From positions 1-64,000 of the forward strand of contig NZ_QRGR01000005.1 in NCBI RefSeq assembly GCF_003367245.1: a DNA stretch of 64,000 nt, in the 5' to 3' direction. Under the pieces are notes generated by a model. The model searched no databases. It was given only the letters and a program-made list of their open reading frames with translations, and was not told where the DNA came from. Position 1 is the first letter of the stretch. Each line of letters opens with the position of its first letter. The position numbers were made by a program, and so were the translations under genes. The stretch is from Pontibacter diazotrophicus. Its GTDB lineage: Bacteria > Bacteroidota > Bacteroidia > Cytophagales > Hymenobacteraceae. This document shows, one piece after another, positions 1-64,000 of the stretch.

Positions 1-69
1 CCTGGTCTTGCTGAGCTCTACAGCCATCACCTTGAATTCTTTGTCGAACTTTCTTCTCTCTTGTGACAT
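1..69 (-). CDS. IS3-type transposase OrfA, 5' end only (cut by window edge)
   Basis: Reading the minus strand from an ATG at 69-67 gives MSQERRKFDKEFKVMAVELS and then KTR before the window ends. This matches the start of the small helix-turn-helix DNA-binding protein (OrfA) of IS3-family elements, which typically begins with a basic segment followed by F-K-x-x-A/V-V-E-L. Only 23 residues are visible, so the element's completeness cannot be judged. Its start region is duplicated in tandem just upstream (44-151). The family assignment rests on a short N-terminal pattern and is moderate. Confidence 0.6.
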   Translation of the reverse strand, partial: MSQERRKFDKEFKVMAVELSKTR

Positions 70-151
70 AGTGTTAAGTTATAGGTTTTTCGCTTAATCG
101 AACTTTCTTCTCTCTTGTGACATAGTGTTAAGTTATAGGTTTTTCGCTTAA
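44..151. repeat. 54-bp perfect tandem duplication
   Basis: Positions 44-97 and 98-151 are identical, head to tail. Each copy holds the upstream DNA, the ATG and the first nine codons of the transposase (minus strand). In the upstream copy the frame runs ATG (123-121) plus eight codons and then hits TAA, so it encodes only MSQERRKFD. The duplication therefore creates a second start and leader in front of the real one. Confidence 0.9.
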
Positions 152-182
152 CTATATGTCCACTCAAATGTAGCAGCTCCAC

Positions 183-264
183 TACCTCTCTACCTCTCTA
201 CCTCTCTACCTCTCTACCTCTCTACCTCTCTACCTCTCTACCTCTCTACCTCTCTAACTCTCTA
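183..264. repeat. Octanucleotide tract (tctctacc)n
   Basis: About ten tandem copies of an 8-bp unit (tctctacc on the plus strand) run up to the stop codon of cdd. The last units have drifted (tctctaac). The TAG stop of cdd (264-262) is formed by the end of the tract. The unit length is not a multiple of three, so copy changes that reached into cdd would shift its last codons only. Confidence 0.9.
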
Positions 265-744
265 CAGGCTGTCTTTGGTAAACTGAAAAGGAAGCAAATC
301 GACCACGCGCTGAAAGCGGTAATATTTACCATCGGCCGCCTGTAGCAGCACCGGTATATCCTGCTGTTGCTTATACTCGTATTCTCCCATTACCTGACGG
401 CAGGCGCCGCAGGGCATTGCTGGCATAAATGCTGTATCGCTTCTGCGGCGGGCAGTTACGGCTAACAGCTTTATCTTTTTGTTTGGATAATGGGCACTCA
501 GGGCGAACAGTGCCGTGCGTTCTGCACAAAGTCCGGAGGGGTAAGCAGCATTTTCCTGATTGCTGCCCTTAAACATGGTGCCATCTTCTAACAGCAGGGC
601 AGCTCCAACTAAGAAGTTAGAGTAAGGGGCATAGGCATCATTAGCAGCTTCCTGCGCCAGTTGCATAGCCTGCCACTCCTGTTCAGTCAGTTCTGATGGC
701 TCAAGTACGTCTACACTAATATTTATATCAAGTTTACTTGCCAT
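262..744 (-). CDS. cdd: Cytidine deaminase
   Basis: Hydrolytic deamination of cytidine and deoxycytidine to uridine forms in the cytosol, a pyrimidine salvage step. The 160-residue product has the zinc site of the small tetrameric cytidine deaminases: C73-A-E75, where E75 is the proton shuttle, and P-C112-G-A-C115-R-Q with the other two cysteine ligands. Length is slightly above the usual 130-150 because of an N-terminal extension of about 20 residues. It is divergent from the saccharopine dehydrogenase-like gene at 872. The 3' end merges into an octanucleotide repeat. Confidence 0.95.
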   Translation of the reverse strand: MASKLDINISVDVLEPSELTEQEWQAMQLAQEAANDAYAPYSNFLVGAALLLEDGTMFKGSNQENAAYPSGLCAERTALFALSAHYPNKKIKLLAVTARRRSDTAFMPAMPCGACRQVMGEYEYKQQQDIPVLLQAADGKYYRFQRVVDLLPFQFTKDSL

Positions 745-871
745 TTCGTCAGGAGTAGGTCAAAAATTAGAAAAGGGCTATAAATTTAAGTTAATTATCT
801 GACAAAACCATCTATAGCATTTGCCTTACAGGCACGAATGCCTAAATTAAACCAGAACCACACCTATTACT

Positions 872-2218
872 ATGAAAAGGATTCTCCTACTCGGTGCCGG
901 TCGATCGGCGGCTTCTCTTATACAGTACCTATGTGATAATGCTACTGCAGAAAGTTGGCGCATCAGAATTGGCGATATTTCAGTTGGCCACCTGCAGCCC
1001 CTGATGGAAGCTGTTACTTGTGTAGACCTTTTAAACTTTGATGTGCACAACGAGCGGCAGCGTGCGGAGGAAGTGCAACAGGCCGACCTGGTCATTTCCC
1101 TCTTGCCAGCGGCCTTTCACATACTTGTAGCGCAGGAATGCCTGAAACAAAATAAAAACCTCATTACAGCCAGCTATGTAACTCCTGCTTTCAAAGCATT
1201 GCACCAGGAGGCAGAGGAGAAAAACCTGACTATTCTGATGGAGTCCGGCCTGGACCCAGGTATTGACCATATGTCGGCGATGGCGGTGATACATCGCCTA
1301 AAAGATGCTGGCGGCAAAATCACCTCCTTCAAGTCTTTTACCGGTGGATTGGTAGCGCCAGAATCTGATAACAATCCGTGGCGATACAAATTTACTTGGA
1401 ACCCGCGCAATGTGGTGCTGGCAGGGCAGGGCACCGCAAAGTACATCAAGAACGGAACTTACAAGTTTATCCCGTACCACCAGTTGTTCAAGCGCACCGA
1501 TGAATTCTTTGTGGAAGGCTACGGGCAATTTGAAGGATATGCTAACCGGGATTCCTTAAGCTACCGTGAACCCTATGGTCTTGCTGACATCCCAACAATG
1601 CTGCGCGGCACACTGCGCCGCCCGGGCTATTGTGCCGCCTGGGACGTGTTTGTGCAACTGGGCTTAACAGACGACAGCTACACACTGGAAGGCACAGAGA
1701 ACATGACCCACTGTAGCTTTATAGAAGCCTTTCTGCCTCCTGCCACTACGCAAGGCCAAAGCATAACCGAGCGTCTGGCGGCTTATACAGGTATTCCGGC
1801 TGATGGAACTATAATGGAGAAAATAGTTTGGCTGGGGCTGTTCGAGGAGAAATCAATAGAACTAACCGGAGCCACACCAGCGCAGGTGCTGGAGAAAATT
1901 CTTAAAGAAAAATGGACACTGGCGCCAGGCGACAAGGATATGATTGTGATGCAGCACCTGTTCGAGTATGAGCAGGAAGGGGAGAAGCGCGAAATTACCT
2001 CCACCTTAGTAGCAACCGGCGATGATGAAACACACACAGCCATGGCCAAAACAGTAGGTTTGCCAGTAGGCATATTAGCTAAACTGCTGTTACAGGGCAA
2101 AATAAACCAGCGCGGCGTAGTCATTCCTATCTATCCAGAGTTGTACAAGCCCGTGCTCGAGGAGCTGAAGCAGTTTGGAGTTGACTTTGTGGAGAAAGAG
2201 CGTGTGTTGCAGGAATAG
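872..2218 (+). CDS. Saccharopine dehydrogenase family protein
   Basis: NAD(P)-dependent oxidoreductase of the saccharopine dehydrogenase/reductase family, which acts at the lysine-2-oxoglutarate-saccharopine step of lysine metabolism. The 448 residues open with a Rossmann nucleotide-binding motif (LLLGAGRSA, residues 5-13). The central and C-terminal domain has the expected ESGLDPGIDHM and FTGGLVAPES patterns of the LYS9/saccharopine reductase C-terminal domain. No aminoadipate-pathway partners lie nearby, so its direction in the cell (catabolic or otherwise) is unknown. It stands alone, convergent with trmN6 across a palindromic repeat. Confidence 0.85.
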   Translation: MKRILLLGAGRSAASLIQYLCDNATAESWRIRIGDISVGHLQPLMEAVTCVDLLNFDVHNERQRAEEVQQADLVISLLPAAFHILVAQECLKQNKNLITASYVTPAFKALHQEAEEKNLTILMESGLDPGIDHMSAMAVIHRLKDAGGKITSFKSFTGGLVAPESDNNPWRYKFTWNPRNVVLAGQGTAKYIKNGTYKFIPYHQLFKRTDEFFVEGYGQFEGYANRDSLSYREPYGLADIPTMLRGTLRRPGYCAAWDVFVQLGLTDDSYTLEGTENMTHCSFIEAFLPPATTQGQSITERLAAYTGIPADGTIMEKIVWLGLFEEKSIELTGATPAQVLEKILKEKWTLAPGDKDMIVMQHLFEYEQEGEKREITSTLVATGDDETHTAMAKTVGLPVGILAKLLLQGKINQRGVVIPIYPELYKPVLEELKQFGVDFVEKERVLQE

Positions 2219-2260
2219 GTGTACAAACACCTGCTTGCTCCTGATTAGCTGCTGCTACAA

Positions 2261-2296
2261 AGACCTCGCAGCGTGCGCAGCTCCTGCGAGCGTCTG
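2261..2296 (+). repeat. Dispersed palindromic repeat, copy 1
   Basis: This is a 36-bp unit beginning AGACCTCGCAG and ending CTGCGAGCGTCTG. The arms AGAC-CTCGCAG and CTGCGAG-C-GTCT pair around a GC-rich loop. An identical copy lies at 7457-7492 and a diverged one at 25217-25252. This copy sits between the convergent saccharopine dehydrogenase-like gene and trmN6. Confidence 0.85.
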
Positions 2297-2314
2297 CACC
2301 AATAGCCGTAGCCA

Positions 2315-3031
2315 CTATAACTGCAGGTAGTACTCCCGCAGCAGTGTAGCAAATTCAGCTGTATAGGTTACCTTATCTTCCTCCCGAATAAAAAACTGTT
2401 TTGTAGCAGGAGCCTCGGGAGCAGAAACAGTATAGGTCTGGATATGCCGTATGCACTTACCGCCCCTATACGTGAAAACTTCTATCGTTTCTGCTAATTT
2501 AAAACCATGTGCCAGCGCTAATTTTCTAAACAAAGTCGCCTCGGCAGGAGGAAGAAGCAGGTACAGTTTTCCATTTTGGTTAAGATGCTGTTGTGCAAAA
2601 AGGAGTATATCATCAAACAACAGCTCTCCCGCATGCTTGGCGGTATTTCTGACGGCATCAGGAGACTTGAGGGAGGAGAGAAAGAAAGGCGGGTTTGACA
2701 GGATGATATCATAGGGCACCTGACAACTCTCCGCATACTTTTGCAGCGATACGGGATGCAGGTGAAGCCGCTCCCTCCACGGGCTTGAGGAAAAGTTTTC
2801 TGCTGCCTGTACCTGTGCCTCCTGGTTTATTTCCACCGCGTCTATAGTAGCTTTGGTCCGTTGCGCCACCATAAGCGAGAGCAATCCTGTGCCTGCCCCA
2901 ATATCCAGCACCCGCTGTGCATCTGCTACTTCTACAGCAGCCCCAAATACGCAGGAATCAGTGCACACTTTCATCGCGCACTTGTCCTGCTCTACCCGGA
3001 ACTGCTTAAACTGGAAGTAGGTGTTAGGCAT
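2315..3031 (-). CDS. trmN6: tRNA1(Val) (adenine(37)-N6)-methyltransferase
   Basis: SAM-dependent methyltransferase that modifies A37 of tRNA-Val, YfiC/TrmN6 family. The start chosen is the ATG at 3031 (MPNTYFQFKQF), giving 238 residues. A longer reading from 3091 adds 20 unconserved residues that run through a repeat. Visible motifs are the SAM-binding VLDIGAGTGLLSLMVA near residue 40 and the amino-methyltransferase signature SNPPFF near residue 110. The C-terminal part carries FTYRGGKCIRHIQ. It heads a row of minus-strand genes separated by A+T-rich inverted repeats. Confidence 0.88.
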   Translation of the reverse strand: MPNTYFQFKQFRVEQDKCAMKVCTDSCVFGAAVEVADAQRVLDIGAGTGLLSLMVAQRTKATIDAVEINQEAQVQAAENFSSSPWRERLHLHPVSLQKYAESCQVPYDIILSNPPFFLSSLKSPDAVRNTAKHAGELLFDDILLFAQQHLNQNGKLYLLLPPAEATLFRKLALAHGFKLAETIEVFTYRGGKCIRHIQTYTVSAPEAPATKQFFIREEDKVTYTAEFATLLREYYLQL

Positions 3032-3037
3032 GTATCT

Positions 3038-3148
3038 AATTTTGAATAATTGAATAACGGAATGATTGAATGAAATTAGTGGAATATGCATGTGGACTCA
3101 GCGTGCTGCCTCCCCGCATATTCAGTTAATCAACAGTTATTCAAAATT
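3038..3148. repeat. 111-bp inverted-repeat-bounded intergenic element (no gene)
   Basis: The left end reads AATTTTGAATAATTGAAT and the right end is the imperfect reverse complement (ends CAGTTATTCAAAATT). An inner pair GAATATGC (3082-3089) and GCATATTC (3116-3123) also pairs, so the segment could fold into one long imperfect hairpin. The same end words border the four-helix-bundle gene at 3628-4063. The segment fills the gap between trmN6 and rnhA. Confidence 0.65.
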
Positions 3149-3153
3149 TACAC

Positions 3154-3618
3154 TCAGCTCGGCTGCGAAGCACCGGACTCAAAGCCCTCATCGATGAGGA
3201 GGTTAGGTGAAAGGGCACTGGCTACCGCCAGTTCATCGCAGCGTTCATTTTCAGGATGGCCGGCGTGACCTTTTACCCAGACAAACTTTACGTTGTGCTT
3301 TGGATATATTCGTAGGAAGCGTGCCCACAGGTCAGCATTTGCTTTGCCTTTAAAACCTTTTTTCTGCCAGCCAAACACCCACCGTTTCTCCACCGCGTCC
3401 ACCACATATTTAGAGTCGGAGTAAACGGTAACAGGCATGCCTGGTTTGGTAATAGCCTCTAGCCCCGCAATCACAGCCAGCAATTCCATGCGGTTATTGG
3501 TCGTTTTGCGGAAGCCCTGGCTTATTTCTTTTACATGCTGCTTCCAACGCAGTATTGTGCCATAGCCTCCAGGGCCAGGGTTCCCACGTGAAGCTCCATC
3601 TGTAAACAGTTCTATCAT
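3154..3618 (-). CDS. rnhA: Ribonuclease HI
   Basis: Degrades the RNA strand of RNA-DNA hybrids (Okazaki primers, R-loops) in the cytosol with two metal ions. The 154-residue product has the family's acidic residues in order: D7 in IELFTDGASRGNPGPGGYG, E in NNRMELLAVIAGLE, D in VYSDSKYVVDAV and D in the C-terminal NERCDELA. Length is typical of E. coli-type RNase HI. It follows the four-helix-bundle gene on the same strand, separated by an inverted-repeat end. Confidence 0.96.
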   Translation of the reverse strand: MIELFTDGASRGNPGPGGYGTILRWKQHVKEISQGFRKTTNNRMELLAVIAGLEAITKPGMPVTVYSDSKYVVDAVEKRWVFGWQKKGFKGKANADLWARFLRIYPKHNVKFVWVKGHAGHPENERCDELAVASALSPNLLIDEGFESGASQPS

Positions 3619-3627
3619 GGTTAAAGT

Positions 3628-4063
3628 AATTTTGAATAACTGAATTTTGAATGACTGAATATTACTTGGTAGTGTTCTTTCTGGCTTTCGCCATCACAGA
3701 TAATATTTCAGATGATTCTTTCATCAGTGGGTTAACTACGGTATGAATGGTGGTGCCTGACTCCTCCAGTAACTCCAGGCAGAAGAGCGTTTCATCTGCT
3801 TCTTCAATCACAATACTGATTTTTGAGTGAAATTCGGCGGATGATCTGGCGCGGCATGCGGCTCTGTAATTAGAAGCAACGGAGGTGGCAGATCTCAGTA
3901 GCTGTCGCTTCATTATAACAACTTCTTCTGATTTAGGAAGTGTTTTAGAAAAATGAATCACATCTATAGCTAATCTTTTTGTCCGCTTCTGAAACTGCTC
4001 TATAAATTCTTTTCTGTCTAAGTTCATTCTATTCAGTTATTCAAAAGTCAGTTATTCAAAATT
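3628..4063. repeat. Inverted-repeat cassette enclosing the four-helix-bundle gene
   Basis: The left end (3628-3661) and right end (4030-4063) are reverse complements matching at 32 of 34 positions. The outermost word on both sides is AATTTTGAATAACTGA (as read inward). The repeats begin within 3 bp of the stop codon and start codon of the gene inside, so the 436-bp segment is essentially one gene plus its ends. Confidence 0.7.
3662..4027 (-). CDS. Four-helix bundle protein (23S rRNA intervening-sequence family)
   Basis: A 121-residue, all-helical protein of the family first seen encoded inside 23S rRNA intervening sequences (TIGR02436/S23). The family pattern is clear: IHFSKTLPKSEE near residue 25, SATSVASNYRAACRARSSAEF in the middle, and KISIVIEEADETLFCLELL after it. 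These proteins form pentameric bundles and the family includes the bAvd accessory protein of diversity-generating retroelements. No reverse transcriptase or variable repeat is seen here. The gene is bounded exactly by a 34-bp inverted repeat, as intervening sequences are, but it is not inside rRNA. Confidence 0.9.
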   Translation of the reverse strand: MNLDRKEFIEQFQKRTKRLAIDVIHFSKTLPKSEEVVIMKRQLLRSATSVASNYRAACRARSSAEFHSKISIVIEEADETLFCLELLEESGTTIHTVVNPLMKESSEILSVMAKARKNTTK

Positions 4064-4072
4064 AGCTATTAA

Positions 4073-4651
4073 CTAAAGATTGGTTTTAAAAAGCTTGATG
4101 GCGATAGCCAGCAGAATGACGCCGAATATCTTGCGGAGCACGTTGGCACCATCTTTTCCTAGCTTTTGCTCTATCCAGGCCGATGACTTCAGCACTATAA
4201 ACACAAATGACAGATTCAAAACAATGCCGACGAGCACATTCGGGAGGGAGTAAGCGGCGCGTAACGAGAGGAGCGTGGTCATAGTGCCTGCACCTACAAT
4301 CAACGGAAACGCCAGCGGCACGATGGAGCCTGTTCTGACTTCAGGATCAGTATGAAAAAAGTCTTTTCCCAATATCATTTCCAGACCAATCAGGAAAATA
4401 ATAATGGCACCTGCCATAGCAAAGGATTGAAAGTCGATGCCAAACAAGCTTAGGATAGACTGGCCCAGAAAAAGAAACGCAATCATCAGGATTCCGGAAA
4501 CAATCGTTGCTTTACCGGATTCAATCTTGCCTTCCCGTTTGCGGAGGTCAATGATGATGGGAATAGAACCGATAATGTCGATGACAGCAAAGAGCGTGAG
4601 CGTAACAGAGGCTATCTCTTTGAAGCTGAAAAGGGTATTTAGATAATTCAC
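4073..4651 (-). CDS. MarC family integral membrane protein
   Basis: Six-helix inner-membrane protein of the MarC (UPF0056) family, function unknown despite the historical link to multiple antibiotic resistance. I place the start at GTG 4651 (VNYLNTLFSFKEIASV, 193 codons), which lines up with the usual family N-terminus. The upstream ATG at 4711 would add 20 polar residues. The family patterns FAVIDIIGSIPIII (first helix), the GLEMILG loop and VPLAFPLIVGAGTM are present. It lies at the head of a row of minus-strand genes. Confidence 0.88.
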   Translation of the reverse strand: MNYLNTLFSFKEIASVTLTLFAVIDIIGSIPIIIDLRKREGKIESGKATIVSGILMIAFLFLGQSILSLFGIDFQSFAMAGAIIIFLIGLEMILGKDFFHTDPEVRTGSIVPLAFPLIVGAGTMTTLLSLRAAYSLPNVLVGIVLNLSFVFIVLKSSAWIEQKLGKDGANVLRKIFGVILLAIAIKLFKTNL

Positions 4652-4771
4652 TTTCTGGTATATGCGGATCTGCGTGTGCCTCAAAAAGCATGGATAATAT
4701 GCGGATAGCATCCAACCTTTATCTTTTGCCGGGAGCGCTTGTTTGGTTTTTAAGCCGCAAAGGTAGCAGAC

Positions 4772-5833
4772 TTATGCGTAATAGTGCAGGAAAAAGCGCT
4801 TCAGTTCCTCGTATTCTTCATCAGTGATGGCAGGGAAGTTTGCAATGCGGAAGGTATTACGTGCCCAGGGACCATAGCCGTTGCCAAGGCGTATGTTGTG
4901 GTGCAGCGCCCGCTTCTTAATATCGTCTACCAGTTTTTCGCTTGCCTGCAGCGCCAGAACCGTTTTAGAGCGCACTTCCTCGTTCTCTACCAGCAGCTTA
5001 AAATCAGTGAACTGCCCGAAGAAATTATACAGGCTCTGTGCCCGTGCTGTTAGCTCTAAATCGATCGTTTTGATGAAGGGGCGGTCTTCCAGCACACGTT
5101 TTAGGAGGTAAATGTTGATGACATTGGGCGTGTGTGTGGTCTGGTAGTTCAGCATCTTTTCATACATCGACACCAGACTGTTATAGTGATTCTTTTCACC
5201 TATCTGTTTTGCCCGGAAAATGGCACGAGGCGAACAAGCCATCACGGCCAGTCCGGCTGGCAGTCCGAAGTTCTTTTGTACAGAGGAAAACCAGATATCA
5301 GCCTTGATCATTTTCAGGTTCAGCCCGGCCATAGAAGACGTCGCGTCCACGGCAATCAGTGTGTCGCGGAATCGGTTGTGCAGGTTCAGGATGCAGGCAG
5401 GCGACACCTGTGTGCCGTTAGAGGTTTCGTTATGAGTGAAGCAGATGAGTTCTGTGTCCTTACTGATTTCCAACTCGCTCACCGGCATCGGGCTGTTCAA
5501 ATCAAACTGAAAGCCCTCTGATTTAGGGCGAAGCTTCTGCGCATACTGGCACCACTTCTCGCCAAATGAACCATTATAAATGTGGTAGCTCTTGTGCTTG
5601 GTAAGGCTCTGAATAAGCACCTCCCAGCACTCTGTAGCCGACGATGTGAAGAAGATATAGTAGTCCTGCGGAATGTTGAGCCGGCGCTTTATGGAGCCCA
5701 CCACCGCACGTGATAGCTGCACGAACTGCTCTCCTCTATGCGGGGTGCTCAGTATACCCTCATCATACGCATCTACAAGGTAGTTGCGTACGTCAGGGTA
5801 TAGTTTAGACGGTCCGGGATAGAAGTTGAGCAT
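4772..5833 (-). CDS. Class V aminotransferase, phosphoserine aminotransferase-like
   Basis: PLP-dependent enzyme of fold type I, class V (SerC/alanine-glyoxylate aminotransferase group), 353 residues. The N-terminus MLNFYPGPSKLYPDVR matches the substrate-binding start of phosphoserine aminotransferases. The PLP lysine is in WFSSVQKNFGLPAGLAV, preceded by the cofactor-binding aspartate in LIAVDATSSMAG. A role in serine biosynthesis is plausible, but serA and serB are not adjacent and Bacteroidota often carry more than one such paralog, so no symbol is given. Confidence 0.82.
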   Translation of the reverse strand: MLNFYPGPSKLYPDVRNYLVDAYDEGILSTPHRGEQFVQLSRAVVGSIKRRLNIPQDYYIFFTSSATECWEVLIQSLTKHKSYHIYNGSFGEKWCQYAQKLRPKSEGFQFDLNSPMPVSELEISKDTELICFTHNETSNGTQVSPACILNLHNRFRDTLIAVDATSSMAGLNLKMIKADIWFSSVQKNFGLPAGLAVMACSPRAIFRAKQIGEKNHYNSLVSMYEKMLNYQTTHTPNVINIYLLKRVLEDRPFIKTIDLELTARAQSLYNFFGQFTDFKLLVENEEVRSKTVLALQASEKLVDDIKKRALHHNIRLGNGYGPWARNTFRIANFPAITDEEYEELKRFFLHYYA

Positions 5834-5918
5834 GGGTGTAATAATACAGAAAATATAGTATATATACTATATAATAACAATTTTATAATAGACGAATATA
5901 TAACGACACTTGTTACGG

Positions 5919-6371
5919 TTACTTTATACCAAATCCAATTTGTTTTGGCTTTAAGCGCTCAAAGTACTGGAGGGCAAGTCGATAGCTTTCCAAGCCAAAA
6001 CCTGCTATCACACCGGTGCAGTAGGCGGCTAGCATGCTTTTGTGGCGGAAGGCCTCACGCGCGTATACATTGGAGATATGCACCTCGACCACCGGTGTCT
6101 CAATAGCTTTGATGGCATCAGAAATAGCTACTGAAGTATGCGTATAAGCACCAGCGTTAAATATAATTCCTTTATAATCGCCGAATCCTACTTCATGCAG
6201 TTTGTCAATGAGTGTGCCTTCAGTGTTCGACTGAAAATAGGAGAGTTCCAGTGCCGGGAATGCCTCTTTCAGCTCTTCAAAGTAATCTTCGAAGGATCGG
6301 CTGCCATAAACGGATTTTTCACGGGTACCTAACAGGTTGAGGTTAGGGCCATTGAGGATGATGATCTTCAT
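5919..6371 (-). CDS. aroQ: 3-dehydroquinate dehydratase, type II
   Basis: Third step of the shikimate pathway: trans-dehydration of 3-dehydroquinate by the dodecameric type II enzyme. I start it at ATG 6371 (MKIIILNGPNLNLLG, 150 residues), the usual type II start; the upstream ATG at 6398 adds nine unconserved residues. Visible are the lid tyrosine and arginine region (REKSVYG), FNAGAYTHTSVAISDA with the substrate-binding Asn and catalytic-site His, and VEVHISNVYAREAFRHKS. It is divergent from xerD, with facing promoter boxes between. Confidence 0.96.
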   Translation of the reverse strand: MKIIILNGPNLNLLGTREKSVYGSRSFEDYFEELKEAFPALELSYFQSNTEGTLIDKLHEVGFGDYKGIIFNAGAYTHTSVAISDAIKAIETPVVEVHISNVYAREAFRHKSMLAAYCTGVIAGFGLESYRLALQYFERLKPKQIGFGIK

Positions 6372-6411
6372 AGTCTGGTCTTTTATGCGTTCTTGCAAAT
6401 TTCCGAGGATA

Positions 6412-6419
6412 CAAAGGTA
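6412..6419 (-). promoter_or_regulatory. -7 box for aroQ
   Basis: On the minus strand this reads TACCTTTG, a match to the Bacteroidota -7 consensus TAnnTTTG, about 40 bp upstream of the aroQ ATG. No convincing -33 TTTG was found at the expected distance. Confidence 0.45.
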
Positions 6420-6428
6420 CAGATTAAC

Positions 6429-6436
6429 TATCTTTG
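6429..6436 (+). promoter_or_regulatory. -7 box for xerD
   Basis: TATCTTTG matches TAnnTTTG and lies about 110 bp upstream of the xerD GTG, back to back with the aroQ box only 10 bp away. This implies a long leader that contains a run of tctctaac-like words (6505-6540). Confidence 0.4.
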
Positions 6437-6546
6437 CTAGGGAAAATTGTTTGGTTGTTGGATAGTTAAATTGTTCTTTGTTGATTTAAATTATTGTGGA
6501 CGCCACTCTCTAACTTTCTAACTTTTTAACTCTCTAACTAACAAAA

Positions 6547-7446
6547 GTGAACTGGCCCATCTGTATTAAACAATTCGAAGAGTACCTGAAGCTGGAGAAG
6601 TCGCTTTCGGGCCATTCCGTAGAGGCCTATCGCCGCGACATCCGAAAGCTAACGGAATTCCTGGATATAAAAATGCTACAGGTGGCTCCCGAGAACATTA
6701 CACCTGCCATACTCCGTGACTTTCTGGAGTGGATAGGAGAGTTGGGTATGACGGCACATTCACAGGCCCGCACTTTGTCCGGCATTCGGGCCTTCTATAA
6801 GTTTCTGATTATGGAGGATATGGTGCATGCCGACCCGACAGATACCATAGAGGCTCCGGAATTATCCCGCAAACTACCTGACACCTTGCACTTTCACGAG
6901 ATAGAGCAGCTGCTGAATGCTATTGACCTCTCCACGCCCGAAGGTACCCGTAACCGCGCCATGCTGGAGACGCTGTATTCCTCCGGGCTGCGTGTTTCTG
7001 AATTGCTCGACCTGAAGATCAGCCACCTGTACGAGGACATGGGCTTTCTGAAAGTGGCAGGTAAAGGAGACAAAGAGCGCCTGGTGCCGGTTGGCCGCGA
7101 TGCGCTAAAGCATATCAAGCTGTACCGCGAGGGCATACGCTGCCACCTGACCATCAAAAAAGGGCATGAAGACATCCTGTTCCTCAACCGCCGCGGAGCC
7201 AGAATGACACGCGTGATGGTGTTCACCATCATCAAGGATTTAACTGCCAAAGCCGGTATTCAGAAAACAGTAAGCCCCCACACATTCCGCCACTCCTTCG
7301 CCACGCACCTCATAGAAGGCGGTGCCGACCTGCGCGCCGTCCAGGAGATGCTGGGCCACGAGTCCATCACCACCACCGAAATTTACACCCACCTCGACCG
7401 CGATTACCTGAAGCAGGTGATCAAGGATTACCATCCAAGAAGCTAG
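6547..7446 (+). CDS. xerD: Tyrosine site-specific recombinase XerD
   Basis: Resolves chromosome dimers at dif together with a partner recombinase and FtsK. The 299 residues begin at a GTG (MNWPICIKQFEEYL). The SAM-like N-terminal domain covers about residues 5-90. The catalytic domain follows with R in SGLRVSELLDL, K in VAGKGDKERLVPV, the HTFRHSFATHL box, GHESITTTEIYTH and the nucleophilic tyrosine in the last motif. It resembles XerD more than XerC, but this cannot be settled without the other paralog. ftsK lies 2.2 kb downstream on the same strand. Confidence 0.9.
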   Translation: MNWPICIKQFEEYLKLEKSLSGHSVEAYRRDIRKLTEFLDIKMLQVAPENITPAILRDFLEWIGELGMTAHSQARTLSGIRAFYKFLIMEDMVHADPTDTIEAPELSRKLPDTLHFHEIEQLLNAIDLSTPEGTRNRAMLETLYSSGLRVSELLDLKISHLYEDMGFLKVAGKGDKERLVPVGRDALKHIKLYREGIRCHLTIKKGHEDILFLNRRGARMTRVMVFTIIKDLTAKAGIQKTVSPHTFRHSFATHLIEGGADLRAVQEMLGHESITTTEIYTHLDRDYLKQVIKDYHPRS

Positions 7447-7456
7447 TTTATTCCAA

Positions 7457-7492
7457 AGACCTCGCAGCGTGCGCAGCTCCTGCGAGCGTCTG
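7457..7492 (+). repeat. Dispersed palindromic repeat, copy 2
   Basis: Identical over 36 bp to the copy at 2261-2296 and in the same orientation. It lies 11 bp after the xerD stop codon and upstream of an A+T-rich lipoprotein gene. Confidence 0.85.
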
Positions 7493-7613
7493 GTATTTCA
7501 GCGTTAGGCCGCTCTTACTTGAAGACAATTCGTTAGTTGGTAAGCCTGCCGCTTTTACAATCAAGATGTAAACTTCAAGTGCCTTATAGATTTCAAATTA
7601 GGTTTATTCTTTT

Positions 7614-8432
7614 ATGAAACAGTTTTTACTCGTCTGTCTTTGTGTATTCATACTATGTGGTTGTGAAAAAAAATCAGAAACAACAGAACCTCTAACTGGT
7701 GCTTATGCTGCAAGCTATATGGTTAACTTCAATTATAAATATCCTGTGCCATCAGAAGGTTATACACTAGAATACAACAATGGTAAAGTAAGCAAAAGAA
7801 CAGGTGGCTACCGATGTATTCTAGCCATTTCATGCCAAAATGATAACGATATATTTGATGACCGTCAAGTGTTTTATGACGTTGCTTACAAGGGAAACAC
7901 TGTGAAAATAACTACAAGAAGTCCCGAAGGGTGGAGTTGGTTAAAACAAGAATGGCTGTTTCAGATGCATCACTCAAATCAGATAGAATATCTTATTTAT
8001 AAAGCTGAGAATCGTGTAATGTATGATTCGCTAGCTTATACTTACAACACAAGCGGGAAAATTAGTCAGATTTGGAGCTATGGCGTTTATAGAGATGATA
8101 CGCAGGTAGAAGCGGTTGTGCAAACTGTAAAAGACTTCACTTTTAACGGGGCAGAAAATCTCGAGAAAGTTGAAACAAGGGTATTGTTAAGTGATGGGTT
8201 TGTAATTAGCTTGATTGTTGAAGAGTTCGGCAATTATGATACGGCAGTTAACCCACTGCAACATCTATTTATGTTTGAGGATACTTATTATAGAACCCTA
8301 TCAAAGAACAACTTTAGGAAATACAGCATACATTATATTGATGCTATAACGGGAGCTAACACAGGCTTGAGCGGTAGAGAGTGGACTCTATACTACAATC
8401 AAAGCGGTATGCCACAGTTTGATAAACTGTGA
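7614..8432 (+). CDS. Hypothetical lipoprotein
   Basis: No family recognised. The 272-residue product starts with a type II signal peptide: MKQFLLVCLCVFILCGCEKK, lipobox LCGC with the acylated cysteine at residue 17, followed by K-K-S, so it is probably anchored to a membrane facing the periplasm. The rest is rich in Tyr, Asn and beta-prone segments (for example KISQIWSYGVYRDD), as in many Bacteroidota surface or periplasmic lipoproteins. The gene is visibly more A+T-rich than its neighbours xerD and pyrD, which suggests later acquisition. Confidence 0.75.
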   Translation: MKQFLLVCLCVFILCGCEKKSETTEPLTGAYAASYMVNFNYKYPVPSEGYTLEYNNGKVSKRTGGYRCILAISCQNDNDIFDDRQVFYDVAYKGNTVKITTRSPEGWSWLKQEWLFQMHHSNQIEYLIYKAENRVMYDSLAYTYNTSGKISQIWSYGVYRDDTQVEAVVQTVKDFTFNGAENLEKVETRVLLSDGFVISLIVEEFGNYDTAVNPLQHLFMFEDTYYRTLSKNNFRKYSIHYIDAITGANTGLSGREWTLYYNQSGMPQFDKL

Positions 8433-8495
8433 TATGCTCCAGGTTATTTGCACTAGATTTATCCTGTTCATCCTTACATACTAAAGCTGTCATCT

Positions 8496-8503
8496 TATAT
8501 TTG
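8496..8503 (+). promoter_or_regulatory. -7 box for pyrD
   Basis: TATATTTG matches the TAnnTTTG consensus and lies 33 bp upstream of the GTG start of pyrD. Confidence 0.45.
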
Positions 8504-8535
8504 CAGGAACCTATAACTCACATAACCCCGCTGCC

Positions 8536-9567
8536 GTGTACAAATCCCTCCTGCGCCCGCTCCTTTTCCAGTTCGATCCTGAGAATGTGCATTACCTGAC
8601 AACAGGTGCCTTGCGTGTGTCGCTGAAGCTGCCTTACGCAAAAGAAACAACCAAAAACATGTTTCAGGTGCAGGACCCGCGGCTGGAGCGTGAATTGTTT
8701 GGCCTGAAGTTTCCGAACCCAGTGGGTTTGGCCGCTGGATTCGATAAGGATGCCATGCTGGTGGATGAAATGGGGGATTTGGGCTTTGGCTTTGTAGAGA
8801 TTGGTACGCTCACGCCCAGACCGCAGTCCGGTAACGAAAGACCGCGCCTGTTCCGTCTGCCGAAAGACCAGGCCATCATCAACCGCATGGGTTTTAACAA
8901 CAAGGGTGTGGATGCCGCTGTGGAACGGTTAAGAAAGCGCAAAAGCAACATCATTGTAGGTGGCAACATCGGCAAGAACAAAGCAACGCCGAACGACGAA
9001 GCGCTAAATGACTATATCTATTGCTTTAAGGCGCTGTATGATGTGGTGGATTACTTTGTGGTGAACGTAAGCTCGCCGAACACGCCGGACCTGCGGGCGC
9101 TGCAGGACAAAGAACCCCTGAAGAGGCTGCTATTGGCGGTGCAGGAGCAAAACACCAAAATGCCAAAGCCAAAACCGTTGCTGTTGAAAATAGCGCCGGA
9201 TTTGAATATGGCACAGCTCAATGACATCATAGAGATTGCCGTGGAGGCGAAACTAAGCGGTATCATCGCCACAAACACGACAGTTAGCCGCAAGGGATTG
9301 AAAACACCGGAGCAACGGGTAACGGAAATGGGCATGGGAGGCCTGAGCGGTAAACCGCTGCGGCAGCACGCCACGCAGATCATCCGGCACCTGCGCACTT
9401 TCCTGCCGCAAGAAATCCGCATCATTGGCGTGGGGGGCATCATGACAGCGGACGATGCAGTGGAAAAGCTGCAGGCAGGAGCAGACCTGGTGCAGCTGTA
9501 TACCGGCTTTATCTATGAAGGCCCGGCTTTGATAAGTAAAATCAATAAGAAGCTGCTCGCCAGATAA
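8536..9567 (+). CDS. pyrD: Dihydroorotate dehydrogenase (quinone)
   Basis: Fourth step of de novo pyrimidine synthesis: oxidation of dihydroorotate to orotate with FMN, passing electrons to the quinone pool. The N-terminal segment [21 protein letters not shown] is the membrane-associating extension of class 2 enzymes. Then come [12 protein letters not shown], the [14 protein letters not shown] loop, [12 protein letters not shown] with the class 2 catalytic serine, and the FMN-phosphate site [13 protein letters not shown]. Length, 343 residues, is typical for class 2. The start is a GTG, which fits the alignment of the membrane helix. Confidence 0.96.
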
Positions 9568-9612
9568 TTTACAATGCCTCCAGATTTACACACGCAATGA
9601 TGCGAAAAATTG

Positions 9613-9620
9613 TAAATTTG
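9613..9620 (+). promoter_or_regulatory. -7 box for ftsK
   Basis: TAAATTTG matches TAnnTTTG, 23 bp upstream of the ftsK ATG. Confidence 0.45.
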
Positions 9621-9642
9621 GAAATCAACTTTAGTCAAGGGT

Positions 9643-12258
9643 ATGGCCAAGAACACTTACAGAGAAGATACGCTGCAAGCAGCGCGGAAGAATGAGGTGC
9701 GGGGTAAGAATGAGCCACGCGGAGCGAATGTGCCGAAAGGAGCAAAGCCGAAGAAAGAAAAGCGGAACTGGTCGTTCAAGCTGCCCACGATGCCCAGTTT
9801 CAGGATTGGGTTTCTGCATGACCCACGTTTAAAGCTGGCCGTTGGCTTTACTTTTCTGCTGTTTTCTTTTTTCCTGACGATTGCTTTAGTCTCTTACCTC
9901 TTTACGGGTAATGCTGACCAGAGCGTGGTGGAAACCGTGAACGGTACTGGATTGAAAGAGTCAGGGCAGGAAGCGGAAAACTGGCTGGGTTTGTTCGGAG
10001 CCTGGCTGTCGCACATTTTTATATATGATTGGGTAGGCCTTGGTGCCTTCTTCTTTATACCTGTTCTCTTTTTTGCAGGCCTGGGCATTGTTTTTAAGGG
10101 CGTGAACATCTCCATGACATACGTGCTGGGGCTATGCAGTTTCTCCATGCTGTGGACCAGCCTGATGCTGGGCTATATCGTTTTCGCCGCTGATGCCATC
10201 GGTGAATTAGGTTTTCTGGGCGGTGGCATTGGCATTGAGGCAGCCATCTGGCTTAACAGCCTCATTGGCTGGGGTTCCTGGCTATTGCTGGGTTTCCTGT
10301 TGCTACTTTTCCTGGTGAGTTTCTTCAACATCACAAGCCTAAACTGGGGCACGAAATCAACTGCAGTGGCGGAGGATACGGATGCTGCCCCTGAAAGAAA
10401 CCATGCCTCTTCTTTAGGCGATGTGCTGGGTACTGATACCCGTAGCATCAACCACAACGCCGACCCAACCGCTTCACTGGAAGTAGAGGAGGAGGAAGAG
10501 GTGCCTTTTGAAGAAGATGACGCTGATGAAATAGAACGTGCGCTGGAAATGGAGCTGAATTCCATTCCGCCAAAAAAAGAAACACCACCTGCTCCTGCCA
10601 AGCCAGCTGCACCTTCCCTTGAACTGGATATAGAGCCGAGTGAGGAGGTAGAACTGGAGGAGAGCTTTGCTGAGGTGCCAGCAGAAGACGAAATGCAGTT
10701 GCAGATTGCGGAAGCGCCTGAAGAGGAAGAAGTAGAAGTAATTGCCGGTGAAAACTATGACCCAACGCTGGACCTGGCCCGCTACCAATACCCACACATC
10801 GACCTGCTGACGGATTACGGCATCAACAAAATACAGGTAAGCAAGGAGGAACTGGAGGCAAACAAAGATAAGATTGTAGAGACGCTTGGGCACTACAACA
10901 TTAGTATTGCCAGTATCAAAGCCACTATCGGTCCCACAGTCACCCTCTATGAAATTGTGCCGGATGCGGGGGTGCGCATTTCTAAAATCAAAAACCTAGA
11001 AGATGATATTGCCTTGAGCTTAGCGGCCTTGGGTATCCGTATCATTGCCCCGATTCCGGGTAAGGGTACGATTGGTATTGAAGTGCCGAACACGAAGAAG
11101 GAGATGGTATCCATCAAGTCTATTCTGGCCACCGAGAAGTTCATGAAAAGCGACATGGACCTGCCGATTGCCTTCGGCAAGACCATCACCAATGAAGTTT
11201 TTATTACCGATTTAGCGAAGATGCCGCACTTGCTTATGGCTGGTGCCACTGGTCAGGGTAAATCAGTTGGTCTGAACGCCATCCTGACTTCGCTGCTCTA
11301 CAAGCGCCATCCATCGCAGCTTAAGTTTGTGTTGGTCGATCCGAAGAAGGTGGAATTATCCCTGTTCAACAAGATTGAGCGTCACTTCCTGGCCAAGCTA
11401 CCAGACAGTGAAGAAGCCATCATCACCGACACTAAGAAGGTAGTGAACACGCTGAACTCGCTCTGTATGGAAATGGATATGCGCTACGACCTGCTGAAAG
11501 ACGCCGGCTGCCGTAACCTGAAGGAGTATAACCGCAAGTTTGTGGAGCGCAAGCTGAACCCGAAGAAAGGTCACCGCTTTATGCCGTTCATTGTGCTGGT
11601 AATTGACGAGTTAGCCGACTTGATGATGACAGCGGGTAAAGAGGTGGAAACACCGATTGCACGTCTGGCGCAGCTGGCCCGAGCCATCGGTATACACCTG
11701 GTAGTAGCCACGCAGCGTCCGTCTGTGAACGTGATCACGGGTATCATCAAAGCGAACTTCCCGGCGCGTATCTCTTTTAAAGTAACTTCCAAAATAGACT
11801 CCCGCACCATTCTGGATGCCGGCGGTGCCGATCAGCTAATCGGCCAGGGGGATATGCTGTTCTCGATTGGGTCTGACATGATCCGTATCCAGTGTGCTTT
11901 TGTGGACACACCGGAAGTAGATCGCATCTGCGAATTTATCGGGAACCAGCAGGGGTATGATGATGCTTACCTGCTGCCGGAGTTTGTGGGCGACGAGAGC
12001 GGCAACGAGAAGGCTGACTTCGACCCGTCTAACCGTGATCCATTGTTTGAGGAAGCAGCCCGTATTATTGTGCAGCACCAGCAGGGAAGCACCTCGCTGC
12101 TGCAGCGCCGCCTGAAGCTGGGCTATAACCGCGCAGGCCGTTTGATTGACCAGTTAGAGTCAGCGGGTGTAGTCGGGTCGTTTGAGGGCAGCAAGGCCCG
12201 GGAAGTTTTGATTCCGGACGAATACAGTTTGGAACAGTTATTGAATACACTCGGGTAG
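9643..12258 (+). CDS. ftsK: DNA translocase FtsK/SpoIIIE
   Basis: Septum-anchored ATP-driven DNA pump that clears and orients chromosomes at division and activates XerCD at dif. The 871 residues show a basic N-terminus, four to five membrane helices (about residues 65-235), an acidic/proline linker (about 250-375; runs of Glu), then the motor: Walker A GATGQGKSVGLNA, Walker B FIVLVIDELADLMM, and ARAIGIHLVVATQRPSVNVITG. The C-terminal winged-helix gamma domain is visible (ARIIVQHQQGSTSLLQR and LGYNRAGRLIDQLE). It is followed 23 bp later by lolA. Confidence 0.96.
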   Translation: MAKNTYREDTLQAARKNEVRGKNEPRGANVPKGAKPKKEKRNWSFKLPTMPSFRIGFLHDPRLKLAVGFTFLLFSFFLTIALVSYLFTGNADQSVVETVNGTGLKESGQEAENWLGLFGAWLSHIFIYDWVGLGAFFFIPVLFFAGLGIVFKGVNISMTYVLGLCSFSMLWTSLMLGYIVFAADAIGELGFLGGGIGIEAAIWLNSLIGWGSWLLLGFLLLLFLVSFFNITSLNWGTKSTAVAEDTDAAPERNHASSLGDVLGTDTRSINHNADPTASLEVEEEEEVPFEEDDADEIERALEMELNSIPPKKETPPAPAKPAAPSLELDIEPSEEVELEESFAEVPAEDEMQLQIAEAPEEEEVEVIAGENYDPTLDLARYQYPHIDLLTDYGINKIQVSKEELEANKDKIVETLGHYNISIASIKATIGPTVTLYEIVPDAGVRISKIKNLEDDIALSLAALGIRIIAPIPGKGTIGIEVPNTKKEMVSIKSILATEKFMKSDMDLPIAFGKTITNEVFITDLAKMPHLLMAGATGQGKSVGLNAILTSLLYKRHPSQLKFVLVDPKKVELSLFNKIERHFLAKLPDSEEAIITDTKKVVNTLNSLCMEMDMRYDLLKDAGCRNLKEYNRKFVERKLNPKKGHRFMPFIVLVIDELADLMMTAGKEVETPIARLAQLARAIGIHLVVATQRPSVNVITGIIKANFPARISFKVTSKIDSRTILDAGGADQLIGQGDMLFSIGSDMIRIQCAFVDTPEVDRICEFIGNQQGYDDAYLLPEFVGDESGNEKADFDPSNRDPLFEEAARIIVQHQQGSTSLLQRRLKLGYNRAGRLIDQLESAGVVGSFEGSKAREVLIPDEYSLEQLLNTLG

Positions 12259-12281
12259 AACTTTAAACGAGTACCTAAGAC

Positions 12282-12926
12282 ATGAAAAAATTACTATCGC
12301 TATTAGTTGTTGCCCTGTTGTTTGTTAACCTGGCACAGGCACAGCAAGACCCAAAGGCAAGCAAGATTCTGGATGCCATGAGTCAGAAATACAGAACGAT
12401 GAAAGCTTTCAAAGCTGACTTCGCTCAGACACTGGAGAACTCCTCTGCCAAAGTAAAAGAAACAATGGAGGGTAACATTCTTGTGAGTGGCGAAAAGTAC
12501 CGCTTGGGTGTAAGTGGGCAGGAAATTATCAATGATGGTAAGCTGATGTGGACTTTTCTGAAGGATGCGAACGAAGTAACCATCATGGAAAGTGACGAAG
12601 AAGCAGAGTCTATGTCGCCAAGCAAGATCTTCGACATGTATAAAAAAGGCTACAAGTACTCTTATGCCGGAACCGAAACAAAGGAAGGTGCCACGTACGA
12701 TGTGATTGAGCTTGCGCCGGAAGACCGTAAGAACCCGATTTACAAAGTGCGTCTGTTCATCAACCAGAAAGACAAGAGCCTGAAGAGCTGGGAAATGTTC
12801 CGTAACAACGGCAGTCGCTATACTTATACTATCAAGAACTTCCAGTCAAATCCGACACTTGCCTCAGATGCTTTTATTTTCAACAAAGCGAAGTATAAGG
12901 GTGTTCAGGTGGTGGACTTGAGATAA
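12282..12926 (+). CDS. lolA: Outer-membrane lipoprotein carrier protein LolA-like
   Basis: Periplasmic chaperone that ferries lipoproteins from the inner to the outer membrane. The 214 residues start with a cleavable signal peptide (MKKLLSLLVVALLFVNLAQA, cut before QQDP). The mature part has the LolA-type half-barrel pattern: MKAFKADFAQTLENSS, EGNILVSGEKYRLGV, NDGKLMWTFLKDANEV and the C-terminal NPTLASDAFIFN. It lies 23 bp after ftsK, likely in one transcript, an arrangement common in this phylum. It ends in a strong hairpin at 12931. Confidence 0.85.
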   Translation: MKKLLSLLVVALLFVNLAQAQQDPKASKILDAMSQKYRTMKAFKADFAQTLENSSAKVKETMEGNILVSGEKYRLGVSGQEIINDGKLMWTFLKDANEVTIMESDEEAESMSPSKIFDMYKKGYKYSYAGTETKEGATYDVIELAPEDRKNPIYKVRLFINQKDKSLKSWEMFRNNGSRYTYTIKNFQSNPTLASDAFIFNKAKYKGVQVVDLR

Positions 12927-12930
12927 ATGA

Positions 12931-12993
12931 ATGGCTTAATAAAGCAAAAGGGCTGCCCCGATAAGGAGCAGCCCTTTTGCTTTATTAAGCCAT
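12931..12993. terminator. Bidirectional terminator hairpin (26-bp arms)
   Basis: Perfect inverted repeat 12931-12956 / 12968-12993 with an 11-nt loop, ATGGCTTAATAAAGCAAAAG at the outer left arm. It contains internal A and T runs on either side of the GC-rich core (GGGCTGC/GCAGCCC), so it can end transcription from lolA and from the minus-strand lipoprotein. Confidence 0.85.
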
Positions 12994-13001
12994 ATCGTAG
13001 T

Positions 13002-13394
13002 TTATTGAACTACGATGGTATGCGTGACAAATTGATTGTTTTCACCTGACCAGAAACGAAATGTATATGTACCTGCCGTGGTAGGAGTAAAGAGGTAGCC
13101 TTCTGTCCGTGTAGTAATAACCTGCGCACAAGCCTGACCTATGTATTCTGCATGCACTGTGATGGTGTAGGTCATGCCACTAACCACTTCCTCAAAACGC
13201 TCGAACTGACCACACTCATTTCTGACTCTGAAAGTAACTTCAATCTCTGCGGTTTGCCCGACTGTCATATTATCAGGACCTTGTACCTGCGTCACTGGAA
13301 CTGGTCCATCTACTATAGGTATAGCCTCATCATCATCGTCACAGGCTGTTATCACAAAAAATAAGAACAAAAATAGCCAACTCAACTTCTTCAT
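13002..13394 (-). CDS. Small hypothetical lipoprotein (paralog A)
   Basis: A 130-residue product with a lipoprotein signal (MKKLSWLFLFLFFVITAC, acylated Cys at residue 18) followed by an Asp/Glu run, which in Bacteroidota can favour surface exposure. The remaining ~100 residues look like a single beta-sandwich: VGQTAEIEVTFRVRNECGQF, a second cysteine in GQACAQV, and the end AGTYTFRFWSGENNQF. The two cysteines could form a disulfide. It is clearly homologous to the next gene on the same strand (13594-13992). Function unknown. Confidence 0.8.
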   Translation of the reverse strand: MKKLSWLFLFLFFVITACDDDDEAIPIVDGPVPVTQVQGPDNMTVGQTAEIEVTFRVRNECGQFERFEEVVSGMTYTITVHAEYIGQACAQVITTRTEGYLFTPTTAGTYTFRFWSGENNQFVTHTIVVQ

Positions 13395-13593
13395 AGCGAT
13401 TTACATTTAAATGAAATGAATAGAAAAAAGGAACGGCCAATAACTACCCCCGCTAAAATTTATTAGAGCGATAGCCTTTAGGCTGTTACTATTGAGTGCC
13501 TATAATTTTGAACGAGGACGACAGCCAATGGTTTAGCAAGTTGAGGTGTGTGTTCCAGGTGCTGCTTATCAGAATGTTATTTTACCGGCGAGT

Positions 13594-13992
13594 CTATTGC
13601 ACGAGGATGTTTTTTGTCAGATACTGGTCTTCGCCTGCCCAGAATTTAAATGTATAAGTGCCTGCTTCTTCAGGCTTGTAGGTATAGGTGACTTCGCGGG
13701 TAACGAAAGCTTGCGTGCAGAAGCCTTCCCGGTAATGAGGGTAAACCTTCACGGTAATGGTGTTCCCGTTTCTGGTGGCTTCGAAACTGCCAAACTCTCC
13801 GCAACCGTTATTCACCGAAAAGTAAACAGTCACTGTAACATTTTCTCCAACGGAGGCAGTTTCCGGCGCATCAACCTGCACTACAGGAGCAGGGTAAGCG
13901 TCCAGGGGCGAAACAGATTCTTCCTCTTTTGAGCAACTTAGAAGGACAAATCCTATCAGGGCAAATAGAATAGGTATAGTTTTCATCGGCAT
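13594..13992 (-). CDS. Small hypothetical lipoprotein (paralog B)
   Basis: A 132-residue paralog of the product of 13002-13394. It has a signal peptide with lipobox LLSC (MKTIPILFALIGFVLLSC from Met3; ATG at 13986 is as likely as 13992), then an acidic KEEES stretch. Shared landmarks are NNGCGEF, a second Cys in REGFCTQAF, and AGTYTFKFWAGEDQYL near the C-terminus. The two genes are separated by about 200 bp that contain no ORF. They probably arose by tandem duplication. Function unknown. Confidence 0.8.
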   Translation of the reverse strand: MPMKTIPILFALIGFVLLSCSKEEESVSPLDAYPAPVVQVDAPETASVGENVTVTVYFSVNNGCGEFGSFEATRNGNTITVKVYPHYREGFCTQAFVTREVTYTYKPEEAGTYTFKFWAGEDQYLTKNILVQ

Positions 13993-14077
13993 GTCTTTAT
14001 ATTAGGACCCTATTTGGGCAAAATTAGTTGCAAAGGCACGAAAGCAGAATTATTTTTTACGGCCTGCCGCAAATTCA

Positions 14078-14085
14078 TACTTTTG
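14078..14085 (+). promoter_or_regulatory. -7 box for pyrF
   Basis: TACTTTTG matches TAnnTTTG, 28 bp upstream of the pyrF ATG. A T-rich stretch (14051-14058) is at about the right distance for a weak -33 element. Confidence 0.45.
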
Positions 14086-14112
14086 TATGAACCTTAGCCT
14101 TATCCCAAGCCC

Positions 14113-14943
14113 ATGACGAGAGAGCAGCTTTTCGAGCAGATTTTAAAGAAGAAATCCTACCTGTGCGTCGGCCTCGACACTGACCCTAAAAAACTGCCGC
14201 AGCACCTGCTGGATACGGAAGACCCCGTCTTTGAATTTAACCGCCAGATAATAGAGGCAACAGCTGATTTATGTGTGGCCTATAAACCAAACATTGCCTT
14301 TTATGAGGCACAGGGACCACAAGGTTGGGTTAGCCTGGAAAAAACACTACAGGTAATACCAGAAAACATATTCACAATTGCCGATGCGAAGCGCGGGGAT
14401 ATTGGCAATACATCTGAGCTTTATGCCCGCGCTTTTTTCGAAACGATGCAATTTGATTCCGTAACGGTGGCACCGTACATGGGAGCCGATTCGGTGAAGC
14501 CGTTTCTGGTGCAGGAAGGCAAGTGGGTGATTCTGCTGGCCCTCACCTCCAATGCCGGCAGTCAGGATTTCCAGATGCTGCGCCTCGAAGACGGAAACGA
14601 AGAATACCTGTTTGAGCAGGTGCTGCGCACTAGTGCCACCTGGGCCACTGCCGACCAGATGATGTATGTAATAGGCGCTACGCAAGCAGAGTATGTGCAG
14701 CGGGTACGAAAGCTGGTGCCAAACCACTTTCTATTGGTGCCGGGCGTAGGAGCACAGGGAGGCAGTTTAGAGGATATCTCCAGGTTAGGCATGAATCAGC
14801 AGTGCGGCCTGCTCGTGAACTCCGCACGGGGCATTATATACGCCTCCTCCGGGCGCGACTTTGCAGCGAAAGCCAGAGAGGCAGCCCTCGCCGTGCAACG
14901 CGAAATGGAGGTTTGCCTGGAGCAGTACGTGCGGCACGTATAA
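14113..14943 (+). CDS. pyrF: Orotidine 5'-phosphate decarboxylase
   Basis: Last step of UMP synthesis: decarboxylation of OMP. The 276-residue length and arrangement fit the longer type 2 subfamily. Visible are [27 protein letters not shown], the catalytic D-A-K-R-G-D-I-G-N loop and the phosphate-binding [11 protein letters not shown]. It acts in the same pathway as pyrD 5.6 kb upstream but is not in an operon with it. Confidence 0.95.
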
Positions 14944-15174
14944 AATATTCCTGAACTTGATGTATCATGCAGTTGTCTAATTTGTACCTGCGGCCATAGC
15001 CTTGTTCAGGCTAATTAAAAATAAAGTTGGCTATCAGGGAGTTTCCGGTAAAGCAAATCCCTATCGCGCCGTTGCTGGTAGTTTTGGGTATAAGCTTGTG
15101 TTCTGGCTGGTAAAAACGTACAGAGAAATAATAAAATCAGGTTTATATAATACATTTAGAGAGATTCAGATAAT
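14944..15174. other. Intergenic region without a recognised gene
   Basis: There is no ORF of note and no clear terminator after pyrF. A TAGTTTTG box at 15079-15086 could be a -7 element for the DUF1456 gene, but it would leave a leader of about 90 nt. Confidence 0.4.
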
Positions 15175-15642
15175 ATGACCAAAAACGATATCCTGCGCCG
15201 CATCCGCTATACCTTTGACTACAACGACTCCGAGATGATAGCGCTCTTTGCATCGGGTGGCAAACAGGTAACGCGTGCCGAGGTAAGTGATTGGCTGAAA
15301 AAGGAAGACGACCCGGAGAGCAAGGAGATAGATGATGAGCACCTGGCGGCATTCCTGAACGGGTTTATCAATGAGAAGCGCGGCAAAAAAGAAGGAGAGC
15401 AACCTGCGCCGGAGAAAAAGCTGAACAACAATATCATCCTGCGTAAGCTTAAAATTGCCCTTGACCTAAAGGACGAGGATATAATAAACATACTTGAGCG
15501 AGTGCGCTTCAGGCTTGGTAAAGCCGAACTGAGTGCTTTTTTCCGGAACCCAAGCCAGACCCAGTACCGCCCGCTAAAGGACCAGATTCTGCGCAACTTC
15601 CTTCATGGCATGCAGGAAGAGTACCATGGCAAAGAAAAGTGA
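15175..15642 (+). CDS. DUF1456 family protein
   Basis: A 155-residue protein of the DUF1456 (YehS-like) family, function unknown. It contains two copies of the family repeat: NDILRRIRYTFDYNDSEMI near residues 3-21 and NNIILRKLKIALDLKDEDII near residues 83-102. Each is followed by a helix with the pattern (A/K)AE(V/L)S-(D/A)(W/F). A charged linker separates them. The gene is followed 30 bp later by the DUF2851 gene, likely cotranscribed. Confidence 0.85.
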   Translation: MTKNDILRRIRYTFDYNDSEMIALFASGGKQVTRAEVSDWLKKEDDPESKEIDDEHLAAFLNGFINEKRGKKEGEQPAPEKKLNNNIILRKLKIALDLKDEDIINILERVRFRLGKAELSAFFRNPSQTQYRPLKDQILRNFLHGMQEEYHGKEK

Positions 15643-15671
15643 AACAATTACTCTCCTAAACCCACACTGGC

Positions 15672-16961
15672 ATGCAAGAAGACTTCCTACACTACATCTG
15701 GCAGCATCAGTACTTCAGTAAAACGAATCTGACCACTACAGACGGAGCAGCTTTACAAGTGTTGCGGATTGGTTATTATAATACAGACGCTGGACCTGAT
15801 TTCAGAGAAGCGTTGATGAGAATTGGGGAAGTGGAATGGTCAGGGAGTGTAGAAGTTCATTTGCAGGCCTCTGACTGGCACCGCCACCAGCACCAGCTCG
15901 ACGAGAAGTACGACCAGGTTGTGTTGCATGTGGTATGGGAGGCGGATGTTCCTGTTTACCGGATGGATGGCACGCTGGTGCCGGTGCTGGTGCTGAAAGG
16001 GCGTGTAGATTTGGCGCTGTTGCAGACTTACGAGCGGCTGCTCTACGCAAAAGATGCCGTGCCCTGTGCTGCTTTCTGGCCTGCTGTGCCCCACATCACA
16101 AAGACGCTGATGCTGGAGCGGGCGCTGGTAGAACGGCTGGCGGCAAAAGGGGAGGAGGTGCTGCAAACGCTACAGCGCTACAGCAACGACTGGGAACAAA
16201 CCGCTTACCACACACTGCTGCGCGGCTTTGGCTTTAAGGCAAATCAGCAGGCATTTGAGGAGCTGGCCAAAGCACTTCCGCTGTCGGTGGTGCGGCGGCA
16301 CCAGCAGAATGTACTGCAACTGGAGACGCTGCTGTTTGGGCAGGCCGGTTTTCTAGAGGAGGCGCAGGATGCCTACGCAGCACAACTGCTGAAGGAGTAT
16401 CGCTTCCTGAGCCACAAGTATGATTTAGTACCGAAAGCTATGCAGCGCCACCGGTGGAATTTCCTGCGGATGCGCCCAGCCAATTTCCCGACGGTACGGC
16501 TTTCCCAACTGGCAGCAATCCTGCACCAGCAGCAGGCTTTTTTCTCCAAATTACTAGAGGCACAAACCGTGAAGCAATATGAGGTTCTGTTTCAGGCACC
16601 GGTATCGGCATATTGGCAGGAGCATTACCTTTTAGGCAAGCCAGGCAAGGGCCTGCAGAAAAGTATGGGCAAAAGCAGTGTGCAAAATCTCATCATCAAT
16701 GTGGCTGTGCCGCTACTCGCTGCTTATGCCAGTTATAGCGATAACCGCTTGTACTTAGAAAAAGCGGTCTCTCTACTGGAGGAGCTGAAGGAAGCGAGCA
16801 ATAAAATCACGCGTCACTATGAGGACCTGGGCTGGCAGGCGAAATCAGCCGCCGACAATCAGGCTGCTCTTAGCCTGTACAAGCGTTATTGCGCGCCGGT
16901 AAACTGCATGCACTGTGCCATCGGAAATAAAGTGATGAAGCAAAGCAGTTCTGCCGCGTGA
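15672..16961 (+). CDS. DUF2851 family protein
   Basis: A 429-residue protein of the DUF2851 family, nearly confined to Bacteroidota. The N-terminal third has the hallmark NTDAGPDFREALMRIG, WSGSVEVHL and ASDWHRHQHQLDEKYDQVVL, which resemble a nuclease-like core with an Asp and His-rich strand. The C-terminal end has a Cys pattern CAPVNCMHCAIG. The biochemical role is unknown. It overlaps the next gene by 4 bp (GTGA), so translation of the two is probably coupled. Confidence 0.88.
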   Translation: MQEDFLHYIWQHQYFSKTNLTTTDGAALQVLRIGYYNTDAGPDFREALMRIGEVEWSGSVEVHLQASDWHRHQHQLDEKYDQVVLHVVWEADVPVYRMDGTLVPVLVLKGRVDLALLQTYERLLYAKDAVPCAAFWPAVPHITKTLMLERALVERLAAKGEEVLQTLQRYSNDWEQTAYHTLLRGFGFKANQQAFEELAKALPLSVVRRHQQNVLQLETLLFGQAGFLEEAQDAYAAQLLKEYRFLSHKYDLVPKAMQRHRWNFLRMRPANFPTVRLSQLAAILHQQQAFFSKLLEAQTVKQYEVLFQAPVSAYWQEHYLLGKPGKGLQKSMGKSSVQNLIINVAVPLLAAYASYSDNRLYLEKAVSLLEELKEASNKITRHYEDLGWQAKSAADNQAALSLYKRYCAPVNCMHCAIGNKVMKQSSSAA

Positions 16962-18265
16962 GTATACTGGTTTACGTGCTGAACTTTCTGCTGTTAGGAG
17001 GGCTTGTGTGGTGGATGCAACGGCAGGAGTGGTTAGAGGAGTTGAAGCCATACTTTTACCCGGCTTTGATGCTAAAACTGGTGTGCGGAATAATGTTGGG
17101 CGTATTGTATTTTTATTATTACGGCGAGGGGGATACAACTTTTTATCATAAAAGGGCACTCTGGGCGGTTGATATCCTATATCATGATGGCTTACAGGAT
17201 TACCTAAAGTATCTCCTCGTAGACGAAGTGCCCCAGCATAGTCCGCTATCGGCTGTACAAGTGCCTTACTATAGCAGCGCCTGGAATGTGGTAAAGCTAA
17301 TAAGTGTTCCGTTGGCGTTTACTGCAGGGAGCTATTACCTCTGCTCGGTATACTTATCTCTACTTAGTTTCGCGGGGGTATGGTTTTTGGTAAATAAGCT
17401 GAGTAACTATTTCCCCGGCACGGCAAAGGCAGCGGTTATTTCTTTTTTGTTTATCCCATCAGTTGTCTTCTGGTCTTCGGGTATCATAAAAGAGAGTTTC
17501 ATAATGGGAGGAATGGGTATGTTGGTGGGGAGTTGCCTGGAACTGTTACAACCTGGCACAACGCGTGTTAAAATAAAATACATGCTTCTGGCGCTCGTGG
17601 GAGTACTGTTGATCTGGTATGTAAAGTACTTTGTAGCGATAGCCTTAGGTTTTTTTCTGCTTTCTGTATTTGTATTGAAAATTTTGAATACGGCGAAGGC
17701 TCTGGAAGGCATAAGCGTTTATTTGAAAGTAGTTGCGGCTGTGCTGCTCTTTATCGGCATTGCATTTGTGTCTTCGCGCCTGAATTATAATCTGAATTTC
17801 AGCCAGATGCCCGTAACGGTTTACAATAATTACCTGGAGTACAGGCTGATTTCAGAAGAGAAGCCCAGTATAAACTTGCCGACTCTCGAGCCAACTTATT
17901 TTAGTTTTGTTATACACGCACCTCTTGCATTCTTTAATATACTTTTGAGGCCTTTTTTGTGGGAAGTTTATAATCCGGTTACATTTGTGGCGGCTATTGA
18001 AAATACTTTTGTGCTTATTTTGCTACTTTTATTTTGTTGGGATGCCTTCAGAAATAAAATCCGATTCAGTTCTAACAATTATTTACTGCCTGCCACAGTC
18101 TGTTATATCCTGCTGATGGGCATTTTACTGGCTTACAGTATGCCTAATTTTGGTACTTTAAGTCGCTACAGAATTGTCTTTCTACCATTCCTGTTATACT
18201 TGCTTTTCCTCAGCCCCTCCACTAACAGGCTACTCTTACACTTCCGGTTCAAAAAGAAAATATGA
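16958..18265 (+). CDS. Polytopic membrane protein, function unknown
   Basis: A 435-residue protein with roughly ten hydrophobic segments, among them VYVLNFLLLGGLVWW at the start, MLLALVGVLLIW, VAIALGFFLLSVF, LILLLLFCWDAF and YLLFLSP at the end. The layout, long loops and an IKESF(I) motif after a helix, resembles wall or polysaccharide polymerase/glycosyltransferase C-type proteins, but I see no diagnostic motif. It starts with GTG overlapping the DUF2851 stop, and its own stop overlaps the next ATG (ATGA), so three genes are tightly coupled. Base composition is more A+T-rich than the DUF2851 gene. Confidence 0.75.
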   Translation: MSILVYVLNFLLLGGLVWWMQRQEWLEELKPYFYPALMLKLVCGIMLGVLYFYYYGEGDTTFYHKRALWAVDILYHDGLQDYLKYLLVDEVPQHSPLSAVQVPYYSSAWNVVKLISVPLAFTAGSYYLCSVYLSLLSFAGVWFLVNKLSNYFPGTAKAAVISFLFIPSVVFWSSGIIKESFIMGGMGMLVGSCLELLQPGTTRVKIKYMLLALVGVLLIWYVKYFVAIALGFFLLSVFVLKILNTAKALEGISVYLKVVAAVLLFIGIAFVSSRLNYNLNFSQMPVTVYNNYLEYRLISEEKPSINLPTLEPTYFSFVIHAPLAFFNILLRPFLWEVYNPVTFVAAIENTFVLILLLLFCWDAFRNKIRFSSNNYLLPATVCYILLMGILLAYSMPNFGTLSRYRIVFLPFLLYLLFLSPSTNRLLLHFRFKKKI

Positions 18266-19608
18266 AGCGGCTGCTACTGATTTTTATTTCCGTTTTGCTT
18301 TTGTTAGCTGTTGGTAAAGTAATAGGCTACTACCTGGAAAACAGGTTATACTTTCATTACATACTTGATGCCTATGTAGAAAGTAGAGAAAGTATAGTCG
18401 AAGACGGCTACACAGACAGAACTTCCTATAAAAAAGGAGATGTGCAGGATGTGTTTATAAATTCGAGGTCTGAAGCAAACTCCCAGTTAAGGCTGTATGA
18501 TATAAATGGAGTTGTTGTGGATAGTGTGCAGGCATTCGTGCAGCCGCAAACAAAAGGACCTAACCCGAGCGAAGAGGGGTATCGTTATCAACGTACTTTC
18601 AGATACAAATTGCCAGCCTTGTCGAGTGGGGTCTACCTGTGGGAAAAGAAAATCCCGTTCACCTTGAAAGGTGAACAAGCAGATGTAGTGGTGGTATACC
18701 CATCTAACACTGTAAATGCCTATAATATATCAGGAGGGAAAAGTTTATATCGTATTTTCTCAGGAAAAACGCATGTGGTGTCGTTTCAGCGACCTATGTT
18801 GCCTGCCGTTTCGTTTTTTGCCGTGGAAGGGCTTAAATGGCTACAGGCTTCACCTTACAACATCAGCTACATAAACGACCAGGATTTAGAAAATCCAGCT
18901 ATCTTAACAGGTGCCAAAGTGCTGCTTATTATCGGGCATAGCGAGTATTGGAGCCGTACTGCCCGCAGGCAAGTGGATGCTTTTATTGACAAGGGCGGCC
19001 ACTGTATGGTCCTGTCAGGCAATACCATGTGGTGGCAGGTTCGCTATGCTGAGGACGGTACAAAGTTGATATGTTATAAAGAAAAACCTGATCCTATCAC
19101 TATAGATAGCCTCAAAACAACCTACTGGAACAGTCCCATATTAAATTATCCTATCACTCCGAGTATCGGTGCAGACTTTTCCAGAGCAGGATATGGTAGA
19201 AAATTCAGGAAGAGTTTCGGTGGTTATAAAATCACACAATCAAGCTCCCCCGTGTTTGCAGGCATCAACTTAAAAGAGGGTGATGTGCTAAAAGTATCCA
19301 CTAAAGAATATGATGGAGCGCCTGTGCTTGGGGAGGAGCCTGACCTTAGGCTCGACACAGAGCAGCTTGGCTTTTACAAAGCAGAACTGTTGGGCTATGA
19401 CAGGGCTTATGATGAACAACCAGGTTATGCCACGTTCATCATCTTTCAGAAAACGCCCACCTCAGGTGTAGTCTTAAATACTGCATCTACAGACTGGTGT
19501 GGGCCACATGGTATTGGAGGCCCGGATTCAGTAGCCATAAGAAAAATTACAGATAACGTGCTAAAGGCCATGCTTTTTAACAAAAATCTCTTCTCTAAAA
19601 CACCTTAA
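18262..19608 (+). CDS. N,N-dimethylformamidase large-subunit-like membrane-anchored protein
   Basis: 448 residues with one N-terminal helix (LLLIFISVLLLLAVGKVIGYYL), then a domain like the C-terminal part of dimethylformamidase beta subunits. Supporting patterns are VVVVYPSNTVNAYN, the large GGKSLYR loop, VLLIIGHSEYWSRTARRQVDAFIDKGG and MVLSGNTMWWQVRY, a glutamine-amidotransferase-like fold with H-S-E-Y-W. It probably faces the periplasm. The substrate is unknown; a role in modifying an exported glycan or peptide is only a guess from the membrane protein it overlaps. Confidence 0.7.
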   Translation: MKRLLLIFISVLLLLAVGKVIGYYLENRLYFHYILDAYVESRESIVEDGYTDRTSYKKGDVQDVFINSRSEANSQLRLYDINGVVVDSVQAFVQPQTKGPNPSEEGYRYQRTFRYKLPALSSGVYLWEKKIPFTLKGEQADVVVVYPSNTVNAYNISGGKSLYRIFSGKTHVVSFQRPMLPAVSFFAVEGLKWLQASPYNISYINDQDLENPAILTGAKVLLIIGHSEYWSRTARRQVDAFIDKGGHCMVLSGNTMWWQVRYAEDGTKLICYKEKPDPITIDSLKTTYWNSPILNYPITPSIGADFSRAGYGRKFRKSFGGYKITQSSSPVFAGINLKEGDVLKVSTKEYDGAPVLGEEPDLRLDTEQLGFYKAELLGYDRAYDEQPGYATFIIFQKTPTSGVVLNTASTDWCGPHGIGGPDSVAIRKITDNVLKAMLFNKNLFSKTP

Positions 19609-19620
19609 AGGTATAATTCG

Positions 19621-19628
19621 TACCTTTG
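19621..19628 (+). promoter_or_regulatory. -7 box for NeuD-like gene
   Basis: TACCTTTG matches TAnnTTTG, 22 bp upstream of the ATG at 19650 and just after the stop of the previous gene, implying an independent promoter. Confidence 0.45.
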
Positions 19629-19649
19629 CGCCTTATTTAAGATGGAGCT

Positions 19650-20282
19650 ATGCAAAATCCAGTAATCATATTAGGCGCCCAGAAACTGGGTACAGCCGCT
19701 TTAGATATTTTTAACAGTAACAGTGTTATCGTATACTGCTTCCTCGACGACAGTGGTAAGCAGCAGGAGGAGGTAAACAATGTGTCGGTGATGAGCAACA
19801 CGGAAGATAACGAGTTCCTGAAGCTTATCGGCAACAAGTGCGATGTTTTTGTCGCTGTAGAAGATGCTGCTGCTCGTAAAGGCCTCATCAAAATGCTGAA
19901 AGAGGAGTACAAGGTAGTGCCGGTAAATGCCATTCACCGCTTTAGCTCCGTGTCGGAATATGCGTGGCTGGGGCACGGTAACATGATTGCCGCAGGTGCA
20001 GTGGTAAACAACAATGCCAAACTCGGAAACTACTGCGTAATTCAATCCCGGGCTGTAGTAGACACATATGCCGGAATTGGGGATTTTGCCCAGATTGGGG
20101 CTGGGGCCGTCATAAACTCTGAAGTATTAGTAGAAGAAGGTGCTTTTATCGGTTCAGGAGCTGTAGTGGTGTCTGGGGTTAAAATCGGGAAAAATGCCCG
20201 TGTAGGTGCAGGCTCTGTAGTGGTAGCCGATGTGCCGGCCAAAGCCACTGTATTCGGTAACCCGGCTGCGCCTGTAAAGTAA
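19650..20282 (+). CDS. NeuD/PglD-like hexapeptide acyltransferase
   Basis: A 210-residue protein with an N-terminal Rossmann-like nucleotide-sugar-binding domain (PVIILGAQKLGTAALDIF, YCFLDDSG) and a C-terminal left-handed beta-helix of hexapeptide repeats (YAWLGHGNMIAAGAVVNNNA, IGDFAQIGAGAVI, GAFIGSGAVVVSGVKIG), ending in VFGNPA. This is the layout of PglD/NeuD sugar O- or N-acetyltransferases. The acceptor is not evident; no sialic acid or bacillosamine genes are nearby. Confidence 0.82.
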   Translation: MQNPVIILGAQKLGTAALDIFNSNSVIVYCFLDDSGKQQEEVNNVSVMSNTEDNEFLKLIGNKCDVFVAVEDAAARKGLIKMLKEEYKVVPVNAIHRFSSVSEYAWLGHGNMIAAGAVVNNNAKLGNYCVIQSRAVVDTYAGIGDFAQIGAGAVINSEVLVEEGAFIGSGAVVVSGVKIGKNARVGAGSVVVADVPAKATVFGNPAAPVK

Positions 20283-20347
20283 ACTTTTCTGCTTACCACG
20301 GCTGTTACGATACTGATAAAAATCATTTTTAGGTTGAAAAGCTTTGT

Positions 20348-20355
20348 TAGCTTTG
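20348..20355 (+). promoter_or_regulatory. -7 box for trhO
   Basis: TAGCTTTG matches TAnnTTTG. It lies about 145 bp upstream of the trhO ATG; the leader carries A+T-rich imperfect inverted words (20362-20445). Confidence 0.35.
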
Positions 20356-20501
20356 CCGCCTGAATGGTTAAATGGCCAAACTGTTTAATTGTTAGAAAAG
20401 GATGAACAATGCAGCCATTCAATAATTTAAAGCAGCAATCAAACAATAGCTCCGGAGGAGCAAACAATGAATTTTTAACACTTAGCTGAATCTAAGCCGT
20501 T

Positions 20502-21470
20502 ATGAGCAAACCGTATAACATCCTTCTTTATTACTGCTATTCCCCGATAGCAGACCCGGAGACGTTCCGGGAGGAGCATCACCTGCTGTGCCTGGAGCTG
20601 AACATGCTCGGCCGTATTATTGTATCCAACGAGGGCCTTAACGGTACCGTGTCGGGCACAAAAGAAAGCTGCGAAAAATATATGCAGGCTTTAAAGTCTG
20701 ACCCGCGCTTCGCTAAAACCGACTTCAAGGTGGATGAGTCGGATATACATGCTTTTACGAAACTGCATGTGCGTACGAAAACTGAAATCGTGCATTCCGG
20801 AATGTTGCACATCGACCCGAATGCACGCACTGGTGTGCATCTGTCGCCGAAGGAGTTTAAAGACATGAAGGACCGGGAGGACGTGGTGGTACTGGACGTG
20901 CGCTCTGATTACGAGCACAGCGTAGGCCGCTTCAAGAATGCGGTGACGCTGGACATCGAGAACTTCCGTGAGTTTCCGGAGAAGGTAGATGAACTGAAGG
21001 AAAAGTATAAGGACAAGAAAATCCTGACCTACTGCACCGGCGGTATTAAGTGCGAGAAAGCAAGTGCCTTCCTGCTGGAGAAGGGCTTCGAGAATGTGTA
21101 CCAGCTGCATGGCGGTATTATCAAGTATGGTATAGAAGCGGGAGGAGAGGACTTTGAAGGCAAGTGCTATGTGTTCGATAACCGTGTGGCTGTTGATGTG
21201 AACAAGGTAAACCCAACGGTAGTATCAGAGTGCCACGTGTGCGGCACCAAGAGCGACCGCATGGTGAACTGTGCAAACCCGGTTTGTAACCTCCACGTGC
21301 CTATCTGTGAGAACTGTGGCTGGGAAATGGATGGCGCTTGCTCTACGGAGTGTAAAGAGCACCCTGAGAAGCGCCCTTATGACGGCACCGGTTACTATCA
21401 GAAAGCAACAAATGGCTATAATCCCTTGAAAGGATTCAACCGTCGGAAGAAAACTGACGTACAACTATAA
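20502..21470 (+). CDS. trhO: tRNA uridine(34) hydroxylase (rhodanese fold)
   Basis: Oxygen-dependent formation of 5-hydroxyuridine at position 34 of tRNA, TrhO/YceA family. The 322 residues begin with the acylphosphatase-like N-terminal domain (YNILLYYCYSPIADPE, NEGLNGTVSGT). A rhodanese domain follows with VVLDVRSDYEHSVGRF and the active-site loop TYCTGGIKCEKASAF. The C-terminal zinc-binding-like region has paired cysteines (ECHVCGTKSD, CANPVCNLHVPICENCGW). Length and order are typical. Confidence 0.92.
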   Translation: MSKPYNILLYYCYSPIADPETFREEHHLLCLELNMLGRIIVSNEGLNGTVSGTKESCEKYMQALKSDPRFAKTDFKVDESDIHAFTKLHVRTKTEIVHSGMLHIDPNARTGVHLSPKEFKDMKDREDVVVLDVRSDYEHSVGRFKNAVTLDIENFREFPEKVDELKEKYKDKKILTYCTGGIKCEKASAFLLEKGFENVYQLHGGIIKYGIEAGGEDFEGKCYVFDNRVAVDVNKVNPTVVSECHVCGTKSDRMVNCANPVCNLHVPICENCGWEMDGACSTECKEHPEKRPYDGTGYYQKATNGYNPLKGFNRRKKTDVQL

Positions 21471-21488
21471 GTATTCTCTAAAGCTAAG

Positions 21489-21530
21489 AAAGAGCGTGTG
21501 GCCCAGAAGCCCACGCTCTTTCGCTTTTTT
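21489..21530 (+). terminator. Rho-independent terminator after trhO
   Basis: Arms AAAGAGCGTG (21489-21498) and CACGCTCTTT (21512-21521) around a GC-rich loop, followed by CGCTTTTTT. Confidence 0.85.
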
Positions 21531-21531
21531 A

Positions 21532-21539
21532 TACATTTG
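21532..21539 (+). promoter_or_regulatory. -7 box for nucleoside phosphorylase
   Basis: TACATTTG matches TAnnTTTG, 73 bp upstream of the ATG at 21612 and immediately after the trhO terminator. Confidence 0.4.
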
Positions 21540-21611
21540 TCAGCATAATAATTCAGAAAAAGGAGGCAAAGCTTCTTTCTTCCTTTTTCTGAATAAACAA
21601 AAAACGTAACT

Positions 21612-22469
21612 ATGGCTGCGATTCCAGAATCAGAGTTAATCATTAACCCGGACGGTACCATCTATCACCTGAACCTTTTACCGGAACATATTTCGGACAC
21701 AATCATAACAGTTGGTGACCCCGAGCGTGTAGCCAAAGTCAGCAAGTATTTTGATGAAATAGAGGTGGCCATTGTGAAACGCGAATTTGTGACGCACACG
21801 GGCTATTACAAAGGCAAAAGGCTTACGGTTATTTCCTCAGGTATGGGCACCGACAACATTGATATCCTGATGAACGAACTGGACGCCCTGGTGAACATTG
21901 ACTTTCAGTCGCGGGAGCCGAATGAGGAGAAAATCAAGCTAAATATTATCCGCGTCGGTACTTCCGGAGCTTTGCAGGAAACGGTACCGCTGGGAAGCCA
22001 CCTGGCTTCTCACACCGCAGTCGGATTGGACACGCTGATGGAGTTTTACCCGCTGGAGCAAAGTGAAGAGGAGCTAACGCTTGTGAAGGCCCTGCAGGAG
22101 GCGCTTGGCATAGGCTTCAGACCTTATTGCGTGAATGGCTCTGAAAGCCTGATCAGGAAAGTAGCTTATGATATGATTCCCGGAAACACGCTTACCTGCC
22201 CGGGTTTTTATGCGCCGCAGGGCCGTGTGCTCCGTGGCGGGTTACGCAACCCCAATCTGCTGCAGCGTTACCACAATTTCCGGCTGAACGACTTCAAGTT
22301 CACAAACTTTGAGATGGAAACAGCTGGATATTATAGTATGGGGCGCCTTTTGGGGCACGAGGTACTATCGTTGAATGCCATGGTGGCTAATCGCATCGCA
22401 CATACTTTTGCTGCCAATGCAGAGGAGGTGATCGATGATTTAATTGTGAAAGTGCTGGAGAGGGTATAG
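21612..22469 (+). CDS. Nucleoside phosphorylase (uridine phosphorylase-like)
   Basis: Phosphorolysis of a nucleoside to base and (deoxy)ribose 1-phosphate, NP-I family. In the 285 residues, DTIITVGDPERVAKV carries the glycine and arginine that bind phosphate, VISSGMGTDNIDI follows, then IRVGTSGALQ, and FTNFEMETAGYYSMGRL binds the ribose. The pattern is nearer to uridine phosphorylase than to PNP, but substrate preference cannot be read directly. It is convergent with the small gene at 22586. Confidence 0.85.
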   Translation: MAAIPESELIINPDGTIYHLNLLPEHISDTIITVGDPERVAKVSKYFDEIEVAIVKREFVTHTGYYKGKRLTVISSGMGTDNIDILMNELDALVNIDFQSREPNEEKIKLNIIRVGTSGALQETVPLGSHLASHTAVGLDTLMEFYPLEQSEEELTLVKALQEALGIGFRPYCVNGSESLIRKVAYDMIPGNTLTCPGFYAPQGRVLRGGLRNPNLLQRYHNFRLNDFKFTNFEMETAGYYSMGRLLGHEVLSLNAMVANRIAHTFAANAEEVIDDLIVKVLERV

Positions 22470-22497
22470 TAAATAAAGCTGTAGCTCTGTCCTATAC

Positions 22498-22536
22498 ATA
22501 AGTAGCCCCGGCAATTGCGTTGCCGGGGCTACTTAT
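22498..22536. terminator. Hairpin between convergent genes (17-bp arms)
   Basis: Perfect arms 22498-22514 and 22520-22536 (ATAAGTAGCCCCGGCAA and its complement) with a 5-nt loop. There is no long T run after it, but the position between two convergent stops fits transcription termination on both strands. Confidence 0.75.
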
Positions 22537-22585
22537 GTCAAAGCTTTTCATGTTTATGAAGGTTTCTTCTGTTTCAGGAACAGCT

Positions 22586-22885
22586 CTAAAAAAACTCTAC
22601 TCCTAAAACTGAATTGATTGGAATATACCTGCCTGCTTTCAGTACCATAAATAAATCGTCTACCGCCCATACAGTAGTATCAACTCTTTTCTTCTCTCCA
22701 TCAGCAGTTTGAAAGGTGATTTCGACTTTGCCGCGGTGTATATTGCCCAGGGATGTGGCTCTGCTGATATCCCATCGGCGCTTGTTACGTGCTGCTAAAT
22801 CGGTGAGTACATCTTCCTGTGCAAAATTGAAAGCGTGTAGCTGCTCTTTCTCTACCAGAGGTATTGGGTTCGTCATTCTGTTCAT
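22586..22885 (-). CDS. Hypothetical protein
   Basis: Small soluble protein of 99 residues if started at ATG 22885 (MNRMTNPIPLVEKEQL); an ATG at 22918 would add 11 residues. No family recognised. The C-terminal half looks like a compact beta barrel of about 50 residues (GKVEITFQTADGEKKRVDTTVWAVDD) ending AGRYIPINSVLGVEFF, which suggests an SH3-like or PilZ-like small fold, without confidence. It follows the acyl-CoA reductase on the minus strand. Confidence 0.65.
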   Translation of the reverse strand: MNRMTNPIPLVEKEQLHAFNFAQEDVLTDLAARNKRRWDISRATSLGNIHRGKVEITFQTADGEKKRVDTTVWAVDDLFMVLKAGRYIPINSVLGVEFF

Positions 22886-22969
22886 ATAATAGTTTGATTG
22901 TTTGGAGTGATTAAACACTCAACTAATATATGGTTTTTATGGATAATAGTAAAGGGTAACGTGTGTTTT

Positions 22970-23980
22970 TTACAGTTTTTGTAAGAAAGCAAGTGTATCT
23001 ACGCCATCTGCATAATCCCATACCATCGGCCGCTGTGCCTCGCCAAACGGAATGCTGCCCTCCAGCCAGCCATGTGCCGACGCAACTACCTGTGTTTTAT
23101 CCTTTATTGCCTTTAGCCTCTGCCGCAGGTCAGTCAGTGAACTGAAGGTGTCGTAGAACAGCACAGAAATAGGAGAGACCAGCGCCTCGCTCTTTTGTAC
23201 CAGCATAAAGCCATTATCGAAGTGCGGCACGCGGTTTATCAGCAGAATAGATTTGTTGTAATCGTAGTTGTTCTGGTATTTGTGGTGGTCCAGCAGACTT
23301 ACCCGGTGGGCATTTGCTTCGAAAAACTTATCAAAAGTGTAACCTTCAGGTACAAAAACCTTGGAAACGTTGCGGCAGCCGAGGCCGTAGTAGCGGAACA
23401 CATCTTCTCCTAAGGCCTGCAGGTCGTCTTTCTCTTCGTGGCCTGTGAGCACGCCGATGCTGCTGCGGTTCTTGCGGATAATATGCGGGCGCTTGGCAAA
23501 ATAGTACTCAAAGTAACGGGCGGTGTTATCAGAACCGGTCGCGATGATGGCATCAGCTTCCTTCAGCATGTCTACAAACTCGAACTGGTTCGCGAAGGCG
23601 GGTTCGATGCCTACCAGCATGTTGGCGAGCCGTTTCATGAGCAGTTCGTCACCTGAGCTGAGCTTTGCCAGGAGAAAATGCCCGCTGAGCAGTACCGACA
23701 GAAAATCGTGGAAGCCCACCATTGGAATGTTGCCTGCCATCACCACGCCAACCTTTTTAGGTGTAACCTGTTTAAGGTGGTAAGGGTAAAGCCATTCACG
23801 GAGGTACTGTTCCTCCAGCATCTGTAAAATGCCGTTTAAAGCACAGGAAACATTCTCTTCGGTGAACCAGTTGTTGCGTGACATAGCTGCCTGAGCCCAC
23901 TCCTGCCGGTCTTCCGGGGATAATTTTCGCAGCTGTTTCCCAAGTTCTACGAAAGCCTCAATCCTGTTCTCTAAAGTCAT
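22970..23980 (-). CDS. Acyl-CoA reductase (LuxC-like)
   Basis: NADPH-dependent reductase of activated acyl groups in the LuxC/aldehyde dehydrogenase superfamily, 336 residues. Visible are VGVVMAGNIPMVGFHDFL, IIATGSDNTARYFEYYF, the basic RPHIIRKNRSS segment and the catalytic cysteine in YYGLGCRNVSKVFVP. No luciferase genes are present, so the product is likely an aldehyde for lipid or pigment metabolism. In Bacteroidota this gene is typically divergent from a 4Fe-4S ferredoxin, as here (24093), which suggests joint redox work or control. Confidence 0.88.
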   Translation of the reverse strand: MTLENRIEAFVELGKQLRKLSPEDRQEWAQAAMSRNNWFTEENVSCALNGILQMLEEQYLREWLYPYHLKQVTPKKVGVVMAGNIPMVGFHDFLSVLLSGHFLLAKLSSGDELLMKRLANMLVGIEPAFANQFEFVDMLKEADAIIATGSDNTARYFEYYFAKRPHIIRKNRSSIGVLTGHEEKDDLQALGEDVFRYYGLGCRNVSKVFVPEGYTFDKFFEANAHRVSLLDHHKYQNNYDYNKSILLINRVPHFDNGFMLVQKSEALVSPISVLFYDTFSSLTDLRQRLKAIKDKTQVVASAHGWLEGSIPFGEAQRPMVWDYADGVDTLAFLQKL

Positions 23981-24005
23981 GGCAAATACGTGCGTTGAAA
24001 ATTTA

Positions 24006-24037
24006 TTTGATAGGAATACTTAATGTTCCTAATTTTG
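24006..24037 (+). promoter_or_regulatory. Promoter for ferredoxin gene
   Basis: TTTG at 24006-24009 and TAATTTTG at 24030-24037 are 20 bp apart, matching both the -33 and -7 elements of Bacteroidota promoters. The -7 box is 55 bp upstream of the ferredoxin ATG. Confidence 0.6.
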
Positions 24038-24059
24038 TTGTTTAAATGATTAAGAAATA

Positions 24060-24067
24060 CAAAAGTA
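24060..24067 (-). promoter_or_regulatory. -7 box for acyl-CoA reductase
   Basis: The minus strand reads TACTTTTG, 80 bp upstream of the reductase ATG. This puts the two divergent promoters across each other: each -7 box lies inside the other's transcribed leader. Confidence 0.45.
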
Positions 24068-24068
24068 A

Positions 24069-24443
<375 letters not shown>

Positions 24444-24463
24444 AATTTAGCTGCTAAAAGCTG

Positions 24464-24493
24464 AAAAGCCTGCCTCTCCTGGCAGGCTTTTTT
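24464..24493 (+). terminator. Rho-independent terminator after ferredoxin gene
   Basis: Arms AAAGCCTGCC (24465-24474) and GGCAGGCTTT (24481-24490) with a 6-nt loop and a T run. It abuts the stop codon of the convergent lipoprotein gene. Confidence 0.85.
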
Positions 24494-24494
24494 G

Positions 24495-25106
24495 TTACCA
24501 GGTTATCGGGAATGACTCCATCACATCTTCCTTCCCGCTTTCATAAGCTACAGTTATGGTAAACGTGCGTTCCTGAGCAACGGCAGGCTTTTCTGTTAGA
24601 GCAAACATGCCTAGCTCGCTCATCATAAACTCGTTACCGCTTATACTGTTGATACGCACTATTGCCTGCCCAAGAGGGAGAGGCGCGTCAAAGTCTTCCT
24701 CAAACGCAACGACTTTCGAATTCAGCGGCTCGCCGGGCGGAACACCATTAAAAGCGGTGTTGCTGGTAACTGTAATGTCAGTTATTTTATCTTTTAGCTG
24801 CTCATAGTTATGATATTGAGGACAGCTTAGAGCAAGTGCTGATGCATATAAGGCGAAGTCGGAATTATTCTGGGCAAACTGATAATCAAAAGATAACTCC
24901 AGAAGGAGCGTGTCTTCTGTGTAAGCTTCATTTGGAGCAATGCGATAAACTTTGCCCGCTACGAGTGGCCTGCCAATATAAGTCTCGCTCACCGGAAAAA
25001 CCTGATTTAAGTGCAGTAAATAGGGACCGCTCGGATCTTCCGGACATACGCATGCTGTGGGAATGATGCCCGTTAGTACGAGCAGGAGGAAGATTGCTTT
25101 TTTCAT
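24495..25106 (-). CDS. Hypothetical lipoprotein
   Basis: 203 residues with a lipoprotein signal peptide (MKKAIFLLLVLTGIIPTAC, acylated Cys at about residue 19, then V-C-P-E-D). The mature part has no recognised domain; it is rich in beta-prone segments and has one more cysteine (LALSCPQYHNYEQL). The C-terminus resembles a short immunoglobulin-like strand pair (QERTFTITVAYESGKEDV). Probably periplasmic or outer-membrane located. It is single-gene and convergent with the ferredoxin gene. Confidence 0.75.
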   Translation of the reverse strand: MKKAIFLLLVLTGIIPTACVCPEDPSGPYLLHLNQVFPVSETYIGRPLVAGKVYRIAPNEAYTEDTLLLELSFDYQFAQNNSDFALYASALALSCPQYHNYEQLKDKITDITVTSNTAFNGVPPGEPLNSKVVAFEEDFDAPLPLGQAIVRINSISGNEFMMSELGMFALTEKPAVAQERTFTITVAYESGKEDVMESFPITW

Positions 25107-25216
25107 GATGATGAGTCAGCTTGTTTTCTGTAGGAGGATTATGTATTAAAGATAACAATAATGCGGAGATTTGAAATATCAAGAGCATAGTTAAACAGCC
25201 TAATCGGAATCTTCTG

Positions 25217-25252
25217 TGGCCTCGCAGCGTGCGCAGCTCCTGCGAGTGTCTG
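25217..25252 (+). repeat. Dispersed palindromic repeat, copy 3 (diverged)
   Basis: The 26-bp core 25221-25246 is identical to copies 1 and 2. The outer bases differ (TGGC for AGAC, TGTCTG for CGTCTG), which removes the outer pairing. It lies between two divergent genes, upstream of valS, so it is not tied to gene ends. Confidence 0.8.
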
Positions 25253-25315
25253 TGCCCATTGCGGAAACACTCAAAGGGTCTGGAAAGCGCTATGGGTTAG
25301 GTCATAAAAAATCCG

Positions 25316-25323
25316 TAATTTTG
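25316..25323 (+). promoter_or_regulatory. -7 box for valS
   Basis: TAATTTTG matches TAnnTTTG, 32 bp upstream of the valS ATG. Confidence 0.45.
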
Positions 25324-25354
25324 CCTTCCCAAATTCACAGGAAAACAGTATACG

Positions 25355-27988
25355 ATGTCGATCTCAACGAAATATAACCCCAAAGAAATAGAGCAGAAGT
25401 GGTACGACAGCTGGATGCAGCACGGCTTCTTCCACTCTGAGCCCAACCCGAACAAGGAGCCTTATACCATCGTGATACCGCCGCCGAACGTGACGGGTGT
25501 GCTGCACATGGGCCACATGCTCAACAACACCATACAGGACGTGCTGATACGGCGTGCGCGTATGCAGGGCAAAGAAGCCTGTTGGATACCCGGTACCGAC
25601 CACGCTTCCATAGCTACAGAGGCAAAGGTGGTGGCCATGCTGAAAGAGCGCGGCATCAGCAAAAAAGACCTCACACGGGAGGAGTTCCTGACTTATGCAT
25701 GGGAGTGGAAAGAGAAGTATGGCGGCATTATTCTGGACCAGCTGAAGAAACTGGGTGCTTCCTGCGATTGGGACCGTACCCGCTTCACGATGGAAGACGA
25801 CATGAGCGCTGCTGTAATCGAGGTGTTTGTGGACCTGTACCGCAAAGGCTTGATATACCGCGGCGTGCGCATGGTAAACTGGGACCCACAGGGAGGCACT
25901 GCGCTGTCTGATGAGGAAGTGATTCCAAAAGACACTATGGCCAAAATGTACCACCTGCAGTACGAGGTGGTAGACGGCGCAACCTCAGAACCAACGTATA
26001 TTACAGTTGCTACATCCCGCCCTGAAACAATTATGGCCGACGTGGCCGTAGCCGTTAACCCGAATGACAAGCGCTACACGCACTTGCACGGTAAAAGCGT
26101 GCGCATCCCGTTGCTGGGCAAAGAGATTCCGGTTATCCTGGATGAGTACGTATCAATTGAATTTGGTACCGGTGCCTTAAAGGTAACACCGGCGCACGAC
26201 CTGAACGATTATGAACTGGGGCAGAAGCACAAACTGCCTACCATCGATATCCTGAATAACGACGGAACACTAAACGAACAGGCACAGCTGTATGTGGGCC
26301 AGGATCGTTTTGCCGCCCGCCGCAATATCGTGAAAGATTTACAGGAGGCTGATTTGCTGGTAAAGATAGAAGAGTACCAGAGCGTGCTGCAGACATCAGA
26401 GCGTACGGGTGCCGTAATTGAGCCGCGCCTCTCGATGCAGTGGTTCTGCAAGATGGACGCCATGGCCAAACCGGCACTGGAGTCGGTGATGAACGATGAT
26501 ATTCGCCTGCATCCACCGAAGTTCAAGAACATGTACCGCTCCTGGATGGAGGGCATCCGCGACTGGTGTATATCGCGTCAGTTGTGGTGGGGCCAGCGTA
26601 TTCCGGCCTTCTACCTGCCGGACGGGTCGCATGTGGTGGCTACCACGGCTGAGGAGGCTTTAGTACTTGCCCGAAAAGAAAGCGGTAATGACCAGTTGCA
26701 GGCTTCTGACTTGCGCCAGGATGAGGACGTGCTGGACACATGGTTTTCGTCGTGGCTGTGGCCAATCTCTGTGTTTGACGGCTTCAAAGACCCTGACAAC
26801 AAGGATATCCTGTACTACTATCCAACCAACGACCTAGTGACGGCCCCTGAGATTTTGTTCTTTTGGGTAGCGCGCATGATTATGGCCGGCTACGAGTTCC
26901 GTAAAGAGATGCCGTTCAAGAATGTGTACCTGACAGGTATTGTACGTGACGCACAGGGGCGTAAAATGTCTAAGTCGCTGGGTAACTCCCCGGACCCGCT
27001 GGACCTGATTGAGCAGTTTGGCGCCGACGGTGTACGTGCCGGCATGTTGTTCAGTTCACCAGCCGGTAACGATTTGCTGTACGATGAGAAGCTGGTAGAG
27101 CAGGGGCGTAACTTTACGAATAAAATCTGGAATGCCTTCCGTCTTATCAAAGGCTGGGAAATAGACGAGAGCCTGCCTTGCCCGAACGAAACAGCTATTA
27201 AGTGGTTTGAGTCCCGGTTTAATGAGGCTTTTGTGCAGATAGAGGACCACTTCAGCAAGTTCCGTATTTCAGATGCACTGCTGGCTGTATACAAACTGGT
27301 GTGGGACGATTTCTGCTCTAATTACCTGGAGATGATCAAGCCTGCGTACCAACAGCCGATTGACAAGCAAACGTTGGACGCAACAGTAGGGCTGCTGGAA
27401 AATGTGCTGAAGGTGTTGCACCCGTTCATGCCTTTTATCAGCGAAGAGATTTGGCACGAGCTGAAGGAGCGTAAGAAGAAGGAGTACCTGATTGTGGCGG
27501 CATGGCCAAAGAAGAATAAATTCGACAAGGATGTTATTCAGAAAATGGAGAACGTGCTCCATGTAGTGGGTGCAGTACGCAACGTTCGCAACTCCAAAAA
27601 TATTTCGAATAACAAGCAGCTGGATCTCTACATGAAAGTGGCGAACCAGGAAAGTTATAGTGCCTTTATGGCTATCCTGCGCAAGCTGGCCAATCTCAAT
27701 GAGATTCAGTTTGTGGAGGAGCCTTTGGAGGGCGCTATCAGTTTTATTGTGGGAAGTGACGAGTTCTTCATCCCAATGGAAGGCAACATCGATGTGGCCG
27801 CTGAGCGCGAGCGCCTGACAAAGGAGTTGGAGTATACCAAAGGTTTCCTCAATTCGGTTGATAAGAAGCTGAGCAACGAACGCTTTGTGAATGGTGCCCC
27901 GGAGGCTGTGATTGCAGGCGAGCGCAAGAAAAAAGCCGATGCTGAAGCCAGAATAAGTGCTATCGAGCAAAGCCTGGCTGCGCTGTAA
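25355..27988 (+). CDS. valS: Valyl-tRNA synthetase
   Basis: Class I synthetase that charges tRNA-Val and edits misactivated threonine. The 877 residues hold the HIGH-type motif in [15 protein letters not shown] near residue 45, the CP1 editing domain (about 190-340, including [13 protein letters not shown]), the KMSKS motif in [18 protein letters not shown] near residue 540, an anticodon-binding domain and a C-terminal coiled coil ([20 protein letters not shown]) that contacts the tRNA. Complete and of normal length. Confidence 0.97.
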
Positions 27989-27997
27989 GTAGCAAGC

Positions 27998-28057
27998 AGA
28001 ATCTATAACAAGACCGGCCGCTCTCGTAAGGGAGCGGCCGGTCTTGTTATAGATTCT
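27998..28057. terminator. Hairpin between convergent genes (26-bp arms)
   Basis: Perfect arms 27998-28023 and 28032-28057 with an 8-nt loop. The core ACCGGCCGCTC is very GC-rich. It sits between the valS stop and the stop of the minus-strand gene at 28071. Confidence 0.8.
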
Positions 28058-28070
28058 CTTCAAGGCATGC

Positions 28071-28679
28071 CTAATACCTCTCAGGTGTTGCCATCAACTG
28101 CTTTACCTCCTCTTTATAACCTTGCAGCACATCAGCAAGGCCTTCTTTAGTGGCGGCATACGTTATCTCCACCTGCTTATCCCCCAGGTGGTAAGACAGC
28201 AGTCCCTGGTCTTCCTCCGTCAGGTAATAAAATTTGAGAGGCTCCGTGGCTGTAGATACAGCATAGCTTCTGAAGGTGAAGTCGTTGGTGATACGCTGCT
28301 GCGTGGGCGGGCGGTTGTCGAGGTAGCGCTGCGTTACAACGGTGTCTAAATGAATGTTGCTTTCAATTTGGTAGATGCTTTTTATATCTCCCTCGGTCAA
28401 TTGCCAAATATCTACCTGGTGATTTCCAATAGTTTGGCTGCTGTGGTTGGCTTTAGACAGATCAAGGCTGGCTGCAAGCTGAAACAGTTGCAGGTCATTG
28501 GCTACTGTCTCTACCGATGGAGTTTGTGTGCTGTTGTCGCTGATAAAGTAGCGGTTATCCTTCTCAAGCCGCGCAAAATCTTGCTCAAGGTCCTGCTGCA
28601 TGCGCAGTGATGGCCCAACGGCTAGCATATAGGTGAAGAACAGCGGAAACAGAAGTGATAAAGAAGTTAACATAGCCAT
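28071..28679 (-). CDS. Hypothetical membrane-anchored or secreted protein
   Basis: 202 residues with a hydrophobic N-terminus (MAMLTSLSLLFPLFFTYMLAVGP) that acts as a signal peptide or anchor. The rest is soluble and polar: a helical start (DLEQDFARLEKDN), then mixed strands (HQVDIWQLTEGDIKSIYQIE, YYLTEEDQGLLSYHLGDKQV) and a helical end. No family recognised. Probably periplasmic. It is convergent with valS and divergent from the ROK kinase gene. Confidence 0.65.
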   Translation of the reverse strand: MAMLTSLSLLFPLFFTYMLAVGPSLRMQQDLEQDFARLEKDNRYFISDNSTQTPSVETVANDLQLFQLAASLDLSKANHSSQTIGNHQVDIWQLTEGDIKSIYQIESNIHLDTVVTQRYLDNRPPTQQRITNDFTFRSYAVSTATEPLKFYYLTEEDQGLLSYHLGDKQVEITYAATKEGLADVLQGYKEEVKQLMATPERY

Positions 28680-28800
28680 AGTGTTTGCTTCTACTACTCA
28701 AATGTTGTGCCTATTGTTATGCAAGCTTAAAGTGGTTGTACTGTGGCCATAAGTGAGATTTTATATTTATCCTTCCCTTCCCCTTCCCGTAAGTAATTTT

Positions 28801-29532
28801 ATGAAAGAAATCATGGACGAACTCAGCATCTTAACTATCGATATTGGTGGCTCGCGCATCAAAGCTACGGTTCTAAACCAGGCAGGGCAACTTCAAACAA
28901 ATTACATAAAAGCAAACACCCCTTCGCCGTCCTCTCCGGAAAACGTACTGGATGCTACCAAAAACCTGGTAAAGGAATTCTATGACTATGATCGGGTATC
29001 GGTTGGGTTTCCGGGTTATGTGAAAGATGGCGTCGTGCTGACTGCCCCGAATTTAGGCACAGATAGCTGGAGGGGCTTTGACCTGCGTCAGCAGTTGATA
29101 AGCCTGCTTGAAAGGCCGGTTAGGGTGGTGAATGATGCCGACCTGCAGGGCCTGGGAGTGGTGCGTGGAAAGGGGCTGGAAATAGTGATTACCTTAGGAA
29201 CTGGCTTTGGTACTGCTTTACTACACAACGGCTATCTGTTGCCCCATCTTGAGCTGGCCCACCATCCTGTAACCAAGAGCAAAGACTATGACCAGTATAT
29301 TGGTGACAAAGCGATGAAAAAGGCAGGCTTAGAAAAGTGGAATACCCGGATGCAGCATGTGCTGCAAATCCTGCAAACTGTTTTCAACTACGACCATCTA
29401 TATATCAGCGGAGGAAATGCCGATGAGATCACCTTTAAGCTTGATGAGAATATCACGGTTGTAACTAACTTAGATGGTATTAAAGGAGGGGCCATGCTGT
29501 GGCAGGACGAATTTGTCGTATCTAATAGTTAA
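28801..29532 (+). CDS. ppgK: Polyphosphate glucokinase-like ROK family kinase
   Basis: Sugar kinase of the ROK family resembling polyphosphate-dependent glucokinases, which make glucose 6-phosphate from glucose with polyphosphate or ATP. Motifs: phosphate 1 TIDIGGSRIKATVL, SVGFPGYVKDGVVLTAPNLG, VVNDADLQGLGVV with the catalytic Asp, and ITLGTGFGTALLHNGYLLPHLE. The start is ATG 28801 or 28813 (MDELSILTIDIGG); a longer reading from 28753 adds unconserved residues. Length is about 240 residues, normal for the group. It precedes transaldolase, so both could serve hexose/pentose phosphate flow. Confidence 0.8.
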   Translation: MKEIMDELSILTIDIGGSRIKATVLNQAGQLQTNYIKANTPSPSSPENVLDATKNLVKEFYDYDRVSVGFPGYVKDGVVLTAPNLGTDSWRGFDLRQQLISLLERPVRVVNDADLQGLGVVRGKGLEIVITLGTGFGTALLHNGYLLPHLELAHHPVTKSKDYDQYIGDKAMKKAGLEKWNTRMQHVLQILQTVFNYDHLYISGGNADEITFKLDENITVVTNLDGIKGGAMLWQDEFVVSNS

Positions 29533-29773
29533 ACTAATAAACTAAAAGCTGTTGCTTGTTACAGTTACCCTCCCTAACAAAACGAATTAAGGGCAGGAAC
29601 AGAAAGAGTGGTTAAAACTATTTTTTTGATGCACTAGTACGTAAAGGTGTTGACATGACTTGAAGTAACGTAACTGGTTATAAGCTGCTAAAGTACTGAT
29701 TTCTGTTTTCAAGCAAGCACAGTTTCCAGACGCAGAAAGCATATCAATTTTAAACCAACAAAAATATCAAACT

Positions 29774-30889
29774 ATGGAAAAGAATAATGTAAAGCGCATC
29801 CATGATTTCGGGCAAAGTATATGGCTTGACTTCATAGATCGCAAAATAATGGATACCGGTGATCTGCAGAAACTGATTGACGAGGATGGCGTGCGGGGTG
29901 TTACCTCTAATCCGGCTATTTTTGAAAAAGCCATCAGCAGCAGCTCCGACTATGATGCTGACATAAAAGAGCTGAGCCGGCAGGAGATGAGCAACGAGGA
30001 CATCTTTTACAGCCTGGCCGTGCGTGACATCAAACGTGCAGCAGATCTGTTCAAACCAGTTTATGAGGAGGAAGTGAAGGGAGCCGACGGCTATATCAGC
30101 TTAGAGGTGTCGCCGCACCTGGCCCGTGACACAGAAGGAACCATCAGACAGGCGCGTGAGCTGTGGAAGGCTGTTGATCGGGAGAATGTGATGATCAAGA
30201 TACCCGGAACGGCAGAAGGCCTGGCTGCGATACGTACGTGCATCAGCGAAGGTATCAATATCAACGTTACCCTGCTTTTCAGCCTGGACCGCTACGAAAC
30301 AGTGGCAAATGCCTACATCTCCGGACTGGAGGACCGCGTGAGAGCTGATAAGCCAATTGATCATATCGCTTCTGTGGCAAGCTTCTTCCTGAGCCGTATT
30401 GATGTGATGGTCGACCCGGTGCTGAAAGAGAAAGGACTGGACCAGCTATACGGTGAAGTAGCGATTGCATCCGCCAAAAAGGCTTATGAAATCTACAAAA
30501 GGGTATTCAGCAGCGATCGCTTTAAAAAACTAGAAATTGATGGAGCGAAACCGCAACGCCTGCTGTGGGCCAGTACCAGCAGTAAAAACCCTGATTTTCC
30601 GGACACCAAATATGTAGAGGCGCTGATAGGACCTAATACAGTAAACACCGTCCCCATGGATACCGTAGAGGCGTTCCGGGATCACGGAAAAGCCGAAAAT
30701 ACATTGGAAGATGGCCTGGACAAAGCTACCAGTACTTTATCGCAGCTAAAAGAAGCTGGAATTGATCTGGATGAGATGACGCAGAAGCTGGAGGAAGAAG
30801 GAATTGAGAAGTTTAACCAGCCCTACGATAAGCTGCTTGATGCGATAGGACAGCAAAAGAAGAAAGCACTGGCTTCAGGCAACTCTTAA
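29774..30889 (+). CDS. tal: Transaldolase
   Basis: Non-oxidative pentose phosphate pathway: transfers a dihydroxyacetone unit between sugar phosphates through a lysine Schiff base. The 371-residue length and VRGVTSNPAIFEKAI start fit the longer TalA/TAL-PGI-type subfamily. The Schiff-base lysine is in NVMIKIPGTAEGLAAI; ININVTLLFSLDRYE, VASFFLSRIDVMVD and LLWASTSSKNP follow as expected. A 240-bp upstream region separates it from the ROK kinase and probably holds its own promoter. Confidence 0.95.
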   Translation: MEKNNVKRIHDFGQSIWLDFIDRKIMDTGDLQKLIDEDGVRGVTSNPAIFEKAISSSSDYDADIKELSRQEMSNEDIFYSLAVRDIKRAADLFKPVYEEEVKGADGYISLEVSPHLARDTEGTIRQARELWKAVDRENVMIKIPGTAEGLAAIRTCISEGININVTLLFSLDRYETVANAYISGLEDRVRADKPIDHIASVASFFLSRIDVMVDPVLKEKGLDQLYGEVAIASAKKAYEIYKRVFSSDRFKKLEIDGAKPQRLLWASTSSKNPDFPDTKYVEALIGPNTVNTVPMDTVEAFRDHGKAENTLEDGLDKATSTLSQLKEAGIDLDEMTQKLEEEGIEKFNQPYDKLLDAIGQQKKKALASGNS

Positions 30890-30922
30890 CAGTAGCTGGA
30901 ACAACGACGAATTCGGCAACAT

Positions 30923-30976
30923 GAATATATCACAAAAAAACCTGGGGGTAACCTCAGGTTTTTTTGTGATATATTC
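30923..30976. terminator. Hairpin after tal (22-bp arms)
   Basis: Perfect arms 30923-30944 and 30955-30976 with a 10-nt loop. The right arm contains CAGGTTTTTTT and the left arm the matching A run, so it can terminate in either direction between tal and the convergent gene at 31022. Confidence 0.85.
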
Positions 30977-31021
30977 AGGAGGCGTGTACGGGAAAGGAAT
31001 ATCCTGAAGCAATAACAAACA

Positions 31022-31534
31022 TTACAGGCGTGCATTATCCACTACAGTCCAGTTGATGTTGCCGTTGTTAACGGTATATTTCAAAATCATGTACCCGCCG
31101 GTATGTCCGTCTTCATAGTAGGCCATGGCGTAGCGGTCGTTCAGGATGCGGCTGTCTCGGATAGCCATGGTTCCGCCCAGTGTTCCTTCAGTAGGAATGA
31201 GCTGGCGCTGTTTGCGGTTCAGGTCGTTCATGAGGTCTGCCTCAGGGTTTTCAAGTCCTTTTTGCTTTAGCCGCCGGATGTCTGACTCACTCAGCGTGCC
31301 CAGTTCATCCACAAAAGCAGCACCACCCGGAGGCACCATTTCCATGGTGTCAGGAGGTAGCATATTATCTTCCAGGGAGTCAATAGCCTGATCCTTCTGC
31401 TCCAGTTCTTGGTCAACTTCTTCTATCTGATTATCGGCAATGGCCAGTCGGTTTTCGGCCTCGTTCTTCTGCAGGTAAAAATAAAAGGCCAGAAACAGGA
31501 AAATACCTGCCAGTATCCAGGGTAATATTCTCAT
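31022..31534 (-). CDS. Hypothetical membrane-anchored coiled-coil protein
   Basis: 170 residues: one N-terminal transmembrane helix (ILPWILAGIFLFLAFYFYL, residues 3-21), a short coiled coil (NRLAIADNQIEEVDQELEQK, about residues 28-47), a Pro/Met-rich linker (LPPDTMEMVPPGGA), and a C-terminal soluble part with strands (MAYYEDGHTGGYMILKYTVN). The topology suggests a domain outside the cytoplasm. No family recognised. Confidence 0.7.
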   Translation of the reverse strand: MRILPWILAGIFLFLAFYFYLQKNEAENRLAIADNQIEEVDQELEQKDQAIDSLEDNMLPPDTMEMVPPGGAAFVDELGTLSESDIRRLKQKGLENPEADLMNDLNRKQRQLIPTEGTLGGTMAIRDSRILNDRYAMAYYEDGHTGGYMILKYTVNNGNINWTVVDNARL

Positions 31535-31635
31535 TGGTATCAGGTGCTTGCGTTGTTGTATTTTGAAGTCGTGAAGATAGGGAAATGTATAAGCGGTAAG
31601 ATGCAGTGAAGCGAAAAATAATCTTCCCCTTTCTC

Positions 31636-31672
31636 AAAATAAAATCGCCTGCCCCGGTAAGAGGCAGGCGAT
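31636..31672 (-). terminator. Rho-independent terminator of the E2 gene
   Basis: On the minus strand, arms ATCGCCTGCC and GGCAGGCGAT (31663-31672 / 31644-31653) are followed by TTTTATTTT. It lies 42 bp past the E2 stop codon. Confidence 0.85.
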
Positions 31673-31713
31673 CCATTATATATCAAAGTCTTTCTTATTT
31701 TTCCTTGACTAAT

Positions 31714-33087
31714 CTATATCGTTTGATCCACGTCGAAATTCTCCAGGTAGTCGGCAACACGGCGTACGAACATGCCACCTAGCGAACCGTCTACCACGCG
31801 GTGGTCGTAGGAGTGCGACAGGAACATGAAATGGCGGATGCCTATTAAATCGCCCTGCGGTGTTTCGATTACAGCTGGCTTCTTTGTGATAGCACCTACG
31901 GCCATAATAGCCACTTGCGGCTGCATGATAATGGGTGTCCCCATCACGTTACCGAAAGAGCCTACGTTGGATACAGTATAGGTGCCGCCGGATAAGTCGT
32001 CTGGCGTTAGCTTATTAATGCGGCCTCGGTTAGCAAGGTCGTTCACTTTCTTCGTCAGGCCGTTCAGATTCAGCTGGTCAGCATTTTTGATGTTCGGCAC
32101 AATCAGGTTTCCGCTGGGCAGGGCTACGGCCATGCCGATGTTGATGTCTTTGTGGCGGATAATTTTGCTGCCATCCACGGACACGTTGATCATCGGGAAA
32201 TCTTTGATGGCTTTTGCAATTGCATCGATGAAAATGGGCGTGAACGTAAGGTTTTCGCCTTCACGTTTCTTATACTCATTCTTCCATTTGTTGCGCCAGT
32301 TTACGATGTTAGTCACATCGGCTTCCACAAAAGAGGTAACGTGCGGAGAAGTCTGCTTGCTTTCCACCATGCGGTCGGCAATCATCTTGCGCATGCGGTC
32401 CATTTCTATTATCTCCACGTTTCCGCTGTAGGAGGCAGCGGGCTTCACGGAAGCCGCCTGGGGCTGTGGTGCGGCGGCAGGTTTTGGCGCTGGTGCTGCA
32501 GGAGCATGTGTCTGCGCTTGCGGAGCAGGGGCATTGTTAGCCTGTGTGGTGGCTTGCTGTGGCGCCTCGGAACGATTCTCTACGTACGCCATGATATCTT
32601 TTTTAGATACCCGTCCTTCTTTGCCTGTTCCCGGAATATACTCCAACTCCTGCATAGAAATGCCTTCTTCACGGGCAATATTCAGTACCAGCGGAGAATA
32701 AAAGCGACCCGATGCAGGCTGGTCTAGTTTTGCTACAGCACCTTCAGTTTGCGCAGAAGCAGCAACGGCCTGCTGTGGAGCCTCCTCCTCAGGAGCAGTA
32801 GCAGGGGCTTCGGTGGCAGCAGGGGCAGAAGTGCCAGTGTCCTCTCCGTTGGTGGAGATAATGGCTATAGGAGCGCCAACGGCTACTACATCTCCTTCCT
32901 GTACCAGAATCTCTTTTAGTACGCCACCCTCTAAGGCAGGTACCTCGGTGTCCACTTTATCTGTAGCTACTTCCAGCACCGATTCATCCTGCTCGATGGT
33001 GTCACCCACGCTTTTAAGCCATTTCAGAACGGTGCCTTCCATGATACTCTCGCCCATCTTGGGCATAACCATTTCTACAAGTGCCAT
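31714..33087 (-). CDS. 2-oxo acid dehydrogenase complex E2 (dihydrolipoyl acyltransferase)
   Basis: Transfers the acyl group to CoA within a 2-oxo acid dehydrogenase complex. I start it at ATG 33087 (MALVEMVMPKMGES, 457 residues); the longer reading to 33195 runs through a hairpin. Order: lipoyl domain with the lipoylated lysine in EVATDKVDTEVPA, an Ala/Pro/Gln-rich hinge, a peripheral-subunit-binding domain (PLVLNIAREEGI, GKEGRVSKKDIMAYV), a second Ala/Pro hinge, and the catalytic domain ending HSYDHRVVDGSLGG. The substrate (pyruvate, branched-chain or 2-oxoglutarate) is undetermined because no E1 or E3 is adjacent; the branched-chain type is a fair guess. Confidence 0.92.
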   Translation of the reverse strand: MALVEMVMPKMGESIMEGTVLKWLKSVGDTIEQDESVLEVATDKVDTEVPALEGGVLKEILVQEGDVVAVGAPIAIISTNGEDTGTSAPAATEAPATAPEEEAPQQAVAASAQTEGAVAKLDQPASGRFYSPLVLNIAREEGISMQELEYIPGTGKEGRVSKKDIMAYVENRSEAPQQATTQANNAPAPQAQTHAPAAPAPKPAAAPQPQAASVKPAASYSGNVEIIEMDRMRKMIADRMVESKQTSPHVTSFVEADVTNIVNWRNKWKNEYKKREGENLTFTPIFIDAIAKAIKDFPMINVSVDGSKIIRHKDINIGMAVALPSGNLIVPNIKNADQLNLNGLTKKVNDLANRGRINKLTPDDLSGGTYTVSNVGSFGNVMGTPIIMQPQVAIMAVGAITKKPAVIETPQGDLIGIRHFMFLSHSYDHRVVDGSLGGMFVRRVADYLENFDVDQTI

Positions 33088-33154
33088 ATGTGTCGTTATT
33101 CGTTGTGCGTTATCTGTTAGTGGGCATGAAGCATAAAATACAGCAGCAAAGGCT

Positions 33155-33198
33155 TTTATGTTAGAAATAAGTGAGTCTTCACTTATTTCTAACATAAA
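33155..33198. promoter_or_regulatory. Perfect 20-bp hairpin in the leader of the E2 gene
   Basis: Arms 33155-33174 and 33179-33198 (TTTATGTTAGAAATAAGTGA and complement) enclose a 4-nt loop. It lies between the cinA stop (33236) and the E2 ATG (33087), downstream of a -7 box at 33217-33224, so it would be in the E2 5' leader. No T run follows on either strand. It could terminate cinA, protect the mRNA end or bind a regulator. Confidence 0.6.
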
Positions 33199-33216
33199 TT
33201 TCGCTCAATTCCCGGA

Positions 33217-33224
33217 CAAAGTTA
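33217..33224 (-). promoter_or_regulatory. -7 box for the E2 gene
   Basis: The minus strand reads TAACTTTG, matching TAnnTTTG, about 130 bp upstream of the E2 ATG and just after the cinA stop. Confidence 0.4.
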
Positions 33225-33235
33225 TGAAATTTAGC

Positions 33236-34495
33236 CTATTCCTCAACGGCGGCCGTTAAACTTTGGCGCACCAGGTTCAATACAGCCGTGGCAGTGTACT
33301 CAATGTTGAGCAGCCTATCTTTGTTGTAGTTTAACAGCCTTGTCTCCGTTCTGTCTTTATCGGCATAGGCAATCCAGATGGTTCCCACCGGCTTTTCTGC
33401 TGTGCCGCCGCCCGGGCCGGCGATGCCGCTGGTGGCTACGCCGATGTCGGTACCGAACTTCTTGCGTACGTTTTCTGCCATTTCCCTCACTGTAGCTTCA
33501 CTTACGGCGCCATGTTGCTGCAGGGTTTCCGGCTTCACGTTCAGCTCTCTTGTTTTTACTTCGTTGTGGTACGCGATTACGCTTCCCTGGTAGTAAGCAG
33601 AACTGCCGCTGATGCTGGTAATTTTGTGCGCCAGGTAGCCGCCTGTGCAGCTTTCGGCGGTGGCAATCGTGAGCCCGCGTTCTTTTAAAAGCTGCCCAAT
33701 GGCTTCTTCTAACTTTACCTCACCAAATGCAAAAATGTTATTCGGTATAATATGCGGCAGTTTCTCCACTTCCGCCTGCAACTCCTGCTCAAGTTTTGTG
33801 GCATCGCTGCCCGTGCCTGTCAGGCGCAGGCGAACGCCTCCCAGGTTCGGGAGGTAAGCCAGCTTCAGGTGCTCCGGCAGGTTGGTTTCCCATGCCTCTA
33901 ATCTGTCTGCCAGTATGGATTCAGGTATGCCCACCGTCTGTACCACTTTATGGATGATTTCAGGTGGCTTAAAATAGGTTTTCAGTTGGGGCAGCACAAT
34001 GTCCGTCATCATGCGCTTCATCTCAAACGGCACCCCCGGCATCGACACAAACACTTTGCCTTCCTGCTCGAACCACATGCCTGGTGCCGTGCCCAGCACA
34101 TTCCGGACAGCTGTACAGGCCTCCGGCAGAAATGCCTGCTGCCGGTTCAGTTCTGTTACCGCAATGCCTCGTTTTTTGAAGATTTCTGCAATGTCATCCA
34201 ACGATGGTTCATGCAATTTTAAGGTAGTGTGAAAATAGTCTGCCAGCACGTGCTTGGTCAGGTCATCTTTAGTGGGGCCGAGGCCACCGGTAATCAGGAT
34301 GATGTCTGCTCTTGTTCTGGCATCGTCCAGAGCCTTTACAATATGGTCGGCGCTATCGGAGATAGAGGTAATCTGCTTCACACGTATTCCAATCTTTGTC
34401 AGTTCTGTGCCCATCCAGGCAGAATTGGTGTCCACGATCTGGCCGTACAGAATCTCGTCTCCTATGGTGATGATTTCAGCAATAACTGCTTTCAT
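33236..34495 (-). CDS. cinA: CinA family nicotinamide-nucleotide amidohydrolase
   Basis: Full-length two-domain CinA, 419 residues. The N-terminal molybdopterin-binding-like domain (COG1058) shows IITIGDEILYGQIVDTNSAW, ILITGGLGPTKDDLT and the MPGVPFEMKRMM motif. The C-terminal domain (nicotinamide mononucleotide deamidase) shows IATAESCTGGYLAHKIT, SSAYYQGSVIAYHN and ATSGIAGPGGGTAEKPVG. It works in NAD recycling, and the name reflects an old link to competence. It is divergent from the DUF4197 gene. Confidence 0.95.
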   Translation of the reverse strand: MKAVIAEIITIGDEILYGQIVDTNSAWMGTELTKIGIRVKQITSISDSADHIVKALDDARTRADIILITGGLGPTKDDLTKHVLADYFHTTLKLHEPSLDDIAEIFKKRGIAVTELNRQQAFLPEACTAVRNVLGTAPGMWFEQEGKVFVSMPGVPFEMKRMMTDIVLPQLKTYFKPPEIIHKVVQTVGIPESILADRLEAWETNLPEHLKLAYLPNLGGVRLRLTGTGSDATKLEQELQAEVEKLPHIIPNNIFAFGEVKLEEAIGQLLKERGLTIATAESCTGGYLAHKITSISGSSAYYQGSVIAYHNEVKTRELNVKPETLQQHGAVSEATVREMAENVRKKFGTDIGVATSGIAGPGGGTAEKPVGTIWIAYADKDRTETRLLNYNKDRLLNIEYTATAVLNLVRQSLTAAVEE

Positions 34496-34520
34496 ATATA
34501 TTTTTGGTCTGATTTATGTG

Positions 34521-34528
34521 TAGGTTTG
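34521..34528 (+). promoter_or_regulatory. -7 box for the DUF4197 gene
   Basis: TAGGTTTG matches TAnnTTTG, 35 bp upstream of the ATG at 34563. Confidence 0.45.
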
Positions 34529-34562
34529 GAAAACCGTTTTAAGTTAAAGATGTTCTGTTGAT

Positions 34563-35294
34563 ATGAAAAAACTACTCTACACTTCTCTTTTTGCCCTCAC
34601 CCTGGGCGCCTCTGCCTGTACAGTGGCAGATGTTCAGCGTACCATGGATGGCGTAATGGCTGGCACAGCGGGTGCCCCTGTTACCCAAAATGAAGTAGCC
34701 TCAGGCCTGAAGCAGGCGCTGGAGGTAGGAATCAAAAATGGTTCTAACCAGGCTTCTCAAACAGACGGCTACTACAGGAACCCGCTCATCCGGATTCCGT
34801 TTCCAGAGGATGTGCAGCGTGTAGAGAATACGTTGCGCCAGGTAGGCTTGGGTAACGAAGTAGATAAATTTATACTGACGCTAAACCGTGGTGCCGAAGA
34901 TGCTGCCAAAAGTGCAGTGCCGATTTTTGTGAGTGCTATCAGGCAGTTGACCATCGCGGATGCCTGGGCTATTCTGCGAGGCGATAAAGATGCGGCCACC
35001 CAATACCTGAAGCGCACCACCTCGCAGCAGCTGTACAATACATTCAACCCGATTATGGTTACGTCCCTGGAAAAAACGAATGCCACCCGATACTACACCG
35101 ACATCGTGAACCAGTATAACAAGATTCCGCTGACACAGAAGGTGAACCCGGATTTAGATGATTACGCGACGCAGAAGGCCATTGACGGACTTTTTGTGAT
35201 GATTGCGCAGGAAGAGGCGGAAATACGTGAAAACCCTGTTGCCCGTACCACCGAACTGCTACGCAGGGTGTTTGCGAAAGAAAACCAATCGTAG
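34563..35294 (+). CDS. DUF4197 domain-containing lipoprotein
   Basis: 243 residues with a signal peptide ending in a lipobox (LFALTLGASAC, Cys at about residue 19), followed by an all-helical DUF4197 domain. Family landmarks are ASGLKQALEVGI, IRIPFPEDVQRVENTLRQVG, LTIADAWAILRGDKDAATQYL and DYATQKAIDGLFVMIAQEE. Function unknown; likely periplasmic. It is a single gene ending in a strong terminator. Confidence 0.88.
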   Translation: MKKLLYTSLFALTLGASACTVADVQRTMDGVMAGTAGAPVTQNEVASGLKQALEVGIKNGSNQASQTDGYYRNPLIRIPFPEDVQRVENTLRQVGLGNEVDKFILTLNRGAEDAAKSAVPIFVSAIRQLTIADAWAILRGDKDAATQYLKRTTSQQLYNTFNPIMVTSLEKTNATRYYTDIVNQYNKIPLTQKVNPDLDDYATQKAIDGLFVMIAQEEAEIRENPVARTTELLRRVFAKENQS

Positions 35295-35316
35295 GCCAAA
35301 TATATACTATCCTGTG

Positions 35317-35358
35317 AAAGCACCCGCTCTACATATCAGTAGGGCGGGTGCTTTTTTT
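35317..35358 (+). terminator. Rho-independent terminator after the DUF4197 gene
   Basis: Arms 35317-35330 and 35341-35354 (AAAGCACCCGC paired with GCGGGTGCTTT, one mismatch further in) followed by seven Ts. Confidence 0.88.
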
Positions 35359-35438
35359 GTGGAACATAAACCCTTGAACGAAAGTACAATACAGCAAGCT
35401 GCAAAAAGCAGGCACAGCGCCCCTAAAGCGGACATAGC

Positions 35439-36719
35439 ATGGAAGACAAACGATTTAACTATACCAAACTCACAAAAGAGAAGGACTTAGATGTATTAAT
35501 GGAGGAGATAGGAGATGCCCGTGTAGTGATGCTGGGGGAAGCCTCCCACGGCACCTCAGAATACTACACCTGGCGCACCGCCATCTCAAGAAGGCTGATA
35601 CAGGAAAAGGGCTTCAGCTTTGTAGCGGTGGAAGGCGACTGGCCGGAGTGTTACGCGGTAAACCGGCTTATAAAAGCTTACCCGAATGCTGGGAGCAAAA
35701 TTGCAGATGTGCTGCAGGTTTATAGGCGCTGGCCAACCTGGATGTGGGCCAACTGGGAAGTAGCGGCTTTAGTAGAGTGGCTGCGCGATCATAATCATTT
35801 GAAAATCGGCAAAGAGAAAGCCGGTTTCTATGGTCTCGATGTGTATAGCCTATGGGAATCGCTGGACCAGATCGTGAATTACCTGGAAAGTATTGACGGA
35901 CAAGCTGCAGAAGCTGCCCGCAACGCTATCAATTGTTTTGAGCCTTTTAAACGCGACCCGCAGGAGTATGCACGGGCTACTGCTTTTGTACCCACAGACT
36001 GTGAGAATGAGGTGATTGAGATGCTTCAGCGGGTACAGTCTCGGAGAGTTTATTCCGAGGATCCGGAAGGCGAGTTTAACACAAAGCAGAATGCGCTGGT
36101 GGCGGTAAATGCAGAGAAGTATTACCGGGCTATGATGCGGGGAGGCGGGGACTCTTGGAACGTGCGCGACAGCCACATGATGGAAACCTTAGAACGTTTA
36201 CTTGAATTTCATGGTCCGGAGTCGAAAGGCATTGTATGGGAGCATAATACGCACATCGGCGATGCCAGCTATACAGATATGGCGGAAGATGGTATGTTCA
36301 ACATTGGGCAGCTGGCCCGTGAGCGATATGGCCGGGATCAGGTGAAACTGGTAGGCTTCGGCACCTACCAGGGCACCGTAATTGCGGGAAAGTCCTGGGG
36401 TGCCCCGATGCAGAAAATGGATGTGCCACCAGCTGTAGAAGGCAGCTGGGAAGACATACTTCACCGCATGAGCACCGACGATAAAATTATCCTTTCCAGA
36501 GATTTGCGACACGTGCCGGAGCTTCAGCAACGCATAGGGCACAGAGCCATAGGAGTAGTCTATGAGCCAAAGTATGAAGCGTTTGGCAATTACGTGCCCA
36601 CCGTTATCCCGGAGCGCTATGACGCCTTTATTTTCTTTGATGAAACAGAAGCCGTGCATCCACTCCGCATGAAATCCCGCGGGGCTAAAGAACCCGACCT
36701 CTACCCATGGAACTACTGA
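35439..36719 (+). CDS. Erythromycin esterase family protein
   Basis: 426 residues of the erythromycin-esterase-like fold (PF05139). Motifs: VVMLGEASHGTSEYYTWR with the catalytic-site Glu and His, VAVEGDWPECYAVNRL, and IVWEHNTHIGDASY with the second His. The family includes macrolide esterases (Ere) and the succinoglycan-related EreA-like proteins, but most members of this sequence type in environmental Bacteroidota have unknown substrates. Resistance should not be assumed. It is single-gene; its TGA stop lies within a small palindrome (36717-36733). Confidence 0.85.
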   Translation: MEDKRFNYTKLTKEKDLDVLMEEIGDARVVMLGEASHGTSEYYTWRTAISRRLIQEKGFSFVAVEGDWPECYAVNRLIKAYPNAGSKIADVLQVYRRWPTWMWANWEVAALVEWLRDHNHLKIGKEKAGFYGLDVYSLWESLDQIVNYLESIDGQAAEAARNAINCFEPFKRDPQEYARATAFVPTDCENEVIEMLQRVQSRRVYSEDPEGEFNTKQNALVAVNAEKYYRAMMRGGGDSWNVRDSHMMETLERLLEFHGPESKGIVWEHNTHIGDASYTDMAEDGMFNIGQLARERYGRDQVKLVGFGTYQGTVIAGKSWGAPMQKMDVPPAVEGSWEDILHRMSTDDKIILSRDLRHVPELQQRIGHRAIGVVYEPKYEAFGNYVPTVIPERYDAFIFFDETEAVHPLRMKSRGAKEPDLYPWNY

Positions 36720-36732
36720 GCGCGTAGCGCTC

Positions 36733-36876
36733 AATTATGAGTGATGAATTTAGAATTATGAATTGGAAATGAGGATCAGTAAATGATAAAAAATTACTTC
36801 CTGATTTTATGCGGTATCATACCAATTGCATGAAGCTATTTTCCATTCATAATTCAGCATTCATAATTTATAATTC
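36733..36876. repeat. Inverted-repeat-bounded A+T-rich intergenic element
   Basis: The left end (AATTATGAGTGATGAATT, then GAATTATGAATTGGAAA at 36753-36769) and the right end (TTTCCATTCATAATTC at 36840-36855, then further TTCATAATTTATAATTC) are imperfect reverse complements over about 35 bp. The segment is about 145 bp, lies between the stops of two convergent genes and encodes nothing. It resembles in style, not in exact sequence, the elements at 3038-3148 and 3628-4063. Confidence 0.6.
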
Positions 36877-36884
36877 AAAATAAA

Positions 36885-37853
36885 TCACCCTCTCATTACC
36901 AGAAAGGTGATGTAGCTGACGTAGACCAGCAGGAAAAAGACACCGTTCCAGCGGTCGATGGCGTTTCTCTTGCCGATGGGCATTGCCACAATAAGCAAGG
37001 TGCTGGCAAAAATCATCATCACGATATCAGAATTGCTCACTACATCAAAAGGTAAGGGGTTGATGAGGGCACTGATACCTAGTATCCAGACGAGGTTAAA
37101 GATATTAGAACCCACCACGTTGCCTACTGCGATGTCGATGTTTCGGCGGAAAGCAGCCATGGCAGAGGTAACAAGCTCTGGTAAGGAGGTGCCGATGGCT
37201 ACCACCGTAAGCCCGATAAACGATTCGCTTAGCCCAAATGATTGCGCTATGTGCACTGCTCCGTCCACCACCCATTTCCCTCCCAGAAACAAACCAACAA
37301 CTCCCAGCAGTATAAGCAGCACCGACTTCCTAACTGACAGGAGCGGGGCATCGCCCTCAGCATGCGGTATCACCTCATCTTTGTTTGTTTTGGCGATGTT
37401 GTAGATGTACACCATAAAAAGCACAAAGAAGAAGAGTAGAATGGCGCCATCCAGTCGGCTGATATACAGTTCGTCCGTCTTATTCAGCAGCGTGGCATTG
37501 GCAAGAAAACCAACCAGCAGCGTGGCTATAAGCGAGAAGGGGATTTCGGTAAGGATGGTGCTGCGACTAATAGGCAAAGGGCAGATAATAGCTGTAACAC
37601 CCAATATGAGCAGCAGGTTGGCTACGTTACTGCCAAATACATTTCCGATAGCCAGCTCTGACTGCCCCTGTAAGCTCGACAGCACGTTGATGATAAGTTC
37701 CGGGAGTGAGGTGCCGAAGGAGACAATCGTTAGCCCAACTATCATATCTGAAAGTCCGAAACGCTTGGCAATGGAGGTGGAACCTTTTACCAGCACATCA
37801 GCACCTTTGATAAGCAGGAAGAAACCAATTACAAATAAGAAGTATAGAAGCAT
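36885..37853 (-). CDS. Calcium/sodium antiporter
   Basis: Inner-membrane exchanger of the CaCA superfamily (YrbG-like), about ten helices in two inverted halves, 322 residues from ATG 37853 (MLLYFLFVIGFFLLIKGAD). The start at 37898 adds 15 polar residues. Both alpha-repeats are intact: GLTIVSFGTSLPELIINV in the first half and GLTVVAIGTSLPELVTSAM in the second, with GNVFGSNVANLLLILG and GNVVGSNIFNLVWILG after them. These carry the ion-binding acidic residues. Convergent with the esterase-family gene. Confidence 0.93.
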   Translation of the reverse strand: MLLYFLFVIGFFLLIKGADVLVKGSTSIAKRFGLSDMIVGLTIVSFGTSLPELIINVLSSLQGQSELAIGNVFGSNVANLLLILGVTAIICPLPISRSTILTEIPFSLIATLLVGFLANATLLNKTDELYISRLDGAILLFFFVLFMVYIYNIAKTNKDEVIPHAEGDAPLLSVRKSVLLILLGVVGLFLGGKWVVDGAVHIAQSFGLSESFIGLTVVAIGTSLPELVTSAMAAFRRNIDIAVGNVVGSNIFNLVWILGISALINPLPFDVVSNSDIVMMIFASTLLIVAMPIGKRNAIDRWNGVFFLLVYVSYITFLVMRG

Positions 37854-37915
37854 GTCAGGGGAGTCGTGTTTGTCTGTTTTCTTGTTACCTGTCGGCAAGT
37901 ACTTAGACCAAGGTT

Positions 37916-37960
37916 AAAAAAAGATGGCTGCTCATAGCCTCTGAAGCTTTGAGCAGCCAT
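37916..37960 (-). terminator. Rho-independent terminator of yebC
   Basis: Minus-strand arms from ATGGCTGCTCA (complement 37950-37960) and TGAGCAGCCAT (37924-37934), followed by CTTTTTTT. It lies 20 bp past the yebC stop. Confidence 0.85.
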
Positions 37961-37980
37961 TTATGCTGATGAACGCAGGG

Positions 37981-38688
37981 TTATTGCATGTTGTGGTAAA
38001 CCGCCTGTATATCGTCGTCTTCCTCGAAACGCTCAATCAGGTTCATTACTTCTTCTTCCTGCTCCTCCGTTAATTCGGTTCTGGTTGTCGGGATGCGCTG
38101 CACATCGGCACTCACTACCTCCAGCCCTTTTTCCTCCAGCCCTTTCTGCATGTTGCCGAACTCGGTGAAAGGTGTTTCAATGATGATTTCCCCCTCATGC
38201 TCGTATATCTCCTCGGCACCAAAATCTATCAGTTCCAGCTCTAGTTCGTCCAGGTCAACGCCTTCAGCATTGATTTTAAAGATGCCTTTGCGCTCAAACA
38301 AGAAGTCAAGGGAACCGGTTTTGCCTAAAGTGCCGCCTCCTTTGGAAAAATGCATACGCACGTTGGCAACGGTACGGTTCAGGTTATCGGTGGCGCACTC
38401 CACTACCACAGCAATGCCATGTGGGGCGTAGCCTTCATATACTACTTCTTCGTAATCTTTCTCTTCTTTAGAAGATGCTCTTTTAATGGCTGCCTCAATA
38501 CGGTCTTTCGGCATGTTCACGCCTTTGGCGTTCTGGATGGCCGTGCGCAGTCGTGAGTTAGTGTCAGGGCTCGGGCCGCTTTCTTTCACGGCCATTACTA
38601 TCTCTTTGCCGAGGCGCGTAAAGGCCTTCGACATTTTATCCCAGCGTTTAAACTTTCGGGCTTTTCGGAATTCAAATGCTCTTCCCAT
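37981..38688 (-). CDS. yebC: YebC/PmpR family protein
   Basis: 235 residues of the YebC family, long annotated as DNA-binding regulators and more recently linked to relief of ribosome stalling. Features: a basic N-terminus (MGRAFEFRKARKFKRWDKMS), the family motif GPSPDTNSRLRTAIQNAK with the NMPKDRIEAAI helix, YEGYAPHGIAVVVECATDN, and a highly acidic C-terminus (ELTEEQEEEVMNLIERFEED). The usual GHSKW start is replaced here by GRAFE, as in many Bacteroidota. Single gene. Confidence 0.92.
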   Translation of the reverse strand: MGRAFEFRKARKFKRWDKMSKAFTRLGKEIVMAVKESGPSPDTNSRLRTAIQNAKGVNMPKDRIEAAIKRASSKEEKDYEEVVYEGYAPHGIAVVVECATDNLNRTVANVRMHFSKGGGTLGKTGSLDFLFERKGIFKINAEGVDLDELELELIDFGAEEIYEHEGEIIIETPFTEFGNMQKGLEEKGLEVVSADVQRIPTTRTELTEEQEEEVMNLIERFEEDDDIQAVYHNMQ

Positions 38689-38710
38689 GGTATGAGTTAA
38701 GTGTAGATTA

Positions 38711-38718
38711 CAAAGTTA
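38711..38718 (-). promoter_or_regulatory. -7 box for yebC
   Basis: The minus strand reads TAACTTTG, 23 bp upstream of the yebC ATG. Confidence 0.45.
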
Positions 38719-38746
38719 GGCAGCTTACGCGTAAATTGATAGTAAA

Positions 38747-38895
38747 TTCGTTGTGCGTTGTTCGTTTTTGGTTATTTGTGTTCACTTACACATATAATTT
38801 CTCCATTGCCTTATTTCTCTGTCTAGGAGTAAAGAGGTGACAATACGACTAAAGATTTAGTACAAATAGGGAGCCCGAACAACGAGCAACGAAAA
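38747..38895. repeat. Inverted-repeat-bounded intergenic element, third type
   Basis: The left end TTCGTTGTGCGTTGTTCG (38749-38766) and right end CGAACAACGAGCAACGAA (38877-38894) are reverse complements with two mismatches. The 148-bp segment between yebC and the ABC gene encodes nothing. The word ATTCGTTGTGCGTT recurs at 33098-33111 in the leader of the E2 gene. Confidence 0.6.
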
Positions 38896-38896
38896 A

Positions 38897-39529
38897 CTAC
38901 TTCCTGGAGGAGTTATGATAATCTGAAATGAGGAGGTGGTGTTTGCAGAAGCTGTACTCATGCTGAATATTGGAAGCCACAATGATCAGGCGGCCTTCCT
39001 GGTTCTGTGCTACATGTTCCTGGTACCAGGCGACACCTTCCTGATCCAGGTTCGTGGTTGGTTCATCCAGCAGCAGGAGAGGGGTATCAGAATAGATGGC
39101 CAGGCCCAGTTTCAGGCGCTGCTTCATACCTGATGAGAAGTCCTTCACAAATTTATTTTTTGCTCTCTGCAGCTCCATGCGGTCTATGAGTTCCAGGTGG
39201 GAGAGCTGGTGGCGAAGGGGCTTAAAGCGGGTGTGGAACTGGAGCATCTCCAGCAGCGTAAACTCCTCCACCAATTCCAAGTAAGGGGCTGTAAGCGACA
39301 GCTGCCGGTAGGCTTGGTCGGGAGCTAGTGCTTTATGCTCCAGGGTATAGGCTATCTCGCCCTCGCTGTGCATGTTGTACCCGGCAATGGTTGTAAGAAG
39401 AGTGGATTTCCCGGACCCGTTACGCCCCAGTATGGCATAAGAGCTCCCCGACTCAAAAGTATAAGTCAGGTTCCGGAAAATCCACTCGTAATTATAGCGT
39501 TTACCTAATTTGCTTAGGTTAATTTGCAT
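38897..39529 (-). CDS. ABC transporter ATP-binding protein
   Basis: Single nucleotide-binding subunit, 210 residues from ATG 39529 (MQINLSKLGKRYNYEWIF). Walker A YAILGRNGSGKSTLL near residue 30, Q-loop region in QLSLTAPYLEL, signature KDFSSGMKQRLKLGLAI, Walker B TPLLLLDEPTTNLD. The start codon lies inside the end of lpxA (11-bp overlap), so translation is probably coupled. No permease gene is adjacent, so the partner is unknown; a role in envelope or lipid export is only suggested by position. Confidence 0.88.
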   Translation of the reverse strand: MQINLSKLGKRYNYEWIFRNLTYTFESGSSYAILGRNGSGKSTLLTTIAGYNMHSEGEIAYTLEHKALAPDQAYRQLSLTAPYLELVEEFTLLEMLQFHTRFKPLRHQLSHLELIDRMELQRAKNKFVKDFSSGMKQRLKLGLAIYSDTPLLLLDEPTTNLDQEGVAWYQEHVAQNQEGRLIIVASNIQHEYSFCKHHLLISDYHNSSRK

Positions 39530-40310
39530 CTTTGGCAAAATAGCTCTTGATGATACCGCGGCCCGAATTGCGCACAAAGTTCAGTATCTCGTCGCGCTCA
39601 TTGCTTGGAGCCAGTTCTAATTCAATCTTATCCAGCGCCTCAGTATAGTTCATGCCGCTCATAAACAGGAGCCTGTACACATGCTGTATATCATTGATCT
39701 GCTCGCTGCTAAAGCCCCGGCGGCGCAAGCCAATCGAGTTAATGCCTGCATACGTAAGCGGCTCGCGCGCTGCTTTCACGTAAGGAGGAACATCTTTACG
39801 CACTAGGGAACCGCCGGAAACCATGGCGTGTGCCCCAATCTTCACGAACTGGTGTGCCGCACTGGAGCCTCCAATGATGGCGTAGTCGCCCATCTCCACG
39901 TGTCCGCCTAGCTGCACAGCATTTACCAGGATACAGTTATTGCCTATAATGCAGTCGTGGGCAATATGGGCGTAAGACATCACCAGGCAATTGCTGCCCA
40001 CTACGGTCTTCATTTTATCAATAGTGCCGCGGCTAACGGTTACACACTCCCGGATTACGGTATTGTCACCGATAACGGCGGTAGTGTCTTCGCCGGCAAA
40101 CTTCAGATCCTGGGGAACAGAGGAAATAACCGCACCCGGGAAAATTTTACAGTTTTTGCCGATGCGGGCGCCCTCCATAATAGTTACGTTAGGGCCTATC
40201 CAGGTACCTTCGCCAATTTCAACATTTTTATAGATTGTTGAAAAAGGCTCTACTACTACGTTCTGCGCGATTTTAGCCTCTGGATGTATGTATGCTAATG
40301 GCTGGTTCAT
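39519..40310 (-). CDS. lpxA: Acyl-ACP-UDP-N-acetylglucosamine O-acyltransferase
   Basis: First committed step of lipid A synthesis in the cytosol. 263 residues with about ten hexapeptide turns forming the left-handed beta-helix, and a C-terminal helical domain (YRLLFMSGMNYTEALDKIEL). The catalytic histidine is in LVMSYAHIAHDCIIGN and the substrate patch in GGHVEMGDYAIIGG. It overlaps lpxC-fabZ upstream by 4 bp and the ABC gene downstream, forming one operon. Confidence 0.96.
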   Translation of the reverse strand: MNQPLAYIHPEAKIAQNVVVEPFSTIYKNVEIGEGTWIGPNVTIMEGARIGKNCKIFPGAVISSVPQDLKFAGEDTTAVIGDNTVIRECVTVSRGTIDKMKTVVGSNCLVMSYAHIAHDCIIGNNCILVNAVQLGGHVEMGDYAIIGGSSAAHQFVKIGAHAMVSGGSLVRKDVPPYVKAAREPLTYAGINSIGLRRRGFSSEQINDIQHVYRLLFMSGMNYTEALDKIELELAPSNERDEILNFVRNSGRGIIKSYFAKDAN

Positions 40311-41701
40311 GCGTCTTTTTTTACTATGCTTGCCGACATTTCGGCTTCCATTACCAGTTGCCCGGCTACGAAAGCTTGGCCAGACATTTTGGCAATACCG
40401 CGCTTTATAGGCGCCAGCAGTTCACATTTGAATATGATAGTATCGCCCGGAATTACTTTTCGCTTAAAGCGGCATCTGTCTACGCCAAGGAAGTAAGTCC
40501 AGTAATCTTCCGGATTATCCACAGTGCTTAAAACAAGGATACCTCCCGTCTGGGCCATGGCCTCTATCTGTATAACACCTGGCAGAACCGGGTTGCCCGG
40601 GAAGTGCCCCTGAAAGAAGGGCTCGTTTAGGGTGACGTTCTTCACACCAGTCACGGTGGTCTCGTCTAAATGTATGATTTTGTCAATCAGCAGGAAAGGA
40701 TACCGGTGTGGCAAAGTTGCCGCAATCTGGTTAATATCCATGACCGGCTTCTTTTTTGGGTCGTAAGTCGGCACGTTTTTGATGGCCGCTTCGCGAATCA
40801 TCTTCTTTACCTTTTTAGCAAAGGCCACATTGGCGGCATGACCCGGTCGTGCCGCTAAGATCTGGCCCTTAATTGGCCGACCTATCAGGGCAAGGTCACC
40901 CATCAGGTCGAGTAGTTTATGACGGGCTGGCTCGTTTTTAAAGCGCAAATCGGTGTTGTTCAGCACTCCTTCTTCCTGCACCTGCACCTTCGGCTTCTTC
41001 AGCAGCTCTGACAAGTAAGAAAGTTCTTCATCCTTCACTACCCGATCTACAATCACAATAGCATTGTCTAAATCGCCTCCCTTAATAAGGTTCTGCTTGT
41101 AAAGCGCCTCCAGTTCGTGCAGGAACACAAAGGTGCGGCATGGAGCTATCTCCCCCACAAACTGGGAAAGATTGGTGATAGAAGCGTGTTGACTGCCTAA
41201 AACAGGCGAATTATAGTCTACCATGGCCGTGAGGCGGTAGTCATCGAGTGGCAGGGCCACAATTTCCACGCCCCGGCTCTCATCTTTATAAGTAATGCCT
41301 GAGGGTATCTCAAAGTAATTGCGAAGGGCATTCTGCTCCTGAAACCCAACACTCTGCAACGCCTTCACAAACTCAATAGAGGAACCGTCCATGATCGGTG
41401 GTTCCGGGCCGTCGAGTTCTATCAGGACATTGTCAAGTTGGAGACCAACAAGTGCCGCAAGCGTGTGCTCCACCGTATTTACGCGTGCGCCGTTCTGCTC
41501 AATGGTTGTACCCCGCGACAGATCCACTACATTGTCGGCATCGGCGTCCACTATCGGTTGGTCAGGCAAGTCAATGCGCTGGAACTTATAGCCATGGTTG
41601 ATAGGAGCAGGCTTAAAGGTCATGTTAGAAACTACGCCTGTATGCAGCCCAATGCCCGATACAGTTACCGGCGCGTTAATAGTATGCTGTTTATCGTTCA
41701 T
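40307..41701 (-). CDS. lpxC-fabZ: Bifunctional LpxC deacetylase / FabZ dehydratase
   Basis: A fusion of two enzymes in 464 residues. Residues ~1-305 are UDP-3-O-acyl-GlcNAc deacetylase: zinc ligands in VEHTLAALVG and in the HKLLDLMGDLAL motif (His and Asp). Residues ~315-464 are 3-hydroxyacyl-ACP dehydratase: LPHRYPFLLIDKI, and the catalytic His and Glu in GHFPGNPVLPGVIQIEAMAQ. The fusion is a known feature of Bacteroidota and couples lipid A commitment to fatty-acid elongation. Overlaps lpxA by 4 bp. Confidence 0.96.
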   Translation of the reverse strand: MNDKQHTINAPVTVSGIGLHTGVVSNMTFKPAPINHGYKFQRIDLPDQPIVDADADNVVDLSRGTTIEQNGARVNTVEHTLAALVGLQLDNVLIELDGPEPPIMDGSSIEFVKALQSVGFQEQNALRNYFEIPSGITYKDESRGVEIVALPLDDYRLTAMVDYNSPVLGSQHASITNLSQFVGEIAPCRTFVFLHELEALYKQNLIKGGDLDNAIVIVDRVVKDEELSYLSELLKKPKVQVQEEGVLNNTDLRFKNEPARHKLLDLMGDLALIGRPIKGQILAARPGHAANVAFAKKVKKMIREAAIKNVPTYDPKKKPVMDINQIAATLPHRYPFLLIDKIIHLDETTVTGVKNVTLNEPFFQGHFPGNPVLPGVIQIEAMAQTGGILVLSTVDNPEDYWTYFLGVDRCRFKRKVIPGDTIIFKCELLAPIKRGIAKMSGQAFVAGQLVMEAEMSASIVKKDA

Positions 41702-41794
41702 TCACGTATCTTAGTCGTGTTAGGTGCTTACTTTCAGAACAAGAGCGGTAGTCCATGTAAAGCATTACAGGACCTTTTCCATTTGTTGCCGTTG

Positions 41795-41802
41795 CAAACT
41801 TA
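41795..41802 (-). promoter_or_regulatory. -7 box for lpxC-fabZ
   Basis: The minus strand reads TAAGTTTG, about 95 bp upstream of the ATG. The same octamer precedes lpxD (42943-42950). Confidence 0.45.
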
Positions 41803-41865
41803 AGATATTATATAAGCTATTACCACTTTTTATTCTGAAAGTAGCAGGAGCATGCGCTGGTCCGG

Positions 41866-42894
41866 CTAATTGGCCATTTTATCTTTCAGCAGTTCCAGTT
41901 CCCGTTGCAACTCAGGTAATTTGCGGAATACTGCCATGGCGCGCAGGTTCTGCTTATAGTCGAAAGCAGGGGAGCCCTGTATAATCGTGCCTGTCTCTTT
42001 TACAGACTTGGATACACCTGACTGGGCGCCGATGGTTGTTTTGTCGGCGATGCTGATGTGCCCTACAATGCCTACCTGGCCGGCAACAACACAATTGTTA
42101 CCTATTTTAGCAGAGCCGGATATTCCTGTCTGTGAAGCTACAACAGTGTTCGCGCCAATCTCTACATTGTGCGCAATCTGTACAAGGTTATCTATTTTGG
42201 TGCCCTTGCGGATAACAGTAGAACCCATGGTGGCACAATCAATGGTGGTGTTGGCTCCGATGGATATATCGTCCTCCAGCACGACATTCCCAATCTGGGG
42301 GATTGTCTTATAGGTGCCGTCAGGCTGAGGAGCAAAGCCGAAACCATCGCTGCCTATTACAGCCCCTGAATGGATGGTGCAGTTACTTCCTACAACTGTA
42401 TTGGCGTACAGCTTAACCCCTGCAAAAATAGTGGTGTTGTCGCCTATCTGCACATTATCCCCAATATATGCCTGTGGAAAGATGCGCACATTATCTCCTA
42501 TTTTACAGTTGTGGCCAATATAAGAGAAGGCGCCACGGTAATGGTTGTCGCCTATCTGGCTGTCCTTCCCTATAAAACAAGGCTCTTCTACGCCTGTTTT
42601 AGCGGCAATCAGGGCCTGCTGGTAGTACTGTAGCAAAGAGGAAAAGCTGGAATAAGGGTCAGCAACGCGTATAAGAGCAGCAGAAATAGCTTTTTTTATT
42701 TCCAGCTTATCAGATACAATAACAGCGCTTGCGTTTGTGGAATATAAAAATGCCTCGTATTTGGGGTTTGCTAAAAAGGCAAGAGCGCCTGTGTTGGCCT
42801 CTTCTATTTTAGCTAATGTGTTGACTTTCGCTGACTTGTCTCCTTCTACCGTGCCCTGCAGCAGGTCAGCTATCTGTTGAACAGTAAATTCCAT
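41866..42894 (-). CDS. lpxD: UDP-3-O-(3-hydroxyacyl)glucosamine N-acyltransferase
   Basis: Third step of lipid A synthesis. 342 residues: an N-terminal uridine-binding domain ([30 protein letters not shown]), a long hexapeptide beta-helix including [18 protein letters not shown] and the catalytic His in [14 protein letters not shown], and a C-terminal helix ([18 protein letters not shown]) for trimer and acyl-carrier contact. A 164-bp gap with its own promoter-like box separates it from lpxC-fabZ. Confidence 0.96.
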
Positions 42895-42942
42895 TTTGTA
42901 AAATTAGAGCAAAAACTTAAAAAGGCTAATGCTTGGGGGGTG

Positions 42943-42950
42943 CAAACTTA
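42943..42950 (-). promoter_or_regulatory. -7 box for lpxD
   Basis: The minus strand reads TAAGTTTG, about 50 bp upstream of the lpxD ATG, identical to the lpxC-fabZ box. Confidence 0.45.
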
Positions 42951-43112
42951 ACAAAAAAACACAGCGGCCTTTACCAGGAAGAGAACATTTATACTCATAA
43001 GGTTGCACGCGCAGCATCCTAAAGAATATCACCTTAGTAAGTTATATTCAGTCTGGATTTATAAAGCCTTCATTCTTTACACTATCCACTTTCCCTGGTG
43101 CTGAACAGAATC

Positions 43113-44345
43113 TTATAGCGTAGCCACCTCTTTGGGGTAACACACGTAGTATTTCTCCACCTTCGTGCTCAAAGCCCGGATGCTGGGCAGGTCAGAGGCA
43201 TCGGCTACATCTACTATATAGCCGGATTTGGTGAGCATGTTGATGGTCTGGCCCTCTACATCGTAGGCGTTATTGCTTATTTTGCCTGATATCATCAGAT
43301 ACTTTACCTCGTCTTCGCTTACGTCAAATTTTTCCTGCACCAGTTCGCTTATCCCCAGCAGCATGTCCTCTTCAATAGGCTTGCTCGAGATAATAACTTT
43401 AAAGAGCCGGCGGCTCAGGATGCTGTTAGAAAGGAAGGAGAGCACCTTGTCCGGGTGTGCGGCCCACAATTTAATGCCGCCCCAGACGTCGTGGTCATCC
43501 AGGCTCACGAAGCGCTCCAAAATGCTGTTGTCTTGCTTAAAGTCCTGCATCGTGAGGTCGGAAGCGAGGAAGAACCTGAGGTTGGGGCTGGCTGGCACTT
43601 CCACGCCCTGCTGCATAAGCTCACGAGCCCGCTGCACTACGCGCAGCACCATGTTTTCGGCGCTTATCACGGTCTTATGCAGGTATACCTGCCAGTACAT
43701 CAGGCGGCGGCTCACCAGAAAGTTCTCGATGCTATAGATGGCCTTTTCCTCTACCACCAGCTGGTCATTGGCCACATCCAGCATTTTTATGATGCGATCG
43801 GCACCAATTTTGCCTTCATACACACCCGTGTAAAAGCTGTCCCGGTTCAGGTAATCCAAGCGGTCCACATCCAACTGGCTCGACACCAGCTGGTGAAAGA
43901 ACCTGCGCTCGTACTTGTCTTTGAAAATATCTATGGCCAGGTTCAGTCTCCCGTCAAAAGCCTCGTTCAGCATCTGCATGATGTGCAGGGAGAGGTCCTC
44001 GTGGTGTACGTTTTTGAAGATAGCCGTTTCCAAGGCATGTGAAAAAGGACCGTGCCCGATGTCGTGCAGCAGGATGGCGATCAGCGACGCTTCGAGTTCT
44101 TTATCGTTTATTTCGTTATTTTTACTTTTTAATGTTTGCAGCGCTGTATCCATCAGGTGCATCGCACCCAGGGCGTGGTGAAAGCGTGTATGGAGCGCGC
44201 CCGGGTATACCATCTCCGTCAGCCCCAGTTGCTTGATACGGCGCAGGCGCTGAAAGTAGGGGTGGTTAATGATGTCGAAGAGAAAGTCAGAGGGTACGGT
44301 GATAAAGCCGTAGACAGGGTCGTTGAGTATTTTTTTCTTGTTCAC
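43113..44345 (-). CDS. HD domain phosphohydrolase
   Basis: 410 residues of the dNTP triphosphohydrolase-like HD family (SAMHD1/YdhJ group). The metal site is clear: FQRLRRIKQLGL, GALHTRFHHALGAMHLM with the first His, LLHDIGHGPFSHALE with the HD pair, and SSQLDVDRLDYLNRDSFYTG carrying the distal Asp. Substrate unknown; dNTPs or another phosphorylated nucleotide are plausible. It is divergent from porX across about 190 bp of A+T-rich DNA. Confidence 0.88.
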   Translation of the reverse strand: MNKKKILNDPVYGFITVPSDFLFDIINHPYFQRLRRIKQLGLTEMVYPGALHTRFHHALGAMHLMDTALQTLKSKNNEINDKELEASLIAILLHDIGHGPFSHALETAIFKNVHHEDLSLHIMQMLNEAFDGRLNLAIDIFKDKYERRFFHQLVSSQLDVDRLDYLNRDSFYTGVYEGKIGADRIIKMLDVANDQLVVEEKAIYSIENFLVSRRLMYWQVYLHKTVISAENMVLRVVQRARELMQQGVEVPASPNLRFFLASDLTMQDFKQDNSILERFVSLDDHDVWGGIKLWAAHPDKVLSFLSNSILSRRLFKVIISSKPIEEDMLLGISELVQEKFDVSEDEVKYLMISGKISNNAYDVEGQTINMLTKSGYIVDVADASDLPSIRALSTKVEKYYVCYPKEVATL

Positions 44346-44539
44346 CTATTAAATTATTGATTGATAGATGGCTTGATTGTTGGCATATATTATACAATGC
44401 CTGCTGTAATAAAAATCAATCAATTGTATGATGATTCCTTTTTATCGTAAGTATTAAGTATAACCTAGTAGCAATTTAAGTATTTAACAATATTTGATTA
44501 ACAATCAACAACTACCAATTGACAACCAAATAGAAAACT

Positions 44540-46102
44540 ATGCAAAGATACGATATTTTATGGGCTGATGATGAGATAGATTTACTCAAGCCGCACATTC
44601 TGTTCCTAGAGGAGCGCGGCTATAACATCACACCCGTGAACAGTGGCACTGATGCCATCGAAGTGTTTCAGGAGAGAACGTTCGACATTGTGTTTCTTGA
44701 CGAGAACATGCCCGGCATCAGTGGCCTCGAAACACTGACAGAGCTGAAGAATATCCGCCCGATGGTGCCGGTAATCATGATCACCAAAAGCGAGGAGGAG
44801 CATATAATGGAGGAGGCCATCGGCTCCCGCATCACGGATTACCTGATCAAGCCCCTCAACCCGAACCAGATCCTGCTGTCAGTAAAGAAGGTGCTCGATA
44901 ACAAGCGGCTCGTGTCGGAGAAGACAAACATGAGTTACCAGCGCGATTTCAGGCAACTGGGTATGGCCTTCGGCGAGCGCCTGAGCTCGCAGGAGTGGGC
45001 TGATATCTATAAAAAGCTAGTATACTGGGAGCTGGAGATAGACGAGACTGAGAATAAAAGCATGGCCGACGTCATCAACATGCAGAAGGATGAGGCAAAT
45101 TCCAACTTTGCCAGGTTCGTGATGGAGAACTACGAAGACTGGATAAACCAGGACTCGGACGATACTCCGCTGATGTCGCACCGCTTGTTTAAGGAGCGGG
45201 TATTCCCGATAATGAAACAGACGGATCGCCCGGTGTACTTTCTGCTAATAGACAACCTGCGCTATGACCAGTGGAAAGTGCTGGAGCCGCTTATCTCGGA
45301 TTACTTCAGCGTAGACCAGGAGGAGATGTTCTATTCCATTCTGCCGACCACTACCGCTTACGCCCGGAATGCCATTTTCTCGGGTATGCTGCCAACCGAG
45401 ATTGTAAAAAAATATCCCAACATGTGGGTGGGCGATGATGAGGAGGAAGGCAAAAACCTGCACGAATCCGATTTCCTGGATATTCAGTTTCAGCAGAACA
45501 AGGTGACGGATAAGCACAGCTACCACAAAATAACGAATGTGGCGGCGGGCCGTGATCTGCTCAGCAAGTTCAGCAACCTGGATAATAATAAGCTCAACGT
45601 TATTGTATATAATTTCGTGGACATGCTTTCGCACGCACGAACCGACAGTAACATGGTGCGCGAACTGGCCCCTGATGAGTCGGCTTACCGATCCATCACA
45701 AAATCCTGGTTCCTGCACTCGCCACTTTACGACACGCTGCGCATGATTGCCGAGAAGAAAGGCAAACTCATTATCACCACCGACCACGGTACCATCCGGG
45801 TAAAGCGCCCTTTCAAGATTATCGGAGACCGCAATACGAACACGAACCTGCGCTACAAACATGGTAAAAACCTGGGCTACACAGATAAAGATGTGTTTAC
45901 GGTGCGCAAACCCGAACGATTTTTCTTGCCTAAAGCCAATGTTTCTACTACGTTTGTGTTCGCAATCGGGGATTCCTTCTTTGCGTACCCGAATAACTAT
46001 AATTACTACGTGAACTTCTATAAAGACACTTTCCAGCATGGGGGCGTGTCGCTGGAGGAGGTCATCATACCGTTTATTACGCTTTCGCCTAAGAATGTAT
46101 AA
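44540..46102 (+). CDS. porX: PorX-type response regulator with PglZ domain
   Basis: 520 residues: a receiver domain (about 1-120) with acidic pocket D10-D11-E12, phosphoacceptor D54 in VFLDENMPG and the conserved Lys in DYLIKPLNP, a helical linker (about 130-225), and a C-terminal alkaline-phosphatase-superfamily PglZ domain with metal-site motifs VYFLLIDNLRYDQW, PTTTAYARNAIFSGM and LIITTDHGTI. This is the architecture of PorX, which with PorY and an ECF sigma factor controls type IX secretion in Bacteroidota. No other por or sigma gene is in the window. Its stop overlaps tsaE. Confidence 0.93.
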   Translation: MQRYDILWADDEIDLLKPHILFLEERGYNITPVNSGTDAIEVFQERTFDIVFLDENMPGISGLETLTELKNIRPMVPVIMITKSEEEHIMEEAIGSRITDYLIKPLNPNQILLSVKKVLDNKRLVSEKTNMSYQRDFRQLGMAFGERLSSQEWADIYKKLVYWELEIDETENKSMADVINMQKDEANSNFARFVMENYEDWINQDSDDTPLMSHRLFKERVFPIMKQTDRPVYFLLIDNLRYDQWKVLEPLISDYFSVDQEEMFYSILPTTTAYARNAIFSGMLPTEIVKKYPNMWVGDDEEEGKNLHESDFLDIQFQQNKVTDKHSYHKITNVAAGRDLLSKFSNLDNNKLNVIVYNFVDMLSHARTDSNMVRELAPDESAYRSITKSWFLHSPLYDTLRMIAEKKGKLIITTDHGTIRVKRPFKIIGDRNTNTNLRYKHGKNLGYTDKDVFTVRKPERFFLPKANVSTTFVFAIGDSFFAYPNNYNYYVNFYKDTFQHGGVSLEEVIIPFITLSPKNV

Positions 46103-46541
46103 AACAGGAGCTCATAAAGCACAAATCCGGATGTCGTCGTTGGCTGACTTGCCAGCGGCGGCTTCTGTGCTTATAGAGGCAGCCGGCCAGGAGCCGATAA
46201 TTCTCTTTGAAGGTTCGATGGGTGCAGGCAAGACAACCCTGATCAAAGAAATTTGTTCTCAGTTGGGTGTACAGGAGAACGTTAACAGCCCTACCTTTGC
46301 GCTTGTAAATGAGTATGAAGCCGCTGATGGGAACCTTATTTACCATTTTGATTTTTATAGGATAAATGAGGAGCGTGAGGCGCTGGATATAGGTGCACTC
46401 GAATATTTCGAATCAGGCAGGCTGTGCCTGATCGAGTGGCCCTCGATGATACCGAATTTGTTGCCGGAGCATTATTTGCTCGTAGAGCTGCAACCTGCTG
46501 CTGATGGCGAGGTGCGCACCATGACCATAAACCAAGTATAG
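46095..46541 (+). CDS. tsaE: tRNA threonylcarbamoyladenosine ATPase TsaE
   Basis: ATPase subunit of the complex that makes t6A37 in ANN-decoding tRNAs. I start it at ATG 46095 (MYKTGAHKAQIRMSSL, 148 residues), overlapping the porX stop by 8 bp; the longer frame from 46038 lies inside porX. Motifs: ILFEGSMGAGKTTLIKEI (Walker A), VNSPTFALVNEY, YHFDFYRINEE and LCLIEWPSMIPNLLPE. It is 1 bp from ald, so porX-tsaE-ald look cotranscribed. Confidence 0.93.
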   Translation: MYKTGAHKAQIRMSSLADLPAAASVLIEAAGQEPIILFEGSMGAGKTTLIKEICSQLGVQENVNSPTFALVNEYEAADGNLIYHFDFYRINEEREALDIGALEYFESGRLCLIEWPSMIPNLLPEHYLLVELQPAADGEVRTMTINQV

Positions 46542-46542
46542 T

Positions 46543-47769
46543 ATGACGGATAAGTTCGCCGTAGCATTAGAGAAGTTAGCAAACAATCCTGCTCTTTACC
46601 CAAAAGAGTCGATGCTGGCAATAGAAGAGAGGCGCCGCAGCTTATTTATCGGCATTCCAAAAGAGTCGTCGTTTCAGGAGAACCGGATTGGTCTTACACC
46701 CGATGCCGTAAAACAGCTTTCAGACCAGGGCCATCGCATTTGGGTGGAGACCGGGGCCGGAAGTCCTTCCAAATACTCTGACCATGAGTACTCCGAGGCA
46801 GGCGCCAAAATTGTTTACTCTACCCAGGAGGTGTACGAGGCGAATATTATCCTGAAGATAGCGCCGCCTACTTACGATGAGATTGAATACCTGCGGCCAG
46901 CCCAGACGCTCATCTCAGCCCTTCAGTTCGGTAACCTGACAGCCGATTATATAAACGCGCTGCTGGCAAAAAAAATTAACGCTATCTCTTTTGAGCTGAT
47001 CCGTGATAAATCGGAAGCCAAGCCGGTGGTGCGTGCCATGAGCGAGATTGCGGGCAGTACGGTGATGCTGGTGGCGGCAGAGTACTTGAGCAGCAGCAAC
47101 GACGGCAAAGGAGTTATCCTTGGCGGAATAACCGGTGTGCCTCCCAGCAAGGTGGTAATATTGGGTGCCGGCACCGTGGCAGAACATGCGGCACGCGCTG
47201 CGTTTGGCCTCGGCGCCGAAGTAAAGGTGTTCGACAATCATATTTATAAACTGCGCCGCCTGAAGCAGAATGTAGGTACACAACTGTTTACCTCTACCTT
47301 AGATAAAACGGTGCTTTACAACGAAATAAAGCAAGCCGATGTCGTGATTGGAGCATTGGTGGCAGAAGAGGGGCGCATTACCTGCATGGTAGAGGAGAGC
47401 ATTATTGCCCAGATGAACCCGGGGTCTGTTATCATAGACGTATGCATCGATCAGGGAGGCTGTTTTGAAACTTCAGAGTTAACCTCCCATTCTCGCCCGA
47501 TCTACCGCAAATACGATGTGATTCATTACTGTGTGCCAAACATCCCATCCAGAGTACCGCGCACGGCCTCGCAGGCGCTGAGCAATATCTTTACACCCAT
47601 CTTTACAGAATTCTCAAAGTATGGCGGCATAAACGAAGTGCTGTTTACGTATGAGCATTACCGCAGTGGTGTTTATATCTATAAAGGCAGCCTGACAAAT
47701 GGCCACATCGCCAAAAGATTCGGGATGCGCTATAAAGAACTGGGCTTAATGATCGCGGTAAGAAATTAA
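46543..47769 (+). CDS. ald: Alanine dehydrogenase
   Basis: NAD-dependent interconversion of alanine with pyruvate and ammonia. 408 residues, longer than the usual ~370 because of an N-terminal extension of about 35 residues (LANNPALYPKESMLAIEERR). Core motifs: IGIPKESSFQENRIGLTP with substrate-binding Arg and Lys, VEAGAGS-type loop as VETGAGSPSKYSD, KVVILGAGTVAEHAARAAFG for NAD, and VIIDVCIDQGGCFETS. The family also includes transhydrogenase alpha subunits, but the single-protein layout supports alanine dehydrogenase. Confidence 0.9.
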   Translation: MTDKFAVALEKLANNPALYPKESMLAIEERRRSLFIGIPKESSFQENRIGLTPDAVKQLSDQGHRIWVETGAGSPSKYSDHEYSEAGAKIVYSTQEVYEANIILKIAPPTYDEIEYLRPAQTLISALQFGNLTADYINALLAKKINAISFELIRDKSEAKPVVRAMSEIAGSTVMLVAAEYLSSSNDGKGVILGGITGVPPSKVVILGAGTVAEHAARAAFGLGAEVKVFDNHIYKLRRLKQNVGTQLFTSTLDKTVLYNEIKQADVVIGALVAEEGRITCMVEESIIAQMNPGSVIIDVCIDQGGCFETSELTSHSRPIYRKYDVIHYCVPNIPSRVPRTASQALSNIFTPIFTEFSKYGGINEVLFTYEHYRSGVYIYKGSLTNGHIAKRFGMRYKELGLMIAVRN

Positions 47770-47784
47770 AAAACACGAGGCTCA

Positions 47785-47846
47785 ATAGTGAGTTGGCCCT
47801 CCTAAACACCTGCCTTAGCAGGTGTTTAGGAGGGCCAACTCACTAT
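47785..47846 (+). terminator. Very long hairpin after ald (29-bp arms)
   Basis: Perfect arms 47785-47813 and 47818-47846 around the 4-nt loop CTTA. It lies 16 bp after the ald stop with no T run beyond it. Position supports a terminator or an mRNA 3' end, but its length and perfection are unusual. Confidence 0.7.
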
Positions 47847-48417
47847 ATGCTTTTACGCTTGTAGCTCAGCACCCACAGTCAGAGCAATCCTTTTTGAGGA
47901 AGCAAAATTCAAATTCAGGGCAGCACCTTTACGCTAACGCCTTTCACATACACAACATGCTCTACCCTATACTTTGAGGGCACTCCGCTAACTGGTTTTC
48001 TGGCAGTTTAGGTACAGGATGTTTTTAATGACAAGTAACAAAACCAAAACAAAGGGAGTAATAAGTGAAGGTTCATCATCAGGTGGGGAGTAATGCCGTA
48101 AAAGGAGGGAAAACTAAAACAAGTTACTATACCAGCCAGCAAGAGATGAATTTAATATCTCCTGTTGCTGTTGTCGCTGCCTGTAACCTGTAGAATGAGA
48201 ACAACGGAATGTAATTATGGATGTAAAAATCAGATACTTGACACTTAATAAATCGTCAATACATAACCTAGGTTGTCTTGAGAACAGCTTAAGAGTTTTT
48301 AAATAAATATTGCCGCTTTTATCCTAAACAACACTTGGAGCAAACTCCTATATATCTTTTTTAGAAGAATTGCGTCTAAATGTTTTGATTTATTCGCCCT
48401 TATATTGTTAAATTATA
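47847..48417. other. 571-bp region without genes upstream of the polysaccharide locus
   Basis: No ORF, tRNA or repeat recognised. It is A+T-rich toward the 3' end, contains a small hairpin GAGAT-n9-ATCTC near 48146-48164, and likely holds the promoter and long leader of the export gene at 48418. I could not pick a convincing TAnnTTTG box. Confidence 0.4.
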
Positions 48418-49209
48418 ATGAGAATTAGTATTTATTGCATTTTACTCGTGCTTATGTCTTCGTCCTGTACGTTATTAAGGACAAGAAACATCGTCTACTT
48501 TAGCGACTTGCCAAAAGACAAACCTATCATTACAGAACAAATAAGTCAGGATAAAGGACCGGTAATAAAACCTGAGGATCTGCTGAGCATTTCTGTGGTT
48601 ACCCTTAACCCTGAGTCTAATATGTTGTTTAATACGGGTGTTCTGCTGCCAGTTGGTGGTAGCACAGGAATGAGGCAACAGCAGCAGGGAGGTAATAACG
48701 ACGCTACCCAAGGCTATCTGGTAGATGACCAGGGGTATATAGAATTCCCGGTTCTGGGCAGGGTAAAGGTAGCTGGTTTAACCCGGGAGGAGGCCAATAA
48801 TAAATTAACCGCTGATCTTCAGGAATATTTGCAGGAGCCAATCGTTAAAGTAAGGTACCTGAATTTCAGGGTAACGGTGATAGGGGAAGTAAGCAACCCT
48901 TCTGTGGTAACAGCAATGGACGATAACATGAATATAATAGAAGCGCTGGGCATGGCAGGAGACTTAACGCTCTATGGCAAGAGGGAGGATGTGCTTGTTA
49001 TTCGGGAAGAGAACGGCACCAGAACAATGGCAAGGCTAAACCTAAATGATAGCAACGTTTTTAAATCCCCTTACTTCAACTTACATCAGAACGATGTAAT
49101 TTATGTAGAGCCCGATAAGGCCAAAGTGGCCGGAACAGGCTTTGTACGGCGTAACTGGGGGTTTGCAGTCGGAATTGTGTCCACTGCACTGTTCCTTTTT
49201 GTTCGATAG
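48418..49209 (+). CDS. Polysaccharide export lipoprotein (Wza-like)
   Basis: Outer-membrane export channel component, 263 residues. Lipoprotein signal MRISIYCILLVLMSSSC (Cys at residue 17), a Poly_export domain (GPVIKPEDLLSISVVTLNPE, GYLVDDQGYIEFPVLGRVKV), an SLBB domain (FRVTVIGEVSNPSVVTAMDD, NIIEALGMAGDLTLYGKRED) and a C-terminal hydrophobic helix (FAVGIVSTALFLFV) that in this phylum is typical. An insert between strands is Gln/Asn-rich (MRQQQQGGNNDA). It heads the exopolysaccharide locus. Confidence 0.92.
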   Translation: MRISIYCILLVLMSSSCTLLRTRNIVYFSDLPKDKPIITEQISQDKGPVIKPEDLLSISVVTLNPESNMLFNTGVLLPVGGSTGMRQQQQGGNNDATQGYLVDDQGYIEFPVLGRVKVAGLTREEANNKLTADLQEYLQEPIVKVRYLNFRVTVIGEVSNPSVVTAMDDNMNIIEALGMAGDLTLYGKREDVLVIREENGTRTMARLNLNDSNVFKSPYFNLHQNDVIYVEPDKAKVAGTGFVRRNWGFAVGIVSTALFLFVR

Positions 49210-49262
49210 GGTGCTTTTCAATACTTGTTTACCAAAACTTAATTTAAAAAGGACGAATAAGA

Positions 49263-51602
49263 ATGTCTGAAACCGAATTAGAATTCTCAGAAAACGAATC
49301 TGAACCAGTCAATATTAAAAATCTTATATCTAAATACCTGCGCTACTGGTATTTATTTGTGCTGAGTATTATCCTGTTTCTAGGGGCGGCTTACCTGTAC
49401 GTTCGTTACACTACTCCCCTCTATAGTATCAGCAGTACCTTATTGGTGAAAGATGACAAGCAGGGGCCTACTATGGCTCTGAATGATATGGGTATGTTTG
49501 AGACAACGCAGGGCATCGAAGATGAAATTATCATCTTAAAGTCAAAGAGCCTGATGGAAAGAGCGCTGTCTGAAATGTCTTTGAACGCCACTTATTATGT
49601 AGAGGGGAGGGTGAAAACCATTGAGGTATATGGAGAGGAACTTCCGCTTAAGCTAATAACCAGCAAGTTAGACTCTTCGGCTTTTGGGAGATCGCTTACC
49701 ATTCATATCAAAGATAATACTACGTTTGAACTCGAAGATAATCATGGCAGCGGGACATATAAGTTTGGGCAGGAAATTGAAAGGCCGTACGGAACTTTTA
49801 CCGTTACTGCCCCCCCCAGAGATTCCCGGAGCGAAAGAACTGTTATAGTTATGCTTCATGATATCCGTAAGCTGGCCAGCCAGTACAACAACAGGCTTAT
49901 TGTAAAACCTTATGATAACAGCGGACGTGTGCTGGAGTTAAGCTTGGTTGATCCTGTGCCAGAAAAAGGTATAGATATCATCAACAAAGTAACGGAAGTA
50001 TACGGCAAAGAAATCATTGATGACAAGAGGGTATTAGCTTCCAACACAATAGATTTTATAGATGATAGACTGTTGTATCTCACAGATGAGCTATCTGATG
50101 TTGAGAAGGATGTAGAAAGTTATAAGCGGCAAAATGCAGTGACAGATGTTGCTGCCGCTGGTGGTTTATATGTTGCTAACCAGGATGAATATAGCAAGCA
50201 GCTGGCTGACCTGGCCATTCAGATTGATGTGTTAGAGTCGATAGAAAGTTATTTGAACAATGAGGAGAATCAGTATGAACTAGTACCTAGCTCCCTTAAT
50301 ATAAATGATCCTACGCTTAATAGTCTGATAGGAAATTTCAATCAATTGCAACTTGAGCGCCAGCGTATTCTGCGTACCACAAGGCCTAATAACCCTATTG
50401 TAGCAAGTGTAGACGAGCAGTTAGAGAACCTGAAAGGCAACATACAGGAAAACATACAGAATATAAGGCAAGGCCTTTCTATTACCAGAGAGAGTCTACA
50501 GACAAGGGCGTCTGCATCCAGATCCGGGATTCAGCAGGTGCCAACTATGGAACGGGAACTGCTGGAGATTAACCGGGATCAGGCCATCAAGACAAACGTT
50601 TACTTATACCTCCTGCACAAGCGGGAAGAGGCCGCCATATCGCTTGCTGCCACAGTGTCTAACTCCAGGGTTATCGATCCGGCTACTGCATCGGGGCCGG
50701 TGCACCCTCAAACGCAAATGGTGTACCTGATAGCTTTGCTGGCAGGTATTGCTGTGCCATTTGCAGGCATCACGGTTAAGAACATGTTGAATGATACTGT
50801 AGAGCAGACACGCGATGTAGAGCAGGCAACCGCTACTCCTGTGCTGGGAGAGCTTAACAACAGCGGCACCAACGAAACGCTTGTAGTAACACAGGACAGC
50901 AGAAGCCCGATAGCGGAGCAGTTCAGGCTAATACGCTCTAACCTGCAGTTCGCCACTGCCGGAAAAGAAAACAAGGTGATTTTGGTTACTTCCAGTATGA
51001 GCGGCGAGGGTAAAACTTTCTTCAGTGTGAACTTGGCCTCCAGCCTGGTACTTACGGGCAAAAGGGTAGTTGTGGTGGGCTTCGACCTTAGAAGGCCTGC
51101 CCTGACAGAGAGGCTGGGGTTGCCCAATAATCTGGGTATAACAAACTATCTAATCTCTGACACAATGCCTGTAGAAGAAATTCTGCAGCCAATGCCAGAT
51201 TTGCCGGGGCTGTCTATTGTTGGGGTAGGGCCGGTTCCGCCTAACCCTGGAGAATTTATCATGCTGCCGGAAGTAGGGGAGTTGATAAATGACTTGAAGG
51301 CGAGGTTTGATTACGTTATTATAGATACAGCACCAGTTGGGCAGGTTGCCGATGCTTTAGCATTAACCCCTTATACCGACTCGTGCATTTATATGGTGCG
51401 CTACAACTATACCAGTAAATCGCAGCTGGCCATTGTGGATGACCTTTACAAAAGCAAAAAAGTGAAGCACCCTATGATTGTACTGAACGACGCTAAAAAG
51501 GAAAACGGCAGTTACGGCTACGGTTATGGCTACGGCTACGGCTACATGGAGGAGAAAAAGCCAAGCTGGCGGAAGAAAATGGCTAAAATGTCTTTATGGT
51601 AA
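49263..51602 (+). CDS. Wzc-like polysaccharide co-polymerase and tyrosine kinase
   Basis: Inner-membrane BY-kinase that sets chain length and drives export, 779 residues. Order: Wzz domain with helix YWYLFVLSIILFLGAAYLYV (about 29-48), a long periplasmic coiled coil, GNVR-type motif VPTMERELLEINRDQ, second helix MVYLIALLAGIAVPFAGI (about 493), and a cytoplasmic kinase with Walker A SSMSGEGKTFFSVNLA, Walker A' VVVVGFDLRRPAL and Walker B YVIIDTAPVG. The C-terminal tail is a Gly-Tyr repeat (GYGYGYGYGYGY) that would be the autophosphorylation cluster. An 8-C run lies in the coding region at 49810-49817. Confidence 0.94.
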   Translation: MSETELEFSENESEPVNIKNLISKYLRYWYLFVLSIILFLGAAYLYVRYTTPLYSISSTLLVKDDKQGPTMALNDMGMFETTQGIEDEIIILKSKSLMERALSEMSLNATYYVEGRVKTIEVYGEELPLKLITSKLDSSAFGRSLTIHIKDNTTFELEDNHGSGTYKFGQEIERPYGTFTVTAPPRDSRSERTVIVMLHDIRKLASQYNNRLIVKPYDNSGRVLELSLVDPVPEKGIDIINKVTEVYGKEIIDDKRVLASNTIDFIDDRLLYLTDELSDVEKDVESYKRQNAVTDVAAAGGLYVANQDEYSKQLADLAIQIDVLESIESYLNNEENQYELVPSSLNINDPTLNSLIGNFNQLQLERQRILRTTRPNNPIVASVDEQLENLKGNIQENIQNIRQGLSITRESLQTRASASRSGIQQVPTMERELLEINRDQAIKTNVYLYLLHKREEAAISLAATVSNSRVIDPATASGPVHPQTQMVYLIALLAGIAVPFAGITVKNMLNDTVEQTRDVEQATATPVLGELNNSGTNETLVVTQDSRSPIAEQFRLIRSNLQFATAGKENKVILVTSSMSGEGKTFFSVNLASSLVLTGKRVVVVGFDLRRPALTERLGLPNNLGITNYLISDTMPVEEILQPMPDLPGLSIVGVGPVPPNPGEFIMLPEVGELINDLKARFDYVIIDTAPVGQVADALALTPYTDSCIYMVRYNYTSKSQLAIVDDLYKSKKVKHPMIVLNDAKKENGSYGYGYGYGYGYMEEKKPSWRKKMAKMSLW

Positions 51603-51693
51603 AAATGTATGATAATAATTGACAACAGTTCGTACTTTAGGGCTGATTAAAGGAGAACATACAAGTTTATCATATTTATAAATTAAAATTAAA

Positions 51694-53001
51694 ATGTCGC
51701 TAGGCAGAACCGAAACAGAAGAAACAATTATTGCGGTAATCGGGCTGGGGTACGTTGGCTTACCACTTGCTGTTGAATTTGCAAAGAAATACAAAACATT
51801 TGGCTTCGATATAAATGCACAGAGAGTTGCAGAGCTAACAGAAGGGAAGGATCAGACACTGGAGGTTTCGGAGGAAGAACTTAAGAAAGTTATAGTGAGC
51901 GATAGCACCGCTGGCAAGGGATTAATCTGCACAGACCAGCTAGGTAACATCGAAGCTGCCAACTTTTTTATCATCACAGTGCCTACTCCGGTAGATAAAC
52001 ATAATCGCCCGGACCTCACACCATTGTATAAAGCCAGTGAAACAGTTGGAAAAGTATTGAAGCGCGGCGATATCGTAGTATATGAGTCTACGGTGTACCC
52101 TGGCGTTACGGAAGAGGAGTGTGTGCCTGTGCTGGAAAAAGTATCCGGCTTAGAGTTTAATGTTGATTTTTTTGCTGGTTACTCACCAGAACGAATCAAC
52201 CCCGGAGACAAAGAGCACACAGTTGCCAAAATTCTTAAAATTACGTCGGGGTCTACACCTGAAGCGGCAGAAAAAGTAGACAAGCTTTACAACTCTGTGA
52301 TTTTAGCGGGTACGCACAAAGCTACATCAATAAAAGTAGCAGAAGCTGCCAAAGTAATCGAGAATGCGCAGCGTGATATCAACATTGCTTTCGTAAACGA
52401 ATTGGCTAAGATTTTTAACCGCCTGGGAATTGACACAGACGAGGTACTTCAAGCTGCCGGAACAAAATGGAATTTCCTGAATTTTAAGCCGGGCCTTGTT
52501 GGGGGGCATTGTATTGGTGTAGACCCGTATTACCTGGCTCAAAAAGCACAGGAGGTCGGTTATCATCCGGAGATTATCCTGGCAGGGCGCCGTCTTAACG
52601 ACGGTATGGGCGAGTACGTGGCACACGAGGTCATTAAGCTGATGGTAAAAAAGGATATTCCTGTAAAAGGAGCCAATATTCTGGTGCTGGGTATCACTTT
52701 TAAAGAGAACTGCCCTGATGTGCGGAACACCAAAGTTGTGGATATTTTACGCACACTCAAAGAATACCAGACGAATATCACCATTTATGATCCCTGGGCT
52801 GAGCCTGATGAGGTAAAGCATGAATATGGTTGGGAATCAGTGAGAGAACTTGGTAATATATCAGACTGCGATGCCATTGTATTGGCGGTATCACATAACG
52901 AATTCAAACACCTCGACTTACAGAAGCTTTGCAAAGCCAATGCTGTTATTTACGATGTAAAAGGAGCCTTGCCAAAAGCCATGGCTGACGCAAGACTATA
53001 A
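51694..53001 (+). CDS. UDP-GlcNAc-type nucleotide sugar dehydrogenase (TviB/WbpO-like)
   Basis: Oxidises C6 of a UDP-N-acetylhexosamine to the uronic acid. 435 residues: [18 protein letters not shown] (Rossmann), [52 protein letters not shown], and the catalytic cysteine in [19 protein letters not shown], then [17 protein letters not shown]. Sequence style is that of TviB/WbpO rather than UDP-glucose dehydrogenase. With the epimerase downstream it would supply an N-acetylgalactosaminuronic acid-type precursor. Confidence 0.88.
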
Positions 53002-53010
53002 TTTGGTTTA

Positions 53011-53076
53011 GGAGGCTTAAAAAGTTTAGAGGGTTTAGATTAGCTATACTATACTCTCCAAACTTTTTAAGCCTCC
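53011..53076. terminator. Hairpin between dehydrogenase and epimerase genes
   Basis: Arms 53011-53027 and 53060-53076 (GGAGGCTTAAAAAGTTT and complement) are perfect, with a 32-nt loop that can pair further (AGAGG/CTCT). No clean T run follows. It may attenuate rather than end transcription, since the next gene is in the same operon. Confidence 0.6.
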
Positions 53077-53117
53077 TGAGCAATCAGAAAGTGTAAGTAA
53101 ACTAACAAACTTAGAAA

Positions 53118-54098
53118 GTGTACGAAACAAAACACCACTCAGAAGACTTAAGCAAGTTTTCCTTTCTTGTAACAGGTGGCGCCGGTTTTATCGGTTCTAA
53201 CCTAGTAGAATACCTGCTGAAATATGGCGCAAATAAAGTACGGGTGCTCGATAATCTAGCTACCGGGTCACAGTCAAACATACAAGCCTTTAAAGACAAT
53301 CCTGCTTTTGAATTTATGGAGGGGGATATCCGGGATCTGGAGATTTGCCGGCAAGCCTTAGAGGGAGTAGATTATGTTTCGCATCAGGCGGCTCTTGGTT
53401 CTGTGCCCCGTTCCATCAACGACCCTGTCACCACCAATGAGGTGAACATCAATGGCTTTTTAAACATGCTGGTTGCTGCCCGGGATGCTGGCGTGAAGCG
53501 TATGGTGTATGCCGCCAGCTCCAGCACGTATGGTGACCATCCCGGCTTGCCAAAAGTAGAGGAGGAGATCGGTAATCCCTTATCACCTTACGCGGTTACA
53601 AAATATGTGAATGAGTTGTATGGCAGCGTCTTTTCCAAGACGTATGACTTTCATACCATAGGGCTCCGTTATTTCAATGTTTTCGGGCCAAAGCAAAACC
53701 CGCAGGGACCTTATGCTGCCGTTATTCCACTGTTTATTGAAGCGGCCCTTCGTAAAGAAGCTCCTTATATAAATGGTGACGGGGAAACCAGCCGTGACTT
53801 TACATTTGTAGAGAATGCCGTGCAGGCAAATGTAAAAGCCATGCTTGTGCCCGAAGTAAAGGAGCATGAAGTCATCAATATTGCTTTCGGTGAACGTACT
53901 ACTTTAAACCAGCTCTGGGAGAAGATCAGTAACATTGCAGATGTGAACGTAGCACCCCAATACCGGGAAGAACGAAAGGGAGACGTAAAGCATAGCCTGG
54001 CAGACATTTCTAAAGCAAAGGAACTGATTGGGTATAACCCGGAGTATTCTGCCTTGCAAGGCCTGCAGATTGCGGTGGACTGGTACGCTGCAAGATAA
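53118..54098 (+). CDS. UDP-N-acetylglucosamine 4-epimerase (TviC/WbpP-like SDR)
   Basis: Extended short-chain dehydrogenase, 326 residues, GTG start. [18 protein letters not shown] (NAD site) near residue 18, [15 protein letters not shown], the catalytic Ser-Tyr-Lys set in [13 protein letters not shown] and [12 protein letters not shown], and [18 protein letters not shown]. This matches the WbpP/TviC group that interconverts UDP-GlcNAc and UDP-GalNAc or their uronic acids. It pairs with the dehydrogenase upstream, as in Vi and O6 antigen loci. Confidence 0.88.
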
Positions 54099-54478
54099 AT
54101 AAGTAGATAGATAGGTAATACCCGCTACAGGTAACTAGCTAAAATCTACAGTCCCAGTATTCTTCTGCGCACGTTTATTCTCAAGTGCGTAATCGTATTT
54201 TTCCTGTGCTTGTAGCGCGTTTTCTCAACGCGGAGTGAGCGCAGTCTTCACTCATTCCATTTCGCTGTACCTGCGCCTGCACCATGGTGTATTATCGCGC
54301 AGCCTAACCGGAACTATTCTTCTTTTAAAGTGCAGCGTTATGGACGGAGGCTTTTACGAGCGCCTCCGTCCATAACGCTGCTTAAGTTTTACAACATTTC
54401 AGGCTGAGAAACAGTATTCTTTGCTAGACGGCTTGTCTGTTTGGCAGTCTTCTGACACATATATGAATTTAATATTTT
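54099..54478. other. Intergenic region with a strong hairpin
   Basis: 380 bp without an ORF. It holds the hairpin at 54332-54381 and otherwise unremarkable A+T-rich sequence. The next gene's promoter is likely in the last 80 bp. Confidence 0.4.
54332..54381 (+). terminator. Hairpin after the epimerase gene (20-bp arms)
   Basis: Perfect arms 54332-54351 and 54362-54381 (GCAGCGTTATGGACGGAGGC and complement), 10-nt loop, followed by TTAAGTTTT. It lies 230 bp after the stop, probably ending the upstream operon. Confidence 0.7.
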
Positions 54479-55417
54479 ATGGACATAAAAGTTTCAGTCG
54501 TTATACCAACGTTCAATAGGGAAGATTTGATCAGTGAGACTCTGGATTCTGTTCAATCGCAAACCTTACCTGATTGGGAATGCCTTATAGTAGATGATGG
54601 TTCCACTGACGAGACTGAAGCAATAGTACAGCGATACGCGCAGGCAGACCCCCGTTTCAAGTATGTAAAACGGCCACCTGACAGGTCGAAGGGAGGCAAC
54701 ACCTGCAGAAACATAGGCTTAGAACTGGCAAAAGGGGAGTTTATACAGTTTCTGGATTCAGACGATTTGCTTGCCCCCACCAAATTTGAAGAGCAGGTTC
54801 GTGCCCTCAGCACCAGCGAACCCCATGCAGTGGCTACCTGTAAGTGGGGCCGTTTCAGGACTTCTGAGGATGAACTGAGTGCCAAGCCAAACGAGCCTAC
54901 TTACGTCAGCACCGAAGGTCCTTTGGAGCTATTCAATATTTTTGGCAAGCACAGCATCTGGTTCCCCCCCCACGTGTACCTGGTAAGGAAAAAAACAATT
55001 GAAGAGGCTGGCTACTGGAACGAAGACCTGAAGATGAACCAGGACGGGGAGTTCTTTGCTCGGGTGCTCTTATGTGCCTCCCAAATTGTTTTTGTGCCCA
55101 CTGCGGAAGTGTACTACAGGCGCCATACCGGCAGCAACACCAGCACCTGGAACAAAGAGGACAGGGTAAGAAGCATGATTACGAGCTGGAAGATTATAGA
55201 TGCTGCTATTCAGAAGAAGTTTGGTATTGCCAACCATCCTTATGTAAAACAGGCCAGAAACCTAATCTACAATAATGTCAAAGACCGGTTTCCTGAGATT
55301 ATCCGGGAGAACCAGGACTTCTTTAAATTAAAGCGATCCTGGTTTGAAGAGTTTTCTATAAAAGCTAACTCAAGATTGCAGCTGCTGTACCTTAAAAAAA
55401 TAAAAGGCACTTCCTGA
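54479..55417 (+). CDS. Family 2 glycosyltransferase
   Basis: GT-A fold inverting transferase, 312 residues, no membrane helix, so a cytosolic enzyme adding a sugar to a lipid-linked repeat unit. VSVVIPTFNREDLISETL at the start, WECLIVDDGSTDETEAIV, KGGNTCRNIGLELAKGEFIQ, the metal-binding LDSDDLLAP, and the catalytic-base region MNQDGEFFARVL. A tract of seven Cs (54964-54970, codons for F-P-P) lies inside the gene. Donor and acceptor are unknown. Confidence 0.92.
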   Translation: MDIKVSVVIPTFNREDLISETLDSVQSQTLPDWECLIVDDGSTDETEAIVQRYAQADPRFKYVKRPPDRSKGGNTCRNIGLELAKGEFIQFLDSDDLLAPTKFEEQVRALSTSEPHAVATCKWGRFRTSEDELSAKPNEPTYVSTEGPLELFNIFGKHSIWFPPHVYLVRKKTIEEAGYWNEDLKMNQDGEFFARVLLCASQIVFVPTAEVYYRRHTGSNTSTWNKEDRVRSMITSWKIIDAAIQKKFGIANHPYVKQARNLIYNNVKDRFPEIIRENQDFFKLKRSWFEEFSIKANSRLQLLYLKKIKGTS

Positions 55418-55561
55418 TGTTATATATGCTTTAAGTGTAAATAAGAGGCAAACTAAGGTGATGCAATTGAATTAAATCGTTTTTAAACACACAATGCTTT
55501 TAGAGTGGCATCCATCAGCAGCACAAAGCGGTTGATGGAGAGCAGGAAGGCGTAAAGTTGA

Positions 55562-56150
55562 TAGCCAAAGCGCCTACGCATGCTGCTTAGGCGCTTCTTC
55601 CCCAAGGCTGTTTCCTACACCCAGTTCCTCTCCCTTGCCCGCCAGAGCTGCTTCCACGCCTTCCTCTTGGCCCAATGCCGCAGCAGCCTCTCCGCCCGCA
55701 CCGGCCACTACTACGTCAACTCTAAGAAGCTGCCCGTCTCGATAATCTCAGGATACACTCCCACAGGGTCTTAGAGGGGATAGCCAGCCGCGGGAAAAGC
55801 TCCACCGGCTGGTTCTTCGGCCTTAAGCTGCACCTGGTCACTAAGGTCAGGAAGAACATGAAAAATATATGCTCCTTACCCTCTGAGATAAGCTCGATCT
55901 GATGAAAAGAGGGGGCATAGAGGCCGTTAATGACATTCTCATGACTGTCTGTAACATCGACCAAACCCGCCACAGAAATCTTTTGGCAGAAGAGCAGCTT
56001 GCTACAGCTACCGGCAAGGCTGCAGCGGGCATCTCCCTCAAGCTTGAGTATTCTGCCAGGCTTCCGCTCCAGGTCGTGGTGCTGAAAATACTGCTGGCAG
56101 AGCGGCCCGAATTCGCAGAGAAGAGGCATAAACTCTTCTGGCTGTAGGCT
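55562..56150 (+). pseudogene. Decayed IS982-type transposase
   Basis: Fragments of one transposase are spread over different frames. From 55580: LLRRFFPKAVSYTQFLSL, an IS982 N-terminal pattern. From about 55776: GIASRGKSSTGWFFGLKLHL, the central motif of IS982 transposases, then a stop at about 55900. From about 55912: IEAVNDILMTVCNIDQTRHR, the C-terminal NIDHTRH motif. Internal stops and frame changes show it is dead. No terminal inverted repeats or target duplication could be identified. It separates the glycosyltransferase from the sulfotransferase part of the locus. Confidence 0.75.
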
Positions 56151-56155
56151 AGTTA

Positions 56156-56818
56156 AACATAAATATTCGGAGCAGTTTAGTTGTATATTGTTGGTAGTTT
56201 GCCTACTAAAACAATAAAAAAGCCAACCGATCTTTATTGTTCCGCCTAAAATTTCCTCAGAATAATCTCTTATAGTATAGATGTAACCATCCGCGCGCAA
56301 GAGCGTTGTATTACTGTTATCATAGTGCCCACACACGCTAAGAGGCTAATTTAGAACAGCCTGAAGACAATGAGCTGCAGCGAGAAAGATAAGAATTGAG
56401 TTAAATGTTTCACAAACGAGAAGGTGTGTAAGCTGCCTATAACCTAGTTGAGTCTTTAGTGCCTGCCTGTTTAACAGGTCCAGGAGCATGGCCTGATAAT
56501 CAGCGGTTGCTATATAACTTTCTTGAGCAGGCAGTTAGGTGGTATAACACTGGAAATACTCTAAAACCATGAGAACGCAGAAGCTTACGACGCAAAACCG
56601 GAAAGATCATGAATAATTTATATTGATATACAGGTGCTTAGAAGGTGAAATAGTAAATTTTTAAGACATGTTAGGTTCATCTTCGTACTTGAATACCCGG
56701 ATTAACTCATTACCAAGGCAGCGGAAGAGGTGAGGGAAATTGAAGAGACCAAATTAAAAAAATCAAGCTATCGTTGCAAATGAATCTTGACTGGAGTAAA
56801 AATTAATAAGCTACATAT
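56156..56818. other. Non-coding region after the transposase remnant
   Basis: About 660 bp with no ORF or recognised element; probably decayed insertion DNA plus the promoter of the sulfotransferase gene. Confidence 0.4.
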
Positions 56819-57682
56819 ATGCACAAACTATACAACTGTATCATTCTTTCCACAAAGTCAGCAGGCTCTAGTGCGCTGCAGCAATTCCTTGTGCAGGATT
56901 TTGGTTTTAAAATGACAAAAAAAGTCCGGCATCATGAGAATGAAACCTTATTTTGGGCAAAAGCAACTTCTATACTAAGGCTTCCCCAGCAAAAGTTGCA
57001 TAGGAGCAAACTACCTTATTCATATGATAAAGCCTTTGAAAGCCTGCAAAAGTTTGTCAGTGAAAATGAACTAGGCAACCTGACATCTGGCAACGTGACA
57101 AGGGAAGAAATATTCAACCTATATTCCCGGCTTATACAGCAAAATCAGCCTCGTTTTGTTGAGAAGAGCCCACATCATCTTTTTAACAAGAGTAATTTAG
57201 ACCTGATAAGCGAGTATATTTCTCTTCACAAAAATGATATCGACTTTAAGGTCATAGGCTTAGTCCGACATCCTCTTTCTGTTATATATTCAGGTTGGGA
57301 CAGGTGGAAGTTTGATTGCAGACTGTTTGAAAACGAATGGTATACATCCAATCAAAACCTGTTGCACTACCAGAAAGAACTGGACATTGAGATTGTTCGC
57401 TATGAAGACCTGGTGGCAGAAAACGGGGCGTTCATGCAAGAAAAGTTAAACCTGGAGCCTGTCTCAAACAATTTCCATTTCAGGAGCTCTTCTCTTTATA
57501 AGTGGAAAACAGATGATAAATTTGGGCACGAGCTAAGTGATGAAACAAAGCAACTGGCCGCCAATTTCGGATATAGTGACTTTGAAACTCCCTATAACAA
57601 TTTGTCGTGGAAAATTAAAGAAATGGCAACGTATGCTGGTGTCGAGATAAAGCGGTTGTTACGCTCAAATGATGTGGCTTAG
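56819..57682 (+). CDS. Sulfotransferase family protein
   Basis: PAPS-dependent transfer of sulfate to a hydroxyl or amino group, here probably of a carbohydrate. 287 residues. The 5'-phosphosulfate loop is IILSTKSAGSSALQQFL near residue 9, the 3'-phosphate site is VIGLVRHPLSVIYSGWDRWK near residue 148, and FVEKSPHHLFN carries a conserved Lys-Ser between them. No signal peptide, so it acts in the cytosol. The gene is A+T-rich relative to its neighbours. It sits between polysaccharide genes and a complete PAPS-forming operon, which supports sulfation of the polysaccharide. Confidence 0.85.
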   Translation: MHKLYNCIILSTKSAGSSALQQFLVQDFGFKMTKKVRHHENETLFWAKATSILRLPQQKLHRSKLPYSYDKAFESLQKFVSENELGNLTSGNVTREEIFNLYSRLIQQNQPRFVEKSPHHLFNKSNLDLISEYISLHKNDIDFKVIGLVRHPLSVIYSGWDRWKFDCRLFENEWYTSNQNLLHYQKELDIEIVRYEDLVAENGAFMQEKLNLEPVSNNFHFRSSSLYKWKTDDKFGHELSDETKQLAANFGYSDFETPYNNLSWKIKEMATYAGVEIKRLLRSNDVA

Positions 57683-57867
57683 TTAGCTTAGCGTGCTCGC
57701 AAATAAGAATTAGCAAGTCTGCCGGAAAAATATAATATTGCCCATATAAAGGCAGACATAGACATAAGATCAGGCTGAGAGGATGTAAACACGCTATGTA
57801 GAAGCATCAAAATCTGGTTGCTATTGTTCACCTCTCAGCTGAGCATATACAAAGTATTAAGTTAGAA

Positions 57868-58653
57868 ATGGATTTAAGTAAACTTATTTCTTCAGCTGCT
57901 ATCGAAGCAGGTATAAAAATATTAAAAATCTATGAACAAGAATTTACTGTAGAATACAAATCAGATGAGTCTCCTCTAACGCTTGCAGATAAAATGGCAC
58001 ATGAGGTAATAGTGTCCTTCCTGGAAAAAACACCATACCCTGTATTAAGCGAAGAAGGCAGCCGCATTCCGTTTGAGGACAGAAAGAACTGGCCTTCTTA
58101 CTGGCTCATCGACCCGCTGGATGGAACCAAGGAGTTTGTAAAGCGCAACGGAGAATTTACCGTAAACATCGCCCTGATAAAAAACAATGTTCCTGTGCTG
58201 GGGGTAGTATATGCCCCTGTAAAGCAGTGGCTGTATGTTGGTGCATCGGGAGAAGGAGCCTGGAAACTGGAGCTAACCGAACATCAGCTCCCTGATAACT
58301 GGAAGGAGGCAGGGAAAAGTCTGCCTTTAAAAGCCGCTGAGGGCAGAAAGTATACGGTAGTAGGAAGCCGATCCCACAGGTCCGAAGAAACAGAAGCGTT
58401 TGTAGCCAGGCTGCAGGAAGAGCATGGCGAGGTGGCCTTTGTGTCGATGGGCAGCTCTCTGAAGCTTTGTTTGGTGGCAGAGGGAGTGGCAGATATCTAC
58501 CCACGCCTGGCGCCTACCATGGAGTGGGACACGGCAGCAGGAGATGCCATAGCGCGCAGCGCTGGCTGCAGCGTAGTGCAATATCATACTGGAACACCGC
58601 TGCAATACAACAAGGAAAACCTGTTGAATCCCTGGTTTGTAGTGAAGCGTTAA
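57868..58653 (+). CDS. cysQ: 3'(2'),5'-bisphosphate nucleotidase
   Basis: Hydrolyses PAP, the product left after sulfotransfer, to AMP and phosphate, so preventing product inhibition. 261 residues of the inositol monophosphatase-like fold: SPLTLADKMAHEVI, metal site LSEEGS, IDPLDGTKEFVKRNGEFTVNIALI, and the C-terminal MEWDTAAGDAIARSAG. It begins the sulfate-activation operon and its stop shares a base with the next ATG (TAATG). Confidence 0.94.
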   Translation: MDLSKLISSAAIEAGIKILKIYEQEFTVEYKSDESPLTLADKMAHEVIVSFLEKTPYPVLSEEGSRIPFEDRKNWPSYWLIDPLDGTKEFVKRNGEFTVNIALIKNNVPVLGVVYAPVKQWLYVGASGEGAWKLELTEHQLPDNWKEAGKSLPLKAAEGRKYTVVGSRSHRSEETEAFVARLQEEHGEVAFVSMGSSLKLCLVAEGVADIYPRLAPTMEWDTAAGDAIARSAGCSVVQYHTGTPLQYNKENLLNPWFVVKR

Positions 58654-60425
58654 TGTTTGAACTGCCTATCGAAAAATGGATTACGATAGCTGTGCTGGTG
58701 TGGAGCGTAGTAGGCTTGCTACTAGACAAAATCCGCCCGGCGCTGGTCTTTCTCAGCGGCGTTATCGTGCTGCTGCTCGGGCAGGTGGTACAGCCTGCTG
58801 ATTTTCTGCTAAGCCTGAGCAACGAATCCATTATCACAATTTTTCTGTTAATTTTCATCACCGCCGGCATAAAGAACCACTTCAACCTGATTGGTCTTCT
58901 GAACAGGCTGTTCAGGACAGCCAGGAGCCCAAGGGCATTCATGATACGTATGACAGCCGGCGTGTCCGTTCTTTCCTCTGTTATCAACAACACGCCTGTT
59001 GTCGCCCTGATGATTCCGTATGTATATCAGTGGTCGAAACGGCACAAGGTGGCTCCTTCCAAACTCCTGATCCCGCTGTCTTTTGCCGCTATTATTGGCG
59101 GCATGATGACGGTGATAGGCACCTCTACCAACCTGGTGCTGAATGGCTTTATTCTTTCACGGGAGCCTGAAGGGCTGGGGTTTCTGGATTTCTTCCTGCC
59201 AGGGGTGCTGGTAACGGCAGTTGGGCTCTCTTTTTTAGCTACTGTTGGGTACAGGTTGTTGCCCTCCCGGATAAATCCGATGGACGAATTTAAAACCAAT
59301 GCCCGTGAATATCTCGTAGAAACCCTTATTGAAGAAGAATCTGAGTTGGCCGGCAAGAGTGTTGTTGAAGCTAACCTGCGAAACCTGGAGGGAATCTATC
59401 TTTTCGAAATTGTCAGAAAAGGGAAGGGGATCAGCCCGGTAACGCCCGGAGAGGTGCTGCAGGTAGGCGACCACCTGTATTTTGCCGGAGATACTGAAAA
59501 AGTAGTGGATTTATTGCGGCAGGACAACGGCCTGCAAATACCGCATTCTGGTAAGTTGGGCATTGCAAAGCATGTGAACCTGGTGGAAACGGTGGTGCCG
59601 CGGAACAGCGAACTAACTGGCCGCACGTTAAAACAGAGCCAGTTTCGGGATAAGTATGACGCTGCTGTTGTCGCCATTCACCGGAAGGGAGAGAATCTGA
59701 ACGGCAAAATAGGCGCTATAGTGCTGGAGCCGGGAGATCTGTTGCTCATATCTGCGGGCCAGAAGTTTCTTTCGCGTAACAAAAACAACAAAGATTTGTA
59801 CACTGTATCTGTTGTGTCCAGAACAAATGGCACTGCTAACTGGAAGAAAGCAGTTTTTGGCATCGGTACCTTAGTGTCGCTGGGGTTGATGGCAGCAGGC
59901 TTTTTCAGCCTGTTTTTCAGTCTTTTTCTGGTGTGCGCGCTCATGGCGGTTACAGGCCTCCTCCGGGTGGAGGAAATTAAGGATTTGCTCGACCTGGATT
60001 TGCTGATTATTCTGGCAAGTGCCTTAACACTAAGCAAAGCGCTGATTAATACAGGCGTCGCACAGGAACTGGCAACACTTGTTATTCTTTTTTTTCAGGA
60101 TGGAGGGAAATACGGGGTGCTGATAGGCTTGTTCATCATTACCGTTTTGCTTACCTCGTTTATAACGAATGTGGCGGCTGTTTCCATTGCTTTCCCGATT
60201 GCGTATTCTCTAAGCCATGACATGGGGCTCGATCCAACCGGCTTTTACGTCGCGATTGCCTTCGGTGCTTCTGCCAGCTTTCTAACTCCTGTAGGGTACC
60301 AGACTAACCTCATGATCTATGGTCCGGGGTCTTATAAGGCAACTGATTTTCTAAAAATAGGCGTACCGTTTACCCTATTATATTCTATAACTTGTATAAC
60401 CTATATTATACTTATGTACTTCTAA
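58653..60425 (+). CDS. SLC13-family anion permease with RCK_C domains
   Basis: 590 residues from ATG 58653 (MFELPIEKWITIAVLVWSVV), overlapping the cysQ stop by one base; the longer frame from 58467 lies inside cysQ. About eleven helices are interrupted by two TrkA-C/RCK_C regulatory domains (about residues 215-370, for example GKSVVEANLRNLEGIYLFEI and NSELTGRTLKQSQF). The transport motifs SVINNTPVVALMIPYVY and MTVIGTSTNLVLNGF, and the second half TSFITNVAAVSIAFPIAYS, mark the SLC13/CitMHS fold. In a PAPS operon its substrate is very probably sulfate. Confidence 0.88.
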   Translation: MFELPIEKWITIAVLVWSVVGLLLDKIRPALVFLSGVIVLLLGQVVQPADFLLSLSNESIITIFLLIFITAGIKNHFNLIGLLNRLFRTARSPRAFMIRMTAGVSVLSSVINNTPVVALMIPYVYQWSKRHKVAPSKLLIPLSFAAIIGGMMTVIGTSTNLVLNGFILSREPEGLGFLDFFLPGVLVTAVGLSFLATVGYRLLPSRINPMDEFKTNAREYLVETLIEEESELAGKSVVEANLRNLEGIYLFEIVRKGKGISPVTPGEVLQVGDHLYFAGDTEKVVDLLRQDNGLQIPHSGKLGIAKHVNLVETVVPRNSELTGRTLKQSQFRDKYDAAVVAIHRKGENLNGKIGAIVLEPGDLLLISAGQKFLSRNKNNKDLYTVSVVSRTNGTANWKKAVFGIGTLVSLGLMAAGFFSLFFSLFLVCALMAVTGLLRVEEIKDLLDLDLLIILASALTLSKALINTGVAQELATLVILFFQDGGKYGVLIGLFIITVLLTSFITNVAAVSIAFPIAYSLSHDMGLDPTGFYVAIAFGASASFLTPVGYQTNLMIYGPGSYKATDFLKIGVPFTLLYSITCITYIILMYF

Positions 60426-60429
60426 TATT

Positions 60430-61038
60430 ATGAGTGAAAAGCTACACATCATACCGCACAAGCACCAGATAAACAGGAGGCTGCGAAACAAGATGAAAGG
60501 ACACCGCTCCTTAGTCATATGGTTTACAGGTTTCTCCGGAAGCGGTAAATCCACCCTTGCCAATGCCCTTGAAGAATACCTGTACGAGCATGGGTACCAC
60601 ACCTTTGTGCTGGACGGCGATAACGTGCGCAAAGGGCTCAACAGCGACCTTGACTTTTCGGATGAAGCCCGCAAAGAGAACATCCGCAGAATAGGAGAGG
60701 TAACAAAGCTGATGGCCGATGCCGGCCTTGTGGTGATGTCAGCTTTCATTTCCCCGTTCAAAGAAGACAGGGAGCGTGTAAGAAGTATAGCGGGAGAAGG
60801 CAACTTTATAGAAGTATTTGTAGACTGCCCTGTGGAAGTGTGCGAGCAGCGGGATACAAAAGGCCTGTACGCAAAAGCACGCAAAGGCGAAATCAGCAAC
60901 TTTACGGGTATCAGCGCTCCTTTCGAGGCGCCTGAAAACCCAGCCATACATATCCAATCAGATAAGGAACCGCTTGATGTATCCGTACAGAAGCTCATTT
61001 CTTACATCAAACCCAAATTGAATTTACCAAATGAGTAA
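60430..61038 (+). CDS. cysC: Adenylyl-sulfate kinase
   Basis: Phosphorylates APS to PAPS. 202 residues with the P-loop VIWFTGFSGSGKSTLANALE near residue 30, DGDNVRKGLNSDLDFSDEAR, the ENIRRIGEVTKLMADAGL helix, and the lid segment RDTKGLYAKARKGEISNFTG. It starts 4 bp after the permease and overlaps cysD by 8 bp. A stand-alone CysC next to cysDN without a cysH points to PAPS as an end product here. Confidence 0.95.
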   Translation: MSEKLHIIPHKHQINRRLRNKMKGHRSLVIWFTGFSGSGKSTLANALEEYLYEHGYHTFVLDGDNVRKGLNSDLDFSDEARKENIRRIGEVTKLMADAGLVVMSAFISPFKEDRERVRSIAGEGNFIEVFVDCPVEVCEQRDTKGLYAKARKGEISNFTGISAPFEAPENPAIHIQSDKEPLDVSVQKLISYIKPKLNLPNE

Positions 61039-61936
61039 TTATTCATTAAGTCACTTAAAAGAGTTAGAGGCAGAGGCCATCTTTGTTATCCGGGAGGTGG
61101 TGGCGCAGTTCGAGTGGCCGGCCATTCTGTTTTCCGGCGGTAAAGACTCTATTGTCGTCACCCATTTGGCCCGCAAAGCTTTTTTTCCTGCCAAAATACC
61201 TATGCCGCTCGTGCATATCGATACCGGTCACAACTTTCCCGAGACCATCGCCTTCCGTGACAACCTGGTAAAAGAACTGGGTGTGCAGCTTATAGTCGGG
61301 TCGGTACAGGAATCGATAGACAAGGGGCTCGTGAAAGAAGAGGGCGGTAGAAACGCCAGCAGAAATGCCCTGCAAACTGTTACCCTGCTGGATGCCATTG
61401 AGCGGAACAAGATTGATGCTGCCATTGGCGGCGCAAGGCGCGACGAAGAAAAGGCAAGAGCCAAAGAGCGCTTCTTCTCCCATCGCGATGATTTCGGGCA
61501 GTGGGACCCCAAAAACCAGCGGCCTGAGCTGTGGAACCTGTTTAACGGCAGAAAGAACATGGGTGAGCATTTCAGGGTGTTCCCTATAAGCAATTGGACG
61601 GAGATGGACATCTGGCAGTATATCCTGACGGAGAACCTCGCCATCCCTTCGCTCTACTTTGCGCATCAGCGGGATGTGATTTACCGCGATGATACCTGGC
61701 TGCCTATGTCGGAGCATATCCGCCTTCGGGATGAGGAGGAGGTGGTGCGCAAGCACATCCGCTTCCGGACACTTGGCGATATTACCATCACCGGCGGTGT
61801 AGAGTCCGATGCCGACACCTTAGATAAAATCATTCTGGAAGTAGCCGCTACGCGCCACACCGAGCGAGGCAACCGGGCCGACGATAAACGCTCTGAAACA
61901 TCCATGGAAGACAGAAAAAAACAAGGCTATTTCTAA
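61031..61936 (+). CDS. cysD: Sulfate adenylyltransferase subunit 2
   Basis: Catalytic subunit of ATP sulfurylase; makes APS from ATP and sulfate. 301 residues of the PP-loop superfamily: AILFSGGKDSIVVTHLA near residue 33, VHIDTGHNFPETIAFRD, AAIGGARRDEEKARAKERFF and WTEMDIWQYILTENLAIPSLYF. It overlaps cysC and is followed after 67 bp by cysN. Confidence 0.96.
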   Translation: MSNYSLSHLKELEAEAIFVIREVVAQFEWPAILFSGGKDSIVVTHLARKAFFPAKIPMPLVHIDTGHNFPETIAFRDNLVKELGVQLIVGSVQESIDKGLVKEEGGRNASRNALQTVTLLDAIERNKIDAAIGGARRDEEKARAKERFFSHRDDFGQWDPKNQRPELWNLFNGRKNMGEHFRVFPISNWTEMDIWQYILTENLAIPSLYFAHQRDVIYRDDTWLPMSEHIRLRDEEEVVRKHIRFRTLGDITITGGVESDADTLDKIILEVAATRHTERGNRADDKRSETSMEDRKKQGYF

Positions 61937-62003
61937 GGGCATGTTTATACTTAATTCTTGAGAAACAGAAAAAAATTAAACAAGCTCTAAAACAGACAAC
62001 ACG

Positions 62004-63245
62004 ATGCAACTATTAAGATTTACAACAGCCGGAAGTGTAGATGACGGGAAAAGCACCCTTATCGGCCGTTTGTTATACGACTCAAAGTCCATTTTCGAAG
62101 ACCAGATGGAAGCCGTCAGAAAGTCGAGCGAGAAGAAGGGCCTGGACCACGTAGACCTGTCCTTATTTACCGATGGCTTGAAAGACGAGCGGGAACAGGG
62201 CATTACCATTGATGTGGCCTACCGCTATTTCGCCACCCCAAAGCGCAAATTTATTATAGCCGACACTCCTGGCCATATACAGTATACCCGTAACATGGTG
62301 ACAGGCGCCTCCACAGCTAACCTGGCCCTCATCCTGCTGGATGCGCGCAACGGTGTGGTGGAGCAAACCTGCCGGCACTCTTTTATCGCTACGCTCCTGC
62401 AAATTCCGCACGTAGTGGTGTGTATCAACAAGATGGACCTGATGGACTACTCTGAGGAGCGTTTTGATGAGATAGTAAAGGAATACACCGAGTTTGCCGC
62501 GAAGCTGAATGTGAAGGATGTCCGCTTTGTGCCCATCAGTGCGCTGCATGGCGATAATGTGGTTAACAGGTCCGACAAAATGAGCTGGTACCAGGGCGAA
62601 ACACTGCTGCACATGCTGGAGACCATCCACATCGGCAATGACAAGAACCTGATCGACTGCCGCTTTCCTGTGCAGACAGTTATCCGGCCGCACAACGATG
62701 AGCATCACGACTACAGGGGCTATGCCGGCCGTGTGGCAGGAGGCGTGTTTAAGCCGGGCGATAAGGTACTGGTAATGCCCTCAGGCTTTAGCAGCACCAT
62801 TAAAAGCATCGACACCTTTGATGGTCCGGTGCAGGAAGCCTTTTCTCCCATGTCGGTGAGCATGACGCTGGAAGATGATATTGATATCAGCCGTGGTGAT
62901 ATGATTGTGCGGGAAAACAACCAGCCGAAAGTGATACAGGACCTGGATGTGATGCTGTGCTGGTTGCATGAGCAGGGCCCTGCCATGCGAGGAAAGTATA
63001 TCCTGCGCCACACAACAAACGAGGTGCGTACCATGATTAAAGAGGTGCTGTATAAGGTGAATGTGAATACGCTGCACCGCATAGAGGATGACAAGGATAT
63101 AAAAATGAACGAAATCAGCCGCGTGCGCCTGCGCACAACAAAGCCGCTGCTCGCTGATGCTTATAACCGCAACCGCCAGACGGGCAGTATCATATTAATA
63201 GACGAAACAACGAATGAAACAGTAGCGGCCGGTATGATTCTGTAA
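62004..63245 (+). CDS. cysN: Sulfate adenylyltransferase subunit 1 (GTPase)
   Basis: GTPase subunit that drives APS formation by CysD. 413 residues, EF-Tu-like: G1 GSVDDGKSTLIGRLLYD, G2 in EREQGITIDVAYRYF, G3 ADTPGHIQYTRNM, G4 INKMDLMDYS, then beta-barrel domains 2 and 3. Unlike many CysN proteins it has no fused CysC, consistent with the separate cysC upstream. Confidence 0.96.
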   Translation: MQLLRFTTAGSVDDGKSTLIGRLLYDSKSIFEDQMEAVRKSSEKKGLDHVDLSLFTDGLKDEREQGITIDVAYRYFATPKRKFIIADTPGHIQYTRNMVTGASTANLALILLDARNGVVEQTCRHSFIATLLQIPHVVVCINKMDLMDYSEERFDEIVKEYTEFAAKLNVKDVRFVPISALHGDNVVNRSDKMSWYQGETLLHMLETIHIGNDKNLIDCRFPVQTVIRPHNDEHHDYRGYAGRVAGGVFKPGDKVLVMPSGFSSTIKSIDTFDGPVQEAFSPMSVSMTLEDDIDISRGDMIVRENNQPKVIQDLDVMLCWLHEQGPAMRGKYILRHTTNEVRTMIKEVLYKVNVNTLHRIEDDKDIKMNEISRVRLRTTKPLLADAYNRNRQTGSIILIDETTNETVAAGMIL

Positions 63246-63260
63246 AACTGCCTCCGAAAA

Positions 63261-64000
63261 ATGAACGACCTGATAGCAAATAAAAAGATAGTTACCTATC
63301 ATAAAATAAATGCGCAGAATCACCTTTCTGAACACTTTGATGTTTATCAGGGAAAAGATATTCTGATTACAGTGGATGATGGTGATATTTCATTTTATCA
63401 CTACATGTTCCCGCTGCTTAAAAAGTACAACATGCCTGCCATCCTGTTCATCATCACAGGGCTGATTGATACAAAAATACCTTTCTGGTGGGATGAAATA
63501 GTCTATCTTCTGGGAGCAGAAGAAGGGGAGAAAAAGGTATGGGAGGTAAAGAACTGGCCTAACCACAAAAGGCTGGACTATATACAGCAGCTGCGTGATA
63601 ATAGCAACAAGCCCCCACTGGAGCAGGTGCAGCTAACCACTGCGCAACTACAGGAGATGCAGGCGGCGGGTGTTACCATAGCGAATCATTCGCACACGCA
63701 CCCCATGTTCGACCAGTGCACCGAAGAAGAGCTGCGGGAGGAGTTCAGAAAATCAAAGCAATTTTTTGAGGATCGGCAGCTAAACGGGTATGAGCTGTTT
63801 GCGTACCCCAATGGTAATTACAGCGCTTTTACAGAGAGGATAGCGAAAGAGGAAGGAATACAGGCTGCTTTCCTCTTTGACCATAAGCTGACGGGCAAAG
63901 ACTATAACCCCTACCGCATATCCAGGTTAAGCGTAACGGATCAAACAAGTGTAAATAAGCTACGCTTCATATTAAGCGGGTGGCATACGAAGATATTGCC
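63261..64000 (+). CDS. Polysaccharide deacetylase family protein (3' end beyond window)
   Basis: Open frame from ATG 63261 to the window end (246 codons, no stop). It begins MNDLIANKKIVTYHKI and shows the NodB metal-site motifs DILITVDDGD and VTIANHSHTHPMF, then LFAYPNGNYSAF. Zinc-dependent removal of acyl groups from amino sugars is the family activity. Position directly after cysN (15 bp) links it to the polysaccharide locus; it could deacetylate the polymer, creating amines for N-sulfation, though that is speculative. No signal peptide is seen. Confidence 0.88.
   Translation, partial: MNDLIANKKIVTYHKINAQNHLSEHFDVYQGKDILITVDDGDISFYHYMFPLLKKYNMPAILFIITGLIDTKIPFWWDEIVYLLGAEEGEKKVWEVKNWPNHKRLDYIQQLRDNSNKPPLEQVQLTTAQLQEMQAAGVTIANHSHTHPMFDQCTEEELREEFRKSKQFFEDRQLNGYELFAYPNGNYSAFTERIAKEEGIQAAFLFDHKLTGKDYNPYRISRLSVTDQTSVNKLRFILSGWHTKIL

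Follow-up and report, generated by a model that had tools for sequence, protein, structure and literature searches.

A cassette of genes for sulfate activation and PAP recycling is embedded in a polysaccharide locus of Pontibacter, where it is probably dedicated to sulfating the polysaccharide that the locus exports. It lies at 56819-63245 of the window, the 64,000-nucleotide stretch of DNA that was analysed, and the open reading frames stand in the order given by the original prediction: sulfotransferase, cysQ, SLC13-type permease, cysC, cysD and cysN, all on one strand. As had also been described, most junctions are overlaps or gaps of a few bases (successive spacings of +185, -1, +4, -8 and +67 bases, with gaps positive and overlaps negative), and none of the six genes is a cysH, cysI or cysJ. 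As read from its genes, the strain probably has a coat of sulfated polysaccharide.

The Sulfate-Activation Cassette

ATP sulfurylase and APS kinase occur together, all above their NCBIfam cut-offs: the APS kinase CysC (60430-61038, + strand; TIGR00455, 261.2 bits, cut-off 138.7), the ATP sulfurylase small subunit CysD, of the cassette lineage described below (61031-61936, +; TIGR02039, 422.0 bits, cut-off 396.6), and the ATP sulfurylase GTPase subunit CysN, without a fused kinase (62004-63245, +; TIGR02034, 556.7 bits, cut-off 336.1). Upstream of them are CysQ, the PAP (3'(2'),5'-bisphosphate) nucleotidase (57868-58653, +; TIGR01331, 285.5 bits, cut-off 228.8), and an SLC13/CitMHS-type permease with TrkA-C stretches (58653-60425, +; PF03600, 223.8; PF02080, 71.7). 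Against the NCBIfam DASS model the permease scores 108, short of the cut-off of 198.6, and its putative substrate, sulfate, is suggested by gene context; among 56 related loci with contig room, 54 have cysC directly downstream of the permease, three of them from Pontibacter.

The first gene, SULT1 (56819-57682, +), encodes a sulfotransferase that is PAPS-dependent by family and barely exceeds the Pfam cut-off (PF13469, 27.8 bits, cut-off 27.0), with PF00685 at 20.4, below its cut-off of 22. An orthologue with 65% identity occupies the matching place in a second genome, and Arg150, which presumably binds PAPS, is invariant across 14 aligned sulfotransferases. The predicted structure is moderately confident (pLDDT 73.4), with 4gox as the best PDB match (E 3.7e-8); the top Foldseek matches are 4gox and tyrosylprotein and heparan 3-O-sulfotransferases, at TM-scores of 0.40-0.50 with large rmsd (about 8-12 Å), and P-loop kinases come soon after the sulfotransferases in the same list. 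The acceptors of the nearest solved relatives are polyketide chains, tyrosine and also heparan sugars, which makes a sugar one of several candidate acceptors of SULT1.

A second sulfotransferase, SULT2, lies just past the window (contig 64030-64890; PF13469, 83.9 bits vs. cut-off 27). After cysN, where the original prediction ends its gene set, come a polysaccharide deacetylase (63261-64000 and on to contig 64040, +, overlapping SULT2; PF01522, 82.9 bits, 82.7 for the whole frame), SULT2 and a GT4 gene, with spacings of +15, -11 and -4 bases. SULT1 and SULT2 thus flank the cassette on both sides within the polysaccharide locus, and both are kept in the second species. Two further sulfotransferases are encoded on other contigs of the genome (C81 and C1); the one on C1 sits in a locus with a Wzt-type ABC transporter and glycosyltransferases.

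The Surrounding Polysaccharide Locus

The Wza/Wzc-, TviB-, TviC- and GT2-like genes predicted upstream are indeed present: a Wza-like outer-membrane polysaccharide export protein (OPX; 48418-49209, +; PF02563, 64.4 bits, SLBB), with a homologue in the corresponding locus of the second species, a Wzc-like chain-length/tyrosine-kinase protein (PCP; 49263-51602, +; GNVR, Wzz and AAA_31), a TviB-like nucleotide-sugar dehydrogenase (51694-53001, +; NF011729, 576.2 bits, just under the cut-off of 592; TIGR03026, 402, cut-off 189.8), a TviC-like sugar-nucleotide epimerase listed with a GTG start (53118-54098, +; NF011728, 353 bits, below the cut-off of 760; Epimerase, 192.5 bits) and a GT2 glycosyltransferase (54479-55417, +; PF00535, 117.8 bits). 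Polysaccharide genes go on beyond the window as far as contig position 101 kb or so, making a locus of about 53 kb in which Wza, Wzc, sugar-nucleotide enzymes and glycosyltransferases flank the cassette on both sides. The part beyond the window holds a legionaminate/sialate-like pathway, with nonulosonate genes above their cut-offs (LegC-type, 552.8 vs. 420; NeuB, 491 vs. 399.65; NeuC, 500.4 vs. 235.9; NeuD-type, 209.1 vs. 160.8). From these genes, the polymer probably contains an aminouronic acid, made by the TviB/TviC-like enzymes, and a nonulosonic acid, made by the LegC-type, NeuB and NeuC proteins. The second species (G111) has a matching locus with both sulfotransferases. Pontibacter ummariensis NKM1 likewise carries this locus. 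A cysH/cysI/cysJ set adjoining the window past 64000, with no polysaccharide genes, had been named as evidence against the sulfation reading; what follows there is polysaccharide genes and SULT2.

A Separate Assimilatory Set and a Single Detected cysC

The search of the genome that had been proposed for cysH and additional sulfotransferases located an assimilatory set on the window's own contig, at 158-168 kb, about 100 kb from the cassette, and brought the sulfotransferases to at least four. The set has its own cysD and cysN, which lie with cysH at 164.9-168.1 kb, and a sulfite/nitrite-reductase-like gene; no cysC was found in it at 158-168 kb. Its CysH scores 243.8 with TIGR02055 (APS reductase; cut-off 235.3) and so is of the APS type, which works without cysC. 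The cassette cysC is the single APS kinase match found in the genome, PF01507 matches are confined to the cassette CysD and a pair at contig 166-168 kb, and no CysH-like or sulfite-reductase-like frame was found at contig 54-114 kb. Since the only APS kinase found is that of the cassette, and the assimilatory set is separate and lacks a detected cysC, the most likely role of the cassette is to provide PAPS for sulfation. To call the module self-contained, as the original prediction did, is too strong: the single cysC found would have to supply four or more sulfotransferases, and since two of these are encoded elsewhere in the genome, the PAPS is not for this locus alone.

In a tree of CysD proteins, the cassette lineage (50 sequences) is split from the assimilatory one (21 sequences) with support of 0.96-1.0. 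The tree rejects an origin of the cassette gene from the assimilatory cysD by local duplication in recent times, which had been considered.

Distribution in Related Genomes

Among 120 genomes of the family, a Sulfotransfer_3 gene was detected in 27, of which 26 fall among the 33 genomes in which an APS kinase was matched at E <= 1e-10 and one among the other 87 (Fisher 7e-19, relatedness ignored). The PF13469 search missed SULT1 in its own genome, so that sulfotransferase counts are lower bounds. Of the 39 regions that passed the same APS kinase threshold, 37 were examined for polysaccharide markers; the other two (L042 and L046), on very short contigs, were left out. A marker lay within about 20 kb of all five other full cassettes, of none of 21 assimilatory loci and of three of 20 arbitrary stretches; one full-cassette locus (G075) has polysaccharide genes and no sulfotransferase found in the stretch read. 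In the genus, cysH and cysD are present in all 21 assimilatory loci that were looked at, and cysC in none of them. Markers accompany one of 17 lone-cysC loci with a sulfotransferase, which were grouped by that adjoining gene, so that their 17/17 is by choice. In one genus group (g3), the seven cysC-cysD-cysN loci looked at all lack polysaccharide markers and a sulfotransferase and all have a cysH-like neighbour at a distance of about 2 to 5 kb, and in seven other cysC loci a marker was found in two, three or more markers in one and a sulfotransferase in none. The comparison of relatives that the original prediction had suggested thus links, at the level of the family, cysC with sulfotransferases and full cassettes with loci for polysaccharides.

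A wider comparison used 72 named cassette loci, 10 of which were dropped for a weak or partial permease match; our own locus was excluded from these tests because the marker queries derive from it and its continuation. Where a locus had 8 kb or more of contig on each side, no polysaccharide marker was found in 14 of 33 cases, by queries that can miss distant glycosyltransferases, and no sulfotransferase match in 26 of 33 (14/30 and 26/30 without the three Pontibacter loci). Four single-sequence phmmer queries recognised just 11 sulfotransferases among 4161 frames, and an iterated profile, which may still miss some, was therefore used. From the 72 loci, mostly those on longer contigs, 36 genomes were searched, and in nine none of three sulfotransferase families was found, the additional families having been searched only in the 16 genomes without a PF13469 match. 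The cassette by itself was rejected as a marker of sulfation: there are relatives without a match to the three sulfotransferase families searched, others with cysH-like neighbours, and one Cyclobacterium whose only detected CysD would be that of the cassette.

Proposed Function and Alternative Explanations

In the proposed pathway, the permease would import sulfate, CysDN would convert it to APS and CysC would form PAPS. SULT1 and SULT2 would then transfer the sulfuryl group, in the cytoplasm, to sugars of the repeat unit or of its lipid-linked precursor, CysQ would clear the resulting PAP, and the polymer would exit through the Wza/Wzc system. The genome and family comparisons support the sulfation module of the original prediction; sulfate in the polymer is what we infer from them.

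That the cassette is instead an assimilatory or general sulfate-activation operon, placed among polysaccharide genes by chance, seems highly improbable. Some relatives do have such an arrangement, and the rival is retained for that reason: a cysH-like gene adjoins cysQ and the permease in three of the 72 named loci (L061, L066 and L068; Saprospiraceae/Saprospirales), and the neighbouring cysH-like genes of group g3 fit it too. In Cyclobacterium salsum (G144, L098), three PF01507 matches are listed, of which a single one (C14:24149) is as long as a CysD; its place fits the cassette, which would therefore hold the only CysD found. The same rival is consistent with Zunongwangia profunda, where neighbouring genes for APS kinase and ATP sulfurylase are read, in the part of the article available to us, as feeding a PAPS reductase (PMC2864250). 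Against it stand the assimilatory set at 158-168 kb, which includes cysH, cysD, cysN and a sulfite/nitrite-reductase-like gene and outside which the only APS kinase found lies; the APS-type CysH, which needs no cysC, in line with the 21/21 assimilatory loci of the genus that lack one; and the stretch of contig 54-114 kb in which no cysH-like gene was found. For this genome an assimilatory role was accordingly rejected.

It is also unlikely that PAPS goes mainly to a non-polymer product, such as a sulfolipid or small molecule, or to glycans of another locus. A similar Bacteroides gene set adjoins a sterol sulfotransferase, according to the portion of the paper seen (PMC9417993), and other sulfotransferases occur on C81 and C1, the latter in the Wzt-type locus. 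However, two sulfotransferases flank the cassette inside the polysaccharide locus, both kept in the second species, and polysaccharide loci surround 5/5 other full cassettes vs. 1/17 lone-cysC loci with a sulfotransferase. Sulfation of the exported polysaccharide thus remains the preferred reading; if it is true, the polymer here would combine sulfate with aminouronic and nonulosonic acids.

Few sulfated bacterial polysaccharides have known genes, and the Pontibacter locus is a clear, testable candidate that offers natural sulfotransferases whose acceptors may be unusual sugars. It suggests a search rule, namely a cassette with cysC that adjoins sulfotransferases, in a genome whose cysH and second cysDN lie at another place; the rule fails for the cassette alone, which in some Cyclobacterium and Saprospiraceae genomes is no proof of sulfation. 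A broader idea, held with less than even confidence, is that Bacteroidota keep an old, separate permease-CysC-CysD-CysN-CysQ lineage that is reused in changing polysaccharide loci, and that sulfated surface polymers are widespread and unrecognised in Cytophagales and their relatives.

Comparison With Known Systems

The arrangement is already known in kind: Bacteroides BT_0411-0416 and the sulfated-capsule clusters of Vibrio and of Cobetia marina, a Gammaproteobacterium, are close precedents, and what is new is the bacterial group. In rhizobia, nodPQ-nodH provides a paralogous ATP sulfurylase/APS kinase for sulfation beside a sulfotransferase, as here, but the acceptor is a lipochitooligosaccharide and NodQ is a CysN-CysC fusion. 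The comparison with Bacteroides was made by published description and not by sequence, and sulfate transport here is predicted; BT_0411 is presumably cysQ, and the exact gene order of BT_0411-BT_0416 is likewise assumed. In that system, from the same phylum, a sulfotransferase adjoins Bt_0411 to Bt_0415, which are assigned as enzymes for PAPS, BT_0412 being named as the importer of sulfate (PMC9417993). The Pontibacter cassette has a like combination of genes; however, BT_0416 sulfates cholesterol, and the part of the article available mentions no polysaccharide locus (PMC9417993).

The Synechocystis xss locus for synechan resembles ours in that two sulfotransferases belong to an exopolysaccharide locus of the Wzx/Wzy type whose product is sulfated, but in the text available its gene list contains no PAPS genes, and the term PAPS is never used (PMC8205485). 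A literature search over titles and abstract openings, with subscription journals mostly uncovered, showed no such locus in Pontibacter or near relatives among the matches listed; the published Pontibacter passages met there, seen in part, concern a lipopeptide. The view that sulfated polysaccharides are studied mostly in cyanobacteria and rhizobia proved too narrow, as marine Gammaproteobacteria with such loci have also been published, judging from the portions seen (PMC11766843; PMC11641403). In Cobetia marina KMM 1449, whose sulfated capsule polymer was solved by NMR, the accessible text describes a cluster of about 70 genes with cysN/cysC, cysD, cysQ, sulfate permease and sulfotransferase genes; it differs in its fused cysN-cysC, its ABC (Kps) export in place of Wza/Wzc and its other sugars (PMC11766843). 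Vibrio sp. KMM 8419 has second copies of cysC, cysN and cysD and three sulfotransferase genes in a polysaccharide locus, but export is by an ABC system, one sulfotransferase is tied to O-antigen, and the excerpted text mentions no cysQ or permease for the cluster (PMC11641403). Like clusters of this kind, the Pontibacter locus joins PAPS genes and sulfotransferases to a polysaccharide/export cluster and is a second copy apart from an assimilatory set, whose CysD in Pontibacter belongs to another lineage.

Gene Content of the Cassette and Its Locus

A sulfotransferase followed by cysQ, an SLC13/CitMHS-type permease, cysC, cysD, and cysN had been predicted to form a self-contained sulfation module for a sulfated exopolysaccharide. 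The six genes lie on one strand at 56819-63245 of the window (C47:1-64000; contig C47 has 265,393 bases, in a 6.4 Mb assembly of 88 contigs), and the coordinates confirm both these positions and the close packing from cysQ to cysN, with short overlaps or gaps at the junctions. Family profiles gave firm assignments for five of the six, the sulfotransferase (SULT1, 56819-57682) being just over threshold. Its sole PDB match by sequence up to E 1 was the CurM sulfotransferase (E 0.00019). A predicted SULT1 model built from 14 sequences (mean pLDDT 73.4, pTM 0.76) had the solved sulfotransferase 4gox as its top structural match (E 3.7e-8), followed by tyrosylprotein and heparan 3-O-sulfotransferases (E 1e-4 to 1e-3); superposition on solved sulfotransferases gave TM values of 0.40-0.50 with large rmsd, and P-loop kinases appeared from rank 9.

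Beyond position 64000 the polysaccharide genes continue, a second sulfotransferase included. Downstream of cysN are, in order, a polysaccharide deacetylase, this second sulfotransferase (SULT2, C47:64030-64890; PF13469, 83.9 bits), a GT4 glycosyltransferase, and a nonulosonate set comprising an epimerase, a LegC-type aminotransferase, a NeuD-type acyltransferase, NeuB, NeuC, a formyltransferase, a PIG-L deacetylase, a nucleotidyltransferase, and a cytidylyltransferase. Curated cut-offs were passed by the LegC, NeuD, NeuB, and NeuC assignments; the formyltransferase, nucleotidyltransferase, and cytidylyltransferase fell below them. Beyond this set the locus continues with genes on the opposite strand (ABC transporter, pyruvyltransferase, FrhB type), together with glycosyltransferase genes, one resembling Asn synthase, and genes for an initiating sugar transferase (PF02397), an ATP-grasp protein, and a DegT aminotransferase. 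The last gene scanned encodes a large Polysacc_synt_2 protein (about C47:99.5-101.4 kb), so that the locus spans from ~48.4 to at least ~101 kb of C47.

Among 50 genomes of the genus, SULT1 was matched in its own genome and in one other, G111 (65% identity), which keeps the order GT2, SULT1, cassette, deacetylase, SULT2, GT4, and nonulosonate genes. GT2 and SULT1 are 5 bases apart in G111 and separated by a 1.4-kb gap in the window, part of which is occupied by DDE transposase remnants (55726-56147, + strand; PF13612, 49.4 and 20.5 bits in two frames, cut-off 27). The window also encodes a PglZ domain fused to a response regulator receiver (44540-46102, + strand), the domain layout of PorX-type regulators of type IX secretion.

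Sulfation or Assimilation

Three PF01507 matches were found in the genome, the cassette CysD and a CysD2-CysH pair at C47:166.4-167.9 kb that adjoins CysN2; a sulfite/nitrite-reductase-like protein (under curated cut-offs), CobA, and a CysG N-terminal domain are encoded nearby. This CysH exceeds the TIGR02055 APS-reductase cut-off and carries a CC ... CxxC pattern, the iron-sulfur signature of APS reductases. A single APS kinase match was obtained genome-wide, inside the window. Since an APS-type CysH does not require PAPS, sulfation is the evident use of PAPS in this genome. Two more sulfotransferases are encoded at C1:172754-173353 and C81:166485-167237; one of them sits in a locus with a Wzt-type ABC transporter and glycosyltransferases, and a second polysaccharide may therefore be sulfated too.

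In a FastTree phylogeny of 81 CysD proteins, with one assimilatory protein per locus, 21 assimilatory CysD and one more (from L029) were separated from all 50 cassette CysD with support of 0.96-1.0. The six cassette CysD of the family formed one group (support 0.76; five of the six at 0.96), and eight CysD from a genus group whose cysC-cysD-cysN loci lie near a cysH-like gene (g3) grouped on the cassette side. The cassette is thus no fresh copy of the assimilatory genes.

Distribution Within the Family

At E <= 1e-10, 33 of 120 family genomes had an APS kinase match (weaker matches in 39 further genomes were left out of the count), and in two of the 33 the gene is broken or partial, one being interrupted by a stop and one lacking its front half (G006:C1:3788322-3788767 and G093:C8:456312-456542). 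Sulfotransfer_3 was found in 27 of the 120, 26 of which fall among those 33 (Fisher 7e-19, relatedness ignored); cysC has a sulfotransferase gene no more than 10 kb away in 20 of these 27 genomes. The one Sulfotransfer_3 genome without a strong APS kinase match, G051, has its sulfotransferase at C1:4530325 (L052) among glycosyltransferase- and aminotransferase-like genes, and an APS kinase match of 28 residues elsewhere.

Across the 33 genomes, 39 regions carry a strong cysC match and all were retrieved; six of these regions hold the full cassette cysQ-permease-cysC-cysD-cysN (own, G111, G064, G083, G087, and G075). Over ~20-kb stretches, at least one polysaccharide marker was present at 5/5 full cassettes and at least three at 4/5, own locus excluded. 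The corresponding counts were 0/21 and 0/21 for assimilatory loci (cysH and cysD in 21/21, cysC in 0/21), 3/20 and 0/20 for arbitrary 20-kb stretches of five genomes, 1/17 and 0/17 for lone cysC with a sulfotransferase, 0/7 and 0/7 for g3 loci, and 2/7 and 1/7 for the remaining cysC loci. At the weakest cassette locus, that of G087, a glycosyltransferase gene and one of the O-antigen-ligase type are ~5 to 6 kb away from the cassette. A sulfotransferase lies within the stretch at 5/6 full-cassette loci; none was found in the stretch examined in G075. Genes for large proteins that end in type IX sorting tails flank the G087 cassette on both sides (L018:4293-6290 and 14429-17752), and a hyaluronidase-like match under cut-off lies at 18048-18977.

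The 17 lone-cysC loci with an adjoining sulfotransferase (L015, L017, L019, L020, L023-L027, L029-L036) mostly have cysQ, and lack cysD and cysN except for L029, where these are on the other strand. Their sulfotransferases, 297-320 aa in 16/17 and mostly on the opposite strand, probably act on another product; G064 and G083 carry both kinds of locus.

Cassettes Outside the Family

A permease profile search yielded 72 named loci, 62 with a strong permease match, all Bacteroidota by record titles and three of them Pontibacter loci also in the family count. Where the contig left room, the strong permease was followed by cysC (54/56), cysD (41/46), and cysN (38/42), with cysQ at 31/36. Thirty-three loci had 8 kb or more of sequence on each side; a polysaccharide marker was present in 19 of them, Wza or Wzc in 11, and a sulfotransferase in 7 (16/30 and 4/30 for marker and sulfotransferase without Pontibacter), counts that speak against a tight tie of the cassette to polysaccharide. 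Sulfotransfer_3 was found anywhere in the genome in 20 of 36 cassette genomes searched, and 7 of the other 16 had Sulfotransfer_1 or Sulfotransfer_2; profile searches found none of the three in 9/36. In at least one of the nine the cassette probably serves assimilation too: in G144, no PF01507 match other than the one at the cassette is of CysD length. A cysH-like gene adjoins the cassette at three named loci.

Comparison With Known Systems

Published precedents are a capsule cluster of Cobetia that carries cysN/C, cysD, cysQ, a sulfate permease, and a sulfotransferase and whose sulfated polymer was solved by NMR (PMC11766843), a Vibrio capsule cluster in which cysC, cysN, and cysD are present as second copies (PMC11641403), and a Bacteroides sulfotransferase making cholesterol sulfate that adjoins PAPS genes and an importer (PMC9417993). 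Neighboring APS kinase and ATP sulfurylase genes of Zunongwangia profunda were interpreted as assimilatory (PMC2864250). To an arrangement whose kind is thus already known from Cobetia, Vibrio, and Bacteroides, the present analysis adds the separate lineage of the Bacteroidota cassette and its link to polysaccharide loci within the family, with controls and with cases where that link breaks down.
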